Assembly (NCBI GenBank): GCA_037179515.1
Contig: JAXCGZ010005692.1
Coordinates: 1-64,000 of the forward strand
DNA length: 64,000 bases
Source: Halocaridina rubra
Taxonomy: Eukaryota; Arthropoda; Malacostraca; Decapoda; Atyidae
Direction: 5' to 3'
Shown: positions 1 to 64,000 of the stretch, in pieces
How the letters are laid out: each line of letters starts with the position of its first letter
Numbering within the stretch: the first letter of the stretch is position 1
The notes under the pieces: generated by a model
Told to the model about the DNA's origin: nothing
What the model saw: only the letters and a program-made list of their open reading frames with translations
Database searches by the model: none
Translations under genes and position numbers: made by a program

Positions 1-1
1 C

Positions 2-796
2 TTCAGAGGTAAAGTAGAGGTGTTAACCAGGAAGGGTCGATTGAATAATGAAGACGACTGGAAAGTTGTGAATAAGGGTTCAACGAAAATGGTTCTTAAG
101 AAAAATGATACTTTTAGACTACAGGTTGCTAATTCATTTAGGTCACTTAGAGATGAATGTGACAGTGGCGGCAGTAATTCTTCAGGAACCATAGAGTCAG
201 ATAGGTGTACTAGCGATCGTAAAAATGGAAGTGGGAAAAGCTCTCAGGTCAAGAGCCTAGGTAAGTCTCCCAAGGTCGGAGTAACCCATCCTCCGGATAA
301 GTCTCGTTCTTTGGTAATTGTAGGGGATTCACTATGCAGATATGTAGACAGGAAACTCAGGCATAGAGTTAGAGGAAAATATTTTTTCCCTGGAGCAGGT
401 ATGAAGAAGGTGGGTGAGTCAATAAATAGCTGGATTGAGAAAAAAGATGTTGTTTGTTTGATAGCTGGGGGAAATGACGTGCAGGATGGTAGAAGTGAAG
501 AGCTGATTAGGTTGTATAGACAAGCCCTGGATAAGATTAGGAAAGGGGGTGCAGTTCCTGTGATGTGTGGTATTCTCCCTAGGCTTAGCCAAAGTTCAGA
601 GTGGTGGTCTCGAGCTATAGGAGTAAATGCTAGGATGAAAGTCTTCTGTCGGGAGAATAATATAGGTTTTATAGACGGGTGGGATCACTTCACTAGTCGT
701 AAGCATATGTATGCAAGGGATGGAGTGCATCTTTCTAATTCAGGTGTCTCGGTATTGGCTGGTATGATAGACAGAGAGGTGGGGGGGTTTTGTTAG
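2..796 (+). CDS. LINE family A ORF1, SGNH/GDSL esterase-domain protein (5' partial)
   Basis: ORF1 of a CR1-type retrotransposon. The reading frame is open to the window edge, so the N-terminus may be missing. The first ~90 codons are polar and basic and look disordered. An SGNH hydrolase fold follows: GDS nucleophile block (GDSLCRYVD, near base 341), the GGND block with its Asn (near 469), and the C-terminal DGVHLS block supplying the Asp-His pair (near 719). All three catalytic blocks are intact. CR1 ORF1 proteins with esterase domains are known, and a role in lipid or membrane association of the RNP has been suggested. The stop is 15 nt before the ORF2 ATG at 811, so ORF2 is probably translated by reinitiation. 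Confidence 0.85.
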   Translation, partial: FRGKVEVLTRKGRLNNEDDWKVVNKGSTKMVLKKNDTFRLQVANSFRSLRDECDSGGSNSSGTIESDRCTSDRKNGSGKSSQVKSLGKSPKVGVTHPPDKSRSLVIVGDSLCRYVDRKLRHRVRGKYFFPGAGMKKVGESINSWIEKKDVVCLIAGGNDVQDGRSEELIRLYRQALDKIRKGGAVPVMCGILPRLSQSSEWWSRAIGVNARMKVFCRENNIGFIDGWDHFTSRKHMYARDGVHLSNSGVSVLAGMIDREVGGFC

Positions 797-810
797 ACAC
801 AAATAATGAA

Positions 811-3800
811 ATGATTAATACTTGTGCAGAGAAATTAGTCAGTAAGGGTTCAGTAAATAGTGGGTCAAATAACTGGGAGTCTAAGGATAAGAACCATTTG
901 TTACATAGAACAAATATTAACAAAAAGAATAGCCACAAGAAGGGTGAAGCTAGAGAAAGTTTAAAAGTATATTATACAAATAGCCGTAGTTTAGGTAACA
1001 AGATAGAAGAACTGAGAGCCATAGTATGTAGTGAGAGACCGGATATAATATGCATTAGTGAAAGTTGGATTAAATTAGAAAGCAAACACCTTAAAGCTGA
1101 GTACATAATTACAGGATATAAACTTTATAATGCTGATCATAGTGCAGATAAAAGAGGGGGAGGGGTAATTATGTATATTAAAGATAGCCTCAGAAGCTGC
1201 ATTAAGTCTGGAATTAAGACAAATCTAAATTCAGAAACCTTATGGGTTGAAATTAAAAATAATATAGAAAGTCTAGTTATAGGAGTAGTCTACAGACCAC
1301 CTGATCTAGATAATATAGAGTCGCAAGTTATATACGATGAAATTTCTAAAGTGAGCAGGTCAAATAGAGTTTGCATTGTAGGCGATTTTAATTTTAGACA
1401 TATTAACTGGGAAACCATAACAGGTGATAGTAGCTCTAAGGAGTTTTTGGAAGTAGTAGAAGACAATTTCCTTTCTCAGCATGTACATGAAGCAACACGG
1501 GGGGTGAATACACTAGATTTAGTTCTTAGTAATAGAGAGAATATGGTTACAAATTTAGAAGTTGGTGAAAAATTGGGCAACAGTGACCATGATTCCATTA
1601 GATTTAACATAATTTTCAAGGAAACTATAAAGGAAAATAAGAATATTGTTCCAAACTTTAGAGCAGGAGATTTTGAGGGCTTAAAAACTAAATTATCTAA
1701 TGAGGTATGGGAAGGGATTTCTGGGGTACAGATGTGGGTAGTTAATCCAGCAGGTCAGGTCGCAGGTAGCGGATTACCCCGAAATTTGGGTACCACATGC
1801 CAAGGATTATCACAAGATAAGATCAATACATTAAATTCTCTCACAGGAAAGAACAGCAGCCCGTCAGTTAATATAAATTTGGATGAGGAATATAACAATT
1901 TTGTCATGACTCTTAAGAATAGTCAGAGAGACTATATTCCCATGAAACATTGCAGATCAAGAAAAAATGACCCTAAATGGATGAACAATAGAATAAAGAA
2001 TCTTATAGGTATTAAAAGAGGAATATACAGGAAACTAAAAAGAGGTGAAGAGCAGGTGAGGCAGCAATATATACAGTTAAACAGGGAAGTTAAAAAGATA
2101 GTTAGAGAGTCGAAAAGAAAATACGAAGTTTGAATAGCAGGAGAAGCTAAAGAAAATCCTAAAGGGTTTTATCAACACTATCAAACAAAATTTAAGGAAA
2201 AAGTCGGACCAATTGAAGTAGCCAATGGCCATATCACAGATGACGATAAAGTGATGTGTACATGTTTAAATGATTATTTCTTATCTGTATTTACAAATGA
2301 AAACTTGGAAAATATTCCGGAAGTAGAATCCATTTACAGAGACAGTCCCGATAATATACTTAGTTCAATAAATATTACGAGAGAGGAGGTAATAAAAGAA
2401 ATAGATAAATTAAAGGCTCATAAATCTCCGGGACCTGATGGAATATATGCTAGAATATTAAAGGAATGCAAGGAAGAGCTTAGTTGTCCTCTAACTGCAT
2501 TATTTAATAATTCAATAAAATTAGGATCGGTACCCATGGAGTGGAAATTGGCAGATGTGGTACCAATATTTAAAAAAGGAGAACGTGTTAAAAAGAATAA
2601 TTATAGGCCGGTAAGTTTAACGTCAACAGTGGGTAAGATTCTAGAATCCATAATTACAAATAAAATAAGGGCACATCTAGAATTACACAGACTGATAAAG
2701 CTTTCACAACACGGGTTTCTTAAGGGTTTTTCGTGCCTTACAAACTTACTGTCTTTTTATTCAGAAGTTTACGAGGCAGTAGATTGTGGCAAAGAATATG
2801 ACACAATATATCTAGATTTTAGCAAAGCTTTTGATAGAGTTCCTCACAAAAGATTAGTTAAAAAGCTGGAAGCTCATGGTATAGGAGGAGCTGTGCTCAG
2901 ATGGATCAAACAATGGTTAAAAGACAGAAAACAGAGGGTTTGCATAAATGGAGAGAAATCAGAGTGGGGCTCGGTTACAAGCGGGGTACCACAAGGCTCG
3001 GTACTGGGTCCTCTATTATTCATCGTATATCTGAATGATCTGGATTCGGATATCAGTAGTAACCTAAGTAAATTCGCAGACGACACTAAAATAGGTAGAA
3101 CTATAAATGGAAAAGAAGACATTCATGCTTTACAGGAAGATCTAAATAGATTATCTGAATGGTCGGACAAATGGCAAATGGAATTTAATGTTGAAAAATG
3201 TAAAGTAGTTAAAATGGGTACTATAAAAGACAATACTAGTTATAAGCTAAATAACCATGAAATCATGAGTTCTCAGTGTGAAAGGGATTTGGGAGTTCTT
3301 GTGAGTAGTAGTCTTAAGCCAAGAGAGCAATGCACAGCAGTCAGAAATAAAGCAAACAGAATTTTAGGATTTATCTCAAGAAGCGTCAGCAATAGGACGG
3401 AAAAAGTTATTTTGCAGCTCTATCTTGCATTAGTTAGGCCCCATTTAGATTATGCTGTGCAATTCTGGTCACCCTATTATAGAATGGAAATTGAATCCTT
3501 GGAGAGAGTGCAACGAAGAATGACCAAGATGATACACAATATCAGAAATCTACCATATGAGGACAGATTAAAAAAACTTAATCTACATTCTCTAGAGAGG
3601 CGAAGAGTTAGGGGGGATATGATTGAAGTGTATAAATGGTTTAAAGGGATTAACAAGGGAGATATTAATAAAGTTTTAAAAATTCATGATCAAACCAGAA
3701 CTCGTAACAATGGATTTAAGCTTGATAAATTTAGGTTCAGAAGGGAAATTGGTAAAAATTGGTTTGGTAATAGAGTAGCTGATGCATGGAACAAGCTTCC

Positions 3801-3882
3801 TAGTATGATAGTAAATGCCAATACCTTAGACACCTTCAAATGTAGATTAGATAGACATATGACAGAGGTAGGGTGGGTATGA
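811..3882 (+). pseudogene. LINE family A ORF2, endonuclease-reverse transcriptase with one in-frame stop
   Basis: The frame is open from ATG 811 to TGA 3880-3882 except for one TGA at 2131-2133. Copy A3 has CGA at that codon, so this is a CpG-to-TpG nonsense change. The N-terminal APE-type endonuclease shows YTNSRS, CISESWI (catalytic Glu), GVVYRPP, VGDFNF and GNSDHDS. A linker follows, then the reverse transcriptase: KSPGPDGI, LDFSKAFDRVPH (motif A), [19 protein letters not shown] at 3073-3087 (catalytic Asp pair) and a thumb/C-terminal domain ending near TEVGWV. Endonuclease and polymerase motifs all look intact. The product would nick target DNA and prime reverse transcription there. Confidence 0.92.
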
Positions 3883-4031
3883 ATAGGTTAGTGCTTATTA
3901 GAAAAATCATAAAAAGAAAAACAGAATAAATAAGTAGAGTAGAATAGAATAGGTTAGACATGCTGAAAATACAATTCAAAAATGGAGCTGCCTCGTGTGT
4001 GCCAGTAGGCATGTTGCAGTGTCCTCTATTC

Positions 4032-4047
4032 TTATGTTCTTATGTTC
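4032..4047 (+). repeat. 3'-terminal TTATGTTC repeats of LINE A1
   Basis: Two tandem TTATGTTC units end the element. A2 has the same end, A3 has three units with one variant, and A4 has a shortened version. Terminal short repeats of this kind are the recognised 3' tail of CR1-clade LINEs and help place the true element boundary. Confidence 0.8.
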
Positions 4048-5503
4048 AGACAAATAATGTATATACTGCAGCTAGCAAAGAAAATAAAGAATCATTCATA
4101 GATTCACGTCCTTTATCACGTAACATCTATCTTGGAATCTCTCGGAAATCGAATAATAATCTCAATGGCGGAGTAGGGGACAAAACAAAAATAAAACAAA
4201 CTCGGCATTTCAACCATATCTGGGCAGGTGGAGAATTACCTTCTCATCCATATCCCTCACTAGATATTGCAACAGCGCATCACCTCCCATAAATACACTC
4301 TGATATGGCATGCAGAAGGACCTGGCAGAGCAGGGGAACGATCCTCGCAGACTCCCCAATCATGCTTCCTAACGGTGCTTTCTGCGATTTCACCCCCTAG
4401 AGCAACCCCCCCCATTATACCCCTATTACACTCATTATACTCATTCGCTCACATGCGCTCACATTCAAACTTGCATTCCCTTTCTCTCTGTCTATGGAAA
4501 ATTTCCCATCCCTTACCCCGATAAAGGAGAGTAAAGGTGAAATCTCGGTTGGGCCGCACGGTCACAGACTGCCTCACCAGTCCTAGGTCCCATTCTAACG
4601 AACAAACAAACATTCTACTCCCTTGAAGCTACGTTTGGGTGACACTGAAAAACCTTCCCTATTCTAGGACAGCACAAACTACTCTAATTTACTCTTACTT
4701 TCACCTGCATAGCGTGAAATTAAAAAAAACTCATCTCTAACTAATATCACGAAATTTCTTATTCTTCAGAAAAAACATGCCACACACGTATCGTAAGATT
4801 AATTTCCCATCATCATAACACAAAAAGAACGATCTGTCATTTATGTCTTTCTTTCGCTAAAACATTCCTCCCGTGGAGAAAAAAACAAAAAAAAAAGAAA
4901 AAAAACTTAAAAACAGGCGCAATCTTAACACTCTATTTCTTACGCTTTAAGAAATTTATATAAAAATGATTTTACACGTACTTTAAAATATCAAAGCTCA
5001 GTACAATTACTACAGATTTACAATAACGAGGTTGGGGGATCGAATGGTCACTTCCACATTCCTTTCTCGAAAACCACACGTGTTCTAAGTAAAACCTTAA
5101 AAGCAGATGCACGTATATTTCTCACTATAATTCTTACGCTTTAGAAATTAATAGACTGTAATAGTGATTTCACGTGCATTAAATTTGTCAATTAAAAATC
5201 GATACATTCGCGTTCTTAAAATTCAATCTAGGCATTAATACAAATAAATGGAACACACTTCCAACGCAAATTCTTTATATTACTCAAATTATAACAAAAA
5301 TGGAGTTTATTACTGCTTATAGCTATTAGTACAAATTATCCATGTTAGTAATGGGTACAGAAATTCTACTTTTATCAACTTATTAAGCGCCACACCCCTT
5401 ATAAGCGGGTTGGCTGAGTCAAAGCATAACTACAAGATAAAATGGCGGCGTCCACCGACCTCAATTTCTTTTACTAATTGTCCCATTACTCACTGGATAC
5501 AGA
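4048..5503. other. No gene seen; AT-rich unique sequence with a weak internal duplication
   Basis: No coding region is supported. Two segments, about 4936-4990 and 5128-5185, resemble each other (both contain TTCTTACGCTTTA, then a stretch ending in CACGTRC-TTAAA), suggesting an old duplication about 190 bp apart. Confidence 0.5.
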
Positions 5504-6175
5504 TCACAAGTACTTAGCTATTTTAAGGAGGTGGTCCTGAAGAACTTCATGGCAGAAGGCAAGGAAGGAGAGGGTTCTCCTTCTTCTCTTCGAGTAAAAT
5601 CGACGAATCGCCGTCTTCTTGGTCGGATCCGGCAACTTATACTTCTTGTAATGGGCATTTTCACTCAATGCTCCGGTCACACTTCGGCTTACTAAGAAAT
5701 ATCTTAGGAATAGTTCCTTCAAAGTTTTATAATATTCTCTATTTGACCACTCGTCACTTCTCATCCGCAGACCCAAGTATTTCAGGAAGTCGGTCGCGGG
5801 AATTATGGACGGACATTCGCGGTCTTTTACATTTGCGCCGTCGAGGTATAAAAGTGAATTTTTGACTCAAGGCGTCTTTACAACCAGGGCACGGGGTGGG
5901 GGCTGGGCCTGCTGCGTTCCCTGTGTCACCACGGGGTTCGGAGCGGCCGGCTGTTCGTCGATGTTTGAGGCGTCGGTTTCACTGTCGGGGGTGTCGACGT
6001 CGACCGGGTTCCTTCTCGACGGAGCGGCGTCGGCGTGTGCTTGTAGGCGCCGCACTTGCTCCTCCAGTTCGAGAATTCTCCGGTGTTTGGCCTCGTCACT
6101 CATTTCTTGAATTGGGAGATGTTGGATTTCTGCTTTTGCCATTCTTATTTTCTCTGCACGGGTCTGCACTGGCAT
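5504..6175 (-). pseudogene. Gag-like ORF fragment with one in-frame stop, possible LTR retroelement remnant
   Basis: On the minus strand a 102-codon frame starts MPVQTRAEKIRMAKAEI at 6175, meets TGA at 5867-5869, and continues in the same frame to 5504. The N-terminus contains a helix with heptad-like spacing (RRILELEEQVRRLQAHAD), then an acidic, Pro-rich stretch. The second part is basic (RRFYSKRRRRT). Start style and composition resemble gag of Ty3/gypsy-type elements. No protease, reverse transcriptase or zinc knuckle follows, so this is truncated. An unrecognised host exon is the alternative. Confidence 0.4.
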
Positions 6176-6220
6176 TCACCTGTCTCTTCGTATGTTTTTT
6201 TTTTTTTTTTTTTCTCTCGT

Positions 6221-6305
6221 GAAGATCCGTACCGCACTGCCATCACTAACGTAGGGATTTTATTATTATCCCACCGAGTGTCACCACTGACGTAGGGATT
6301 TTCCT
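6221..6305 (-). repeat. Duplicated AAAATCCCTACGT motif upstream of the gag-like ORF
   Basis: On the minus strand AAAATCCCTACGT followed by YAGTGRTGRCA occurs twice, about 40 bp apart. One copy continues AGTGGTGACACTCGGTGGGA, which loosely resembles a retroelement primer-binding region (TGGTGAC...). If so, the LTR would lie at about 6300-6900, but no second LTR is visible. Confidence 0.3.
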
Positions 6306-6860
6306 CCTACGTATATATACTTATAATTATTAGTACCAGACGGGTACAAGGTAAGAATGGACACGCAGTGAATCCTTTGCTTATATTTATTCTAGAGTAC
6401 AACACAACTTCGACGCCTCAATGCCCCCACCCTATGACAATCACAATCTATGATCTATTCGTGCCCCTGGCAAAGTTCTAACTAACTGTCTCTGCCCTGG
6501 GTGGCTCTTGAAATACCCCCAGGGGCAGGGCGTGGCTTTACATCCAATTCTCCAATGAGATCAAGGGATCTCTAGTCCAGCCAATCAACGCCAGGTTCAA
6601 AGTGGAATCCCTCCTACTTCCGGGGAGGAGTTATTGGGCATCTCTCCAGGGCAGGTACCTGCGTACGAAACACAAGTTTGTGTTTCCTGCGGTTTAGGAA
6701 ATGGCTAACTTCCTGGCCTTTCCTGCCCTTCTCGATGCCAGATCCTAAGTCTCACGGTTCCGGTCATATATTTCCTTGACACTTTCTACAAACATTGTAA
6801 TAAAATCTCTGTGCCCTCGACCAACCGTTACCCCTCAAGATCTGTTACAAGTTTCAGATT
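6306..6860. other. Unique sequence, possible LTR region
   Basis: No ORF is supported. The GC content is higher than in the surroundings, and an AATAAA lies on each strand. This could be the LTR of the gag-like element on the minus strand; only proximity suggests it. Confidence 0.25.
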
Positions 6861-6898
6861 CTGGCTTCAGCATGACGGACTGGCTTCAGCATGACGGA
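6861..6898 (+). repeat. 19-bp perfect tandem duplication
   Basis: CTGGCTTCAGCATGACGGA occurs twice back to back (6861-6879 and 6880-6898), directly before the giant (CA)n tract. Confidence 0.9.
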
Positions 6899-6900
6899 AG

Positions 6901-7996
<1,096 letters not shown>

Positions 7997-8014
7997 CCAC
8001 ACACATACACACAC

Positions 8015-9062
8015 AATCCTTCAATTTTTTGTCAGAGAGACACCATGGCTTCAGAGATGGAAACTAATTTATTAGAATTTAATGATGAGGTATGTCGAAT
8101 ATTACAGGAAAGAGAGGGCTGGGCAGATTCCATATTCCTACACTTTCAGAAACTTTCAGAAAGTATTTGATACGTTCCCACACAGGAGCCCTATAATTAA
8201 GCAATGGCTAGAATAGGTGGAAATGTCTTGGAACGGATAAAAACTTACTTAAAAGGAAGGGAACAGAGGGTTAGAGTAACACAGTGTCTGAATGGAGAAA
8301 GGTTAGTAGTGGAGTTCAACTGTTCAGCTTTAGGGCCACTTTTGCTCCTTGTATATGTAAATGATCTACCAGAATCTGTGAATTCATTCATGAATATATA
8401 TGCAGATGATGGAAAGACTGTGAAGAGAGTAAGAGATGAGAACAATGGTAGAGAACTTCAGGAAGACCTAAATAGTCTGCATGAGTGGTCAGAAAAGTGG
8501 CTAATGAAATTCAATACCTTTAAATGTAAGGTAACGAGTATGGGTACAAGTACAAGAAAGCTTTCTTAGCAAATGTAAGGACAAAGCTTTAATATGCAGC
8601 CCCCTTTTGGAATCTACACTTGAAAAAGCACATAGCTAAGCTGAAAAGGGTTCAAAGACATGCAACGAAAATTATGCCAGAAATACGCAATCTCAGTTAT
8701 GAGAGGCTGAAGGAATTAGACTACCATTAATCGACACTTGAAGAATGAGGGGGATATGGTTATGACATAGTTGATAGAGATCGATATATTAATATGGCTG
8801 GCACTAGAACTAGAAGTCCAAGTTTGAAGCTTCGTAAGAAAACTTTGCAGGATGTAAGGAAATACTTTTTTTTTAGTGTAAGAGTATTTGATGATTGGAA
8901 TTCGCTAAGCGAGGGGGTAGTTAATACCAACTTAATCCATAGTTTTAAGGAAACGTATGATAAGTATCACTAAGTACAAAAAAGGAACCGAAAAAGGGAT
9001 GGGGAGTTAAATGCCTGAGGCTCTTTTTCGTAAGAACAATTACGTAATTACACTATAGTGAT
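8015..9062 (+). mobile_element. LINE family B copy B1, 5'-truncated and degenerate
   Basis: Matches the reverse transcriptase to 3' end of family B. It starts with AATCCTTCAATTTTTTGTCAG directly after CA repeats, where the copies in the array read through to upstream coding sequence. It contains a recognisable [21 protein letters not shown] segment at 8204 and an FADD equivalent changed to YADDG. There are deletions and frameshifts. The 3' end reads AATTACGTAATTACACTATAGTGATTACACACACA, so it finishes in the family's ATTACA tail and runs into CA repeats again. Confidence 0.85.
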
Positions 9063-9500
<438 letters not shown>

Positions 9501-10014
9501 CTATTTTGGGCCAATTTTCATTCTTTATTCCCCATTATTCACTTCACTTCCATACACCTTCAACTTTTGTTCCGATTTCTACATTCCATTCCCTCCTTTA
9601 GCTAATTTGCTCTACATTCCACCTTTCCTTAGTCTTTACTTTCTCTCTCCTTCTTATTTCTATTAACTTATATCTTCTATTTCTTACAATTTTTTATTTT
9701 TTTCCAATTTACTCCCCAATTCTTCATTTTTATTACTTCCATCTTTTATTCTTATTTCCTATTTTTAATACCTTTGGAAAAAATTTCTCTATTTCTCACC
9801 CCTTCCTCATCCTGCAATTCGCCATTTTTCTTACTAACAACCTTTATTCCTATCCTATATAACATGACCTCCCTTGGTCAATTTCTTCTATTTCTGACCC
9901 TTTCTCAGTCCTTTTTCTTCCCATTCTTCGTTCTTGTACCCCTTCATCTACTATTTCAAAAGTTCCCACTTTCACCCTCCAATTCCCCAATTTCACTTTT
10001 ACAAATTTGCGTTT

Positions 10015-10166
10015 CCATTTGAAGGATATGAACAAAAATAGACTGGAGATGGGGGACTGAGATTGGATGTCTCTCTTAAAGCCCCGCAGCGGGATCGAAC
10101 TCGCGAAATGTCAAACTCATTTCTTCCCACCTTGCACGCCCTACCATTGAGCAAACACGGCCCCTT
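10015..10166 (-). mobile_element. SINE family A copy
   Basis: Minus-strand tRNA-like head with A box (GCTCAATGGTAGGGCGTGC) and B box (GAGTTCGATCCCGC), then the family body (a diverged form of GGAAGGGCATCCAGCCTTAA) and a tail matching CCCCATTTGAATG. It interrupts the polypyrimidine tract. Confidence 0.8.
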
Positions 10167-10635
10167 AAATTTCTCATTTTCATACTTCTTCATCTATTTC
10201 TTTAATTCCTCCTATCATTCTCTCCTCACTAACTTTCTTTAACTTCTAATCTAACTTATTCCAGATATACCATCTCCTCACTAACATCAAAATATCTCAG
10301 TTCTCTACCTCTTCCTTATTTACTTCTACCTTTTTCTATCCTTCTCTCTTCCATACACTCCTATTTCCTGGCTAATTACTTCTAGCTCTACCTTTCTTGT
10401 CTTCTCTCTAAACCCAAATTCCTCACTTCAATTCCCTTCCCTCATCTATTCCTACCCTCCTCTACCTTACTCTCCTTCCCCTTCTTCTTACTCTACCCTT
10501 CCTTACTAATTCCTTCAAATCCCAACCCCTAATTCTTCAATTCCATATCCCTTCTTCTCCCTAACCCCCACAATTTTTCATCTTTCTACCCCTCTCCCAT
10601 CTATTCCTACCCTCTTCCAAACTCTTTCCTCACTC

Positions 10636-10874
10636 AAATTCTCAATCTTATTCCTAAGTAAATGCCTCGATTCCTAACCTCTTCATACATCTCTTCTCAC
10701 TCACCCTCTCACTCTTATTCCTAAGTAATTAACTCTACTCCTAACCTCTTCATACATCTCTCTTCTTAATCACACCCTCTAGCTCTTATTCCTAAGTAAT
10801 TAACTCTACTCCTAACCTCTTCATACATCTCTCTTCTCACTCACCCTCTCACTCTTATTCCTAAGTAAATACCT
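10636..10874 (+). repeat. 71-bp minisatellite, left part
   Basis: Three to four copies of a ~71-bp unit containing CTTATTCCTAAGTAATTAAC and CCTAACCTCTTCATACATCT. The array resumes at 11305 after a 430-bp insertion. Confidence 0.9.
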
Positions 10875-11304
10875 GTGCCCCCGCAACATCTAGCGAAGAC
10901 CCAAATGCCCTTCATGTTGCTAGCTCCATCATCAGACTAGCAACAAATAACTACATGAAGAGTCTACAAAATATTATCAGACAATACCCTCCACCAAGAT
11001 AACCATGCAATAACTCTCACCCCCAAAACAGGAATTCATTTAAATTGTTTGATGTAAACTAATAATTCACAACTGAATACTTATGCTCTCCGTTATCTTT
11101 ACAGTTTTGCACAACCTCACCTGCGGGCCAATTAGGAAAGTCCGATCACCAACAATAACAAGATTTCACCCCACCTCCTCACCAATAGGAAAGCCCATTC
11201 GCCCGCAAGAGCGAATACCACGTACACTCCAAAAAATCTCACCCCACCTGCGGGCAACAAGGGAAGGTCCGCTCACCCTTAAGGGTGAACATCCAAGAAA
11301 AAAA
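10875..11304 (+). mobile_element. 430-bp retroposon with poly(A) and 12-bp target-site duplication
   Basis: The insertion splits the 71-bp minisatellite. AAGTAAATACCT occurs at 10863-10874 and again at 11305-11316, and the insert ends in A9 (11298-11306). Poly(A) plus target duplication means target-primed retroposition on the plus strand. The body is not tRNA-like and matches no other repeat in the window. It contains CACCTGCGGGC twice (about 11118 and 11246). No ORF is convincing. Confidence 0.85.
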
Positions 11305-11395
11305 AAGTAAATACCTCTATTCCTAACCTCTCATACATCTCTCTTCTCACTCACCCTCTCACTCTTATTCCTAAGTAATTAACTCTACTCCTAAC
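11305..11395 (+). repeat. 71-bp minisatellite, right part
   Basis: The minisatellite unit continues here (CTATTCCTAACCTCTCATAC, then TTATTCCTAAGTAATTAACT) after the target-site duplication of the retroposon. Confidence 0.9.
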
Positions 11396-11690
11396 TTCAT
11401 TCCATTTGTTTCCAAATAAATACCTCTCTTCCCAATATCCAATTCCTCATTTTTGTTTTCCTTCCTTCACCTATACCTACCTTCATTTAATTTTCTCCTC
11501 ACCCTACCTCCTGACCAATTACTTCTATTCCCCTTTTTTCACTGATCCCCCATTCTTCAGTTTCATGCCCCTCCCTTATCAATCCCTAACCTCTCTTCCC
11601 TTCTCCTCTATCCTATTCTCCGTATCCCCCCCCCATACACACACCAAATCCAACAATATAGCTCATTTTTCATTTTGTTTAGTACAATAA

Positions 11691-11960
11691 TCACTTTATT
11701 AACCCATTTACGAGATTGCAATACCAACCAAGGGGAGAAATACCGAAACTATCATTTAAAACAACAAAAACTGACTTACCAAGTAGTTAATTTCGAGTTG
11801 CCAAGTAGCCATTTTTGGATTTACAATGAATTAATTGTCAGAGTTACCAAGTAGCGTTTAATGTCTCCATATTTGCAAGTTTATTAAAGGAAACCTCACT
11901 ATGTCCATGACAATGCCCGCAATATGAAAATAGGATTAGACCAAGGCTCATAAATCACAG
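11691..11960. other. Unique AT-rich sequence with ACCAAGTAG motifs
   Basis: ACCAAGTAG or GCCAAGTAG recurs three times (about 11778-11855). It recalls the ACCAAGTGA motif of the minisatellite at 34668 but does not form a clear array. Confidence 0.35.
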
Positions 11961-11963
11961 GAG

Positions 11964-11965
<2 letters not shown>

Positions 11966-12054
<89 letters not shown>
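11966..12054 (+). repeat. (GA)n microsatellite
   Basis: About 45 perfect GA units. Confidence 0.97.
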
Positions 12055-12059
<5 letters not shown>

Positions 12060-12682
12060 GAACGAAACAATGTGAAAACCAACGTTTATCACCTCCATGT
12101 GCTAGCCACAGGGCCATATTCACTAACTTATACTGAGGTGATTCTTAAAGATTTAGAATAAGTGTTGCCAGTCCGGATTGAAGTTAATTCGCACAGTCTG
12201 AGTTAAGTCAGAGATTTGCATGATAATTACGTCAATAACAACTAATTAAACATTTACGTATTGTCTATTTGTAGCAAGATCTATTTGTAATGGCATCAGA
12301 AAGTAAAAATTACATATGTCAAGGGAAATTAATATCCTCAAAATTCTGCCAAATTATTTTCCACATTTGGCAACCAATGATTTAAGAATGAAATCAATCG
12401 TAAGAATACTAATAAATCCAGTATGTGAATCGAGTGCCATGTGTCCAGGTGCCTGCACTACAACACTATTATCAGCAGCAGCGGCTACTTAATCAGCAGT
12501 ATAGCAACAACAATAGCAGGTGCAACAACAGTGACAGCGACAGCAGAAAGAATAGAGAGGACGAGTGGGACTTCAAGGCAAGAAAATATTGAGGTCAGCA
12601 AGAAGAAAGTTGTTGCATTTTTTGTTCTCTCCCTTTCTACTTCTCAAAATTAAATATAGATCATAATTTAGAATTGCAGCTT

Positions 12683-12686
<4 letters not shown>
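12055..12686. other. No gene seen
   Basis: AT-rich unique sequence with short CAG/CAA-type trinucleotide clusters near 12470-12540. The 70-codon frame there is low complexity and unsupported. Confidence 0.5.

Positions 12687-12774
<88 letters not shown>
12687..12774 (+). repeat. (TA)n microsatellite
   Basis: About 44 perfect TA units. Confidence 0.97.
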
Positions 12775-12779
<5 letters not shown>

Positions 12780-13156
12780 TTCTCAATGCAATACAATATT
12801 ACGAGTTTCCTAAAATAAGCAAAAAAAAAAAAATAGCATACTGATGCAACTAATCATAGATACAAGTATTCTAAACGTATGAACAAAAGAAGAAAAAATC
12901 CTAAACAATTATATAAAAACACAGATAAAAAAACACAAGCATGCATGTGACAAACGTCTTTTAAAAACAATACATGTAATGTCTCTGTATATTACTGTCA
13001 ATGCCCAAGGTCATATGACTATAAAGAAAATGTGCAAATGGACACCGTAATCATAACATGCAATTTTCTTCATAAAGTTCGCTTGATTTGTACTCCAATT
13101 TATAACAAGAAAAAATATTCATATTGGATTAAGGGACTTTAGGAAAATTCTCGTGT

Positions 13157-13157
<1 letters not shown>
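12775..13157. other. No gene seen
   Basis: AT-rich unique sequence between a (TA)n tract and the (TG)n tract that borders the LINE array. Confidence 0.5.

Positions 13158-13220
<63 letters not shown>
13158..13220 (+). repeat. (TG)n tract at the 3' end of LINE B2
   Basis: About 31 TG units on the plus strand, that is (CA)n on the sense strand of B2, touching the element's 3' tail with no spacer. Confidence 0.95.
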
Positions 13221-13224
<4 letters not shown>

Positions 13225-15666
13225 TACCTAATTGTGACGGAAAAGAGCCCCAAGTTCGTAACTCCCCGTCTCCTAGTCGGTTCCATTTTCTACTTAGTGA
13301 TACTTATCATACTTGTCCTTAAAATTATGGATTGAGTTAGCATTAACTACCTCCTCGCTTAGCCAATTCCAATCATCAACTACTCTTACACTAAAAAAGT
13401 ATTTCCTTACATCCTGCAAAGAACTTTTCTTACGAAGCTTCAAATTATGACCTCTACTTCTAGTGCCAGCCATATTAAAAATATCGATCCTATCGATCCC
13501 TATCCACTCTGTCATAATCATTAAGGCATTTAAAAACCGTCACCATAACCCCCCCTCATTCGTCTAGCTTCGAGTGATGGTAAGTCTAAATTCCTCAGCC
13601 CCTACTCGTAACTGACAGTGTGCATTTCTGGCACCAGTTTCGTGACATGTTTTGGAACTTCTTCCAGCTTAACTACGTGCTATTTCAATTGTGGACTCCA
13701 AATGAGGGCTGCATATTCGATCTTTGGCCTCACATAGGTTACATAAATATTTCTGAACATTTCCTTCTCCATGTGCCTGAAGACTACCCTTATATTTACT
13801 GAGAAAGCATATGCCACCCTTACTGTGTCAGTTATATGCATTTCTGGAGACAATCTGCCAGTATGTTTACTCCTAGATCTCTCTCATTATCTGTCTTTTG
13901 AAGTTCTGCTCCTGTAATTGACTAGTCAAGCTTGGGCCTTCTTGAACTTGTATCCACTCTCATTACCTTACATTTAGAAGTACTGAATTTCATTAGCCAC
14001 TTTTCTGACCACTCATGCAGACTATTTAGGTCTTCCTGAATTTCTCTACCAGTGTTCTCGTTCCTTACTTACTTCACAATCTTTGCATTATCTGCATACA
14101 TATTCAGGAATGAATTTAAAGACTCTGGTAGATCATTTACATATACAAGGAACAAAAGTGGCCCTAAAACTGAACCCTGTGGTACTCCAATACTAACCCT
14201 TCTCCATTCAGACACTGAGTGTCGTACTCTAACCCTATGTTCCCTTCCTTCTGAGAAAGTTTTTATCCCCTCCAAGACATTTCCACCTATTCTCGCCATT
14301 GCTTGCATTTCTTAATAAGTCTCCCATGTGGGACCGTATCAAATGCCCTCTGGAAGTCTAGGAATATGCAATCTGCCCAACCCTCTCTTTCCTGTAATAA
14401 TCGGCTTACTTCATCATAAAATTTTAATAGCTGCTGATCTACCTTCTCTGAAGCCATGTTTTCTCACTGACATAAAGCTGAAAGATTCCAGGTGAAGAGA
14501 GATGTGTTTTCTTAGTAGTTTCTCCATAACTTTGTACACTATGCTGTTCTAGGAAACAAGTCTATAGTTTAGAGCTGTATCCCTCTTTCCCTTTTGAAGA
14601 TAGGTACCACGTTCGCTTGTTTCCAGCATCTTGGAATCTCCCCTGATTCCAGCGACGATTCGTATATGATACATAGTGCTGCTGATTTTGATTTAGCACA
14701 TTTCTTAAGTACATGAGGGGATATATCATCAGGATCTGTTGCTTTACGGACATCTAACTCCATCAGCACATTGCATACCTCCGTGGTTGAAAAGATGATG
14801 TTCTCTAACACAGGACCATGAACTCCTAGCTCTGATCTGAGGAGATGAGGTATTTTCTGCTGTAAATACTGATTGTAACTCCTTGTTCAATTTTTTGCAG
14901 ATTTCTTCATCTGTCTCAGTGATGCTTCCATCCGCTTTCTTTAGATTTAAAACCTGTTCTTTGAACTTTGGCTTTCCTCTGATAAATCTGTGGAAAAAAT
15001 TGGGATTTTCTTTAGCCTTCCTGATGATATCCCTTTCATAGTCTCTCTCTGCCTCTCTTCTTTTACTTAAGTAATCATTTCTTGCTCTTTTATAAGTCTG
15101 CCAGACGTTTGTGCTTTTTTTCCTCCTATACCTTTTCCGGCATTTGTCTCTCCACTTCTTACCTCTCTTACACTCATTATTACACCATTTCTCTCTGGTA
15201 AGAATAACTCCTATTTTGGTGAAAGGTATGCAGCAATCTACTATTTTCCCATATTCCTCACAAAAGATGTCGTACATTTCTTGTACAAATTCGTTGTTAA
15301 ATAAGGTCCTCCAGTCAATAACTGCAAAAAGCTCATTTATTTTAATGTAATCTCCTTTCGGATAGTTCCTCCTCGTGACCTCAGTGCCTCTACTTTTAGG
15401 TGGAACATCTTTGATGATATACTCCATCAACAACAAACAGTGGTCACGCTTTCCAATTGGTGGTTCATACTCAATTTTTCCAATATCCAACACATTTTCT
15501 GTGAATACTAGATCAAGCAGCGATGGCTCATCTCCACCCCTGGCCCTCGTTGGTTCCAGTACATGTAAGTGCAGGAAATTCCCTTGTACACAGTCTAGGA
15601 ATCTTGCGCGGAATGAGTCTTCCCCAATGTGTGGATCAACATTTATCCGATCTATCTCTCCATGAT
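13221..15666 (-). mobile_element. LINE family B copy B2, longest copy (endonuclease C-terminus to 3' end)
   Basis: Minus-strand copy of about 2.4 kb, the most complete family B member here. From the 5' side it encodes the APE endonuclease C-terminus (LDLVFTEN at about 15500, KRDHCLL in place of SDH), a basic linker (GKKWRDKCRKRYRRKKS), the start of the reverse transcriptase (RKATDPDDISPH), [38 protein letters not shown] in place of FADD, and the thumb to DKYH. Frameshifts near 14830 and 14560 plus mutated SDH and FADD make it inactive. It is older than B6-B10. Confidence 0.88.
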
Positions 15667-16173
15667 TGTGATTACCTAATTGTGTTTACGGGAAAGAGCC
15701 CAAAGCTCGTATCTTCCCGTCTCCTGATCGGTTCCATTTTATACTTAGTGGTACTTATCATACCTGTCCTTAAAACTATTGATTGAGATAGCATTAACTA
15801 CCTCCTCGCTTAGCCAATTCCAATTATCAACTACTCTTACACTGAAAAAGTATATCCTTACATCCTGCAAAGAAGTTTTCTTACGAAGCTTCAAACTAAG
15901 ACCTCTAGTTCTAGAGCCTGCCATATCAAAATATCGATCCCTATCCACTCTAACATAACCATGAAGGAATTTAAAGACTGTCACCACATCGCCCCTCAAT
16001 CTTCTAGCTTCGAGTGATGGTAAGTCTAATTCCCTCAGCCTCTCATCATAACTGAGATTACGTATTTCTGGCACCGGTTTCGTGGCATGTCTTTGAACTT
16101 TTTCAAGCTCAGCTATGTGTTTTTTCAAGTGCGGATTCCAAAAGGGGGCTGCATATTCGAGTATTGGCCTCAC
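15667..16173 (-). mobile_element. LINE family B copy B3, 5'-truncated
   Basis: About 500 bp, from MRPILEYAAPFWNPHLKKH to the 3' end. One intact frame at 15745-16173. Its 3' tail (one ATTACCTAATTGT unit) abuts the 5' end of B2 directly. Confidence 0.9.
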
Positions 16174-16174
16174 G

Positions 16175-16466
16175 GTGTGTGATTACCTAATTGTGATTAC
16201 CTAATTGTGTTTACGGGAAAGAGCCCAAAGCTCGTATCTTCCCATCTCCTGATCGGTTCCATTTTATACTTAGTGATACTTATCATACCTGTCCTTAAAA
16301 CTATGGATTGAGATAGCATTAACTACCTCCTCGCTTAGCCAATTCCAATTATCAACTACTCTTACACTGAAAAAGTATTTCCTTACATCCTGCAAAGAAG
16401 TTTTCTTACGAAGCTTCAAACTATGACCTCTAGTTCTAGAGCCAGCCATATCAAAATATCGATCCC
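16175..16466 (-). mobile_element. LINE family B copy B4, 5'-truncated
   Basis: Only about 290 bp of the 3' end, with two GATTACCTAATTGT tail units and GTGTGT joining B3. Truncated inside the RDRYFDMAGS codons. Confidence 0.9.
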
Positions 16467-17802
16467 TGTGATTACCTAACTGTGTTTACGGGAAAGAGCC
16501 CAAAGCTCGTATCTTCCCGTCTCCTGATCGGTTCCATTTTTAGACTTAGTGATACTTATCGTACCTGTCCTTAAAACTATGGATTGAGATAGCATTAACT
16601 ACCTCCTCGCTTAGCCAATTCCAATTATCAACTACTCTTACACTGAAAAAGTATTTCCTTACATCCTGCGAAGAAGTTTTCTTACGAAGCTTCAAACTAT
16701 GACCTCTAGTTCTAGAGCCAGCCATATCAAAATATCGATCCCTATCCACTCTATCATAACCATGAAGGAATTTAAAGACTGTCACCATATCCCCCCTTAC
16801 TCTTCTAGCTTCGAGTGATGGTAAGTCTAATTCCCTCAGCCTCTCATCATAACTGAGATTCCGTATTTCTGGCACCAGTTTCGTGGCATGTCTTTGAACT
16901 TTTTCAAGCTTAGCTATGTGCTTTTTCAAGTGCGGATTCCAAAGGGGGCTGCATATTCCAGTTTTGGCCTCACATAGGTTACATAAATATTTCTGAACAT
17001 TTCCTTGTCCATGTGCCTGAAGGCTACCCTTACATTTGATAAGAATGCATATGCTGCCCTTACTATGCCATTTATATGTATTTCTGGAGACAAATCTGCC
17101 AGTATGTTTACTCCTAGATCTCTCTCATTTTCTGTCTCTTGAAGTTGTACTCCAGCCACCGAGTAGTCAAGCTTGGGCCTTCTTGCACTTGTACCCATTC
17201 TCATTACCTTACATTTTGAAGTATTGAATTTCATTAGCCACTTTTCTGACCACTCATGCAGATTATTTAGATCCTCCTGAGTTCTCTACCATTGTTCTCG
17301 TTTTTTACTTTCTTCACAATCTTTGCATCATCTGCAAACATATTCATGAATGAATTTACAGACTCTGGTAGGTCATTTACATATACAAGGAACAAAAGTG
17401 GCCCTAAAACTGAACCCTGTGGAACTCCACTACTAACTCTTCTCCATTCAGACACTGAGTGTCTTACTCTAACCCTCTGTTCCCTTCCTTCTAAGTAAGT
17501 TTTTATCCATTCCAAAACATTTCCACCTATTCTAGCCATTGATTGCAGCTTCCTAATAAGTCTCCCACGTGGAACAGTGTCAAACGCTTTCTGGAAGTCT
17601 AGGAATATGCAATCTGCCCAGCCCTCTCTTTCCTGTAAGATTTGGCTTACCTCATCATAAATTTCTAATAAGTTTGTTACTGTTGATCTACCTTCTCTGA
17701 AGCCATGTTGCCTCACTGACAAAAAGTTGAAGGATTCCAAGTGAAGAGATATGTTTCCTTAGTAGTTTCTCCATAACTTTTAGTAGTTTCTCCATAACTT
17801 TT
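16467..17802 (-). mobile_element. LINE family B copy B5, 5'-truncated
   Basis: About 1.3 kb starting upstream of the [16 protein letters not shown] motif. FADDA and [13 protein letters not shown] are intact. A one-base deletion near 17279 shifts the frame after NNGREL, and another lies near 16940. Its 5' end carries a 22-bp tandem duplication (17759-17802), then (TG)8 and (GA)n. Confidence 0.9.
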
Positions 17803-17805
17803 AGT

Positions 17806-17819
17806 AGTGTGTGTGTGTG

Positions 17820-17896
<77 letters not shown>

Positions 17897-17930
17897 GAGA
17901 GAGAGAGGGAGAGAGAGAGAGAGAGAGAGA
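17806..17930 (+). repeat. (TG)8 then (GA)n microsatellite
   Basis: Short TG tract at the 5' border of LINE B5, followed by about 55 GA units with minor interruptions. Confidence 0.93.
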
Positions 17931-17998
17931 TTACGCAAAAGGGAAAAAATTTACAGAGGTATTCATCTATTATATATCACCCTCATACAGAATTAAAT

Positions 17999-18312
17999 AA
18001 TAATAATAATAATATAATAATAATAATATAATAATAATAATAATAATAAAATAATAATAATAATAATAATAATAACTATTATCATGACAACAATATAATA
18101 ATATCAGCTCTCCAGCCAAATTTTTCATTTCCAATTCCAAAACCACCTTTGATATATAAAATATAGTAATTAGCCTTCATATAACTAATTAATTATGTAG
18201 TATCTGCACAATACATTAGTTTTTTAAAATTCAACAATCTAAAGATGCTGACATATTAAGCTTAGATTACTGAATTTTTAAGGTCCTTATTATTATTATA
18301 TTATTATTATTA

Positions 18313-18353
<41 letters not shown>

Positions 18354-18375
18354 TTATTATTATTATTATTACTCT
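17999..18375 (+). repeat. (TAA)n and (TTA)n tracts in inverted orientation
   Basis: TAA repeats at about 17999-18075 and TTA repeats at about 18287-18372 flank about 210 bp of AT-rich sequence. The arms are complementary and could pair. Confidence 0.85.
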
Positions 18376-18561
18376 ATTGGCAACAAAAGTAGCACTTAAT
18401 ATATTTATGCTATGTTAATGCGCTATATATTACGTATAATGTCGATTACATATATTATTCTATATGCTATGTATAATGTCTATATTTATTACATTCATGA
18501 TAATTCACTATGGTATGTGATATCCATTCTCTGATCGCCAACACATACCTGTGTTACTCTG

Positions 18562-18566
<5 letters not shown>
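18376..18566. other. No gene seen
   Basis: AT-rich sequence with repeated TATGCTATGTATAATGTC-like phrases (18410-18485). Confidence 0.4.
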
Positions 18567-18634
<68 letters not shown>

Positions 18635-18638
18635 TGAG

Positions 18639-18706
<68 letters not shown>

Positions 18707-18709
18707 ATT

Positions 18710-18752
<43 letters not shown>
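18567..18752 (+). repeat. Compound (AT)n(GA)n microsatellite
   Basis: (AT)n to 18625, then GA tracts interrupted by GTGAGTATATATA and TATTATTTTATTATTT. Confidence 0.95.
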
Positions 18753-18754
<2 letters not shown>

Positions 18755-18835
18755 AAGATACAGGTCTAAACAATGACATTATCAGGGAGAGATCTCGAGT
18801 TAAATCTGCTACTATTGGTTATCTTAACCTAGCTG

Positions 18836-18998
18836 TCTCACATTAGTCTCCACTCGAATGCGTGGGTCGCAGACAGTTTAGAGCTGCGGTATTAAGGGCT
18901 GGGGCCATTCCTTAAACCCCGCGGCGGGATCGAACCTGCATTTGTCAGGCTCGTTACTTCCCTACACGTGCACTCTACCACTGAGTTATCGCGTACCA
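18836..18998 (-). mobile_element. SINE family A copy
   Basis: Minus-strand tRNA-like head: A box TAACTCAGTGGTAGAGTGC, B box GGTTCGATCCCGCCGCGGG. The body and tail follow, with CATTCGAGTGGAG in place of CATTTGAATGGGG. Not a functional tRNA gene, because it continues into the SINE body. Confidence 0.85.
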
Positions 18999-19184
18999 TT
19001 AACCTACTAAAACTCATGGGGAGGATTTAAATCCATATTTCAAAGCAAGCTCAGAAGGTGACATTATTCTGCAACGATAGGAATGTTGTCCAAACATGGA
19101 TTGGAATGGTTGTATATACAGGGCAAAGTTAAGAGTGGTAGACAATACTATATTAGTCACTGACAGTCACAACAAATAGCAGTT

Positions 19185-19187
<3 letters not shown>

Positions 19188-19250
<63 letters not shown>
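19188..19250 (+). repeat. (TG)n tract at the 3' end of LINE B6
   Basis: About 31 TG units abutting the B6 tail GATTACCTAATTGT without spacer. Confidence 0.95.
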
Positions 19251-19252
<2 letters not shown>

Positions 19253-20394
19253 TTACCTAATTGTGATTACCTAATTGTGTTTACGGGAAAGAGCCCAAAG
19301 CTCGTATCTTCCCGTCTCCTGATCGGTTCCATTTTAGAATTAGTCATACTTATCATACCTGTCCTTAAAACTATGGATTGAGATAGCATTAACTACCTCC
19401 TCGCTTAGCCAATTCCAATTATCAACTACTCTTACACTGAAAAAAGTATTTCCTTACATCCTGCGAAGAAGTTTTCTTACGAAGCTTCAAACTATGACCT
19501 CTAGTTCTAGAGCCAGCCATATCAAAATATCGATCCCTATCCACTCTATCATAACCATGAAGGAATTTAAAGACTGTCACCATATCCCCCCTCACTCTTC
19601 TAGCTTCGAGTGATGGTAAGTCTAATTCCCTCAGCCTCTCATCATAACTGAGATTGCGTATTTCTGGCACCAGGTTCGTGGCATGTCTTTGAACTTTTTC
19701 AAGCTTAGCTATGTGTTTTTTCAAGTGCGGATTCCAAAAGGGGGCTGCATATTCAAGTTTTGGCCTCACATAGGTTACATAAATATTTCTGAACATTTCC
19801 TTGTCCATGTGCCTGAAGGCTACCCTTAAATTTCATAAGAATGCATATGCTGCCCTTACTATGCCATTTATATGTATTTCTGGAGACAAATCTGCCAGTA
19901 TGTTTACTCCTAGATCTCTCTCATTTTCTTTCTCTTGAAGTTGTACTCCAGCCACCGAGTAGTCAAGCTTGGGCCTTCTTGCACTTGTACCCATTCTCAT
20001 TACCTTACATTTTGAAGTATTGAATTTCATTAGCCACATTTCTGACCACTCATGCAGATTATTTAGATCCTCCTGAAGTTCTCTACCATTGTTCTCGTTT
20101 TTTACTTTCTTCACAATCTTTGCATCATCTGCAAACATATTCATGAATGAATTTACAGACTCTGGTAGGTCATTTACATATACAAGGAACAAAAGTGGCC
20201 CTAAAACTGAACCCTGTGGAACTCCACTACTAACTCTTCTCCATTCAGACACTGAGTGTCTTACTCTAACCCTCTGTTCCCTTCCTTCTAAGTAAGTTTT
20301 TATCCATTCCAAAACATTTCCACCTATTCTAGCCATTGATTGCAGCTTCCTAATAAGTTTCCCATGTGGAACAGTGTCAAACGCTTTCTGGAAG

Positions 20395-20398
<4 letters not shown>
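19251..20398 (-). mobile_element. LINE family B copy B6, 5'-truncated
   Basis: Two GATTACCTAATTGT tail units, then the reverse transcriptase from [11 protein letters not shown] to the C-terminus. FADDA is intact. A small change near 19830 splits the frame into 19833-20336 and 19422-19808, and an extra A near 19440 disrupts the last codons. Its 5' end breaks at GTCTA and joins (TG)n. Confidence 0.92.

Positions 20399-20430
<32 letters not shown>
20399..20430 (+). repeat. (TG)16 between LINE B6 and B7
   Basis: Links the truncated 5' end of B6 to the 3' tail of B7. Confidence 0.95.
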
Positions 20431-20431
<1 letters not shown>

Positions 20432-21012
20432 TTACCTAATTGTGATTACCTAATTGTGTTTACGGGAAAGAGCCCAAAGCTCGTATCTTCCCGTCTCCTG
20501 ATCGGTTCCATTTTTAGACTTAGTGATACTTATCATACCTGTCCTTAAAACTATGGATTGAGATAGCATTAACTACCTCCTCGCTTAGCCAATTCCAATT
20601 ATCAACTACTCTTACACTGAAAAAGTATTTCCTTACATCCTGCAAACAAGTTTTCTTCCGAAGCTTCAAACTATGACCTCTAGTTCTAGAGCCAGCCATA
20701 TCGAAATATCGATCCCAATCCACTCTATCATAACCATGAAGGAATTTAAAGACTGTCACCATATCCCCCCTTACTCTTCTAGCTTCGAGTGATGGCAAGT
20801 CTAATTCCCTCAGCCTCTCATCATAACTGAGATTGCGTATTTCTGGCACCAGTTTCGTGGCATGTCTTTGAACTTTTTCAAGCTTAGCTATGTGCTTTTT
20901 CAAGTGCGGATTCCAAAAGGGGGCTGCATATTCGAGTTTTGGCCTCACATAGGTTACATAAATATTTCTGAACATTTCCTTGTCCATGTGCCTGAAGGCT
21001 ACCCTTACATTT
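20431..21012 (-). mobile_element. LINE family B copy B7, 5'-truncated
   Basis: About 580 bp. Intact C-terminal frame 20520-20987 (MDKEMFRNIYVTY to DKYH). Two tail units at the 3' end. Truncated within the codons for SNVRVAF. Confidence 0.92.
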
Positions 21013-21095
21013 GTGTGATTACCTAATTGTGATTACCTAATTGTGTTTACGGGAAAGAGCCCAAAGCTCGTATCTTCCCGTCTCCTGATCGGTTC
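21013..21095 (-). mobile_element. LINE family B copy B8, 83-bp tail-only copy
   Basis: Contains only GTGT, two GATTACCTAATTGT units and the last ~50 bp of 3' UTR up to GATCGGTTC. It sits between B7 and a (TG)n(TGCG)n tract. Confidence 0.92.
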
Positions 21096-21097
21096 TG

Positions 21098-21129
<32 letters not shown>

Positions 21130-21132
21130 TGC

Positions 21133-21170
<38 letters not shown>
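21096..21170 (+). repeat. (TG)n(TGCG)n(TG)n between LINE B8 and B9
   Basis: TG tract with six TGCG variants in its centre. Confidence 0.95.
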
Positions 21171-21172
<2 letters not shown>

Positions 21173-22287
21173 TTACCTAATTGTGATTACCTAATTGTGT
21201 TTACGGGAAAGAGCCCAAAGCTCGTATCTTCCCGTCTCCTGATCGGTTCCATTTTAGACTTAGTCATACTTATCATACCTGTCCTTAAAACTATGGATTG
21301 AGATAGCATTAACTACCTCCTCGCTTAGCCAATTCCAATTATCAACTACTCTTACACTGAAAAAGTATTTCCTTACATCCTGCAAAGAAGTTTTCTTACG
21401 AAGCTTCAAACTATGACCTCTAGTTCTAGAGCCAGCCATATCGAAATATCGATCCCTATCCACTCTATCATAACCATGAAGGAATTTAAAGACTGTCACC
21501 ATATCCCCCCTTACTCTTCTAGCTTCGAGTGATGGTAAGTCTAATTCCCTCAGCCTCTCATCATAACTGAGATTGCGTATTTCTGGCACCAGTTTCGTGG
21601 CATGTCTTTGAACTTTTTCAAGCTTAGCTATGTGCTTCTTCAAGTGCGGATTCCAAAAGGGGGCTGCATATTCGAGTTTTGGCCTCACATAGGTTACATA
21701 AATATTTCTGAACATTTCCTTGTCCATGTGCCTGAAGGCTACCCTTACATTTGATAAGAATGCATATGCTGCCCTTACTATGCCATTTATATGTATTTCT
21801 GGAGACAAATCTGCCAGTATGTTTACTCCTAGGTCTCTCTCATTTTCTGTCTCTTGAAGTTGTACTCCAGCCACCGTGTAGTCAAGCTTGGGCCTTCTTG
21901 CACTTGTACCCATTCTCATTACCTTACATTTTGAAGTATTGAATTTCATTAGCCACTTTTCTGACCACTCATGCAGATTATTTAGATCCTCCTGAAGTTC
22001 TCTACCATTGTTCTCGTTTTTTACTTTCTTCACAATCTTTGCATCATCTGCAAACATATTCATGAATAAATTTACAGACTCTGGTAGGTCATTTACATAT
22101 ACAAGGAACAAAAGTGGCCCTAAAACTGAACCCTGTGGAACTCCACTACTAACTCTTCTCCATTCAGACACTGAGTGTCTTACTCTAACCCTCTGTTCCC
22201 TTCCTTCTAAGTAAGTTTTTATCCATTCCAAAACATTTCCACCTATTCTAGCCATTGAGTGCAGCTTCCTAATAAGTCTCCCATGTG
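21171..22287 (-). mobile_element. LINE family B copy B9, 5'-truncated with intact RT C-terminal frame
   Basis: Single open frame 21260-22255, 331 codons from [11 protein letters not shown] to DKYD, with [18 protein letters not shown] and thumb. Two tail units at the 3' side. The 5' end breaks at CCCATGT and directly meets the B10 tail. Confidence 0.93.
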
Positions 22288-23520
22288 TGTGTGATTACCT
22301 AATTGTGATTACCTAATTGTGTTTACGGGAAAGAGCCCAAAGCTCGTATCTTCCCGTCTCCTGATCGGTTCCATTTTAGACTTAGTCATACTTATCGTAC
22401 CTGTCCTTAAAACTATGGATTGAGATAGCATTAACTACCTCCTCGCTTAGCCAATTCCAATTATCAACTACTCTTACACTGAAAAAGTATTTCCTTACAT
22501 CCTGCAAAGAAGTTTTCTTACGAAGCTTCAAACTATGACCTCTAGTTCTAGAGCCAGCCATATCGAAATATCGATCCCTATCCACTCTATCATAACCATG
22601 AAGGAATTTAAAGACTGTCACCATATCCCCCCTTACTCTTCTAGCTTCGAGTGATGGCAAGTCTAATTCCCTCAGCCTCTCATCATAACCGAGATTGCGT
22701 ATTTCTGGCACCAGTTTCGTGACATGTCTTTGAACTTTTTCAAGCTTAGCTATGTGCTTTTTCAAGTGCGGATTCCAAAAGGGGGCTGCATATTCGAGTT
22801 TTGGCCTCACATAGGTTACATAAATATTTCTGAACATTTCCTTGTCCATGTGCCTGAAGGCTACCCTTACATTTGATAAGAATGCATATGCTGCCCTTAC
22901 TACGCCATTTATATGTATTTCTGGAGACAAATCTGCCAGTATGTTTACTCCTAGATCTCTCTCATTTTCTGTCTCTTGAAGTTGTACTCCAGCCACCGAG
23001 TAGTCAAGCTTGGGCCTTCTTGCACTTGTGCCCATTCTCATTACCTTACATTTTGAGGTATTGAATTTCATTAGCCACTTTTCTGACCACTCATGCAGAT
23101 TATTTAGATCCTCCTGAAGTTCTCTACCATTGTTCTCGTTTTTTACTTTCTTCACAATCTTTGCATCATCTGCAAACATATTCATGAATGAATTTACAGA
23201 CTCTGGTAGGTCATTTACATATACAAGGAACAAAAGTGGCCCTAAAACTGAACCCTTTGGAACTCCACTACTAACTCTTCTCCATTCAGACACTGAGTGT
23301 CTTACTCTAACCCTCTGTTCCCTTCCTTCTAAGTAAGTTTTTATCCATTCCAAAACATTTCCACCTATTCTAGCCATTGAGTGCAGCTTCCTAATAAGTC
23401 TCCCATGTGGAACAGTGTCAAACGCTTTCTGGAAGTCTAGGAATATGCAATCTGCCCAGCCCTCTCTTTCCTGTAAGATTTGGCTTACCTCATCATAAAA
23501 TTCTAATAAGTTTGTTACTG

Positions 23521-23522
<2 letters not shown>
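22288..23522 (-). mobile_element. LINE family B copy B10, 5'-truncated with the longest intact RT frame
   Basis: An open frame covers the truncated element from TVTNLLEFYDEV through [15 protein letters not shown] (motif A), FADDA and the C-terminus at 22382. The apparent His-Thr N-terminus in this frame is read from the adjoining (CA)n tract, not from the element. Two tail units at the 3' end. Confidence 0.93.

Positions 23523-23552
<30 letters not shown>
23523..23552 (+). repeat. (TG)n between LINE B10 and B11
   Basis: About 15 TG units joining the truncated 5' end of B10 to the divergent tail of B11 (TTCACCAATCC). Confidence 0.93.
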
Positions 23553-23553
<1 letters not shown>

Positions 23554-23848
23554 CACCAATCCTATCTGTGCTCACGGGAGAGCCAAGTGCTTTTAATTAG
23601 TTGTCTCTAGAGAGGCTTCATTTTTTACTCGTTGACACTTACCATATCTGTCCTTAAAATAATTATGAATGCAGTTAGCATTGACTGAATCATCGCTTAG
23701 CGAATTCCAAGTATCAACTATTTTTTACACTATTAAAGAAAAAGAAATAAATAAACAGCAGCAAGGAAGTTTTCTTAAGAAGATTCAATCTATCACATCT
23801 AGATCTAGAGCAACACGTATCAGTCTCCCTCCCTAACCACTCTGTCAA
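23553..23848 (-). mobile_element. LINE family B copy B11, old divergent 3' fragment
   Basis: Aligns with the last ~290 bp of family B (CTGTCCTTAAAATAATTATGAATG, AAGTTTTCTTAAGAAGATTC) but with many differences and a small A-rich insertion. Ends in (AAT)n on the 5' side. Confidence 0.75.
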
Positions 23849-23916
<68 letters not shown>

Positions 23917-23932
23917 TAATAATAATAATAAA
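23847..23932 (+). repeat. (AAT)n microsatellite
   Basis: About 28 AAT units at the 5' border of LINE B11. Confidence 0.95.
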
Positions 23933-24069
23933 AACACACGTAGCCCATTTCCTAGTTGTCATATATTATAAAAAAAAACAATTAGCTATTCAAAAAACTC
24001 TCATTCAGAGCCCTCAGTGCTCATGGCACTATCCACGTGTTTAAAAAAGTCTTTTGTTAAGATTGAAAC

Positions 24070-24071
<2 letters not shown>

Positions 24072-24151
<80 letters not shown>

Positions 24152-24175
24152 GTGTAAACTTTGTGGAATAAAAAT

Positions 24176-24211
<36 letters not shown>

Positions 24212-24256
24212 TCTGGAATATTGTGGAATAAATATTTTCCTTATTATAATTATTAT

Positions 24257-24309
<53 letters not shown>

Positions 24310-24337
24310 GCGTGTGTAAACTTAGTGTAATAAAAAT

Positions 24338-24370
<33 letters not shown>

Positions 24371-24440
24371 TCTGGAATATTGTGGAATAAATATTTTCCT
24401 TATTATCATTATTATTATTGATTTATCTCTCTCTCTCTCT
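24072..24440 (+). repeat. Tandemly duplicated compound microsatellite, ~185-bp unit
   Basis: The unit is (TC)n, (TG)n or GGGCGTGTG, then AAACTTxGTGxAATAAAAATTC, (ATT)n, CTCTGGAATATTGTGGAATA, AATATTTTCCTTATTAT. It occurs twice, starting about 24072 and 24262, and a third (TC)n begins at 24427. Confidence 0.9.
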
Positions 24441-24650
24441 CTCCTTTTCTCCCTCTAGGAGTATCTGCAGTTGCATGATGAAGAGAGATTATATTTACTT
24501 TGTATCTGTCGTGTGTCCACAATCACAACAGGTCGTTTTTCATCATTTGAACGCGCCATAATATGGCAAAAGTTATGGCTTTTTATAATGCCATACCTGT
24601 ACAGGACGAGTTCAGAAACTAATAGCATATTATATAAAACAGATGTATAT

Positions 24651-24790
24651 GGACCGCAATAGCGCAGTGGTTACAGCATTTGACTCTGCATGTAACACAT
24701 CCGCGATCAAGCCCACCGCGGGCCTTAGGAAGAGCATCCAGTTTTAATTCCCCAGCGCCAACCTATCCGTGTCCACCACTATAATGGGGC
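24651..24790 (+). mobile_element. SINE family A copy
   Basis: Plus-strand head GACCGCAATAGCGCAGTGG, then ACCGCGGG and a diverged body (AGGAAGAGCATCCAGTTTTAA), ending CATAGTAGTGACAC. Inserted into the 43-bp repeat field. Confidence 0.85.
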
Positions 24791-24865
24791 ATAGTAGTGA
24801 CACGACAAAATGCAAACAAAATATGTGAGCACAGATACAGAAAACCTGTACAATATAACTGTACA

Positions 24866-25062
24866 ATGGATTCGGTTTTACGTCACGAACTCCCTTTTCT
24901 ACTAAGGGCTAGGACGGTTGCCGTCTTACAAAGGACTTGTTTTGGCAAATGTAATCGTTACCCTGAGTGTATGCCCTTACTAACCTCAGTCCGTGACGGG
25001 GCGCGAACCCTCGATCTGACGCCTCAGAGTCGCAGACGCTACCATTTTGCCACGGAGACTAC
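24866..25062 (-). mobile_element. SINE family B copy 1, flanked by a 16-bp target-site duplication
   Basis: Minus-strand tRNA-like head (CCGTGGCAAAATGGTAGCGTC, then GAGGGTTCGCGCC), body and 3' end at CGTAAAACCG. ACAATATAACTGTACA flanks it perfectly at 24850-24865 and 25063-25078, fixing the ends at 197 bp. Confidence 0.93.
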
Positions 25063-25407
25063 ACAATATAACTGTACACTATAAGTACATAAATTTATGG
25101 CTTGTTATAACTGAAGAATTCATGGTACATGTAAAGAATTGTACGATTAATTGTATACACTACTGGTACAGTATGAGTACAGAAATTCATAGAGTATACA
25201 CAATACCTTAAAAGTGAAAGTACAGAAATGTACGGCTTATTACATCCGGTAATAGTACAATGAATGTACTGACATATGTGATGATAAATATAACGCTACC
25301 TGTACAGTTCGAAAAAAAAATGTATTGGGTTAATATGTACAGTTCTCCTTCAAATTTTACGCTTTATTATAATATACTATCTGTACAGTACGAGTATTCA
25401 TGCATAT

Positions 25408-25703
<296 letters not shown>

Positions 25704-25974
25704 TATCTGTGCAATACGAGAATCGACAGATATGGTTTTATATATATCTAATACCGGATAATTACAAATGTAGAAATTTAAAGCTTTTTATAAACAGCGT
25801 CAGAACAATAAAATACCTGTACAGGACAATTTCCGAAATTTACAGATTAGTATATCAGTACCTGTACGGTACCAATACTGACACATATGGACAAATATGT
25901 ACAGTATCTGTACTGTACAAGTACACACAATTATGGTTTAATTTGTATGAGTGTGACACCAGGACGAGCGAAGA

Positions 25975-26160
25975 AAATTACCCTCGTTGGACCAAGTCAC
26001 GAAGAAAAATAAAGCAAAGAAAAACATAGATGGGAAGTGTTGTGGCTTGTCAGATGTCAAGGGCTAAGAAGAGAAGTGTAACGAATCTGTAAGAATATTC
26101 TATGTAGCTATAGGGATAGAAAAGGATCCGTATGGGAAGGAGGACTTAGCATCGAGCTTA
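25975..26160. repeat. Dispersed repeat, similar to 39430-39575
   Basis: TGTAACGAATCTGTAAGAATATTC followed by a GGGATAGAAAAGGATC phrase and ATCGAGCT is matched at moderate identity in 39485-39560. Nature unknown. Confidence 0.4.
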
Positions 26161-26329
26161 TAATATAGTATCAATACGCCACGTATAATGAAGCAGATAG
26201 TTTACCGTAGTAGTACCTGTACAGTATGAGTCCAAAAGGTTATGCCATATTATATTCAGTTCAGAATACGAGGACTTACGTATTTGACTTCTTACATACA
26301 ATACCTGTGCAGCACAAGTATAGACAAAT

Positions 26330-26525
26330 TGTTCCGGTTTTACGTCACGGACTCCCTTTTCTACCAAGGGCTAGGACGGTTGCTTTCTTGCAAAGGACTT
26401 GATTTGGCAGATGTAACCGTTACCCTGAGTGTATGCCCTTGCTAACCTCAGACCGTGACGGCGCACGAATCCTCGATCTGACGCCTCAGAGTCGCGGACG
26501 CTACCACTTGAGCCACGGTGGCTAC
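26330..26525 (-). mobile_element. SINE family B copy 2, flanked by an 11-bp target-site duplication
   Basis: Close match to copy 1. Head CCGTGGCTCAAGTGGTAGCG, B box GAGGATTCGTGCG. TATAGACAAAT flanks it at 26319-26329 and 26526-26536, giving 196 bp. Confidence 0.93.
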
Positions 26526-26659
26526 TATAGACAAATATGGTTTCTTAAATACAATGTATAATGAGTTCGAGTAATGATATAGATAGCTTACTGTATTCAG
26601 TGCCTTTACAGTACAATTATAGATATTTATGGTTCATTATACATTATACCAGTACAATA

Positions 26660-26851
26660 ACAAACAAACTTTATTTCCATTTCAATACAATGGGTATTCG
26701 TCAGCCAGGGCAAGCCCCAACCCCCCACTGTGGTGTCCAACCACAGCAGTTCCTGCCAGTAAACAGCTTAAACTCTCGGTCTTGGACGGAAACCGATCTT
26801 TCGACCTCGTGAATTCGAAGCCAGCGCGTTACCACTGTACTAGCCAGCAGG
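26660..26851 (-). mobile_element. SINE family C copy 1
   Basis: Minus-strand head CTGGCTAGTACAGTGGTAAC, body with GAGTTTAAGCTGTTTACTGG and CACCACAGTGGGGGGTTGGG, 3' end GAAATAAAGTTTGTTTGTT. CAGTACA lies on both sides (26650-26656 and 26852-26858), a likely short target duplication. Confidence 0.9.
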
Positions 26852-26929
26852 CAGTACAGTATGGTTTCTTAAATGTACAGATATTCACTGCTTATCATAA
26901 ATAGTACCTGTACAAAAAAAGAACTATAC

Positions 26930-27175
26930 AGGTGCATGCTGGACTTGGTACTATATTACCGATCCAAGTCCACTTTGACGATTTCCAAATTGCCGACTCG
27001 TCTTTGCATCAATGTAAATATCAACCACCTAACCTAACCAAACCTATCGAACCAAACCCAAATCAATCTCTGCAGCCACCTGTGTGTACTATACTGATAA
27101 TTAGTTCAGATATCAGGTGTCGGCAATATGTAAATCGGCAATATGGGAATCATCAAACTGGAAAGCTACCAGTAT
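26930..27175. other. Repeat-field sequence with CCTAACCTAACC phrases
   Basis: No gene. Contains ACCTAACCTAACCAAACC and fragments of the 43-bp repeat; possibly part of an unclassified repeat. Confidence 0.35.
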
Positions 27176-27300
27176 GCAGTACCTGCATAGTACGAGTACA
27201 GCTAGTTTATACGTGCGCACGTGCACTCTTTTATTGCCAAAGCTCCAGGGAGTCGGGACCTCAAGGGTGGGAGCTAGACTTTTATGCACACACACACACA

Positions 27301-27870
27301 AATGTAAGGGTAGCACTCAGGCACATGGAAAAGGAAATGTTCAGAAATATCTATGTAACCTATGTGAGGCCAAAGCTTGAATATGCAGCCCCCTTTTGGA
27401 ATCCGCACTTGAAAAAGCACGTAGTTAAGTTGGAAAAAGTTCAAAGATATGCCACGAAACTGGTGCCAGAAATACGTAATCTCAGTTATGATGAGAGGCT
27501 GAGGGAATTAAACTTACCACCACTCGAAGCTAGAAAATGGAGGGGGATATGGTGAAGGTTTTTAAATTCCTTCATGGTTATGACAGAGTGGATAGGGATC
27601 GATATTTTGATATGGCTGGCACTAGAACTAGAGGTCATAGTTTGGAGCTCCATAAGAAAAGTTCTTTGCAGGATGTAAGGAAGTACTTTTTTAGTGTAAG
27701 AATAGTTGATCATTGGAATTCGCTAAGCGAGGAGGTAGTTAATTCTATCTCAATCAATAGTTTTAAGGACAAGCATGATAGGTATCACTAAGTACAAAAT
27801 GGGACCGATCAGGAGACGGGAAGTTATGAGCTTGGGGCTCTTCCCCGTAAGCACAAATAAGTAATCACAC
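27301..27870 (+). mobile_element. LINE family B copy B12, 5'-truncated
   Basis: Starts right after CACACACACACACA with the NVRVALRHMEKEMFRNIYVTY codons and runs to the 3' end, finishing in AAATAAGTAATCACACACAAAC. A one-base change near 27540 splits the frame (26932-27555 and 27537-27791). The CA tracts lie on both sides, on the sense strand. Confidence 0.9.
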
Positions 27871-27884
27871 ACAAACACAAATAC

Positions 27885-27991
<107 letters not shown>

Positions 27992-28174
27992 AAAATATAT
28001 TATTTAATATAATAACTCCAACGAACAATTTAAAATCAAATAGTCACCAAAGAAAAAATAATAGTAATAATAATCACAATAAGTTAATCACCTCGACCAT
28101 GATATTGACTTGGAACAAAAGATAAATTACTGCCCAACAAAGAACAATACCTGCATGGCGATTGCTAGTCCCAC

Positions 28175-28685
<511 letters not shown>

Positions 28686-28780
28686 CATCAAGCAATTAGG
28701 ACCTTCATTCAGCCACGGACAATGGGTTTACTGCCATCTTCCTTCCATGTGACGTAATGGCTATACTCACGCTCACCTTC

Positions 28781-28952
<172 letters not shown>

Positions 28953-28965
28953 ATGGCAGGAATAG

Positions 28966-29005
<40 letters not shown>

Positions 29006-29053
29006 TAATAATAATAAAATTACTACTACTACTGCTATTACTATTACTACTAT

Positions 29054-29140
<87 letters not shown>
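28966..29140 (+). repeat. (AAT)n(ACT)n(AAT)n microsatellite
   Basis: AAT units, an ACT/ATT mixed centre, then AAT units again. Confidence 0.93.
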
Positions 29141-29142
<2 letters not shown>

Positions 29143-29276
29143 TAACAGGAGTCATTTTAGTAGAATATAATATCATGTCTAGGTGTCATTTTCACATATA
29201 ACATATTGCAGCACCAGTTTTCTGTCTTCAGCATTAGTAATAACAACAACAACTGCAAAGGCAGTAGTGGAAACAG

Positions 29277-29487
29277 TAGTAGTAGTAGTAGTAGTAGTAG
29301 GGTAGGGAACAGAGTACAGTAGTAGTATCTATAAGGACGGTGCTGGATATTACTACTACTACTACTACTAGTAGTAGAAGTAGTAGTAGTAGTAGTAGGG
29401 TAGGGAACAGAGTACAGTAGTAGTACCTATAAGGACGGTGCTGGAAATTACTACTACTACTACTACTAGTAGTAGTAGTAGTAGCTT
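29277..29487 (+). repeat. 98-bp duplication with (GTA)n and (TAC)n arms
   Basis: GGTAGGGAACAGAGTACAGT to GGACGGTGCTGGA occurs at 29301 and 29399. Each copy lies between complementary AGT and ACT triplet runs. Confidence 0.93.
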
Positions 29488-29488
29488 G

Positions 29489-29526
<38 letters not shown>

Positions 29527-30021
29527 CCTCTTACGATGTCACAGCTTAAAAAAAACTTTTAAGAGTATATGAAAATAAAATATTAATGCAATTTACTTAA
29601 AGATACAGAATAATAATGACATTAAACTGTGTAAAATAGCAGCTCATTAAGCAAAATCATCATGCGTGTTATCAACAACAACAACAAAAACAAAGAAACA
29701 AACATCTAAAAGAATCCCATCGCAGTGTTTGTTAAGGTTGTTTCAACTCACGCGAGTAACCTTTCTATCCTAATTGGATTAACAAAAATTCAAATTGGTT
29801 TACGCTTTTAGGTCAGGTGATAACTCATTCTAATTGGCCCCTTCCCCGTTCCGCCACACCCCCTCCTCCTAGAGCTAAATGCTCTACACAACATCCACTC
29901 CCTCATTCTCACCTAAGACAACTGTGGGGGTACAAGTGCTTTTCTTGTGTTCTCTTTGTACTAACATGTGATAGGAAAAATTGGGATATCACTGTTAATA
30001 ATAATAACAATAATAATAATG
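29488..30021. other. (GA)n then unique sequence, no gene seen
   Basis: A short (GA)n tract at 29493-29520, then AT-rich unique DNA. No splice-supported exon was found. Confidence 0.5.
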
Positions 30022-30190
30022 GGGACCGTGATAGCATAGTGGTTAGAATATTCGACTCAGGAAGTGACAGATCCGCGACCAAGCCACCACAAGGTGTTAG
30101 GAAGGGCATCATCTAGCCTTAATTCCCCACCTCAAATCGGTCTGTGTCCATTCCCCATAATGGACATAAATAGTGACCCATAAAGCATAG
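30022..30190 (+). mobile_element. SINE family A copy
   Basis: Head GGACCGTGATAGCATAGTGG, ACTCAGGAAGTGACAG, body with GGAAGGGCATCATCTAGCCT, and 3' end AAATAGTGACCCATAAAG. Confidence 0.88.
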
Positions 30191-30269
30191 AATAATAATA
30201 AGAGTAATAGTAAATATATAATCACTGGATTATAATACACATGCATTTAAATTATTATAACTTTTATAT

Positions 30270-30330
30270 CCTACTGTCGAAGATCGAACCTGGGACTATT
30301 AGAACAGGAGTCCACAGTAGGCATAACACA
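30270..30330 (-). mobile_element. SINE family D fragment
   Basis: CTGTCGAAGATCGAACCTGG, GGACTATTAGAACAGGAGTC and CACAG match the fragments at 46470 and 54995. The minus strand reads like a tRNA head with B box GGTTCGATC. Confidence 0.6.
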
Positions 30331-30884
30331 TACACACACCAAAGAGCATTCAAACAACACCTTGCGTATGATATAACTCAAACACTGTCAGATCCTACTT
30401 TAGCGTGTAGTCTACCAGACCATTTACACTTTAGCTAGCAGTCTACCTGCACTTTTACACTTATACTGCAGGATATAACCTAAAATTAGGTTAGGTTAAG
30501 TTAGGTTAGGTAAGGTTAGCTCTGATAATAGAGTTATTCTTATACACCAGTCATGAGTACTCAGGTCAAGAGGGTAAAATAAGGTACTGTAAGCATAGGT
30601 AATAAATTCATACCATGAAAGGTAAACGGCACACTAAAAGTCATTTCGCAACATAGCCTACAGATACTGCGGTTTGATTAGTTTAGGTAAGCATAGGTAA
30701 TGTATTTATTTTTATAAACTTAGGTCAAAAGGGTAAAAACAGGTAATAAATTCATACCAAGAGAGGTAGACCGTACTCTAAAAGTCAACAGCGCATACTA
30801 TGGTTACTGAGGTAGATGGGATGCTAAAGTAGCACCCACTGTCATCTCTTCCCCTTGCCCATCCTAATCCAGCCTGAGTAATTA
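30331..30884. other. No gene; short TTAGG-like run
   Basis: TTAGGTTAGGTTAAGTTAGG at about 30487 resembles the arthropod telomere unit but is only a few units long. AGGTAAGCATAGGTAAT phrases recur near 30590 and 30690. Confidence 0.45.
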
Positions 30885-31262
30885 TATCCATACCCAACTC
30901 ACTCGCCGTTCCATCCTTTCACTCGGTGACAATGCAAAGCTACATGCATAGCCTTACGACATCCATCCTCCCAGATCCTCACTTCCCCATGCGATCAGAT
31001 TCCACCTGACCAGGCTGAGACTTGGCGACCAATCAGCCTTTCTAAGCTATCAAAAAAGGCAAGATGACTCCATTGGCAATGCCTGTCCACGATATAACAC
31101 GTCACCTAACACAATCAAACATATTATTGAAGACAGCATTTTACATAACCACATATGCTAACAACACAACATATATTTCCTGAGAGCTTTGTGGGATAAC
31201 CCGAGAGTAGCTGTGGCCTTTATTAGGGCCTTAAGGGATGTTTGGCTTAGCAACTTTGAGAA
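30885..31262 (+). pseudogene. Jockey-like LINE C-terminal remnant
   Basis: One plus-strand frame, with two stops, reads RFHLTRLRLGDQSAFLSY, then ACPRYNTSPNTIKHIIED and RALWDNPRVAVAFIRALRDV. The layout (R-rich helix, CPxC-x-H-x-C finger now CPRY and EDS, then LWDNP...VAxF) is the C-terminal region of Jockey-type ORF2 proteins. It ends in ACAACAACAAC. No reverse transcriptase precedes it, so it is 5'-truncated and decayed. Confidence 0.6.
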
Positions 31263-31407
31263 GACAACAACAACTACCCTTTTGATTCAGGTACATAGTA
31301 TGAAATAATCAAAAGGGTTTCAGAAGAAGAGTCCTGTCATCTCCTCTCCCCAAAAAGTAGAATAATTGCTGCATATGATTGTTTGCCATCTTAAGAGCTC
31401 CTTTTCA

Positions 31408-31550
31408 TCCCCATTATGGGGGTGGTCAGAGACAAGCTGGAGCTGGGGAATTAAGGCTGGCTGCCCTTCCTAACACTTCACGATAAGCTCAATCATGGGT
31501 CTGTCACCTCTCAAGACAAGTATTCTAACCACTGTGCTACCGCATTTCCC
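31408..31550 (-). mobile_element. SINE family A copy
   Basis: Minus strand: head GGGAAATGCGGTAGCACAG, body with GGAAGGGCAGCCAGCCTTAA, tail CCCCATAATGGGG. Confidence 0.87.
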
Positions 31551-31877
31551 AAAAGATAAGGTATGGACTGGGTAATATTATGGGAGCCCAATGATTTAGA
31601 TCTTAAGCTATTTAATCATATATAATGACCTACCTTCCTCACGAAAGGTGGTCAAAACCTATGAAAACAAAGAATGACACCTAGCCCATCCTTATCACTT
31701 CTTTCATTTTCCAGTCCCTTTTAGTTACCAGCTATGACAACCAAGAAATACAAAGATTGCAGGCTGCCAGCCTCACCATCAAGGATATCCTTTAGAGTAG
31801 CCTCAAGTCTACTATAAGACGGAGGGAAAATGAAGAATGAAAATGTTTTCCTCGCCACTTAATAATATATATAGTAT
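31551..31877. other. No gene seen
   Basis: Unique AT-rich sequence between a SINE and LINE A2. Confidence 0.5.
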
Positions 31878-33437
31878 GCTCTAACTGCATTATTTAATAA
31901 TTCAATAAAATTAGGATCGGTACCCATGGAGTGGAAATTGGCAGATGTGGTACCAATATTTAAAAAAGGAGAACGTGTTAAAAAGAATAATTATAGGCCG
32001 GTAAGCTTAACGTCAACAGTGGGTAAGATTCTAGAATCCATAATTGCAAATAAAATAAGGGCACATCTAGAATTACACAGACTGATAAAACTTTCACAAC
32101 ACGGGTTTCTTAAGGGTTTTTCGTGCCTTACAAACTTACTGTCTTTTTATTCAGAAGTTTACGAGGCAGTAGATTGTGGCAAAGAATATGATACAATATA
32201 TCTAGATTTTAGCAAAGCTTTTGATAGAGTTCCTCACAAAAGATTAGTTAAAAAGCTGGAAGCTCATGGTATAGGAGGAGCTGTGCTCAGATGGATCAAA
32301 CAATGGTTAAAAGACAGAAAACAGAGGGTTTGCATAAATGGAGAGAAATCAGAGTGGGGCTCGGTTACAAGCGGGGTACCACAAGGCTCGGTACTGGGTC
32401 CTCTATTATTCATCGTATATCTAAATGATCTGGATTCGGATATCAGTAGTAACCTAAGTAAATTCGCAGACGACACTAAAATAGGTAGAACTATAAATGG
32501 AAAAGAAGACATTCATGCTTTACAGGAAGATCTAAATAGATTATCTGAATGGTCGGACAAATGGCAAATGGAATTTAATGTTGAAAAATGTAAAGTAGTT
32601 AAAATGGGTACTATAAAAGACAATACTAGTTATAAGCTAAATAACCATGAAATCATGAGTTCTCAGTGTGAAAGGGATTTGGGAGTTCTTGTGAGTAGTA
32701 GTCTTAAGCCAAGAGAGCAATGCACAGCAGTCAGAAATAAAGCAAACAGAATTTTAGGATTTATCTCAAGAAGCGTCAGCAATAGGACGGAAAAAGTTAT
32801 TTTGCAGCTCTATCTTGCATTAGTTAGGCCCCATTTAGATTATGCTGTGCAATTCTGGTCACCCTATTATAGAATGGAAATTGAATCATTGGAGAGAGTG
32901 CAACGAAGAATGACCAAGATGATACACAATATCAGAAATCTACCATATGAGGACAGATTAAAAAAACTTAATCTACATTCTCTAGAGAGGCGAAGAGTTA
33001 GGGGGGATATGATTGAAGTGTATAAATGGTTTAAAGGGATTAACAAGGGAGATATTAATAAAGTTTTAAAAATTCATGATCAAACCAGAACTCGTAATAA
33101 TGGATTTAAGCTTGATAAATTTAGGTTCAGAAGGGAAATTGGTAAAAATTGGTTTGGTAATAGAGTAGCTGATGCATGGAACAAGCTTCCTAGTAGGATA
33201 GTAAATGCCAATACCTTAGACACCTTCAAATGTAGATTAGATAGACATATGACAGAGGTAGGGTGGGTATGAATAGGTTAGTGCTTATTAGAAAAATCAT
33301 AAAAAGAAAAACAGAATAAATAAGTAGAGTAGAATAGAATAGGTTAGACATGCTGAAAATACAATTCAAAAATGGAGCTGCCTCGTGTGTGCCAGTAGGC
33401 ATGTTGCAGTGTCCTCTATTCTTATGTTCTTATGTTC
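31878..33437 (+). mobile_element. LINE family A copy A2, 5'-truncated with intact RT frame
   Basis: Starts inside the reverse transcriptase at CTCTAACTGCATTATTTAAT, equivalent to about 2490 in A1, and ends with the same TTATGTTC repeats. An uninterrupted frame runs to 33272 (448 codons from MEWKLADVV). It includes [26 protein letters not shown] and FADDT. Differences from A1 are only scattered single bases, so insertion was recent. Confidence 0.94.
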
Positions 33438-33438
33438 T

Positions 33439-33535
33439 TTCTCTTGTCCAGCTTTGATTCCCTTGCTTCAACCAGCTTTGATTCCCTTGCTTCAACCTGC
33501 TTTGATCCCTTGCTTCAACCTGCTTGAGTCCACCC
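33439..33535 (+). repeat. 24-bp minisatellite at the 3' end of LINE A2
   Basis: CAGCTTTGATTCCCTTGCTT plus CAAC repeats about four times with small changes. Confidence 0.9.
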
Positions 33536-33645
33536 CCAATCATATGGGAATTAGTATTGGCACATAAAATGGCAAACATCAAGTACTCGTTTTAACACAC
33601 AGAAAACTTTGTAGGATACATGAATAATGTTGTTGTTTACCCGTA

Positions 33646-33738
33646 TGTGTAACTATTAATCTCAGTTCGAATGAGGGATGGACACAGACAGGTTGGAGCT
33701 GGAGAATTTTGAAAGGATTCCTTTCCTAATGCAAAACA
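33646..33738 (-). mobile_element. SINE family A fragment
   Basis: Minus-strand 3' part only: GTGTCCATCCCTCATTCG region and TTAGGAAAGG. The tRNA-like head is missing. Confidence 0.65.
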
Positions 33739-33739
33739 C

Positions 33740-34667
33740 AATTATTGCTTTTTATCACTTGCAGTTAAGGCTTGAGAAACAGATAAGTGGATAAGGCAGT
33801 CAATAACTGCTTGTTAAGATTGCAAGAATGGCAATAATGAGAACAGTTGTTTGAAATCATGTTAAAATTGTTTGAAAAGACATTGATAAATACAAATGAC
33901 AGTATTATTATGGATTCTGCGTATGGCTTGAAAATGTAAAAACAAATAAGGAAATATGCAATATACTCCATAACTAAGATGCTAACCAGAGATACACTGT
34001 ATTACCTAAATGATAATTATCAATATCAAAGAAATGATACTCCATCACGCCCTAGGTAATGTCGTATTGAGTATAATACTAATGCAACGCCAAGGTAATA
34101 AACTATTTAACTGTAAAAATGGAGTAAAATATTGAAGTATTACATAAGTATCAGCTTAACTGTCTAAATAACACTCATGTAAGTAAATATAAACATAAAA
34201 AACTTAAGTGTCAAATACATTTTTCTTCAAACTTTGCATTCTGAATTGAGCGGGGAGTGAAGGAGATTTATTATTATTATTATCATTATTATTATTATTA
34301 TTATTACTATTATAATTTTTATTATTACTATTATTATTATTATTCCTATTATCATTATTATTATTATATATGATTGTAACAGCATAACAGGCAAGAGAAC
34401 TGCCCCCATCAATAAAGGCCCGGGCTTGAAGAAATCATTTAGACGAAAAAAAAAAAAAAAAAAACGTTACAGGCAAGGCAGAGATGAGGTAATGATACAC
34501 AAAGGAAAAGAATGGTCAGAATAAATAGTCAAAGTACTGACAACCTAGAGATAAGGCAGGATTAGGCCCTGAAATGGCGATAGATCTGCTTTTTGAAGGA
34601 AGATAGGTTATAAGAACTAGGAAAGACAGGAGGAAAAGAGTTTTAGAGTCGAGATAGATGCTTAAAT
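33740..34667. other. No gene; (ATT)n at 34270-34370 and A20 near 34445
   Basis: AT-rich unique DNA with an impure ATT/ACT microsatellite and a 20-base A run following AAATCATTTAGACG. The A run could be a retroposon tail, but no target duplication is visible. Confidence 0.45.
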
Positions 34668-35345
34668 TACCAGATCAAGTGGTATAGCCTAGTTTCCTAC
34701 AAATTTATGAGTTAATTACCAAATCGGCAAGCTTTATTGCCTAATCCCCAGCAAACTTTTGGGTTAATTACCAAGTGACAAAGTTTTATAGCCTAGTCTC
34801 AAACTGATTAATGAGTTATTTACCACGTGATCAAGTTTAATAGCCTAGTCTCAAGCACACTTATGAGTTAATTACTAAGTCATCAAACTCTATGGCCTAG
34901 TCTCCACAAACTTTTGAGTTAACTGCCAAGTGATGAAGTTTCATTGCCTAGTCTCAAGAGAACTTATAAGTTAATTACCAAGTGACAAAGTTTTACAGCC
35001 TAGTCTCAAGCAAATTTGTGTCACTTACCAAGTGATCAAGTTTTTATCACCTAGTCTCAAGCTAACTTAAGATTTAATTACCAAATAATCAAGCTTTATA
35101 ACCTAATCTCCATCAAATGTGTGAGTTAATTACCAGGCAATCAAGTTAATAGCCTTACCTCAAGCAAAATTATGCATTCAATACTAAGTGATCAAGGTTT
35201 ATGGCCTCATCCCAAGCAAAATTTTGAGTTAATTATAAAGTGATTAAGTTCTATACCCTAGTCTCCAGTAATATTTATAGCTAATTACAAAGTTATCAAG
35301 TTTTCTAGCCTAGTTTTTATATTCTAGGCTCTGGCAAACTTATGA
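34668..35345 (+). repeat. ~52-bp minisatellite, about 12 diverged units
   Basis: Unit is GAGTTAATTACCAAGTGATC, AAGTTTTATAGCCTAGTCTC, AAGCAAACTTAT. Units differ by 10-25% and small indels. It has no coding potential. Confidence 0.9.
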
Positions 35346-35566
35346 GGGACCTTGTCCTGATGCACAGACAAATGGGCATGTACTATAGTCAACTTTCAAA
35401 TGGGCATGGTTTACAGTGCACACTTCAGAAAACTTGTTCAATCAGACATTGCTAGAAGGTGATGGGTGATGATGAAAAACCAGTTGACGAAATCAAGACT
35501 CTACAAGAAATATCTGTCAGAATATCCCCCATCAGAAGGCTCTGCAGGTATGTATTTATCAAAATG
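35346..35566. other. No gene seen
   Basis: Unique sequence; a GACGAAATC...AGAATATC phrase near 35488 faintly recalls the dispersed repeat at 39430. Confidence 0.35.
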
Positions 35567-35761
35567 TTTACCTGTTTGTGCTCAAAGGAAAGAACCCTAT
35601 GATTGAAACTTCTCGTCTCCTAGTTAGTTTCATTTTATAGTTGATAACACTAATCAAGGCTAGCCATAACTCTGAATGTATGTAGCATTTACTGTTTTCT
35701 CGATTTACAAATTTCAATTGCAGTAGTAACTAATTTTACGATAAAAAAAAAAGTATCTCCT
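35567..35761 (-). mobile_element. LINE family B fragment, old, interrupted by LINE A3
   Basis: Plus-strand TTTACCTGTTTGTGCTCAAA, CTTCTCGTCTCCTAGTTAGT and AAAGTATCTCCTTACAT follow the family B 3' region base by base with many changes. The match stops at CCTTACAT, exactly where the tail of LINE A3 begins. Confidence 0.7.
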
Positions 35762-38700
35762 TACATAAGGACATAAGAACATAAGAATAGAGGACACTGC
35801 AACATGCCTACTGGCACACACGAGGCAGCTCCATTTTTGAATTGTATTTTCAGCATGTCTAACCTATTCTATTCTACTCTACTTATTTATTCTGTTTTTC
35901 TTTTTATGATTTTTCTAATAAGCACTAACCTATTCATACCCACCCTACCTCTGTCATATGTCTATCTAATCTACATTTGAAGGTGTCTAAGGTATTGGCA
36001 TTTACTATCATACTAGGAAGCTTGTTCCATGCATCAGCTACTCTATTACCAAACCAATTTTTACCAATTTCCCTTCTGAACCTAAATTTATCAAGCTTAA
36101 ATCCATTATTACGAGTTCTGGTTTGATCATGAATTTTTAAAACTTTATTAATATCTCCCTTGTTAATCCCTTTAAACCATTTATACACTTCAATCATATC
36201 CCCCCTAACTCTTCGCCTCTCTAGAGAATGTAGATTAAGTTTTTTTAATCTGTCCTCATATGGTAGATTTCTGATATTGTGTATCATCTTGGTCATTCTT
36301 CGTTGCACTCTCTCCAAGGATTCAATTTCCATTCTATAATAGGGTGACCAGAATTGCACAGCATAATCTAAATGGGGCCTAACTAATGCAAGATAGAGCT
36401 GCAAAATAACTTTTTCCGTCCTATTGCTGACGCTTCTTGAGATAAATCCTAAAATTCTGTTTGCTTTATTTCTGACTGCTGTGCATTGCTCTCTTGGCTT
36501 AAGACTACTACTCACAAGAACTCCCAAATCCCTTTCACACTGAGAACTCATGATTTCATGGTTATTTAGCTTATAACTAGTATTGTCTTTTATAGTACCC
36601 ATTTTAACTACTTTACATTTTTCAACATTAAATTCCATTTGCCATTTGTCCGACCATTCAGATAATCTATTTAGATCTTCCTGTAAAGCATGAATGTCTT
36701 CTTTTCCATTTATAGTTCTACCTATTTTAGTGTCGTCTGCGAATTTACTTAGGTTACTACTGATATCCGAATCCAGATCATTTAGATATACGATGAATAA
36801 TAGAGGACCCAGTACCGAGCCTTGTGGTACCCCGCTTGTAACCGAGCCCCACTCTGATTTTTCTCCATTTATGCAAACCCTCTGTTTTCTGTCTTTTAAC
36901 CATTGTTTGATCCATCTGAGCACAGCTCCTCCTATACCATGAGCTTCCAGCTTTTTAACTAATCTTTTGTGAGGAACTCTATCAAAAGCTTTGCTAAAAT
37001 CTAGATATATTGTATCATATTCTTTGCCACAATCTACTGCCTCGTAAACTTCTGAATAAAAAGACAGTAAGTTTGTAAGGCACGAAAAACCCTTAAGAAA
37101 CCCGTGTTGTGAAAGTTTTATCAGTCTGTGTAATTCTAGATGTGCCCTTATTTTATTTGCAATTATGGATTTTAGAATCTTACCCACTGTTGACGTTAAA
37201 CTTACCGGCCTATAATTATTCTTTTTAACACGTTCTCCTTTTTTAAATATTGGTACCACATCTGCCAATTTCCACTCCATGGGTACCGATCCTAATTTTA
37301 TTGAATTATTAAATAATGCAGTTAGAGGACAACTAAGCTCTTCCTTGCATTCCTTTAATATTCTAGCATATATTCCATCAGGTCCCGGAGATTTATGAGC
37401 CTTTAATTTATCTATTTCTTTTATTACCTCCTCTCTCGTAATATTTATTGAACTAAGTATATTATCGGGACTGTCTCTGTAAATGGATTCTACTTCCGGA
37501 ATATTTTCCAAGTTTTCATTTGTAAATACAGATAAGAAATAATCATTTAAACATGTACACATCACTTTATCGTCATCTGTGATATGGCCATTGGCTACTT
37601 CAATTGGTCCGACTTTTTCCTTAAATTTTGTTTGATAATGTTGATAAAACCCTTTAGGATTTTCTTTAGCTTCTCCTGCTATTCGAACTTCGTATTTTCT
37701 TTTCGACTCTCTATCTTTCTAACTTCCCTGTTTAACTGTATATATTGCTGCCTCACCTGCTCTTCACCTCTTTTTAGTTTCCTGTATATTCCTCTTTTAA
37801 TACCTATAAGATTCTTTATTCTATTGTTCATCCATTTAGGGTCATTTTTTCTTGATCTGCAATGTTTCATGGGAATATAGTCTCTCTGACTATTCTTAAG
37901 AGTCATGACAAAATTGTTATATTCCTCATCCAAATTTATATTAACTGATGGGCTGCTGTTCTTTCCTGTGAGAGAATTTAATGCATTGATCTTATCTTGT
38001 GATAATCCTTGGCATGTGGTACCCAAATTTCGGGGTAATCCGCTACCTGCGACCTGACCTGCTGGATTAACTACCCACATCTGTACCCCAGAAATCCCTT
38101 CCCATACCTCATTAGATAATTTAGTTTTTAAGCCCTCAAAATCTCCTGCTCTAAAGTTTGGAACAATATTCTTATTTTCCTTTATAGTTTCCTTGAAAAT
38201 TATGTTAAATCTAATGGAATCATGGTCACTGTTGCCCAATTTTTCACAAACTTCTAAATTTGTAACCATATTCTCTCTATTACTAAGAACTAAATCTAGT
38301 GTATTCACCCCCCGTGTTGCTTCATGTACATGCTGAGAAAGGAAATTGTCTTCTACTACTTCCAAAAACTCCTTAGAGCTACTATCACCTGTTATGGTTT
38401 CCCAGTTAATATGTCTAAAATTAAAATCGCCTACAATACAAACTCTATTTGACCTGCTCACTTTAGAAATTTCATCGTATATAACTTGCGACTCTATATT
38501 ATCTAGATCAGGTGGTCTGTAGACTACTCCTACAACTAGACTTTCTTTATTATTTTTAATTTCAACCCATAAGGTTTCTGAATTTAGATTTGTCTTAATT
38601 CCAGACTTAATGCAGCTTCTGAGGCTATCTTTAATATACATAATTACCCCTCCCCCTCTTTTATCTGCACTACGATCAGCATTATAAAGTTTATATCCTG

Positions 38701-38794
38701 TAATTATGTACTCAGCTTTAAGGTGTTTGCTTTCTAATTTAATCCAACTTTCACTAATGCATATTATATCCGGTCTCTCACTACATACTATGGT
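35762..38794 (-). mobile_element. LINE family A copy A3, 5'-truncated, 3.0 kb
   Basis: Minus-strand copy from the endonuclease region (equivalent to about 1015 in A1) to a tail of three TTATGTTC-like units. ORF1 is absent. Endonuclease catalytic motifs VGDFNF and GNSDHDS and the whole reverse transcriptase are intact. Confidence 0.94.
35934..38794 (-). pseudogene. LINE A3 ORF2 with a 4-bp deletion
   Basis: The endonuclease frame runs from 38794 to about 37710, where GTTA (present in A1) is deleted near 37709-37712. The frame then ends at TAG (37679-37681). The reverse transcriptase frame reopens and continues to 35934, including 543 codons from 37565. At the A1 stop codon position A3 has CGA. 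FADDT and motif A are intact. Confidence 0.92.
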
Positions 38795-39267
38795 GGGTTT
38801 GTTAATTCCCGAGTCGAGTGTTCTAACTTCTGTGCTTAAAATAATTCAAGTTAGAGTTTGCAATGTGTTTTAGAATTATTCTAAAAAACTGGAGAAGAGA
38901 ATAACTGAAAAGAATAAAAAACACACTTCCATTTACAATTACTCATGTATATATTAAAGTTGTAAAAAATTACCTTATCCTCTATCTACGTTTTTACCAC
39001 ATCATCGTAATTTTAGCCTTTAAGTCATATAGTACTATGGCCATTTTATATTTACGTGCATCTTTTTCACAGAAGCTCTTTATGTCACCAAGAGGAGACA
39101 TTAAAACCAGACAAAAATGATCTTGAAAGAGGAACGACAAATAAGGAAACCGAGGCAGCAGTGGTGGCATGTCCTATAGTTTTACGTCAATTATGCTTTC
39201 AACTTCGAACACAGTCCAGGTAGGAGAAAGTTGTGAATGCTAATTGTTATTGCTTGCAGCTACAAGT
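38795..39267. other. No gene seen
   Basis: AT-rich unique sequence following the 5' truncation of LINE A3. Confidence 0.5.
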
Positions 39268-39403
39268 TTCACTATTAATCTTTCTTTGAATGGGGGTGGA
39301 CACAAACAGGATGGAGCTAGGAATTAAGGCTTAATGCCATTCCAAATGCCCCGCAGTGGGCTCGAACACAGGTTTGTCACTTCCTGAGTTGAACAATTTG
39401 AAG
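39268..39403 (-). mobile_element. SINE family A copy
   Basis: Minus strand: GTTCAACTCAGGAAGTGACA, B box CGAGCCCACTGCGGGG, diverged body and tail CCCCCATTCAAAG. Confidence 0.85.
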
Positions 39404-39429
39404 GTAAATAAGTTCGTAACTGCTAACAA

Positions 39430-39575
39430 AGTTAAGTTTATAAGATGAGATTATTGCCAGATATGAATTGATAGCAAGAGATGTGTGACAAATACGCCAG
39501 AATATTCAGTGTAGACGTAGGCATAGGAAAAGATCTGTAACTGTAGAAAGACGTAAATCGAGCTATCCTACTCTT
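39430..39575. repeat. Dispersed repeat, similar to 25975-26160
   Basis: TGTGACAAATACGCCAGAAT through AAATCGAGCT matches the earlier copy at moderate identity. Nature unknown. Confidence 0.4.
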
Positions 39576-39759
39576 ACTGAATATGTAAGAGAAATTTCTG
39601 ATACAGTAAAAGTTCCCTTAAAGGAAGAAAAGAGTATAAAGCTAAAATGAGCTTGCAACCAATCTAGGCCTTTCTTTTTTCAAAGAAAATAGGTAATCAC
39701 ATAATTCTCATGACGTCCTGCAAGAAAATACATGCAGCCATTTAGGTTTATGAAATAAA

Positions 39760-39913
39760 GACTGCGCTAGAATAATGGTTAAAATACTTGACTCAGGAGG
39801 TGATAATTCCTCAATCGAGCCCACAGCAGGGCATTAAGGAAGCACCCAACCTTAATAACCCATCTCCAATCCGTCTGTGTCCATCATAATATTGAATAAA
39901 AGTGACACTTAAA
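39760..39913 (+). mobile_element. SINE family A copy
   Basis: Plus-strand head GACTGCGCTAGAATAATGGT, ACTCAGGAGGTGATAA, B box ATCGAGCCCACAGCAGGG, body CCTTAATAACCCATCTCCAA, 3' end AAAGTGACACT. Confidence 0.87.
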
Positions 39914-40454
39914 ATTAAAGAAAAGAATAGATTTTTTAAATAGACAAAGTAATAAATACAAAATAAACTAAATATACTTTAAAATGTGAAAACAGCAGAT
40001 GATAATCTTACCTTCAGAACCTTTACAGCATGAAATCGTGAGGTAATGAATTAAAATTAGCTTGCATATCAAAGACCATAATTCATTGATGCAATTCATA
40101 GATTTATTTTCCACTAGCTGGCTCTATATGGTACTAATAAAATCTTCTGAGATTGTATCTCACTTGCACAAAACCCTGAAATTACACAAAGCAATATTCC
40201 ACTCAGTGAATATATTACAGCCGAGGAAGTCGAAATGCATATTCCATACCGGCACTCATGGCACGACTGTCCTCCAGACCTTACTGGCACAGGTGTCTTT
40301 GTTCACCTACAATACTCCCTGCAATAACAGAGAAAGAACTAGTGCCTCTGCTCTCCTTAACTCCAGCTCATCGATTTATTGTAATAGTTGTCACCAACTG
40401 CAATGATAGGTTAGTTTTTCAGTATTAACTATAAAAACCAAGTAATTGATGTAC
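39914..40454. other. No gene seen
   Basis: A 114-codon plus-strand frame (40062-40406) has no recognisable motif, and a minus-strand TCATTGCAG lies near 40405. I cannot support an exon. Confidence 0.35.
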
Positions 40455-40690
40455 AGTAGGGACTGGTACATTTCGGTGGACATTTTGTTGTCGGCTGTTT
40501 AGGCACTAAACACCTTTTGGCAACAACTAAATTGGTGATGGACATTCTGAAGCTAAATAGATTTTTATATTTTGAAAACCTAACCTAACAACCATCTGTA
40601 CAAAATGCATGGATTTAAAACTGCCACACCAAAGTGTCAGCTTCTAAATGGCATCACCCAATCATCTCAGTCCGTGCACAGTAAGAGTGT
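40455..40690. repeat. Dispersed repeat, possible MITE, copy 1
   Basis: Shares GGACTGGTACATTT at one end and CTAAATGGCATCACCCAATC at the other with 51688-51900. The ends are imperfect inverted repeats (GGACTGGTACATTTCGGTG against GGACTGAGATGATTGGGTG). Contains CCTAACCTAAC. No transposase. Confidence 0.45.
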
Positions 40691-41914
40691 ATTCACACAG
40701 GCACCAATATTATATTCAGAGTAAGGGTCAACATACAAAACTGCTAAATAAATCCTTTCTTGTATAGATTAAGAGCAGCCATTTCCAGAATGCATATAAT
40801 TAATAAATTCAAATATTCGCTCTCTGTGTGAGAACACTAAGACGAATCTGGTCCATGTTGAAAAAGTATTTCTGTTTCTCTACATTTAACAGGGTGAATG
40901 CATATAAATCACTTCCATACAAAGCCTTTTCAAATCTGTACCGGAAGTGAACCTCGTTTGCTTAAGCCTGAATTAAAGACAAAGGCCTCCTATACACCTC
41001 TTTAAACATATTTATACAATAGTCTTTCATGACGGAGTCACACTGCTCATAAGTTTTGAGGAACACGTTACCAATAAATTATTCAAACTTCAACAAGATA
41101 TTCATTATGTTCCCCTCAGTTTAGGATCAGTCGTTGTGGGAGGCGAATCCCTAATGCAAGCAGTTTATGCAGCTCAGAATCTGCCTGGTCTGCGGCCGTG
41201 TATTCAGTCCCCGAGTGAACCATCTCTGGCCTTTATCAAGTATATACTGGCCAGGCCACGCAACAAGAAAAAAGATAGAAAGGCATTTCCATGTACTATG
41301 CTGAATGATGGGAATGTCAAAGTCGGTATGGTCTTGGTATGTAATCAAGTACAGTATATTAATAATGCACCCGCATAAAAATTAAAGAAGTAAAGTTAAG
41401 CAACCCTATACGTTGTTGACATTGCCTCGTAAATACAAAAAACCTTAGAGCATCCCAGAGATACTTTTTTTTTTTACAAGATCCGAAAACTATTTGCAAT
41501 ATTACAGTTTTTCTCACTAAATATATCACCTCAGTATTAAAGACTGCAACACACTATATTAAAAAAAATCATTTCAATAACCAAGTAGTAAAATGCAGAA
41601 AAAAATAAGCCAAATAAATTTTATGAACAGTAAACTGTAATTAATATACCATTGACGTTTCATTACTAATGTCAATGTGGTTACTTAGTGTAGAATAAAG
41701 CTTTATCTGAAAATACCCTTTTTTTCAGATCTATCAAAAAATGCAAATGCTTTACGCTGGTTACCCCCTTTCCAGTTACGGATGTAGCAAACAAGCCTTC
41801 CTGGACATTATTTCAAAATATACGCAATATAATTTTGCTCTACGCATGCCAGAATTGGATCAGACTGTGACATCTCATTCTCCTGAACCCGATGAAGAGG
41901 AAGGTGTAATAAGT
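40691..41914. other. No gene seen
   Basis: Unique AT-rich sequence. Overlapping frames at 41136-41378 are open on both strands, but no domain or splice pattern supports either. Confidence 0.45.
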
Positions 41915-42150
41915 TAAATCTGATTGTGGGGGCAAAAATACCTCCTCTGTTTTCCCCTTCATGTCATAAAAGCCGACTAAATGGGGTGGAGCGGGGGACA
42001 AGAATACTTCCTCCATGTTCCCCTCCATGTTGTAAAAGTCGACTAAATGAGATGGAGCGCTGGGCCTGGCTCTCACAAAGAGTCTAACAATGTTGTTTTG
42101 GCTTGGCCACCTCTCTTATAAGGGGGAATATGTCTTTTGCATACAAAGAC
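41915..42150. repeat. Dispersed repeat E, copy 1, with internal ~70-bp duplication
   Basis: TCATGTCATAAAAGCCGACT, AAATGGGGTGGAGCG, then a second, similar unit (GTTGTAAAAGTCGACTAAAT). Followed by GGCCACCTCTCTTATAAGGG. The whole is matched at 56000-56215. Confidence 0.75.
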
Positions 42151-42356
42151 AGATATATGGCAATTCAAATTTACAGCAAACAGACTGAAAACTCAAATCA
42201 GTTTTGTCAAATGTTAGAAAATCGCTATATAAAATTGTCGATGCACTTTTGAGTGAAGCTTCTGCAGTGGTGAGATAATGATGAGACACAACTGAAAAAT
42301 TCCCCTAAAAACTAATATAAAATTTATCCATTCTTTTCACGAATGCAGTTTTATGC

Positions 42357-42403
42357 ACCACAATTAGGCACCATTTGAATGGGGGAAGACATGAACAAGT
42401 GCC
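42357..42403 (-). mobile_element. SINE family A short fragment
   Basis: ATTTGAATGGGGGAAGACAT is the SINE A tail region only. Confidence 0.45.
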
Positions 42404-42539
42404 TATCCAAAAACACATCAGAGAGTAGGGAGTAATAATTAAGCCTATCAATAAAATAGTAAGTTATGATGACCCTTGTAGTGGCCAGAGTTTGATATAT
42501 CTGCAAAAAATTAGCATCTGACAAAAATGTATACTGGTT

Positions 42540-42962
42540 AAGTCTTTCAAGGGTCTTTCAAGGCTAGTACCACTTAACGTGTTTAAAGACAAATACCACT
42601 TAAGGTCTAAAGAGGCAATTGACAGATTCTACATGACCATCACCATTTACGGGTTTTAAAACCATTACGAGTTAAGGTCTTTTAAGACAATTACCATTTA
42701 AGGTCTTTTAAGACAAGTACCATTTAAGGTCTTTTAAGCAAATTACTAATTACGATCTTTAAAGATAATTTAGTAAAAGTCTTTGAATAACAGTTAAGGT
42801 TTTTAAAAATAATTACCAGTATAAGTTTTTGAAGATAATTACACGTAAAGGTCCTTTACAGTTAATTACCAGATAAGGCCTTTAAAGATAATAAAATTAA
42901 GATCTCTATAGATAAATGTCTTTATAGATAATTATCATTTAAGGTCTTTAAAGATAATTCTT
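42540..42962 (+). repeat. ~28-bp minisatellite, about 15 units
   Basis: Unit is AATTACCATTTAAGGTCTTT plus AAAGATA, with frequent small indels; best conserved at 42670-42735 and 42925-42955. Confidence 0.9.
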
Positions 42963-44015
<1,053 letters not shown>

Positions 44016-45147
44016 AATGGTTAAAAGACAGAAAACAGAGGGTTTGCATAAATGGAGAGAAATCAGAGTGGGGCTCGGTTACTAGCGGGGTACCACAAGG
44101 CTCGGTACTGGGTCCCCTATTATTCATCGTATATCTAAATGATCTGGATTCGGATATCAGTAGTAACCTAAGTAAATTCGCAGACGACACTAAAATAGGT
44201 AGAACTATAAATGGAAAAGAAGACATTCATGCTTTACAGGAAGATCTAAATAGATTATCTGAATGGTCGGACAAATGGCAAATGGAATTTAATGTTGAAA
44301 AATGTAAAGTAGTTAAAATGGGTACTATAAAAGACAATACTAGTTATAAGCTATATAACCATGAAATCATGAGTTCTCAGTGTGAAAGGGATTTGGGAGT
44401 TCTTGTGAGTAGTAGTCTTAAGCCAAGAGAGCAATGCACAGCAGTCAGAAATAAAGCAAACAGAATTTTAGGATTTATCTCAAGAAGCGTTAGCAATAGG
44501 ACGGAAAAAGTTATTTTACAGCTCTATCTTGCATTAGTTAGGCCCCATTTAGATTATGCTGTGCAATTCTGGTCACCCTATTATAGAATGGAAATTGAAT
44601 CCTTGGAGAGAGTGCAGCGAAGAATGACCAAGATGATACACAATATAAAAAATCTACCATATGAGGACAGATTATAAAAACTTAATCTACATTCTCTAGA
44701 GAGGCGAAGAGTTAGGGGGGATATGATTGAAGTGTATAAATGGTTTAAAGGGATTAACAAGGGAGATATTAATAAAGTTTTAAAAATTCATGATCAAACC
44801 AGAACTCGTAATAATGGATTTAAGCTTGATAAATTTAGGTTCAGAAGGGAAATTGGTAAAAATTGGTTTGGTAATAGAGTAGCTGATGCATGGAACAAGC
44901 TTCCTAGTAGGATAGTAAATGCCAATACCTTAGACATCTTCAAATGTAGATTAGATAGACATATGACAGAGGTAGGGTGGGTATAAATAGGTTAGTGCTT
45001 ATTAGAAAAATCATAAAAAGAAAAATAGAATAAATAAGTAGAGTAGAATAGAATAGGTTAGACATGCTGAAAATACAATTCAAAAATGGAGCTGCCTCGT
45101 GTGTGCCAGTAGGCATGTTGCAGTGTCCTCTATTCTTCTTATGTTCT
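44016..45147 (+). mobile_element. LINE family A copy A4, 5'-truncated, with a nonsense codon
   Basis: Starts at CAATGGTTAAAAGACAGAAA (equivalent to about 2912 in A1) and ends at a shortened TTATGTTC tail. FADDT is intact. The frame is stopped by TAA at 44675-44677 (AAA in the other copies) and reopens at 44723-44986. Confidence 0.93.
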
Positions 45148-45544
45148 AGTAGAAATGCTGAATCAAAAAGTTATGGACCTCATGTACTAAATTAAATTTT
45201 TGTTGTTAAGCTAGCAACACATAATGTATACCCAAGTAATTGCCATAAGAAGAAACACTGAATGCTTTAAAGATACTGCCTTAATGACGTCTTCCATTAT
45301 GAAAAGATGTGAATAACTATGGAATTGCCTTCCTTACTATCTTTGTATTCTACTTGTACCCTGAATACTATCAGTGAATTATGTTAATAAGAGCTTTCAG
45401 AAAATGCTATACTGCTTTCTATAATAAAGTTATTTTATGACAGACTTTCACTATATGGTTCATGAGAAGATTTTTTTTTCAGCATGCTGTTATTTTCTGT
45501 TTAAGCAGCATAACTTCAACATTCCATACTTATTCTTCATTCAG
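45148..45544. other. No gene seen
   Basis: Unique AT-rich sequence. Confidence 0.5.
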
Positions 45545-45800
45545 CTTTTCCCATCAGGAGTCGCCATACTGATCAATCATCTCCATATCACCATGACCCT
45601 GGTGTCCTTTTCTGTCATACCACAATGTCCTCCCTCATCACATCCATAAATCTCTTCTTTAGCATACCTCTGCTCCCCTCTTGCCTGGCAACTCAAGCTA
45701 AGCATCATTCTCCTAATATACCCATCATCCCTTTCAGTACATGCCTAAACCATCTATCTTGCCTCTCTCACCATGTTCCCAAGCTATCCTACATGCAAAA
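45545..45800 (-). pseudogene. RTE-like LINE C-terminal remnant
   Basis: Minus-strand translation in shifting frames gives RWFRHVLK, GDDGYIRRMMLS and ELPGKRGA. This is the ordered C-terminal pattern of RTE-type reverse transcriptase ORFs (RWxGHVxR...R...LPGKR). Two or more frameshifts and stops. No active-site region remains. Confidence 0.6.
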
Positions 45801-46469
45801 GCCCTCTATTATATTTATACTTTATCCTGTCCATCCTTGATATACAACTCGTACTAACTCCCTCACAACACTAGCAGTTACTGTACGTTTTAAGGTTAAC
45901 AGTAAACCTTAGGAAGGGTTGATGTACGAAAAAAGTTAAGTAATATCTTTATTTGAAGATAATAATCTTAAGATAGATTAAAAAGATATTAGATATTTTT
46001 TCAACAAAAACACAAATATTAGACTTTTATATTCATTTAGAAAAAAAAGGTGCCTATATATTTATAGCAACAATTGACTATCTCTTTGACAAAATTGATT
46101 GCCTTCTGAGAAAATGCTTATTAGCTGAATTCATAGTTCCCATATTTTATGTCTCTCTGACATATTTACATACCTAAGTTCCTTTTCCTACTTTCACCAG
46201 ACAAAAAAAACAAAATTTCCCTTACTACCATAAACAGTGCCTCAGGTCAAAATTACTATACCCTGTATCGAAATTGAAAAAAGAAGACTAAGGGTCTTAA
46301 CTGAAACTCAGAACTGGAGAAAAGTTTCTGAAAATCCACTTGACAATAAATTGGCGACTGGCACTTCAAAGCACACATCTACTAAAAGTATTAAATACAA
46401 AAAACAATTTACAATAAAAAAAACAAATAAAAAAATATGACTGACAGCTGTTTTCAAATATTCTACCTT
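45801..46469. other. No gene seen
   Basis: AT-rich. A 67-codon frame at 46237-46440 is Lys/Thr-rich and has no recognisable domain. Confidence 0.45.
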
Positions 46470-46540
46470 CTACTGACGAATGTCAAACCTTGGACCTGTT
46501 AAACAGGAGTCTACAGTTTAGTGCACTGAGCCACAGAAGT
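46470..46540 (-). mobile_element. SINE family D copy (head region)
   Basis: Minus strand reads CTTCTGTGGCTCAGTGCACT, then GACTCCTGTTTAACAGGTCC and AAGGTTTGACATTCG: a tRNA-like A box and B box. Confidence 0.65.
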
Positions 46541-47659
<1,119 letters not shown>

Positions 47660-47808
47660 CACACGAGGACTACCACAGTGTAATTGGTAGAATGCTCAAC
47701 TCAGAAGATAGATCTGCATTCGAGCCCACTGCAGGGCAACAGGAGAGGCATCCAGTTTTAATTCCCCAGACTTAATCTGTGTCCACCCTCAAACGGGGAC
47801 TAACATTT
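47660..47808 (+). mobile_element. SINE family A copy
   Basis: Head CACACGAGGACTACCACAGT, AACTCAGAAGATAGATCTGC, B box TTCGAGCCCACTGCAGGG, body GAGGCATCCAGTTTTAATTC, tail CAAACGGGGACTAA. Confidence 0.87.
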
Positions 47809-48399
47809 ACATATTAAAAAAAAATCAGTAGACAAGCAACAAGCCCAGCTGGAAAGAGTCAAAAGACCATAAACCAGATGGCTCCAGCGTGAATGCAACG
47901 TGATGAGGAAAAGGAAAATGAGAAGATAGAAAAAAATTAAAATTACAGAAAATGGTACCACTCAGTATTGCAATACTGGCATACTTAAATGCTGCAATAA
48001 AAAATGTCTAGCAAAATTAAAATACAAAAACCTATATTACTGCATAAAAATATGTTCATTACCTAACTTTTATAATGCTACGAAAAACTGTTAAGGTAAA
48101 TACAAGAAGGGCATTGCCTATTTCTATAAAGCGGACACTGACATTTAAAACAAAATTCCACTCATTGACTGTGACTACAAAATATACGGGATATAACATA
48201 TCAAAACAATCCCGAACCATGTGGAAATTTTCAGAATCAACACTGCTTGGTAAAAAATATATTAAAAAGTGTCAAAACTAAGTAATATCAATATTTCATC
48301 TCATTTTGAACACGCATGACAATATTTTTTCTCATACAGTATCAATCTTAATCAGTCTGAAAGTCATAAGGACTCTGTATAATTATCACTGCATTTGTA
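47809..48399. other. No gene seen
   Basis: AT-rich. The 68-codon frame at 48075 has no recognisable domain. Confidence 0.45.
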
Positions 48400-48505
48400 A
48401 CAACTAGTCCCCATTCAAATGGGAGTGGACACAGACAGATGGTGCTGAGGGATTAAGTCTAGATGCCCTTCTTAATGCCCCATTGCAGGAACAAACTCTA
48501 TTTAG
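48400..48505 (-). mobile_element. SINE family A copy, head truncated
   Basis: Minus strand: GGGGCATTAAGAAGGGCATC body, CCCATTTGAATGGGG tail. The tRNA-like head is eroded. Confidence 0.75.
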
Positions 48506-48833
48506 TCAACTGTAATAATATACCAAATACAAAATTAGATATACCCAAACGGAAGAATGGGGTTAGGTTTGTTTCATCAGTGAGAGTTGCTCTGTGAGAG
48601 TGGGAGAGAGAAGACGTGTTGTCTCTTCTCTCTCGCAATTCCATCTCTTCATACCATCACGGATTAAGTTTTGTGTAAGTTAGGAGTATATAAGGTCATA
48701 TTTGGGACCTTCTGAGACTAAGTGCTGCAAATATTGTAATAGTGAAGAAAGTGTCGATTCCTACCACCAATCCGACATTGTTGGAACGTTGGCATAGCTG
48801 CCTCAATAGGGGATTCTGCTGCACACCTACCTC

Positions 48834-50705
48834 ATGGCTGACGGAGAATATATTGGAACCTTGGATGGACTGGAGGGTGAGCTAATGTGTCTAGTGACTC
48901 TAAGGGCGAGGAACAGCAGCCTGACCACATGGATGGTTTTGTTGAGGTGACAAGTAAGGCAGAGAAGAAGAGGAGGTGGGATGCAACACGACTGGGAGAA
49001 GACAGCGGCAACGGCAAAGTGTATACTCCCAAGAAGAAAACTTGTGCTGTTCAGGATGAGGGAAGTAATGGTATGCGGGACCAGCAGCAAGATAAAGAAC
49101 AGAGGGACCAGCAGGAGGGTGACCATCGCTACGCCGCCGCTATGAGGTATGATAACTCATGCAGAAGTAGGAGGATGAGTGGTGCTGGTGTGCCTGGATG
49201 TGGTCGTCAGTAGCTGGAGTGGCTAGTACAGTGGTAACGCACTGGCTTCGCATTCACGAGGTCGAAAGATCGGTTCCCGTCCAAGACCGAGAGTTTAAGC
49301 TGTTTACTGGCAGGAACTGCTGTGGTTGGACACCACAGTGGGGGGTTTGAGCTTGCCCTGGCTGACGAATACCCATTGTATTGAAATGGAAATAAAGTTT
49401 GTTTGTTTGCAGGTAACTCTGGGGGTGCAGTGGCAGGACCACAGCATGCTGGATAGCAGGCACTTTACTTCCCTGCCACAACCAGCATGGATTTCCACCA
49501 GAAACTTATGTGGGCTGTGAAACTCTGTAAGTCTCACAAGGACTTTGAAGTTTTGTTTAAGGAGGGCAGGTAGAGAAATTACATAACTGTTGAAGATCGA
49601 CATACTGTGGACTTCCTAAAAACTAAAGCTTTTGAAGGAACTGTTTTGGAGATGCCAGATGGGAGAGAGAAATATACCAAAGTAATAATATTTGATGTTC
49701 CCACATTCTTAAGTCCTGAAGGCCTAGCTTTTGATGACAGGTTCATGTGGATCAAGAGGCGGGAAGTAAAGATTTAGGGTAAAGTTGAACAGAAACCACA
49801 GTTGATTGCTTAGATGCGAGGGTCAGTACCTGAAAATGTGTTTATTCATTGTTTAGCTTATAAATATGTATCTGTGTACAATGAATCTACTGTGTTGTGC
49901 TACAAGTGTAGCAGATGGTGACACATGCAATACAAGTCTCCATGGCTACCGATGTAGGTTCTGTGGCAGGAGATACAATTCCAAGGAATGTCTGGAAAAG
50001 TTTAAGGAAAATGTTAAGATTGTTCCCAGTTGTTGTAACTGAGGTGGGGAACATAATGCTAACTCGTGGCTGTGTGAGAAAATACCTCAAGAAAAACGCA
50101 ATAGCCGCATTAATACCGAAGGTAAGAGTAGTGAGCATACGGGACACGTACAGAACACACAACCAAACGTGTGGCAACAGAGGCTAGAGCAACGGCTGGC
50201 AGATCAAGCATCTCTGTCACAAGAAAATATAATAAAGGTGCAAGGTAAAGTTCCTGCTAGACAGCAGGAAATTCAAGTTACTGCTAATGCTGCTTGGAGG
50301 AGAGAAATTAATGATTTAAAGAAATTGATAGTACTTATGCAAAAAGAAATGGTAAACCTAAATTCATTAATTGCAACACCTAGTGCTTCTGTGGGTGCTA
50401 CTGCTGTGGAATCTGTGAGTGCTCCTGCGATGGACTCTACTGTGAATGCTACTGCTGGAGATTCCATTGAGGGTCCTGCAGCGAGTACTGTGGTGGATGT
50501 TGCTGTGGGTACTGATGCAGCAAATGTCATGGGTAACAGTATGGCTTCAAAGGAAGTGAACGATCTCATGAACGTTGTGACTGAAGTATGGTCATTGCTG
50601 AAGTTAGTGAGGACATATGTGGATAACCCCAAGGGCAAACTTAAGTCTAAAATGTTGCAGTGTCTCTCATTCATGGAAAATAAGATTCATCACAATGGAG
50701 GGTAG
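48834..50705 (+). pseudogene. Jockey-like ORF1 (gag-like, CCHC zinc knuckles), broken
   Basis: Likely start MADGEYIGTLDGLEGEL at 48834; a frameshift near 48886 leads into SSDSKGEEQQPDHMDGF. After the SINE, the frame reads YTKVIIFDVPTFL, FDDRFMWIKRREVK and VPENVFIHCLAY, the nucleic-acid-binding middle domain. Zinc knuckles follow: CYKCSRW-stop-HMQYK, then in another frame YRCRFCGRRYNSKEC and CCN-stop-GGEHNANSWLC, where one Cys is now TGA. A 50169-50705 tail contains an Ala/Val/Thr-rich stretch. Several stops and shifts make it non-functional. Confidence 0.7.
49219..49411 (+). mobile_element. SINE family C copy 2, inserted in the Jockey-like ORF1
   Basis: TGGCTAGTACAGTGGTAACG head, GAGTTTAAGCTGTTTACTGG, CACCACAGTGGGGGGTTTGA, and end GAAATAAAGTTTGTTTGTTT. 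Nearly identical to copy 1 at 26660. Confidence 0.92.
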
Positions 50706-51615
50706 AAAGTTTGTCATACTATCCTGGAATGTTAACAGGTTACAGAAAAGGTTCACTGATCTGCATGCTTATGTTTTAGAAAATAAAGTGGATGTAATAG
50801 CTCTACAAGAAGTTGGTGTTAACACAGATGCTTTGACACTTCGAGGTTCCCAGCAATTTGAACTCCCTGCTGACCTGCGTACAAATACACGAGGTCTTAT
50901 CTCATCTGTTAAAAACAGAATCCCTGCCAATTTAGTTGCAGCTTATAAGATTAATGGTACGGAAATACTGTGTGTAAATGTTTATGTTAAATATTCGTGT
51001 GATATCTGTAGTTAACATATATATCCATGCAAATATGCTAAGGTCTGATGATCTCCCTGATTGTTAATTTAGCGCCAAAAGTGTATCTGTTGGAAATTTA
51101 AATGATAGACATAGAAATATTGGTAGTTCTCTTGGGAGCCAGTACTCTAATGGCTTTGCATTGTATGATATCACTGATGCCTATGAGAATGTAGAAATGC
51201 TAGGAAATGATCAGCATACTCATGTTAGAGGGGGAAGACTAGATTATGCCATTCTTCTCAATAAGAATGAAACTGAAGCATCTGCAGACATACCGTATGA
51301 GATGCTGAGGGATCATTTTGCCTTAAAAGTTAAGTTAGGTTTGGATAAGGTGTGAATTACTTCTGTCAGGTCAAGGTACAAGTTAAAGAATGGTCAACAC
51401 AGAGAATTGATAAGCAAAGTGAGTAAATGGTACAAAGATTTCAAACACACTGTTCATGATGAGAATCAGTTTTATGAGGATTTGTTGAAAATAACTGATT
51501 GCATTCTATATTCTAATTAAAGGGATGTAATGTATCAGAGAGACTTTTACATAAGTTCTACCAGATTTAAGAATAAATTCAGCAGACAGTTGTATAGACG
51601 AATGCTCATTTAAGT
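50696..51615 (+). pseudogene. Jockey-like ORF2 endonuclease fragment
   Basis: MEGRKFVILSWNVNRLQKRF starts at 50696 and slightly overlaps the ORF1 stop. VDVIALQEVG carries the catalytic Glu. The Asp block is GNLNDRH (Asp changed to Asn), RLDYAIL follows, and the last block is RDHFAL instead of SDHFAL. Stops at 51013 and nearby split the frame. The end, about 51615, lacks any reverse transcriptase. Confidence 0.72.
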
Positions 51616-51687
51616 GCATTCCTCAAATTAGCAATACTAAAGTCTGAATATACTCAAAAGGAAATAAGAAGTCAAGATAATTGGGAT

Positions 51688-51900
51688 TGGTACCATTTGG
51701 TGCAGCCAATTTGGCTCTGGTTATTTGAGCGATAAACCCATTATGGGGATACTCCATCTGGTGCTGGACGTTCAGGCACCAAGAAGATATCTATATATTG
51801 GAAACCTGTCCAAACTTAACCTAACTCAACCGAACCAAAGCATCAGCACCCAAATGGCAATGCCCAATTGTCCCATCCCTCATGTATCAAATCCTATCTC
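51688..51900. repeat. Dispersed repeat, possible MITE, copy 2
   Basis: GGGATTGGTACCATTTGGTG at one end; CCAAATGGCAATGCCCAATT and GTCCCATCC at the other. These are imperfect inverted ends shared with 40455-40690. Confidence 0.45.
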
Positions 51901-52616
51901 CTGGTGAAAAATGTACCCATCAACTACCAAATTAAGAAATATCACTATTTTATATATATTGAATAAATCAATATGGAGATGTGCATATACTGCAGTCTAG
52001 CCTTCTCCCTCATAAATCAAGTAAAAAAAGACAATATAAAAAATTTGGATGTCACTTACAAAAAGCCTACCTCATTGTTGACAAGCTACCAAATTCTTAA
52101 AAATCATTATCGAGTACTTTTATCATATGCAGAATTATAAATTGCGTTGAATATCCCAGGTAAACTGCTCCTTTATCTCTCTCAAGCTCTTATATACATT
52201 TCATAATCCTTGGGACACATTTGACCTTGAACAAGAAAATATATGATCCTCTTCACCCTTTCCTGACAAGTTTTTTCAAAAAACATTATAATTCAAGACG
52301 AATTAAGTGAGTAAAACGTAAGAGAAGTCATTTTTTACATGTCCCACCTTTTACTGAGATACTGTAAGTGGGGTAAGCGGACATAAGATTAACATGGAAA
52401 TACCTGCTTCTGCCTTAGGGAGGATCAGAGAGAGCCGGAATAGACAAGAATAATAGTTCAAAGTGTAATTTTATATGGTAACTTTTTGATGAGGTATTTC
52501 ATCCTTGTCAAAATATGCCAGACAGGCAAAAATAAGATATTTTGTCGATGCTGGGGAAATGGTTGATGAGATGCAATGAAACAAGACCCAACGATAGTGT
52601 GAAAATGCCTATAATG
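51901..52616. other. No gene seen
   Basis: Unique AT-rich sequence downstream of ZNHIT2; may hold part of its 3' UTR, but no clear minus-strand AATAAA was found. Confidence 0.4.
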
Positions 52617-52871
52617 AATACCCCAGTAAAAATATAATACTGGAATATCCCATAAAGTGATGAAATACTACAAATTCTAATACAAGATATTCTAGTCAAA
52701 ATGTAACACTGGAAGAACCCAAGAAGAGATGAAGTACTGTACTGTATATTCCAATCAAAACGTAACATTGGTAGACCCCAAGCAGTGACGAAATACTGTA
52801 AATTCCAGTATTGGATATTCCAGTCAAAATGTAACACGGAAGACTAAATTAAGTGATGAATAATACTATAT
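52617..52871 (+). repeat. ~65-bp minisatellite just beyond the ZNHIT2 stop
   Basis: Four diverged copies of a unit like ATATTCCAGTCAAAATGTAA, CACTGGAAGACCCCAAGAAG, TGATGAAATACTGTAAATTC. It ends about 40 bp from the stop codon and may be transcribed in the 3' UTR. Confidence 0.88.
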
Positions 52872-52910
52872 ATACTTAAAAGACGAAACAAAGAAAATCA
52901 GAAACTAACT

Positions 52911-53077
52911 CTATACGGGAATTAAGCTGACCAGATGGGAAGAGTATTCCTTGATATAGGAGAGGAGATATTCCACCTTCTTTAAACATAATTTGACACT
53001 TTGCAAAGATGTGAGCTTTTGTTCTACATACTGAGTTGCTTCAGGAAAGGAGCCTGTGAAGAGGCCTTTCCTATACC
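52911..53077 (-). CDS. ZNHIT2: ZNHIT2 exon 7 (terminal)
   Basis: Acceptor TCTCTTTCAG. Residues 317-371, GYRKGLFTGSFPEATQYVEQ then KKVEYLLSYIKEY, stop at 52911-52913. 167 nt. Confidence 0.9.
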
Positions 53078-56000
53078 CTGAAAGAGAAAAAGAAATATTA
53101 GTCGGCAAATCTACTAAATATATGAAGCCATATCAACATTTAAAGTATTAATTGGCCACGTTAACATTGAATACAAGACCGTGCTGTTGCAGTTGTTTGC
53201 TATTTTTTGTGTCTCAATTAATCTCCATTCAAATGGGGGTGAGCACACAGACTGGAGCTGGGGAATTTAAGCTGAGTACCCTTCCTAATGCCCAACGGTG
53301 GGATCAAACACAGATTTGTCACTTCATGCAATGAGCGATGATATATGGAAATGCTTATGGCCACCAGGGACATACAAGATTTACATTGTATTACAATCAG
53401 AACACTGCAGGTGCCCATTCTGAGTAGGGCATTTAAAAATATATGACTTATGCCCTTCAGGATGTATGAATTTAGTATAACTCTGTGGGTGTTTAAGGTC
53501 CTTTTCTCAGAGAGATCTTGATAAGATAAAAAAAAAAACACATGAAATAGAATGTTTGCCATGTTTTTATGTCACTAATTATTACCTCATTCGAATGCAG
53601 GTGGACACAGTCAAGTTGGAACCAGGGAATTAAGGTTGGATGTACTTTCTGACACCATGTGGTGGGCTCAAATTCGGGTCTGCCACTTCCTGAGTTGAGC
53701 CCTCTAACCACCCCACTACCACAATGAAGTGGAAGAAACAGGGTGAAGTGGCAAAAATAATATACAAATGACCTCAACATAAGGTCGGTGAAGAATACTA
53801 CACTTTTATGAAAGGACCAGAACAAATTGAGAAAATCTTAAGCCTAGTTATGGGAGTTACCTTAAGGATGGGCCGGGTCTCATTCTCTTTATATGTAAGT
53901 TTGGAGTGATATAAATGAGTTTCTGTTTTTTTATGCTGCCTGGTCTTTTTTGTGCTGAAAACATTATCATCCTTGTTTTTTGGATACTTAATGCTTAATT
54001 TGATACAAAAGAGTAGCTTAACTTTAAACATAAGTAAATAAAATTACGGTTCTTTTTCTATCCAAACATCAACACCGAATATTCTTGGATATTCATTACA
54101 CATCTCTTTATTATCCCTTCACATCTGACATGTCATCCCAATCTGTGTTGCTCTTTATGCTTTCGTCGTGCCCAGGCCCGATGAGGACAGATCTATTTTT
54201 TTCTTTTATGGGCCCGTCCTAGTTACAACGATAAAAAAAAAAATATCGTTTAATTCAGAAAACACGATAAGGGTATCGAGGTGACCGTACGTACTGGAAA
54301 TTCCTTGACATAGGGGAAAACATTTTATACCTTCTTAGTAAATTAGAGACTGCAGAGAATAAAGCTTTAAATCTTACTGGTTTTAAAACAATTTTTATTG
54401 ACGTTCTAGGTGTCTATATTAATCAATATTTGTATGGAGGGTGGATACAAACAGGCTCCAACACGGGTTTGTTATCTCTCGAGTCGAGTTCCCTAACCAC
54501 TGCTCCCCTGCAGTCCCCACTGATTTCAAAACATTTATTAACTCAAAATACCTGCATTATGAGGAGCCTTCTTCTTCCTTGACAGACTAGTTTTTGAAGT
54601 GTTGAGAACAGCATGGATATCTGACAGGGCAGCTCTGATATAGAATGTCTGATCAGCAGCTGTTGGACCTATCAGAATCTTTTTAGCATCACTTTTTACA
54701 GTGCTCGCAAATTCTTCACTCTCCATTAACCAAAGGTGCTGAAAGAACAGAAAGCATTACATTCTAAACAAAGCAAAAACACATCCCATTCATCGTTACA
54801 TGCTTATTTTGACATTATTGTAACATATCATATAAATATTCAAAATAAACATTAAGAATTGTTTATTGATGAATTCTTAGTAAAACAGTACCCTCACAAT
54901 ATATAAAACTTTCGAAATAAAAAACAATCTCTTTACCAGGAAGAATTTACAATAATCTATCTCCTATATAAACAAACATATCAATCTTATACATCCTGCT
55001 GTCGGGTTTTGATCCTGGGACCTGTAGAACAGTTGTCCACGGCTCTGTGTGCTGAGCCACAGAGCACACTTCACTGAAGACTCCTTTTCTACAGGTCCGA
55101 GGTTTGACACCCAATGGTAGTATGAAGAATATAAGGAAATATAAAAAAATGAGTGACTGCTCTGAATTGTTATATCAATCATTGACTGTAAGATGGATAC
55201 AGATAATATTAATTTTGAAAAGCTTACATTGAACTGAAAGCTTACAAGATGTCATTACACAGTTTAAAGCAATGCTGCCCATACTCCCAGTTACTTTCTA
55301 AACCATACTTGATATCACTCTACAAGAGGTAAATAAACTGAAAAAGCAAACACTTTTTATACTGCTTGATATACCTAACAGAATACCAAATCTATACACA
55401 ATAAGTAAGCAGCTACAGGTAAAATGTTTTTATGCTAGTTACCTTTTTATATGTCAATATAAATTTGAATGAGGGTGAACACACACAGCTTGGAGCTGGG
55501 GAATCAAGGCTGGATACCCTTCCTAATGCCCTACAGTAAGTTCGGACACGGGTGTGTCACTTCCTGAGTCAAGTGCTCTAAACACTGTGCTGCTGCAATC
55601 CCCTGGCAAAATGTTTTCACTTTATAATAAAAATCTGAGTTCACCTATCCTGATTACCCCAAATAATCTGTTACAAGTCAAACCATTTAATAGTTGAGCT
55701 AAAATTGAAGTGTACCTACATTTTGTGCTTCCATTCTTGGACTCTCAACGGCCATGGATGCATCTTCAAAGTTGGCGTTTGCTGCCAAAACGGTAGATAA
55801 AGATAAAAGGGCTTCTGTGGCATCTAGACTACTCTCCTCATGATCTCCGTTGAAAAGTCGGACCATCCACGCATAAGACGTTATCACATTAAGGATGTTG
55901 AAGGGAATACACGGTGAAGGAGTTATCGTCTGTAAATGTAGCAGTAATAACATAAATGAAATGGATAATGTTGTTTGCCAAGCAACTAAGGGAACTAAAG

Positions 56001-59000
56001 CTATAACAACAATTCTGCCCCTAAGGTAGGGGGCATGAAAACCTCATCCATGTTCCCCCGTATGTCATAATAGTTGACTTAATGGGGTAGAGCAAGGAGA
56101 TTGAGAATTCTCTAATTTGTAGTTTGCTCCCACAAAGAACTTAATTCTCTGTTATATCTCAGCCATCCCATTATAAGGGGGATTATGGCTTTTCTATATA
56201 AAGTATACAGGTTAAAACTAAGCACTAAGAGTCCTATACAATAAATAAATATATTCCCTGCAAGAGATAAACAATGAAATGATCAATAATTCAAGTCTGG
56301 TTCTTCCACACATGTGATTTCGGAAAAACTCAGAGGACTGGCCAAGTAGATAGATCAAACACCACGACAGTTGTGGACCGAGAGCTTGACTCAGTAAGCG
56401 ACAAACCCGTGTTCAGGTCCACCGCAGGGCTTTAGGAAGGGCACTCAGCCTTATTTCCCCTACCCCAACCTGTCTATGTCCACCCTCGTTCAAATGGGGG
56501 ACAACTACCATCTAACAATTTAAAATGCATAACTTACAGTGACTTCACTCAGCACAGGCACATCAACTAGAGGAGGGCATTGAGTGGCATATGCTGCTAT
56601 GTCTGGGTTTCCTTCAGATATATCTTGTACAAGAGGCACATTCTGCTCCCACCAGGGGCTCCAAGTAGGTACCAGATCCCCATAGTTACCAGATTTTACC
56701 AGCTCACGAAACTCTTCCCTTTCTGCTTCGCTAAGCAATTTCCACACAGCATTACTGTCGTTCAAATCAATGCCTGGAAATGAAACATTCAGTTAACAAA
56801 AAAGCAATCCTGGAATTCATATCAATTTAGCCATGGAGAACAAGAATGTGCAGAGATGCTAATGCTAAGTAAATGAAAAATAGAAACCATTTCACACATC
56901 ACAATCATTCCTCCTTGGAGTGAGGATGAACACATATGTTGGAGTTGGGGGATTATGGTTGGATGCCTTTCCTAACACCCAGTAGTGGGATTGAATCTCG
57001 TCAGTCGCTTCCTAACATGTGCACTCAATGACTGAGCAACTGCTGCTCACCAAGCAAGTAAAAAATATATCATCTTCAATTTAAATCACACTAAGAAATT
57101 AATAGGAAGTATTAATTTTAGTAATGTTGTTGTTTGCCGTTTTCTGTATCACATTTGCTCCATATTCGAATGAAGGTTGTTACAGACAGGTCCTAAATTA
57201 TGATGCTATATCCTGATGAAGCCAGAAGAATGGATATAATGTAAAATAGTACTGGGACATCATGTTTTTGCTATACCCCACATGCCCCAATTCTATTACA
57301 TCAGTTGTTTCCCATAATCTCCAAGCTTCAACATGTCTGTCACCTGCATTTGAATTGGGATTAAACCTGACATATTAAACGGGGTGAATATATTTGCTAA
57401 GCGGTAAGAGAAGTAATTCAAGTAAGAAAGGATTGCTAGGCATCTGTTCCCCTATCTCTCTCAATTGACCTCCATAGGATGGTAAATATAAAAAATTTTT
57501 CCTCTACCATAGAGATGATAAAAACACGCCGTTTAAGTTTCACTCTTGTTGCAGCCATATTGTGGCTTCTGAAGGACAAGACATACAGGAAAAATATTTT
57601 TATTGTTACTGATAATTTTGTTCAAGCATGACAACTGTATTCAGTACAACCTAGCAGAGTTACCAAATCTGTAACAAAAACTGAGACAACAGGATTTCAC
57701 TATCCCTTGTCAGTTCTTGCATCTAGCAACAGTTGTTTGACACCAAATTAGTGGGCTGTTAGCAAAGTATTCTTTCTTTCAGGTATGTATGTAGCCACCT
57801 AATAAGTCACTATTAATTATTATTTGAAAGGGGGTGGACACAGAAAGGTTGGAACTAGAAAAATAGGGCTGGACGCCCTTCCATATGCCCTGTGGTGGGC
57901 TCGAATGGGGGAATGCTACTCTCCGAGTTGAAAACTCTGACTACAGCGATACTGCGGTCCCTCCCAAGCTAGAAAAGGTAATAATAATAACAATAATAAT
58001 AATAATAATATCCAAGTGCAACTATGGTAATTTCTATAATCCAACTTGGTCCAAAAAAATCAGGAAATCAACTTTCATCATTAAAATAAGAAACAAGAGA
58101 ATATATACACACTAATAATTGAGGAAATTATGACAATTCTACCTCTCATTCTTGAAGACAGCTCTTCCTCCTCTTCATCATCGTCAGAATCTAACGGTTC
58201 TTCATTGTCAGATAAAGCTTCTTCCCCTCTTTCAACCCGGTTCAGAATTTCAAGCATTCGCTTCCTTGATTCCTCAGATACAGTAGTACCTTCTAGCTGT
58301 AATGTATGCAAAACAGGTAAAGAATGAAGCAGATAGCAGTTTATACGATTATATTTGCATTTTCAAGTACCCATTCCCATATATTAGCATAATATAAGAA
58401 TAAAGAAGGTTTGAGGACCAGTATGGTTTTTATTCTTACCTGCTCTTTAACCTGATCTTTATAGAATCCTTCAGAGCACTGCAAGTGGTTCTCATGTTTG
58501 TAGCACGCTGAGGAACAATACTGAATGTTGCAACGAGGGCAAGTATATTTGGCAAGATTTGCACAACTGCAATAAAAAAAACTATTCCTAACAAAGAATA
58601 AATTCACCAATTTCCGATATTCATAGCCATTCTTTCAATACTCGTCATTCATGACGTCCTAAATAGCTCACATCTGTAAACAACACCAAGCCCATGTGAA
58701 GCTGTCAAGGTGCATCCATCACCTGAGGCCTGGCTATAGAAAGTGCTTAAGCCACAGATCATCTTGTACCATAATCAAGTCACACAAATGAATATGAGTG
58801 AAAAAATTAGATGATAACTAATATGAGAAATTAATAATTTTCTCTTATTTTTTTCTTTCGGCATAAAGCAAGTGAAAAATAAAAAATTTCTTTTAATAAT
58901 TAAATACTTTAAATACCAATTTATTTCACGTCGAACCCAAAGCAGGGCGATAGGAAGGGCATCCAGCCTGCATTCCCTAGCTACAATCCATCGTCTCCAC

Positions 59001-60690
59001 ACCCCAAATGGGGATTAATAGTGACACACTGAACTACTTGACCAGTAACCTCAACACCATCCTTCTAATCCACACAGCTGCATCCGACTTTTTGTATGTT
59101 TCCTTTATTGCGTCAGTTTCAGTTGAGTTTAGTTAAAATTAAATGCTTCTAGTATTCATTTCACCACCAAGACGAAAGTCTGGTGAATATACTGTATACT
59201 TTCACACCCCCAATTAGGAATATATCTAATGAATTTTATCTTACACCTAGGTTTATTTTGATATTGTCAGTTCAACCCCAATTGAGTAAAGAGTGAATTA
59301 AAATTACTGTTCTGAGATTGTCTTATTATGCATTAACATTTTATTGGTTGGGGTTGTGAAAGTAAACATACATCGCCGCTTCTGACTGTAATACACACCC
59401 AATAACACATCGGTTTAGGCAAAGTAAAGTAACTGAATATTGGCATATCTCTACTGGTTCCAAATATTCAATTCAGCAATCTTATTCAACCCAAAATCAT
59501 AAAACACAGGTCTAAATAATGTTCAACTAGGTAAGTCTAGTTTTACTGGCTAGTACAGTGGTAACTCGCTGGCCTCGCATTCGCGAGGTCGATGGATGGC
59601 GCCTCGTCCAGGCAAGAGAGTTTAAGCTGTTTACTGGGGAGGTTACTGCTGTGGCTGTGCACCACAGTGGGGGGTTGGGGCCTGTGCCAGCTGGCGACCA
59701 CCCTATGGGTCCTCCATGACCCATTCCACCCATCCGTTGGTGGAGAATCTAAAACAACAAACCTACAGAATTAAAAATCTCATAAATATTCTTCTTACTT
59801 TATCGCATATTTCAATTTACAGCAAATGTTTACTTTTACACTACTAGACCCAGTCGCACAACACAAAAATATCCAAATACATTTTTACATTTACACCCGC
59901 CTCAATGTGAAAGTGAAAATAACATTTTTCCTATGGTTGCTTATGTTTTAAATATGAATATGAAAATAATTGGAAAATATATGCTAACCTAACCTATAAA
60001 ACAGTAATTCACGACATTTTTCCAATGTTTTTTGATGGCTTTTAAAGAAGATGACCTTGAAATCTCGTAAATTACTATATTTTAGAATAGGTTAGGTTAG
60101 GATTGGCTAAGTTAGGTTAGGTTACCATATATTTTCCGACGGGGTTTCAAGATCATGTTCATTTAAAACATTAAAAAACAAAAACAAAAAATAAGTTTCA
60201 CCTCCAAACGGAGACGAGCTGACTTGTAAAAAAAATATCAATATCTACAACAAATAATTTTCTTTTCAATTATCAACTCGCTTCTTAACTGTAGAGTGGT
60301 CTAGCTTTGTAACCTTATATATAAAACATTTCACAAGATTTTTCCCGTAACTCAGGGTAAGTAAAGTTTCACCAACTCTAAAATGTCTCCGTCTCACTTA
60401 CAGTAATCTAAAATTCGCAGTAAATGTTGTTCACACCCCAACGATTTGATCATTTACATAATAATTTCCCTGTAAATTTTCCAATTACACTGATATAATA
60501 TTAACTTAAGTTTAGCTCTATACCAGATAGGGGATGAGTCGCTTTTTTTTTTATATATATTTCGTCGGATATCAAACTGTTGAGTGTGAAAGTAAACAAT
60601 TACCAAATTCAAACCCACTTCTTAACTGCTAGTCAATTACGTAAATACCACTTACAAACAACACTTTCCCTGCGGAGCCGCGGTGGCCAT
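52911..60690 (-). CDS. ZNHIT2: ZNHIT2 orthologue, HIT-type zinc finger protein (7 coding exons, 371 aa)
   Basis: The coding sequence, joined from seven exons, is 1116 nt with all GT-AG sites and compatible phases. Residues 10-42 form a zf-HIT finger: C10-x2-C13, C21-x2-C24, C29-x3-C33, H39-x2-C42, with the core CCFCANLAKYTCPRC. SEGFYKDQVKEQ after it matches the ZNHIT2 signature. Residues about 55-105 hold an acidic run (DSDDDEEEEEL). A conserved WxPWWE block (SPWWEQNVPLVQD) lies in exon 4. Family members are about 400 aa. In other animals ZNHIT2 binds RUVBL1/2 and links the R2TP chaperone to U5 snRNP assembly; that role is inferred by homology. Introns are filled with SINEs. Confidence 0.9.
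53207..53335 (-). mobile_element. SINE family A copy in ZNHIT2 intron 6
   Basis: Minus strand: B box GTTTGATCCCACCGTTGGG, body GGAAGGGTACTCAGCTTAAA, tail CCCCCATTTGAATGGAG. Same strand as the gene. Confidence 0.85.
53570..53728 (-). mobile_element. SINE family A copy in ZNHIT2 intron 6
   Basis: Minus-strand head TGTGGTAGTGGGGTGGTTAG, GCTCAACTCAGGAAGTGGCA, tail GCATTCGAATGAGG. Confidence 0.86.
54430..54522 (-). mobile_element. SINE family A copy in ZNHIT2 intron 6, internally deleted
   Basis: Minus-strand head GGACTGCAGGGGAGCAGTGG, GAACTCGACTCGAGAGATAA; the core (GGAAGGGCATC) is deleted, joining the head to the tail. Confidence 0.8.
54552..54738 (-). CDS. ZNHIT2: ZNHIT2 exon 6
   Basis: Acceptor TTCTTTCAG, donor GCAG|GTATTT. 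Residues 255-316 plus one base, with ALSDIHAVLN and a basic SRKKKAPHN stretch. 187 nt, ends in phase 1. Confidence 0.9.
54995..55125. mobile_element. SINE family D inverted pair in ZNHIT2 intron 5
   Basis: GGGTTTTGATCCTGGGACCT (left) and ACAGGTCCGAGGTTTGACAC (right) are inverted copies of the same segment, with GGCTCTGTGTGCTGAGCCAC between them. Gives a long hairpin. Confidence 0.7.
55455..55603 (-). mobile_element. SINE family A copy in ZNHIT2 intron 5
   Basis: Minus-strand head GGGGATTGCAGCAGCACAGT, GACTCAGGAAGTGACACACC, body GGAAGGGTATCCAGCCTTGA. Confidence 0.88.
55720..55929 (-). CDS. ZNHIT2: ZNHIT2 exon 5
   Basis: Acceptor CATTTACAG, donor AAT|GTAGGT; the alternative donor 4 bp downstream breaks the frame of exon 6, so it is rejected. 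Residues 185-254 include VITSYAWMVRLFNGD and an LLSLSTVLAAN helix. 210 nt, phase 0. Confidence 0.9.
56000..56215. repeat. Dispersed repeat E, copy 2, in ZNHIT2 intron 4
   Basis: CATGTTCCCCCGTATGTCAT, AATGGGGTAGAGCAAGG and CCCATTATAAGGGGGATTAT match 41915-42150. The internal duplication of copy 1 is absent. Confidence 0.75.
56365..56515 (+). mobile_element. SINE family A copy in ZNHIT2 intron 4
   Basis: GACTCAGTAAGCGACAAACC, AGGAAGGGCACTCAGCCTTA, tail CAAATGGGGGACAA. Opposite strand to the gene. Confidence 0.86.
56538..56773 (-). CDS. ZNHIT2: ZNHIT2 exon 4
   Basis: Acceptor TCATTTCCAG, donor ACT|GTAAGT. Residues 106-184, with LLSEAEREEFRELVKSGNYG and the SPWWE block. 236 nt, ends in phase 0. 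Confidence 0.92.
56905..57050 (-). mobile_element. SINE family A copy in ZNHIT2 intron 3
   Basis: Minus strand: GCAGTTGCTCAGTCATTGAG head, B box GATTCAATCCCACTACTGGG, body GGAAAGGCATCCAACCATAA. Tail diverged. Confidence 0.83.
57125..57205 (-). mobile_element. SINE family A tail fragment in ZNHIT2 intron 3
   Basis: TTCATTCGAATATGGAG and GACCTGTCTGTAACAAC only. Confidence 0.5.
57803..57962 (-). mobile_element. SINE family A copy in ZNHIT2 intron 3
   Basis: Minus-strand head GGGACCGCAGTATCGCTGTA, AACTCGGAGAGTAGCA, body GGAAGGGCGTCCAGCCCTAT, tail CCCCCTTTCAAAT. Confidence 0.87.
57980..58012 (+). repeat. Short (AAT)n tract
   Basis: AATAATAACAATAATAATAA at the end of the SINE in ZNHIT2 intron 3. 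Confidence 0.8.
58143..58296 (-). CDS. ZNHIT2: ZNHIT2 exon 3 (acidic region)
   Basis: Acceptor CATTACAG, donor AGAG|GTAGAA. Residues 55-105, LEGTTVSEESRKRMLEIL helix then an acidic stretch. 154 nt, ends in phase 1. The intron to exon 2 is only 143 bp. Confidence 0.9.
58440..58566 (-). CDS. ZNHIT2: ZNHIT2 exon 2 (zinc finger)
   Basis: Acceptor TTTATTGCAG, donor CAG|GTAAGA. Encodes residues 12-54 with the remaining zinc ligands and SEGFYKDQVKEQ. 127 nt, ends in phase 0. Confidence 0.92.
58928..59027 (+). mobile_element. SINE family A copy, head truncated, in ZNHIT2 intron 1
   Basis: GTCGAACCCAAAGCAGGGCG, GGAAGGGCATCCAGCCTGCA, tail CCCCAAATGGGGATTAATAG. Confidence 0.82.
59546..59762 (+). mobile_element. 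SINE family C copy 3 in ZNHIT2 intron 1
   Basis: CTGGCTAGTACAGTGGTAAC head, GAGTTTAAGCTGTTTACTGG, CACCACAGTGGGGGGTTGGG; the 3' third differs from copies 1 and 2 (CATTCCACCCATCCGTTGG), indicating a subfamily. Confidence 0.87.
59763..60655. other. ZNHIT2 intron 1, unique part
   Basis: AT-rich; contains GGTTAGGTTAGG-type runs near 60088-60125. No further exon is supported. Confidence 0.45.
60656..60690 (-). CDS. ZNHIT2: ZNHIT2 exon 1 (coding part, 35 nt)
   Basis: ATG at 60690 in CTCAATGG context. Encodes residues 1-11 plus two bases of codon 12, ending TGT TGT TT before GTAAGTGG, a strong donor. The split codon becomes Phe with exon 2 and completes the CCFC half of the first zinc site, which is the main evidence for this very short exon. 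Confidence 0.82.
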
Positions 60691-60984
60691 TGAGTAAGTG
60701 TGTAAATGCAACGTTTATTTCAGCCTCCACATGTAAACAAACTCGAGTTTCATAGGGCAGCTACTCGTTTTCATCCTCTCCATCAATCACAAAACAATCT
60801 TAATATATGTTTTGTCTATTTTTTATCTCTCAGCAGTTATCATATGTATATACCTTCATATTTCTTTAACATTAACACTGGATAATTATTTTAAACATTT
60901 CAAATAAAAGAAAGACTAAATGAGTCACGAATATGGGAAGGGTCAAGGTACTAAAAGGAAGCTTTAAGTTCAACAGCTAGACAA

Positions 60985-60987
<3 letters not shown>

Positions 60988-61079
<92 letters not shown>

Positions 61080-61087
61080 TTAATATA

Positions 61088-61146
<59 letters not shown>
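60988..61146 (+). repeat. (AAT)n joined to (ATT)n, about 160-bp palindrome
   Basis: About 30 AAT units, TTAATATAATT at the centre, then about 20 ATT units. The ATT side touches the 3' end of the LINE remnant at 61150. Confidence 0.95.
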
Positions 61147-61369
61147 GATTACTATTCTATCTACCTTGGCTGTTTCCCCATTGGGGATAGTCGATATCAA
61201 AAAAGAAATAATAAGGGGATTACTCTGCTCTATGGGCAATGACGAGGGAGCTAGCGACCGTTCAGATGGCACTGCTGGAGTGCCACAGCCCATCCTCCCG
61301 GCTCTTCCACAACCTGTGTCGCTTCATAATGCCAACTCCCCTACTGCCCCTACCACAGGGCTACCTCTG

Positions 61370-61986
61370 TAAGATGCAGACCCGTGGTAACAGCAGATGC
61401 CCATCAGAGCTGCGTCACAATCGCTCGCCACTCATTCCTATTCTTAGCACGCTCACTTGCTTCCCTCACATCCATCCTCCTATCATTCAGGGCTCGCCTT
61501 ACTCCATCCATCCACAAACCTAGGCCTCCCTCTAGCATTTCTCCCATCAGCTCTCTTATTCATCACCCTTTTCAGCAGTCTTTCATCATCCATCCTCTTC
61601 ACATGGCCAAACCATCTCAGAACATTCATATCTACTCTGCCTACTAATTCTCTCCTCACACCCGTTCTTGCCCTCACCACTTCATTCCTAACCCTATCCA
61701 ACCGAGATACACCAATCATACTCCTCAGGCATTTCATCTCAAACACATTTAGTTTCCGTCTCTCACTTACTTTCATACCCCATAACTCTGATCCATACAT
61801 CACAGTTGGCACAACCACTTTCTCATACAAAACTTTCTTAATATTCATTTCTAACCCTCTATTCTTCATCACTCCTTTCAATGCACCCAACACTTTACAT
61901 CTTTCTTTATTATTATTATCATTAATGGTTTCTTCATGATATTGCAGATCTCTTAGTAGTGGTATGATAAAAAAAAATTCTGCCAT
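61370..61986 (-). pseudogene. RTE-like LINE C-terminal remnant
   Basis: Minus-strand frame from 61986: VLYEKVVVPTVMYGSELWG, ERRKLNVFEMKCLRSMIGVS, DMNVLRWFGHVKRMDDERL. This is the ordered C-terminus (YGSExW, FEMxCLR, RWFGHVxRMxxxR) of RTE-type endonuclease-reverse transcriptase ORFs. After a stop near 61483 the pattern continues (DVREASERAKNRNEW). The catalytic part is absent. The 3' end runs into (ATA)n. Confidence 0.75.
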
Positions 61987-62165
61987 AGAGTGTGATCTAC
62001 CAGCATGATTGTACTATAGCGTGTGATCTACTAGCATGATTCTACACAACATACGATCTACACCAGAAGTCACTATCATTGGGGTATGAACCTAACCTAA
62101 ACTTGTCTAACCTATGTATATCTATTTTTCTAATGAAGATCACATTCGGATGGTAGATCACACGT
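61987..62165. repeat. ~32-bp tandem repeat with an inverted partner
   Basis: GTGTGATCTACCAGCATGAT repeats at 61989 and about 62021. The inverted GGTAGATCACAC occurs near 62152. Confidence 0.75.
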
Positions 62166-62479
62166 GATAGTAGGCACCGAAACTTAATAATTCCTCGAAG
62201 GCTTCACTGAAATGATTAAACATTCGTTTATGCAAAAGTTGAAGAGCAAGCAAATTCCCTTAATCAAATAGTGTTCATGAATATAGTACTCCACCTCTTA
62301 ATTAGCATATCTAATAACGTGCTCACTATCCCTGCTGAGTTGGCAGAGACCACAAGACAAGGAACCCCGCTGTCTTCTCCTTCAATATTCCCAAATGGAA
62401 TTTGAAACCTCCTCGGTGGAAGCCAGGAGCTATATCTATTGACCATTTACCTTACAAATAATGGCTAACTTAATGATAA
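62166..62479. other. No gene seen
   Basis: Unique sequence before the GA higher-order repeat. Confidence 0.5.
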
Positions 62480-62482
62480 TGG

Positions 62483-63135
<653 letters not shown>

Positions 63136-63139
<4 letters not shown>

Positions 63140-63911
63140 GCTAATATCAGTTGTCTCAGACAAAGGTCGCTTAATTACGATCACTGAAGACGATGAGATA
63201 CAGTGACTTTGCAAGTTCTTTATCTGTACAGACACTGATAAGAAGAATTTCTTCTTTTTCTTCCTTTATTAAGTTTGACAGATATTAATATGAAAACCAT
63301 TTATACTTTATCTTCTGCTTCTGCATTTTGAAGAATAATACTTAAGTAGAAGATTATATCTTTAGTTGGAGGGAGTAAGAGTCTTGGCAAGTAAATACAG
63401 GAATATGATATATGAATATAACGAAGTACCCCAAGAACCAACAAACCCATTTTGTAATTAATTAATCCAAACACCTTGAATAATGTCGTAAAAAAAAAGG
63501 AGACAGGCGAGAACCGCATATTTACGATATTAATAATTTATGTTCAGCCGATAGTTTATAACCTGTAAAGGAGACTACATAAGTAGTATCAAGTATCTCC
63601 GTTTTGTACTCGATGTACTCAAACAACGTCAGATGAATCCAATGTGAAGCTGCGAAAGTACTTGGCTGCTGCTGTCATGAGGTTCTTTCGTCTGGAAGTT
63701 TATTTTCAGCATTTTATTGACTTTTTGTTTACAGTTCACATCTGAAAGGTTATATACTATTATCTACACATCTGAAGCTGTGTAGATTTGTAGTATTTTA
63801 ATGATTTAATTATCTAAGTTTACATCTTAAAAGTAATCCCTCTATTAATTTTCAATTATTTTCAGAGCAATACATCGTGCAGTTGCACTCTCTCTTACTG
63901 GAATGGATTTG

Positions 63912-63917
<6 letters not shown>
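63136..63917. other. No gene seen
   Basis: AT-rich unique sequence. A 72-codon minus-strand frame (63301-63519) has no recognisable domain. Confidence 0.45.

Positions 63918-63997
<80 letters not shown>
63918..63997 (+). repeat. (TA)n microsatellite at the window edge
   Basis: About 40 TA units; may continue beyond the window. Confidence 0.95.
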
Positions 63998-63998
<1 letters not shown>

Positions 63999-64000
63999 TA

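Follow-up and report, generated by a model that had tools for sequence, protein, structure and literature searches.

A CR1-type LINE of Halocaridina rubra that probably targets (CA)n repeats and piles up head-to-tail

Truncated copies of the same LINE lying one behind the other on one strand, joined by little more than CA repeats, raise the question of how such an array is built, and whether the element looks for the repeat, for its own copies or for neither. The window analysed here is a stretch of 64,000 nucleotides of H. rubra (contig JAXCGZ010005692.1), in which BLAST and junction tables revealed, from 13,219 to 23,850, a head-to-tail array of the element that we call LINE-B, made of nine clean copies and one old relative. 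In the sense direction, along the minus strand, the order runs from the old relative at 23552-23850 to the copy at 19262-20398 and, past a gap, from the copy at 16467-17780 to that at 13219-15667 (Table 1). A sequence-only reading of this DNA had counted ten copies in one orientation; the common strand was confirmed, while one of the ten is a diverged relative (70-78% identity). We consider it probable (roughly 0.7) that LINE-B, a CR1-type element, inserts preferentially and in one orientation into CA-type repeats, either free or beside earlier copies, via target-primed reverse transcription, and that in so doing it regenerates its target.

Table 1. Features of the window, with the array listed in its sense direction (ref, position on the 4887-bp full-length reference copy)
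Feature	Positions	Strand	Basis
Old LINE-B relative, tenth array member, 70-78% identity depending on query	23552..23850	-	
(CA)n linking the 3' end of the old relative to the 5' end of copy 22304-23523	23522..23552	-	
LINE-B copy, ref 3667-4887, overlapped by an RVT_1 open frame (E 3.9e-23)	22304..23523	-	
LINE-B copy, ref 3781-4887	21182..22287	-	
(CA)n/(CACG)n portion of 86-bp spacer separating stacked copies	21096..21171	-	
68-bp LINE-B copy, ref 4820-4887	21028..21095	-	
LINE-B copy, ref 4315-4887	20441..21013	-	
LINE-B copy, ref 3751-4887	19262..20398	-	
(CA)n sense 3' tail of copy 19262-20398	19187..19251	-	tandem-repeat table
Non-element interval of ~1.3 kb between two sub-arrays, AT/GA/AAT repeats	17931..19186	.	
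5' flank of B5: 21-bp direct repeat (17759-17808), short (CA)n, then (CT)n	17759..17930	-	
Copy B5, ref 3570-4887, 3' end adjoins B4 without spacer	16467..17780	-	junction table
Copy B4, ref 4611-4887, spacer ATTAGGTAATCACACACC to B3	16192..16467	-	junction table
Copy B3, ref 4380-4887, 3' end adjoins B2 without spacer	15667..16173	-	BLAST, junction table
Copy B2, old, ref 2433-4887, 10% diverged, 3'-most in array	13219..15667	-	
(CA)n sense 3' tail/target microsatellite of B2, (GT)n on + strand	13153..13221	-	tandem-repeat table
(CA)558 microsatellite immediately 5' of old copy B1	6902..8015	+	tandem-repeat table
Old LINE-B copy B1, ~14% diverged, CA-sense repeat on both sides	8015..9052	+	
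LINE-B copy B12, ~8% diverged, 5' flank (CA)n	27299..27869	+	

LINE-B is a non-LTR retrotransposon of about 4.9 kb, with an ORF1 and an ORF2 that carries an apurinic-type endonuclease (Exo_endo_phos_2, E 1.1e-12; Exo_endo_phos, E 4.7e-07) and a reverse transcriptase (RVT_1, E 1.3e-33). In an RT tree of 36 rows, built without named R1, L2 or Jockey anchors, it grouped (99/98) with a second LINE of the same DNA, family A, with four rows from the stork Mycteria, which we infer to be CR1, and with a fluke protein. A hallmark of CR1 is a 3' end made of short tandem repeats, with no poly(A), and the 3' end of LINE-B is of this kind: a 14-bp unit, mostly present twice in young copies. RT grouping, the endonuclease and RT domains and the tandem-repeat 3' end would together place LINE-B in the CR1 clade, CR1 being the element family that is most abundant in birds (PMC4316615); the grouping with bird proteins argues against the R1 clade, in a tree that has no R1 anchor. 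No relatives were found in a scan of viral contigs, and a first Pfam scan of the frames in 13221-15680 gave no match.

The nine clean copies have nine different 5' starts, so that the earlier statement that all truncation points differ held. The copies within the stacks are separated by the 14-bp tail unit ATTAGGTAATCACA with 0 to ~70 bp of (CA)n/(CACG)n after it or, as at 16467 and 15667, by nothing at all. The claim that each tail meets the next truncated end without foreign DNA was correct for the spacers made of tail unit or (CA)n, but did not foresee the two junctions without spacer, nor the edge of the gap, where the 5' end at 17780 bears a 21-bp direct repeat ahead of the (CA)n. As for age, copy B2 (13219-15667) diverged from the column majority by 10.0% and the other eight clean copies by 0-2.8%, which makes the array one of mixed age; private changes number 47 in 1194 bp of B2 but 2 in 1198 bp of B5 (p 2e-12), and the best other match of B2, among 40 candidates scored, is 89% identical.

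The same arrangement was found far beyond the window. A search of the assembly (1.18 Gb) for the 35-bp 3' end of LINE-B gave 34,934 exact matches, and the reversed control 0; full-length 5' starts numbered 1368 genome-wide, and LINE-B made up 40% of a 200-kb stretch chosen without regard to it. In C1:1-200000, with the satellite excluded, 22 of the 26 copies with a 3' end lay within 150 bp of a neighbour on the same strand, compared with a mean of 1.3 and a maximum of 10 when the 34 pieces were placed at random (1000 trials), so that stacking is not a matter of chance. The bias was confined to short range, since pairs of 3' ends up to 5.5 kb apart were on the same strand in 36 cases and on opposite strands in 1, and those 5.5-15 kb apart in 11 and 10, respectively. 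Separate same-strand clusters recurred several times within single contigs (C1-C4).

The 5' flanks, which the sequence-only reading had proposed as a test of microsatellite targeting, spoke for it. The flank sample included pieces of C2 and C3 picked by exact 3' ends, and copies with N flanks were left out. A CA-sense run preceded 34 of the 53 young copies with a readable 5' flank, and a TG run only 1 (random positions, 2.0% each); if the tail of another LINE-B copy is also counted, 45/53 young copies (18/23 in the C1 stretch alone) had CA-sense DNA or such a tail directly 5'. With a fixed orientation and the target repeat at both ends, LINE-B behaves as a microsatellite-targeted LINE is expected to. 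When CA-type repeat was demanded strictly, it stood on both flanks in 22/47 young copies and on neither in 11/47. Among the eight exceptions with neither CA nor own tail 5', inspection by eye showed two joining the body of another copy, one following an older-type 3' end, one with CA at least 26 bp off and four in other DNA. Among the 18 old copies (<93%), only 6 had CA or an own tail 5', and family A, in the same DNA and under the same rule, had a CA or TG 5' flank in 0 of the 6 rows, out of 8, that were usable. At CA junctions, microhomology averaged 1.30 bp against 0.65 bp simulated (P 0.0008; 23 junctions, three of which repeat a truncation point already counted). On the 3' side, the tail unit occurred twice in 37, once in 13, three times in 1 and not at all in 1 of 52 young copies; since all but one have at least one unit, ending in CACA, 3' flanks alone prove nothing. 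Target-site duplications are invisible inside (CA)n.

The preferred reading, preferential insertion into CA-type repeats, can be put in steps. The endonuclease would nick the (TG)n strand, and the RNA 3' end, ...ATTAGGTAATCACA(CA)n, would anneal to the exposed TG primer; cDNA synthesis would follow, usually ending early, and the cDNA end would be joined, in many cases via 1-4 bp of microhomology, to the (CA)n of the opposite side. What the sequences themselves show is that most young copies start after CA-sense DNA, that truncation points vary, that neighbours are independent copies, that ages are mixed within an array and that copies stack on one strand. An insertion of this kind would be flanked by (CA)n at either end and would so regenerate its target, allowing stacking to continue, a simple rule by which a LINE that lands close to its own copies might come to occupy much of a region. 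Some stacks were presumably turned into satellites through ordinary tandem duplication. Target regeneration may also offer a route from LINEs to satellites and long CA tracts. The more specific proposal that each new copy enters the CA tail of an earlier one agrees with the CA-sense or own-tail 5' flanks, but this is not the exclusive route: in the window, the young clean copies stand 5' of the oldest one, which closes the array on its 3' side, and contig C3 has an old copy with a young one on either side. Entry only into the tail of an earlier copy was thus rejected as a strict rule, B2 and the C3 copy both lying 3' of younger ones.

The alternative that survives best, although we judge it unlikely, is that what LINE-B recognises is its own 3' tail rather than (CA)n in general, much as Zepp goes for copies already present; the 5' CA would then be mostly the tail of a neighbour. 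Such self-recognition would account for the 41/53 young copies with a same-strand LINE-B match within 150 bp upstream (28 CA, 0 TG) and for the many spacers made of a tail unit and a few CA; the CA beside stacked copies may indeed be merely the tail of the neighbour. Of the 12/53 without such a match 6 had CA and 1 TG, and of the 11 with neither copy nor tail word upstream 5 had CA and 1 TG (p 1.4e-6 against 2%), which speaks against self-recognition, while the 6/11 that are not CA are counter-evidence to targeting; with just 11 free copies, the case for targeting outside arrays depends on few copies. Moreover, young copies also lie 5' of older ones, where the older copy has no tail to offer (B3 before B2; C3).

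Still less probable is template jumping, in which, during one integration, the RT leaves the truncated end of one RNA for the 3' end of another and generates a concatemer at once. Two features of the 39 stacked pairs are also expected from it, namely spacers of at most 27 bp in 28 and ages that do not differ significantly in 34, only 5 pairs differing in private changes at p<0.01; at C1:126431, a nearly full-length 5' end joined to an internal 3' position points the same way. Against it, old copies stand beside or between young ones (B2 in the window; copy 8611-10370, flanked by two young copies, on C3), and the divergences of stacked neighbours are uncorrelated (Spearman 0.13, p 0.44), although the young copies span a narrow range. 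A single such event for the entire window array was rejected, old B2 adjoining young copies. The build-up is nested as in Zepp, in that the copies are independently 5'-truncated, with successive insertion demonstrated for the age-discordant pairs only.

Two further explanations appear very improbable. Random insertion, with the (CA)n grown from the tail of the element itself, is compatible with the CACA-ending unit of nearly all young copies and with the four that start in other DNA, but accounts neither for 34 CA against 1 TG among the 53 5' flanks nor for same-strand stacking well above random placement. Wrong joining of separate copies through CA repeats during assembly could be suspected from the N runs that touch several arrays and from the 21,031 contigs of the assembly; on the other hand, the same layout is present on C1, C2, C3 and C4884, the same-strand bias holds at short range only, and the junctions without spacer have no repeat that could bridge them. 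The weakest candidate, in which unequal exchange multiplied an ancestral copy and subsequent deletions produced the different ends, does have true tandem satellites (530-bp period, C1:6-10293; 1458-bp units, C10313) and two neighbour pairs of 0.994 and 0.998 identity on its side, but was rejected for the window array, as the sequence-only reading had argued, because the nine ends all differ, the seven clean copies scored (those of 276 and 68 bp were too short) each match best outside the window, and neighbours are on average no more alike (0.969, 20 pairs) than distant copies (0.965, 970 pairs).

Neither component of this behaviour is new in itself. Mino, an R1-clade LINE, has AC repeats as its insertion sites (PMC3124438, after Kojima and Fujiwara 2003) and so prefers the same dinucleotide microsatellite as LINE-B, whose RT instead groups with bird LINE proteins; the account of Mino in PMC3124438 does not describe the head-to-tail stacking seen in LINE-B. 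Togen, a (TG)n-specific element of fish, shares the CA/TG target but belongs to the NeSL clade, the type with a restriction-like endonuclease (PMC4640811), in contrast to the apurinic-type domain of LINE-B. Head-to-tail piling beside earlier copies is known for few other mobile elements. Zepp and ZeppL of green algae, like LINE-B, form tandem arrays by nested insertion into existing copies, with mostly 3' ends and frequent 5' truncation (PMC8226300, PMC3446292); they belong to the L1 group and are reported there as one cluster per chromosome, thought to be centromeric, whereas LINE-B, with its RT in the bird CR1-type group, has several clusters within single contigs (C1-C4), often joined by (CA)n, and thus differs from Zepp in both respects. 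The telomeric LINEs SART/TRAS, GilM/GilT and Drosophila HeT-A/TART/TAHRE have telomeric repeat targets or same-strand head-to-tail arrays (PMC10088271), but at chromosome ends; the arrays of LINE-B are internal to contigs, next to (CA)n. Bird CR1 and family A share with LINE-B the RT group (99/98) and a 3' end that lacks poly(A) and consists of short tandem repeats; family A differs in its 8-bp tail, TTCTTATG, and in its flanks, since in LINE-B the tail is a 14-bp unit with (CA)n and the flanks are mostly CA or own tail.

The remark of the sequence-only reading that it recognised no described family here needs restricting, as microsatellite-targeted LINEs and nested LINE arrays are both on record (PMC3124438, PMC4640811, PMC8226300); what looks new is their combination in a CR1-type element, and the scale. 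No CR1-clade microsatellite-specific LINE was among the matches listed in a literature search of titles and abstract starts. Target-specific LINEs are mostly reported from early-branched, Tx1 and R1 lineages (PMC4640811), and dinucleotide targeting by a CR1-type element, if true, would have arisen independently and could serve as a natural model of how specificity is acquired by an endonuclease of a common type. Whether a CR1-clade LINE came to target (CA)n separately from the R1 and NeSL lineages and, through target regeneration, colonised the genome as very many self-growing head-to-tail stacks, seeding satellites and making microsatellites a renewable safe haven, is in our judgement evenly balanced. 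In practice, LINE-B arrays may hamper assembly and marker design in the source genome.

Outside the array, copy B12 of the window starts at reference position 4315, the same start as that of the array copy at 20441-21013.

The head-to-tail array of LINE copies that the sequence-only reading had described in the window was upheld when the window copies were compared with the window by BLAST, their junctions were tabulated, and the stretch was annotated with a 4887-bp full-length copy of the family, LINE-B, from C1:118526-123412 of the same assembly (1.18 Gb in 21,031 contigs, among them the window contig C4884). As to the ten copies proposed in the same orientation, the single orientation (minus) stood, but their number became nine clean copies and one older relative; that truncation points all differ was borne out, the nine clean copies having nine different 5' cut points. 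Where a spacer parts two copies, it is made up of (CA)n and a tail unit of 14 bp, ATTAGGTAATCACA; other copies adjoin directly. Two sub-arrays are parted by the interval ~17,800-19,190, with (CA)n at that border in both. Also seen in the window were a 21-bp direct repeat (2.4 copies, 17759-17808) at the 5' junction of the LINE-B copy 16467-17780, a nearly perfect 1.1-kb (CA)558 microsatellite (6902-8015) immediately upstream of an old LINE-B copy, and a 52-bp minisatellite of ~12 diverged copies (34673-35314).

LINE-B features of the window array
Feature	Position	Strand	Evidence
Nine clean LINE-B copies	13,219 to 23,523	minus	BLAST, junction table, annotation
Older LINE-B relative	23,552-23,850	minus	BLAST, junction table, annotation

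The full-length copy starts with CAGTGACACACGG and ends with ...GTAAACACAATTAGGTAATCACA, followed by more tail units or a CA-type repeat. Its ORF1 and ORF2 frames are both interrupted; an uninterrupted ORF2 frame of 972 aa was found in another piece of the assembly (L030:2153-5068), and Pfam recognised Exo_endo_phos_2, Exo_endo_phos and RVT_1 in it. Among 120 protein hits, the best matches were unnamed proteins of at most 65% identity, the top named relative being a stork protein that is 37% identical across 63% of the query. In an RT tree of 58 rows, LINE-B shared a group of 36 rows (support 99/98) with family A, which is the second LINE family of the window, a fluke protein and four rows from the stork Mycteria; from these sequences, in a tree without named anchors of other clades, we infer that LINE-B belongs to the CR1 clade. 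Family A is a second young CR1-type LINE, with window copies at 301-4045, 31879-33437, 35771-38793 and 44015-45137 (98.7-99.6% mutual identity) and an 8-bp 3' tail, TTCTTATG.

LINE-B is abundant: its exact 35-bp 3' end occurs 17,461 + 17,473 times in the assembly (reversed control, 0), and its 5' start (22 bases, one ambiguity allowed) 1368 times. It makes up 39.9% of the non-N bases in C1:1-200000, a stretch chosen without reference to it, against 16.4% in the window, the former share being partly a 530-bp satellite derived from LINE-B. As to stacking, 22 of the 26 non-satellite C1 copies having a 3' end had a same-strand neighbour within 150 bp, with a mean of 1.3 under random placement. Among the 100 exact 3' ends that head the list (C1-C5), consecutive pairs agreed in strand in 36/37 cases up to 5.5 kb apart, 11/21 at 5.5-15 kb and 23/37 beyond 15 kb.

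The 5' flank could be read in 71 copies, once pieces of satellite, those flanked by N or lying at a locus edge, and very short ones had been dropped; 53 were young, their identity to the reference being 93% or more. A CA run in the element's sense lay within 25 bp of the 5' end in 34/53 young copies and a TG run in 1/53 (background at random non-element positions, 2.0% each); CA or another copy's tail was present in 45/53 and neither in 8/53. A same-strand LINE-B hit lay within 150 bp upstream of 41 (28 CA, 0 TG); the remaining 12 gave 6 CA and 1 TG and, once a tail-word copy was removed, 5 CA and 1 TG in 11 (p 1.4e-6 against background). The C1 stretch alone gave CA or tail at 18/23 young copies, and older copies CA at 5/18, TG at 2/18, and CA or tail at 6/18. 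Under a strict both-flank rule, 22/47 young copies were CA-type on both sides and 11/47 on neither, the other 14 having CA-type sequence on one side only or a CACG run. By the rule applied to the 53 copies, family A showed a CA 5' flank in 0/6.

Mino inserts into AC repeats (PMC3124438), the Togen families are (TG)n-specific (PMC4640811), and in Zepp 5'-truncated copies nest to form tandem arrays (PMC8226300, PMC3446292). LINE-B shares a dinucleotide CA/TG target with the first two and stacks in a Zepp-like way, uniting both habits in a CR1-type element; no other CR1-type element with both was seen among the literature matches listed, which does not prove absence.

Are the arrays the product of one event or of many? 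Neighbouring young copies are about as similar (mean identity 0.9689, 20 pairs) as other pairs (0.9651, 970 pairs), so that most of them are independent of one another; two pairs of neighbours, with identities of 0.994 and 0.998, seem to have been duplicated locally. Genuine tandem duplication also seems to have produced the head-to-tail 1458-bp units of C10313:44800-48400, each a truncated copy plus tail with an identical start, and the 530-bp satellite units of C1:6-10293 (made of the 3' part of LINE-B, reference 4371-4882, plus tail), both excluded from the flank and age counts. Divergence of neighbouring copies was not correlated (Spearman 0.13, p 0.44). Private changes showed no significant difference in 34/39 stacked pairs, and template jumping is possible for age-concordant pairs with short spacers. 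Private changes differed at p<0.01 in 5/39, the upstream copy being older in four and the downstream one in the fifth, on a 164-bp piece. In the window, B2 carries 47 private changes in 1194 bp against 2 in 1198 for the non-adjacent copy 16467-17780 (p 2e-12), the adjacent pair B3/B2 differs at p 0.027, and the best other match of B2 among the candidates scored is 89% identical; in C3 an old copy (~9%) is flanked by copies at 0.4% and 1.3-1.6%. Given such age-discordant copies (B2, and the old copy in C3), successive insertions to either side of older copies built up at least some of the arrays. At C1:126431 a nearly full-length 5' end is joined to position 4847, inside the 3' end of a second copy; template switching or recombination would leave such a junction.

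Microhomology at 23 clean-CA junctions averaged 1.30 bp, against 0.65 simulated; three of these junctions repeat an already counted truncation point, and local duplication probably accounts for two of the three. For mammals, microhomology in LINE integration is discussed in PMC2881922. Truncation point 4315 is common to window 20441-21013 and 27299-27869, and 4803 to L022:2417-2501 and L023:1708-1791, all four copies starting with CA; such points common to separate sites suggest microhomology hot spots.
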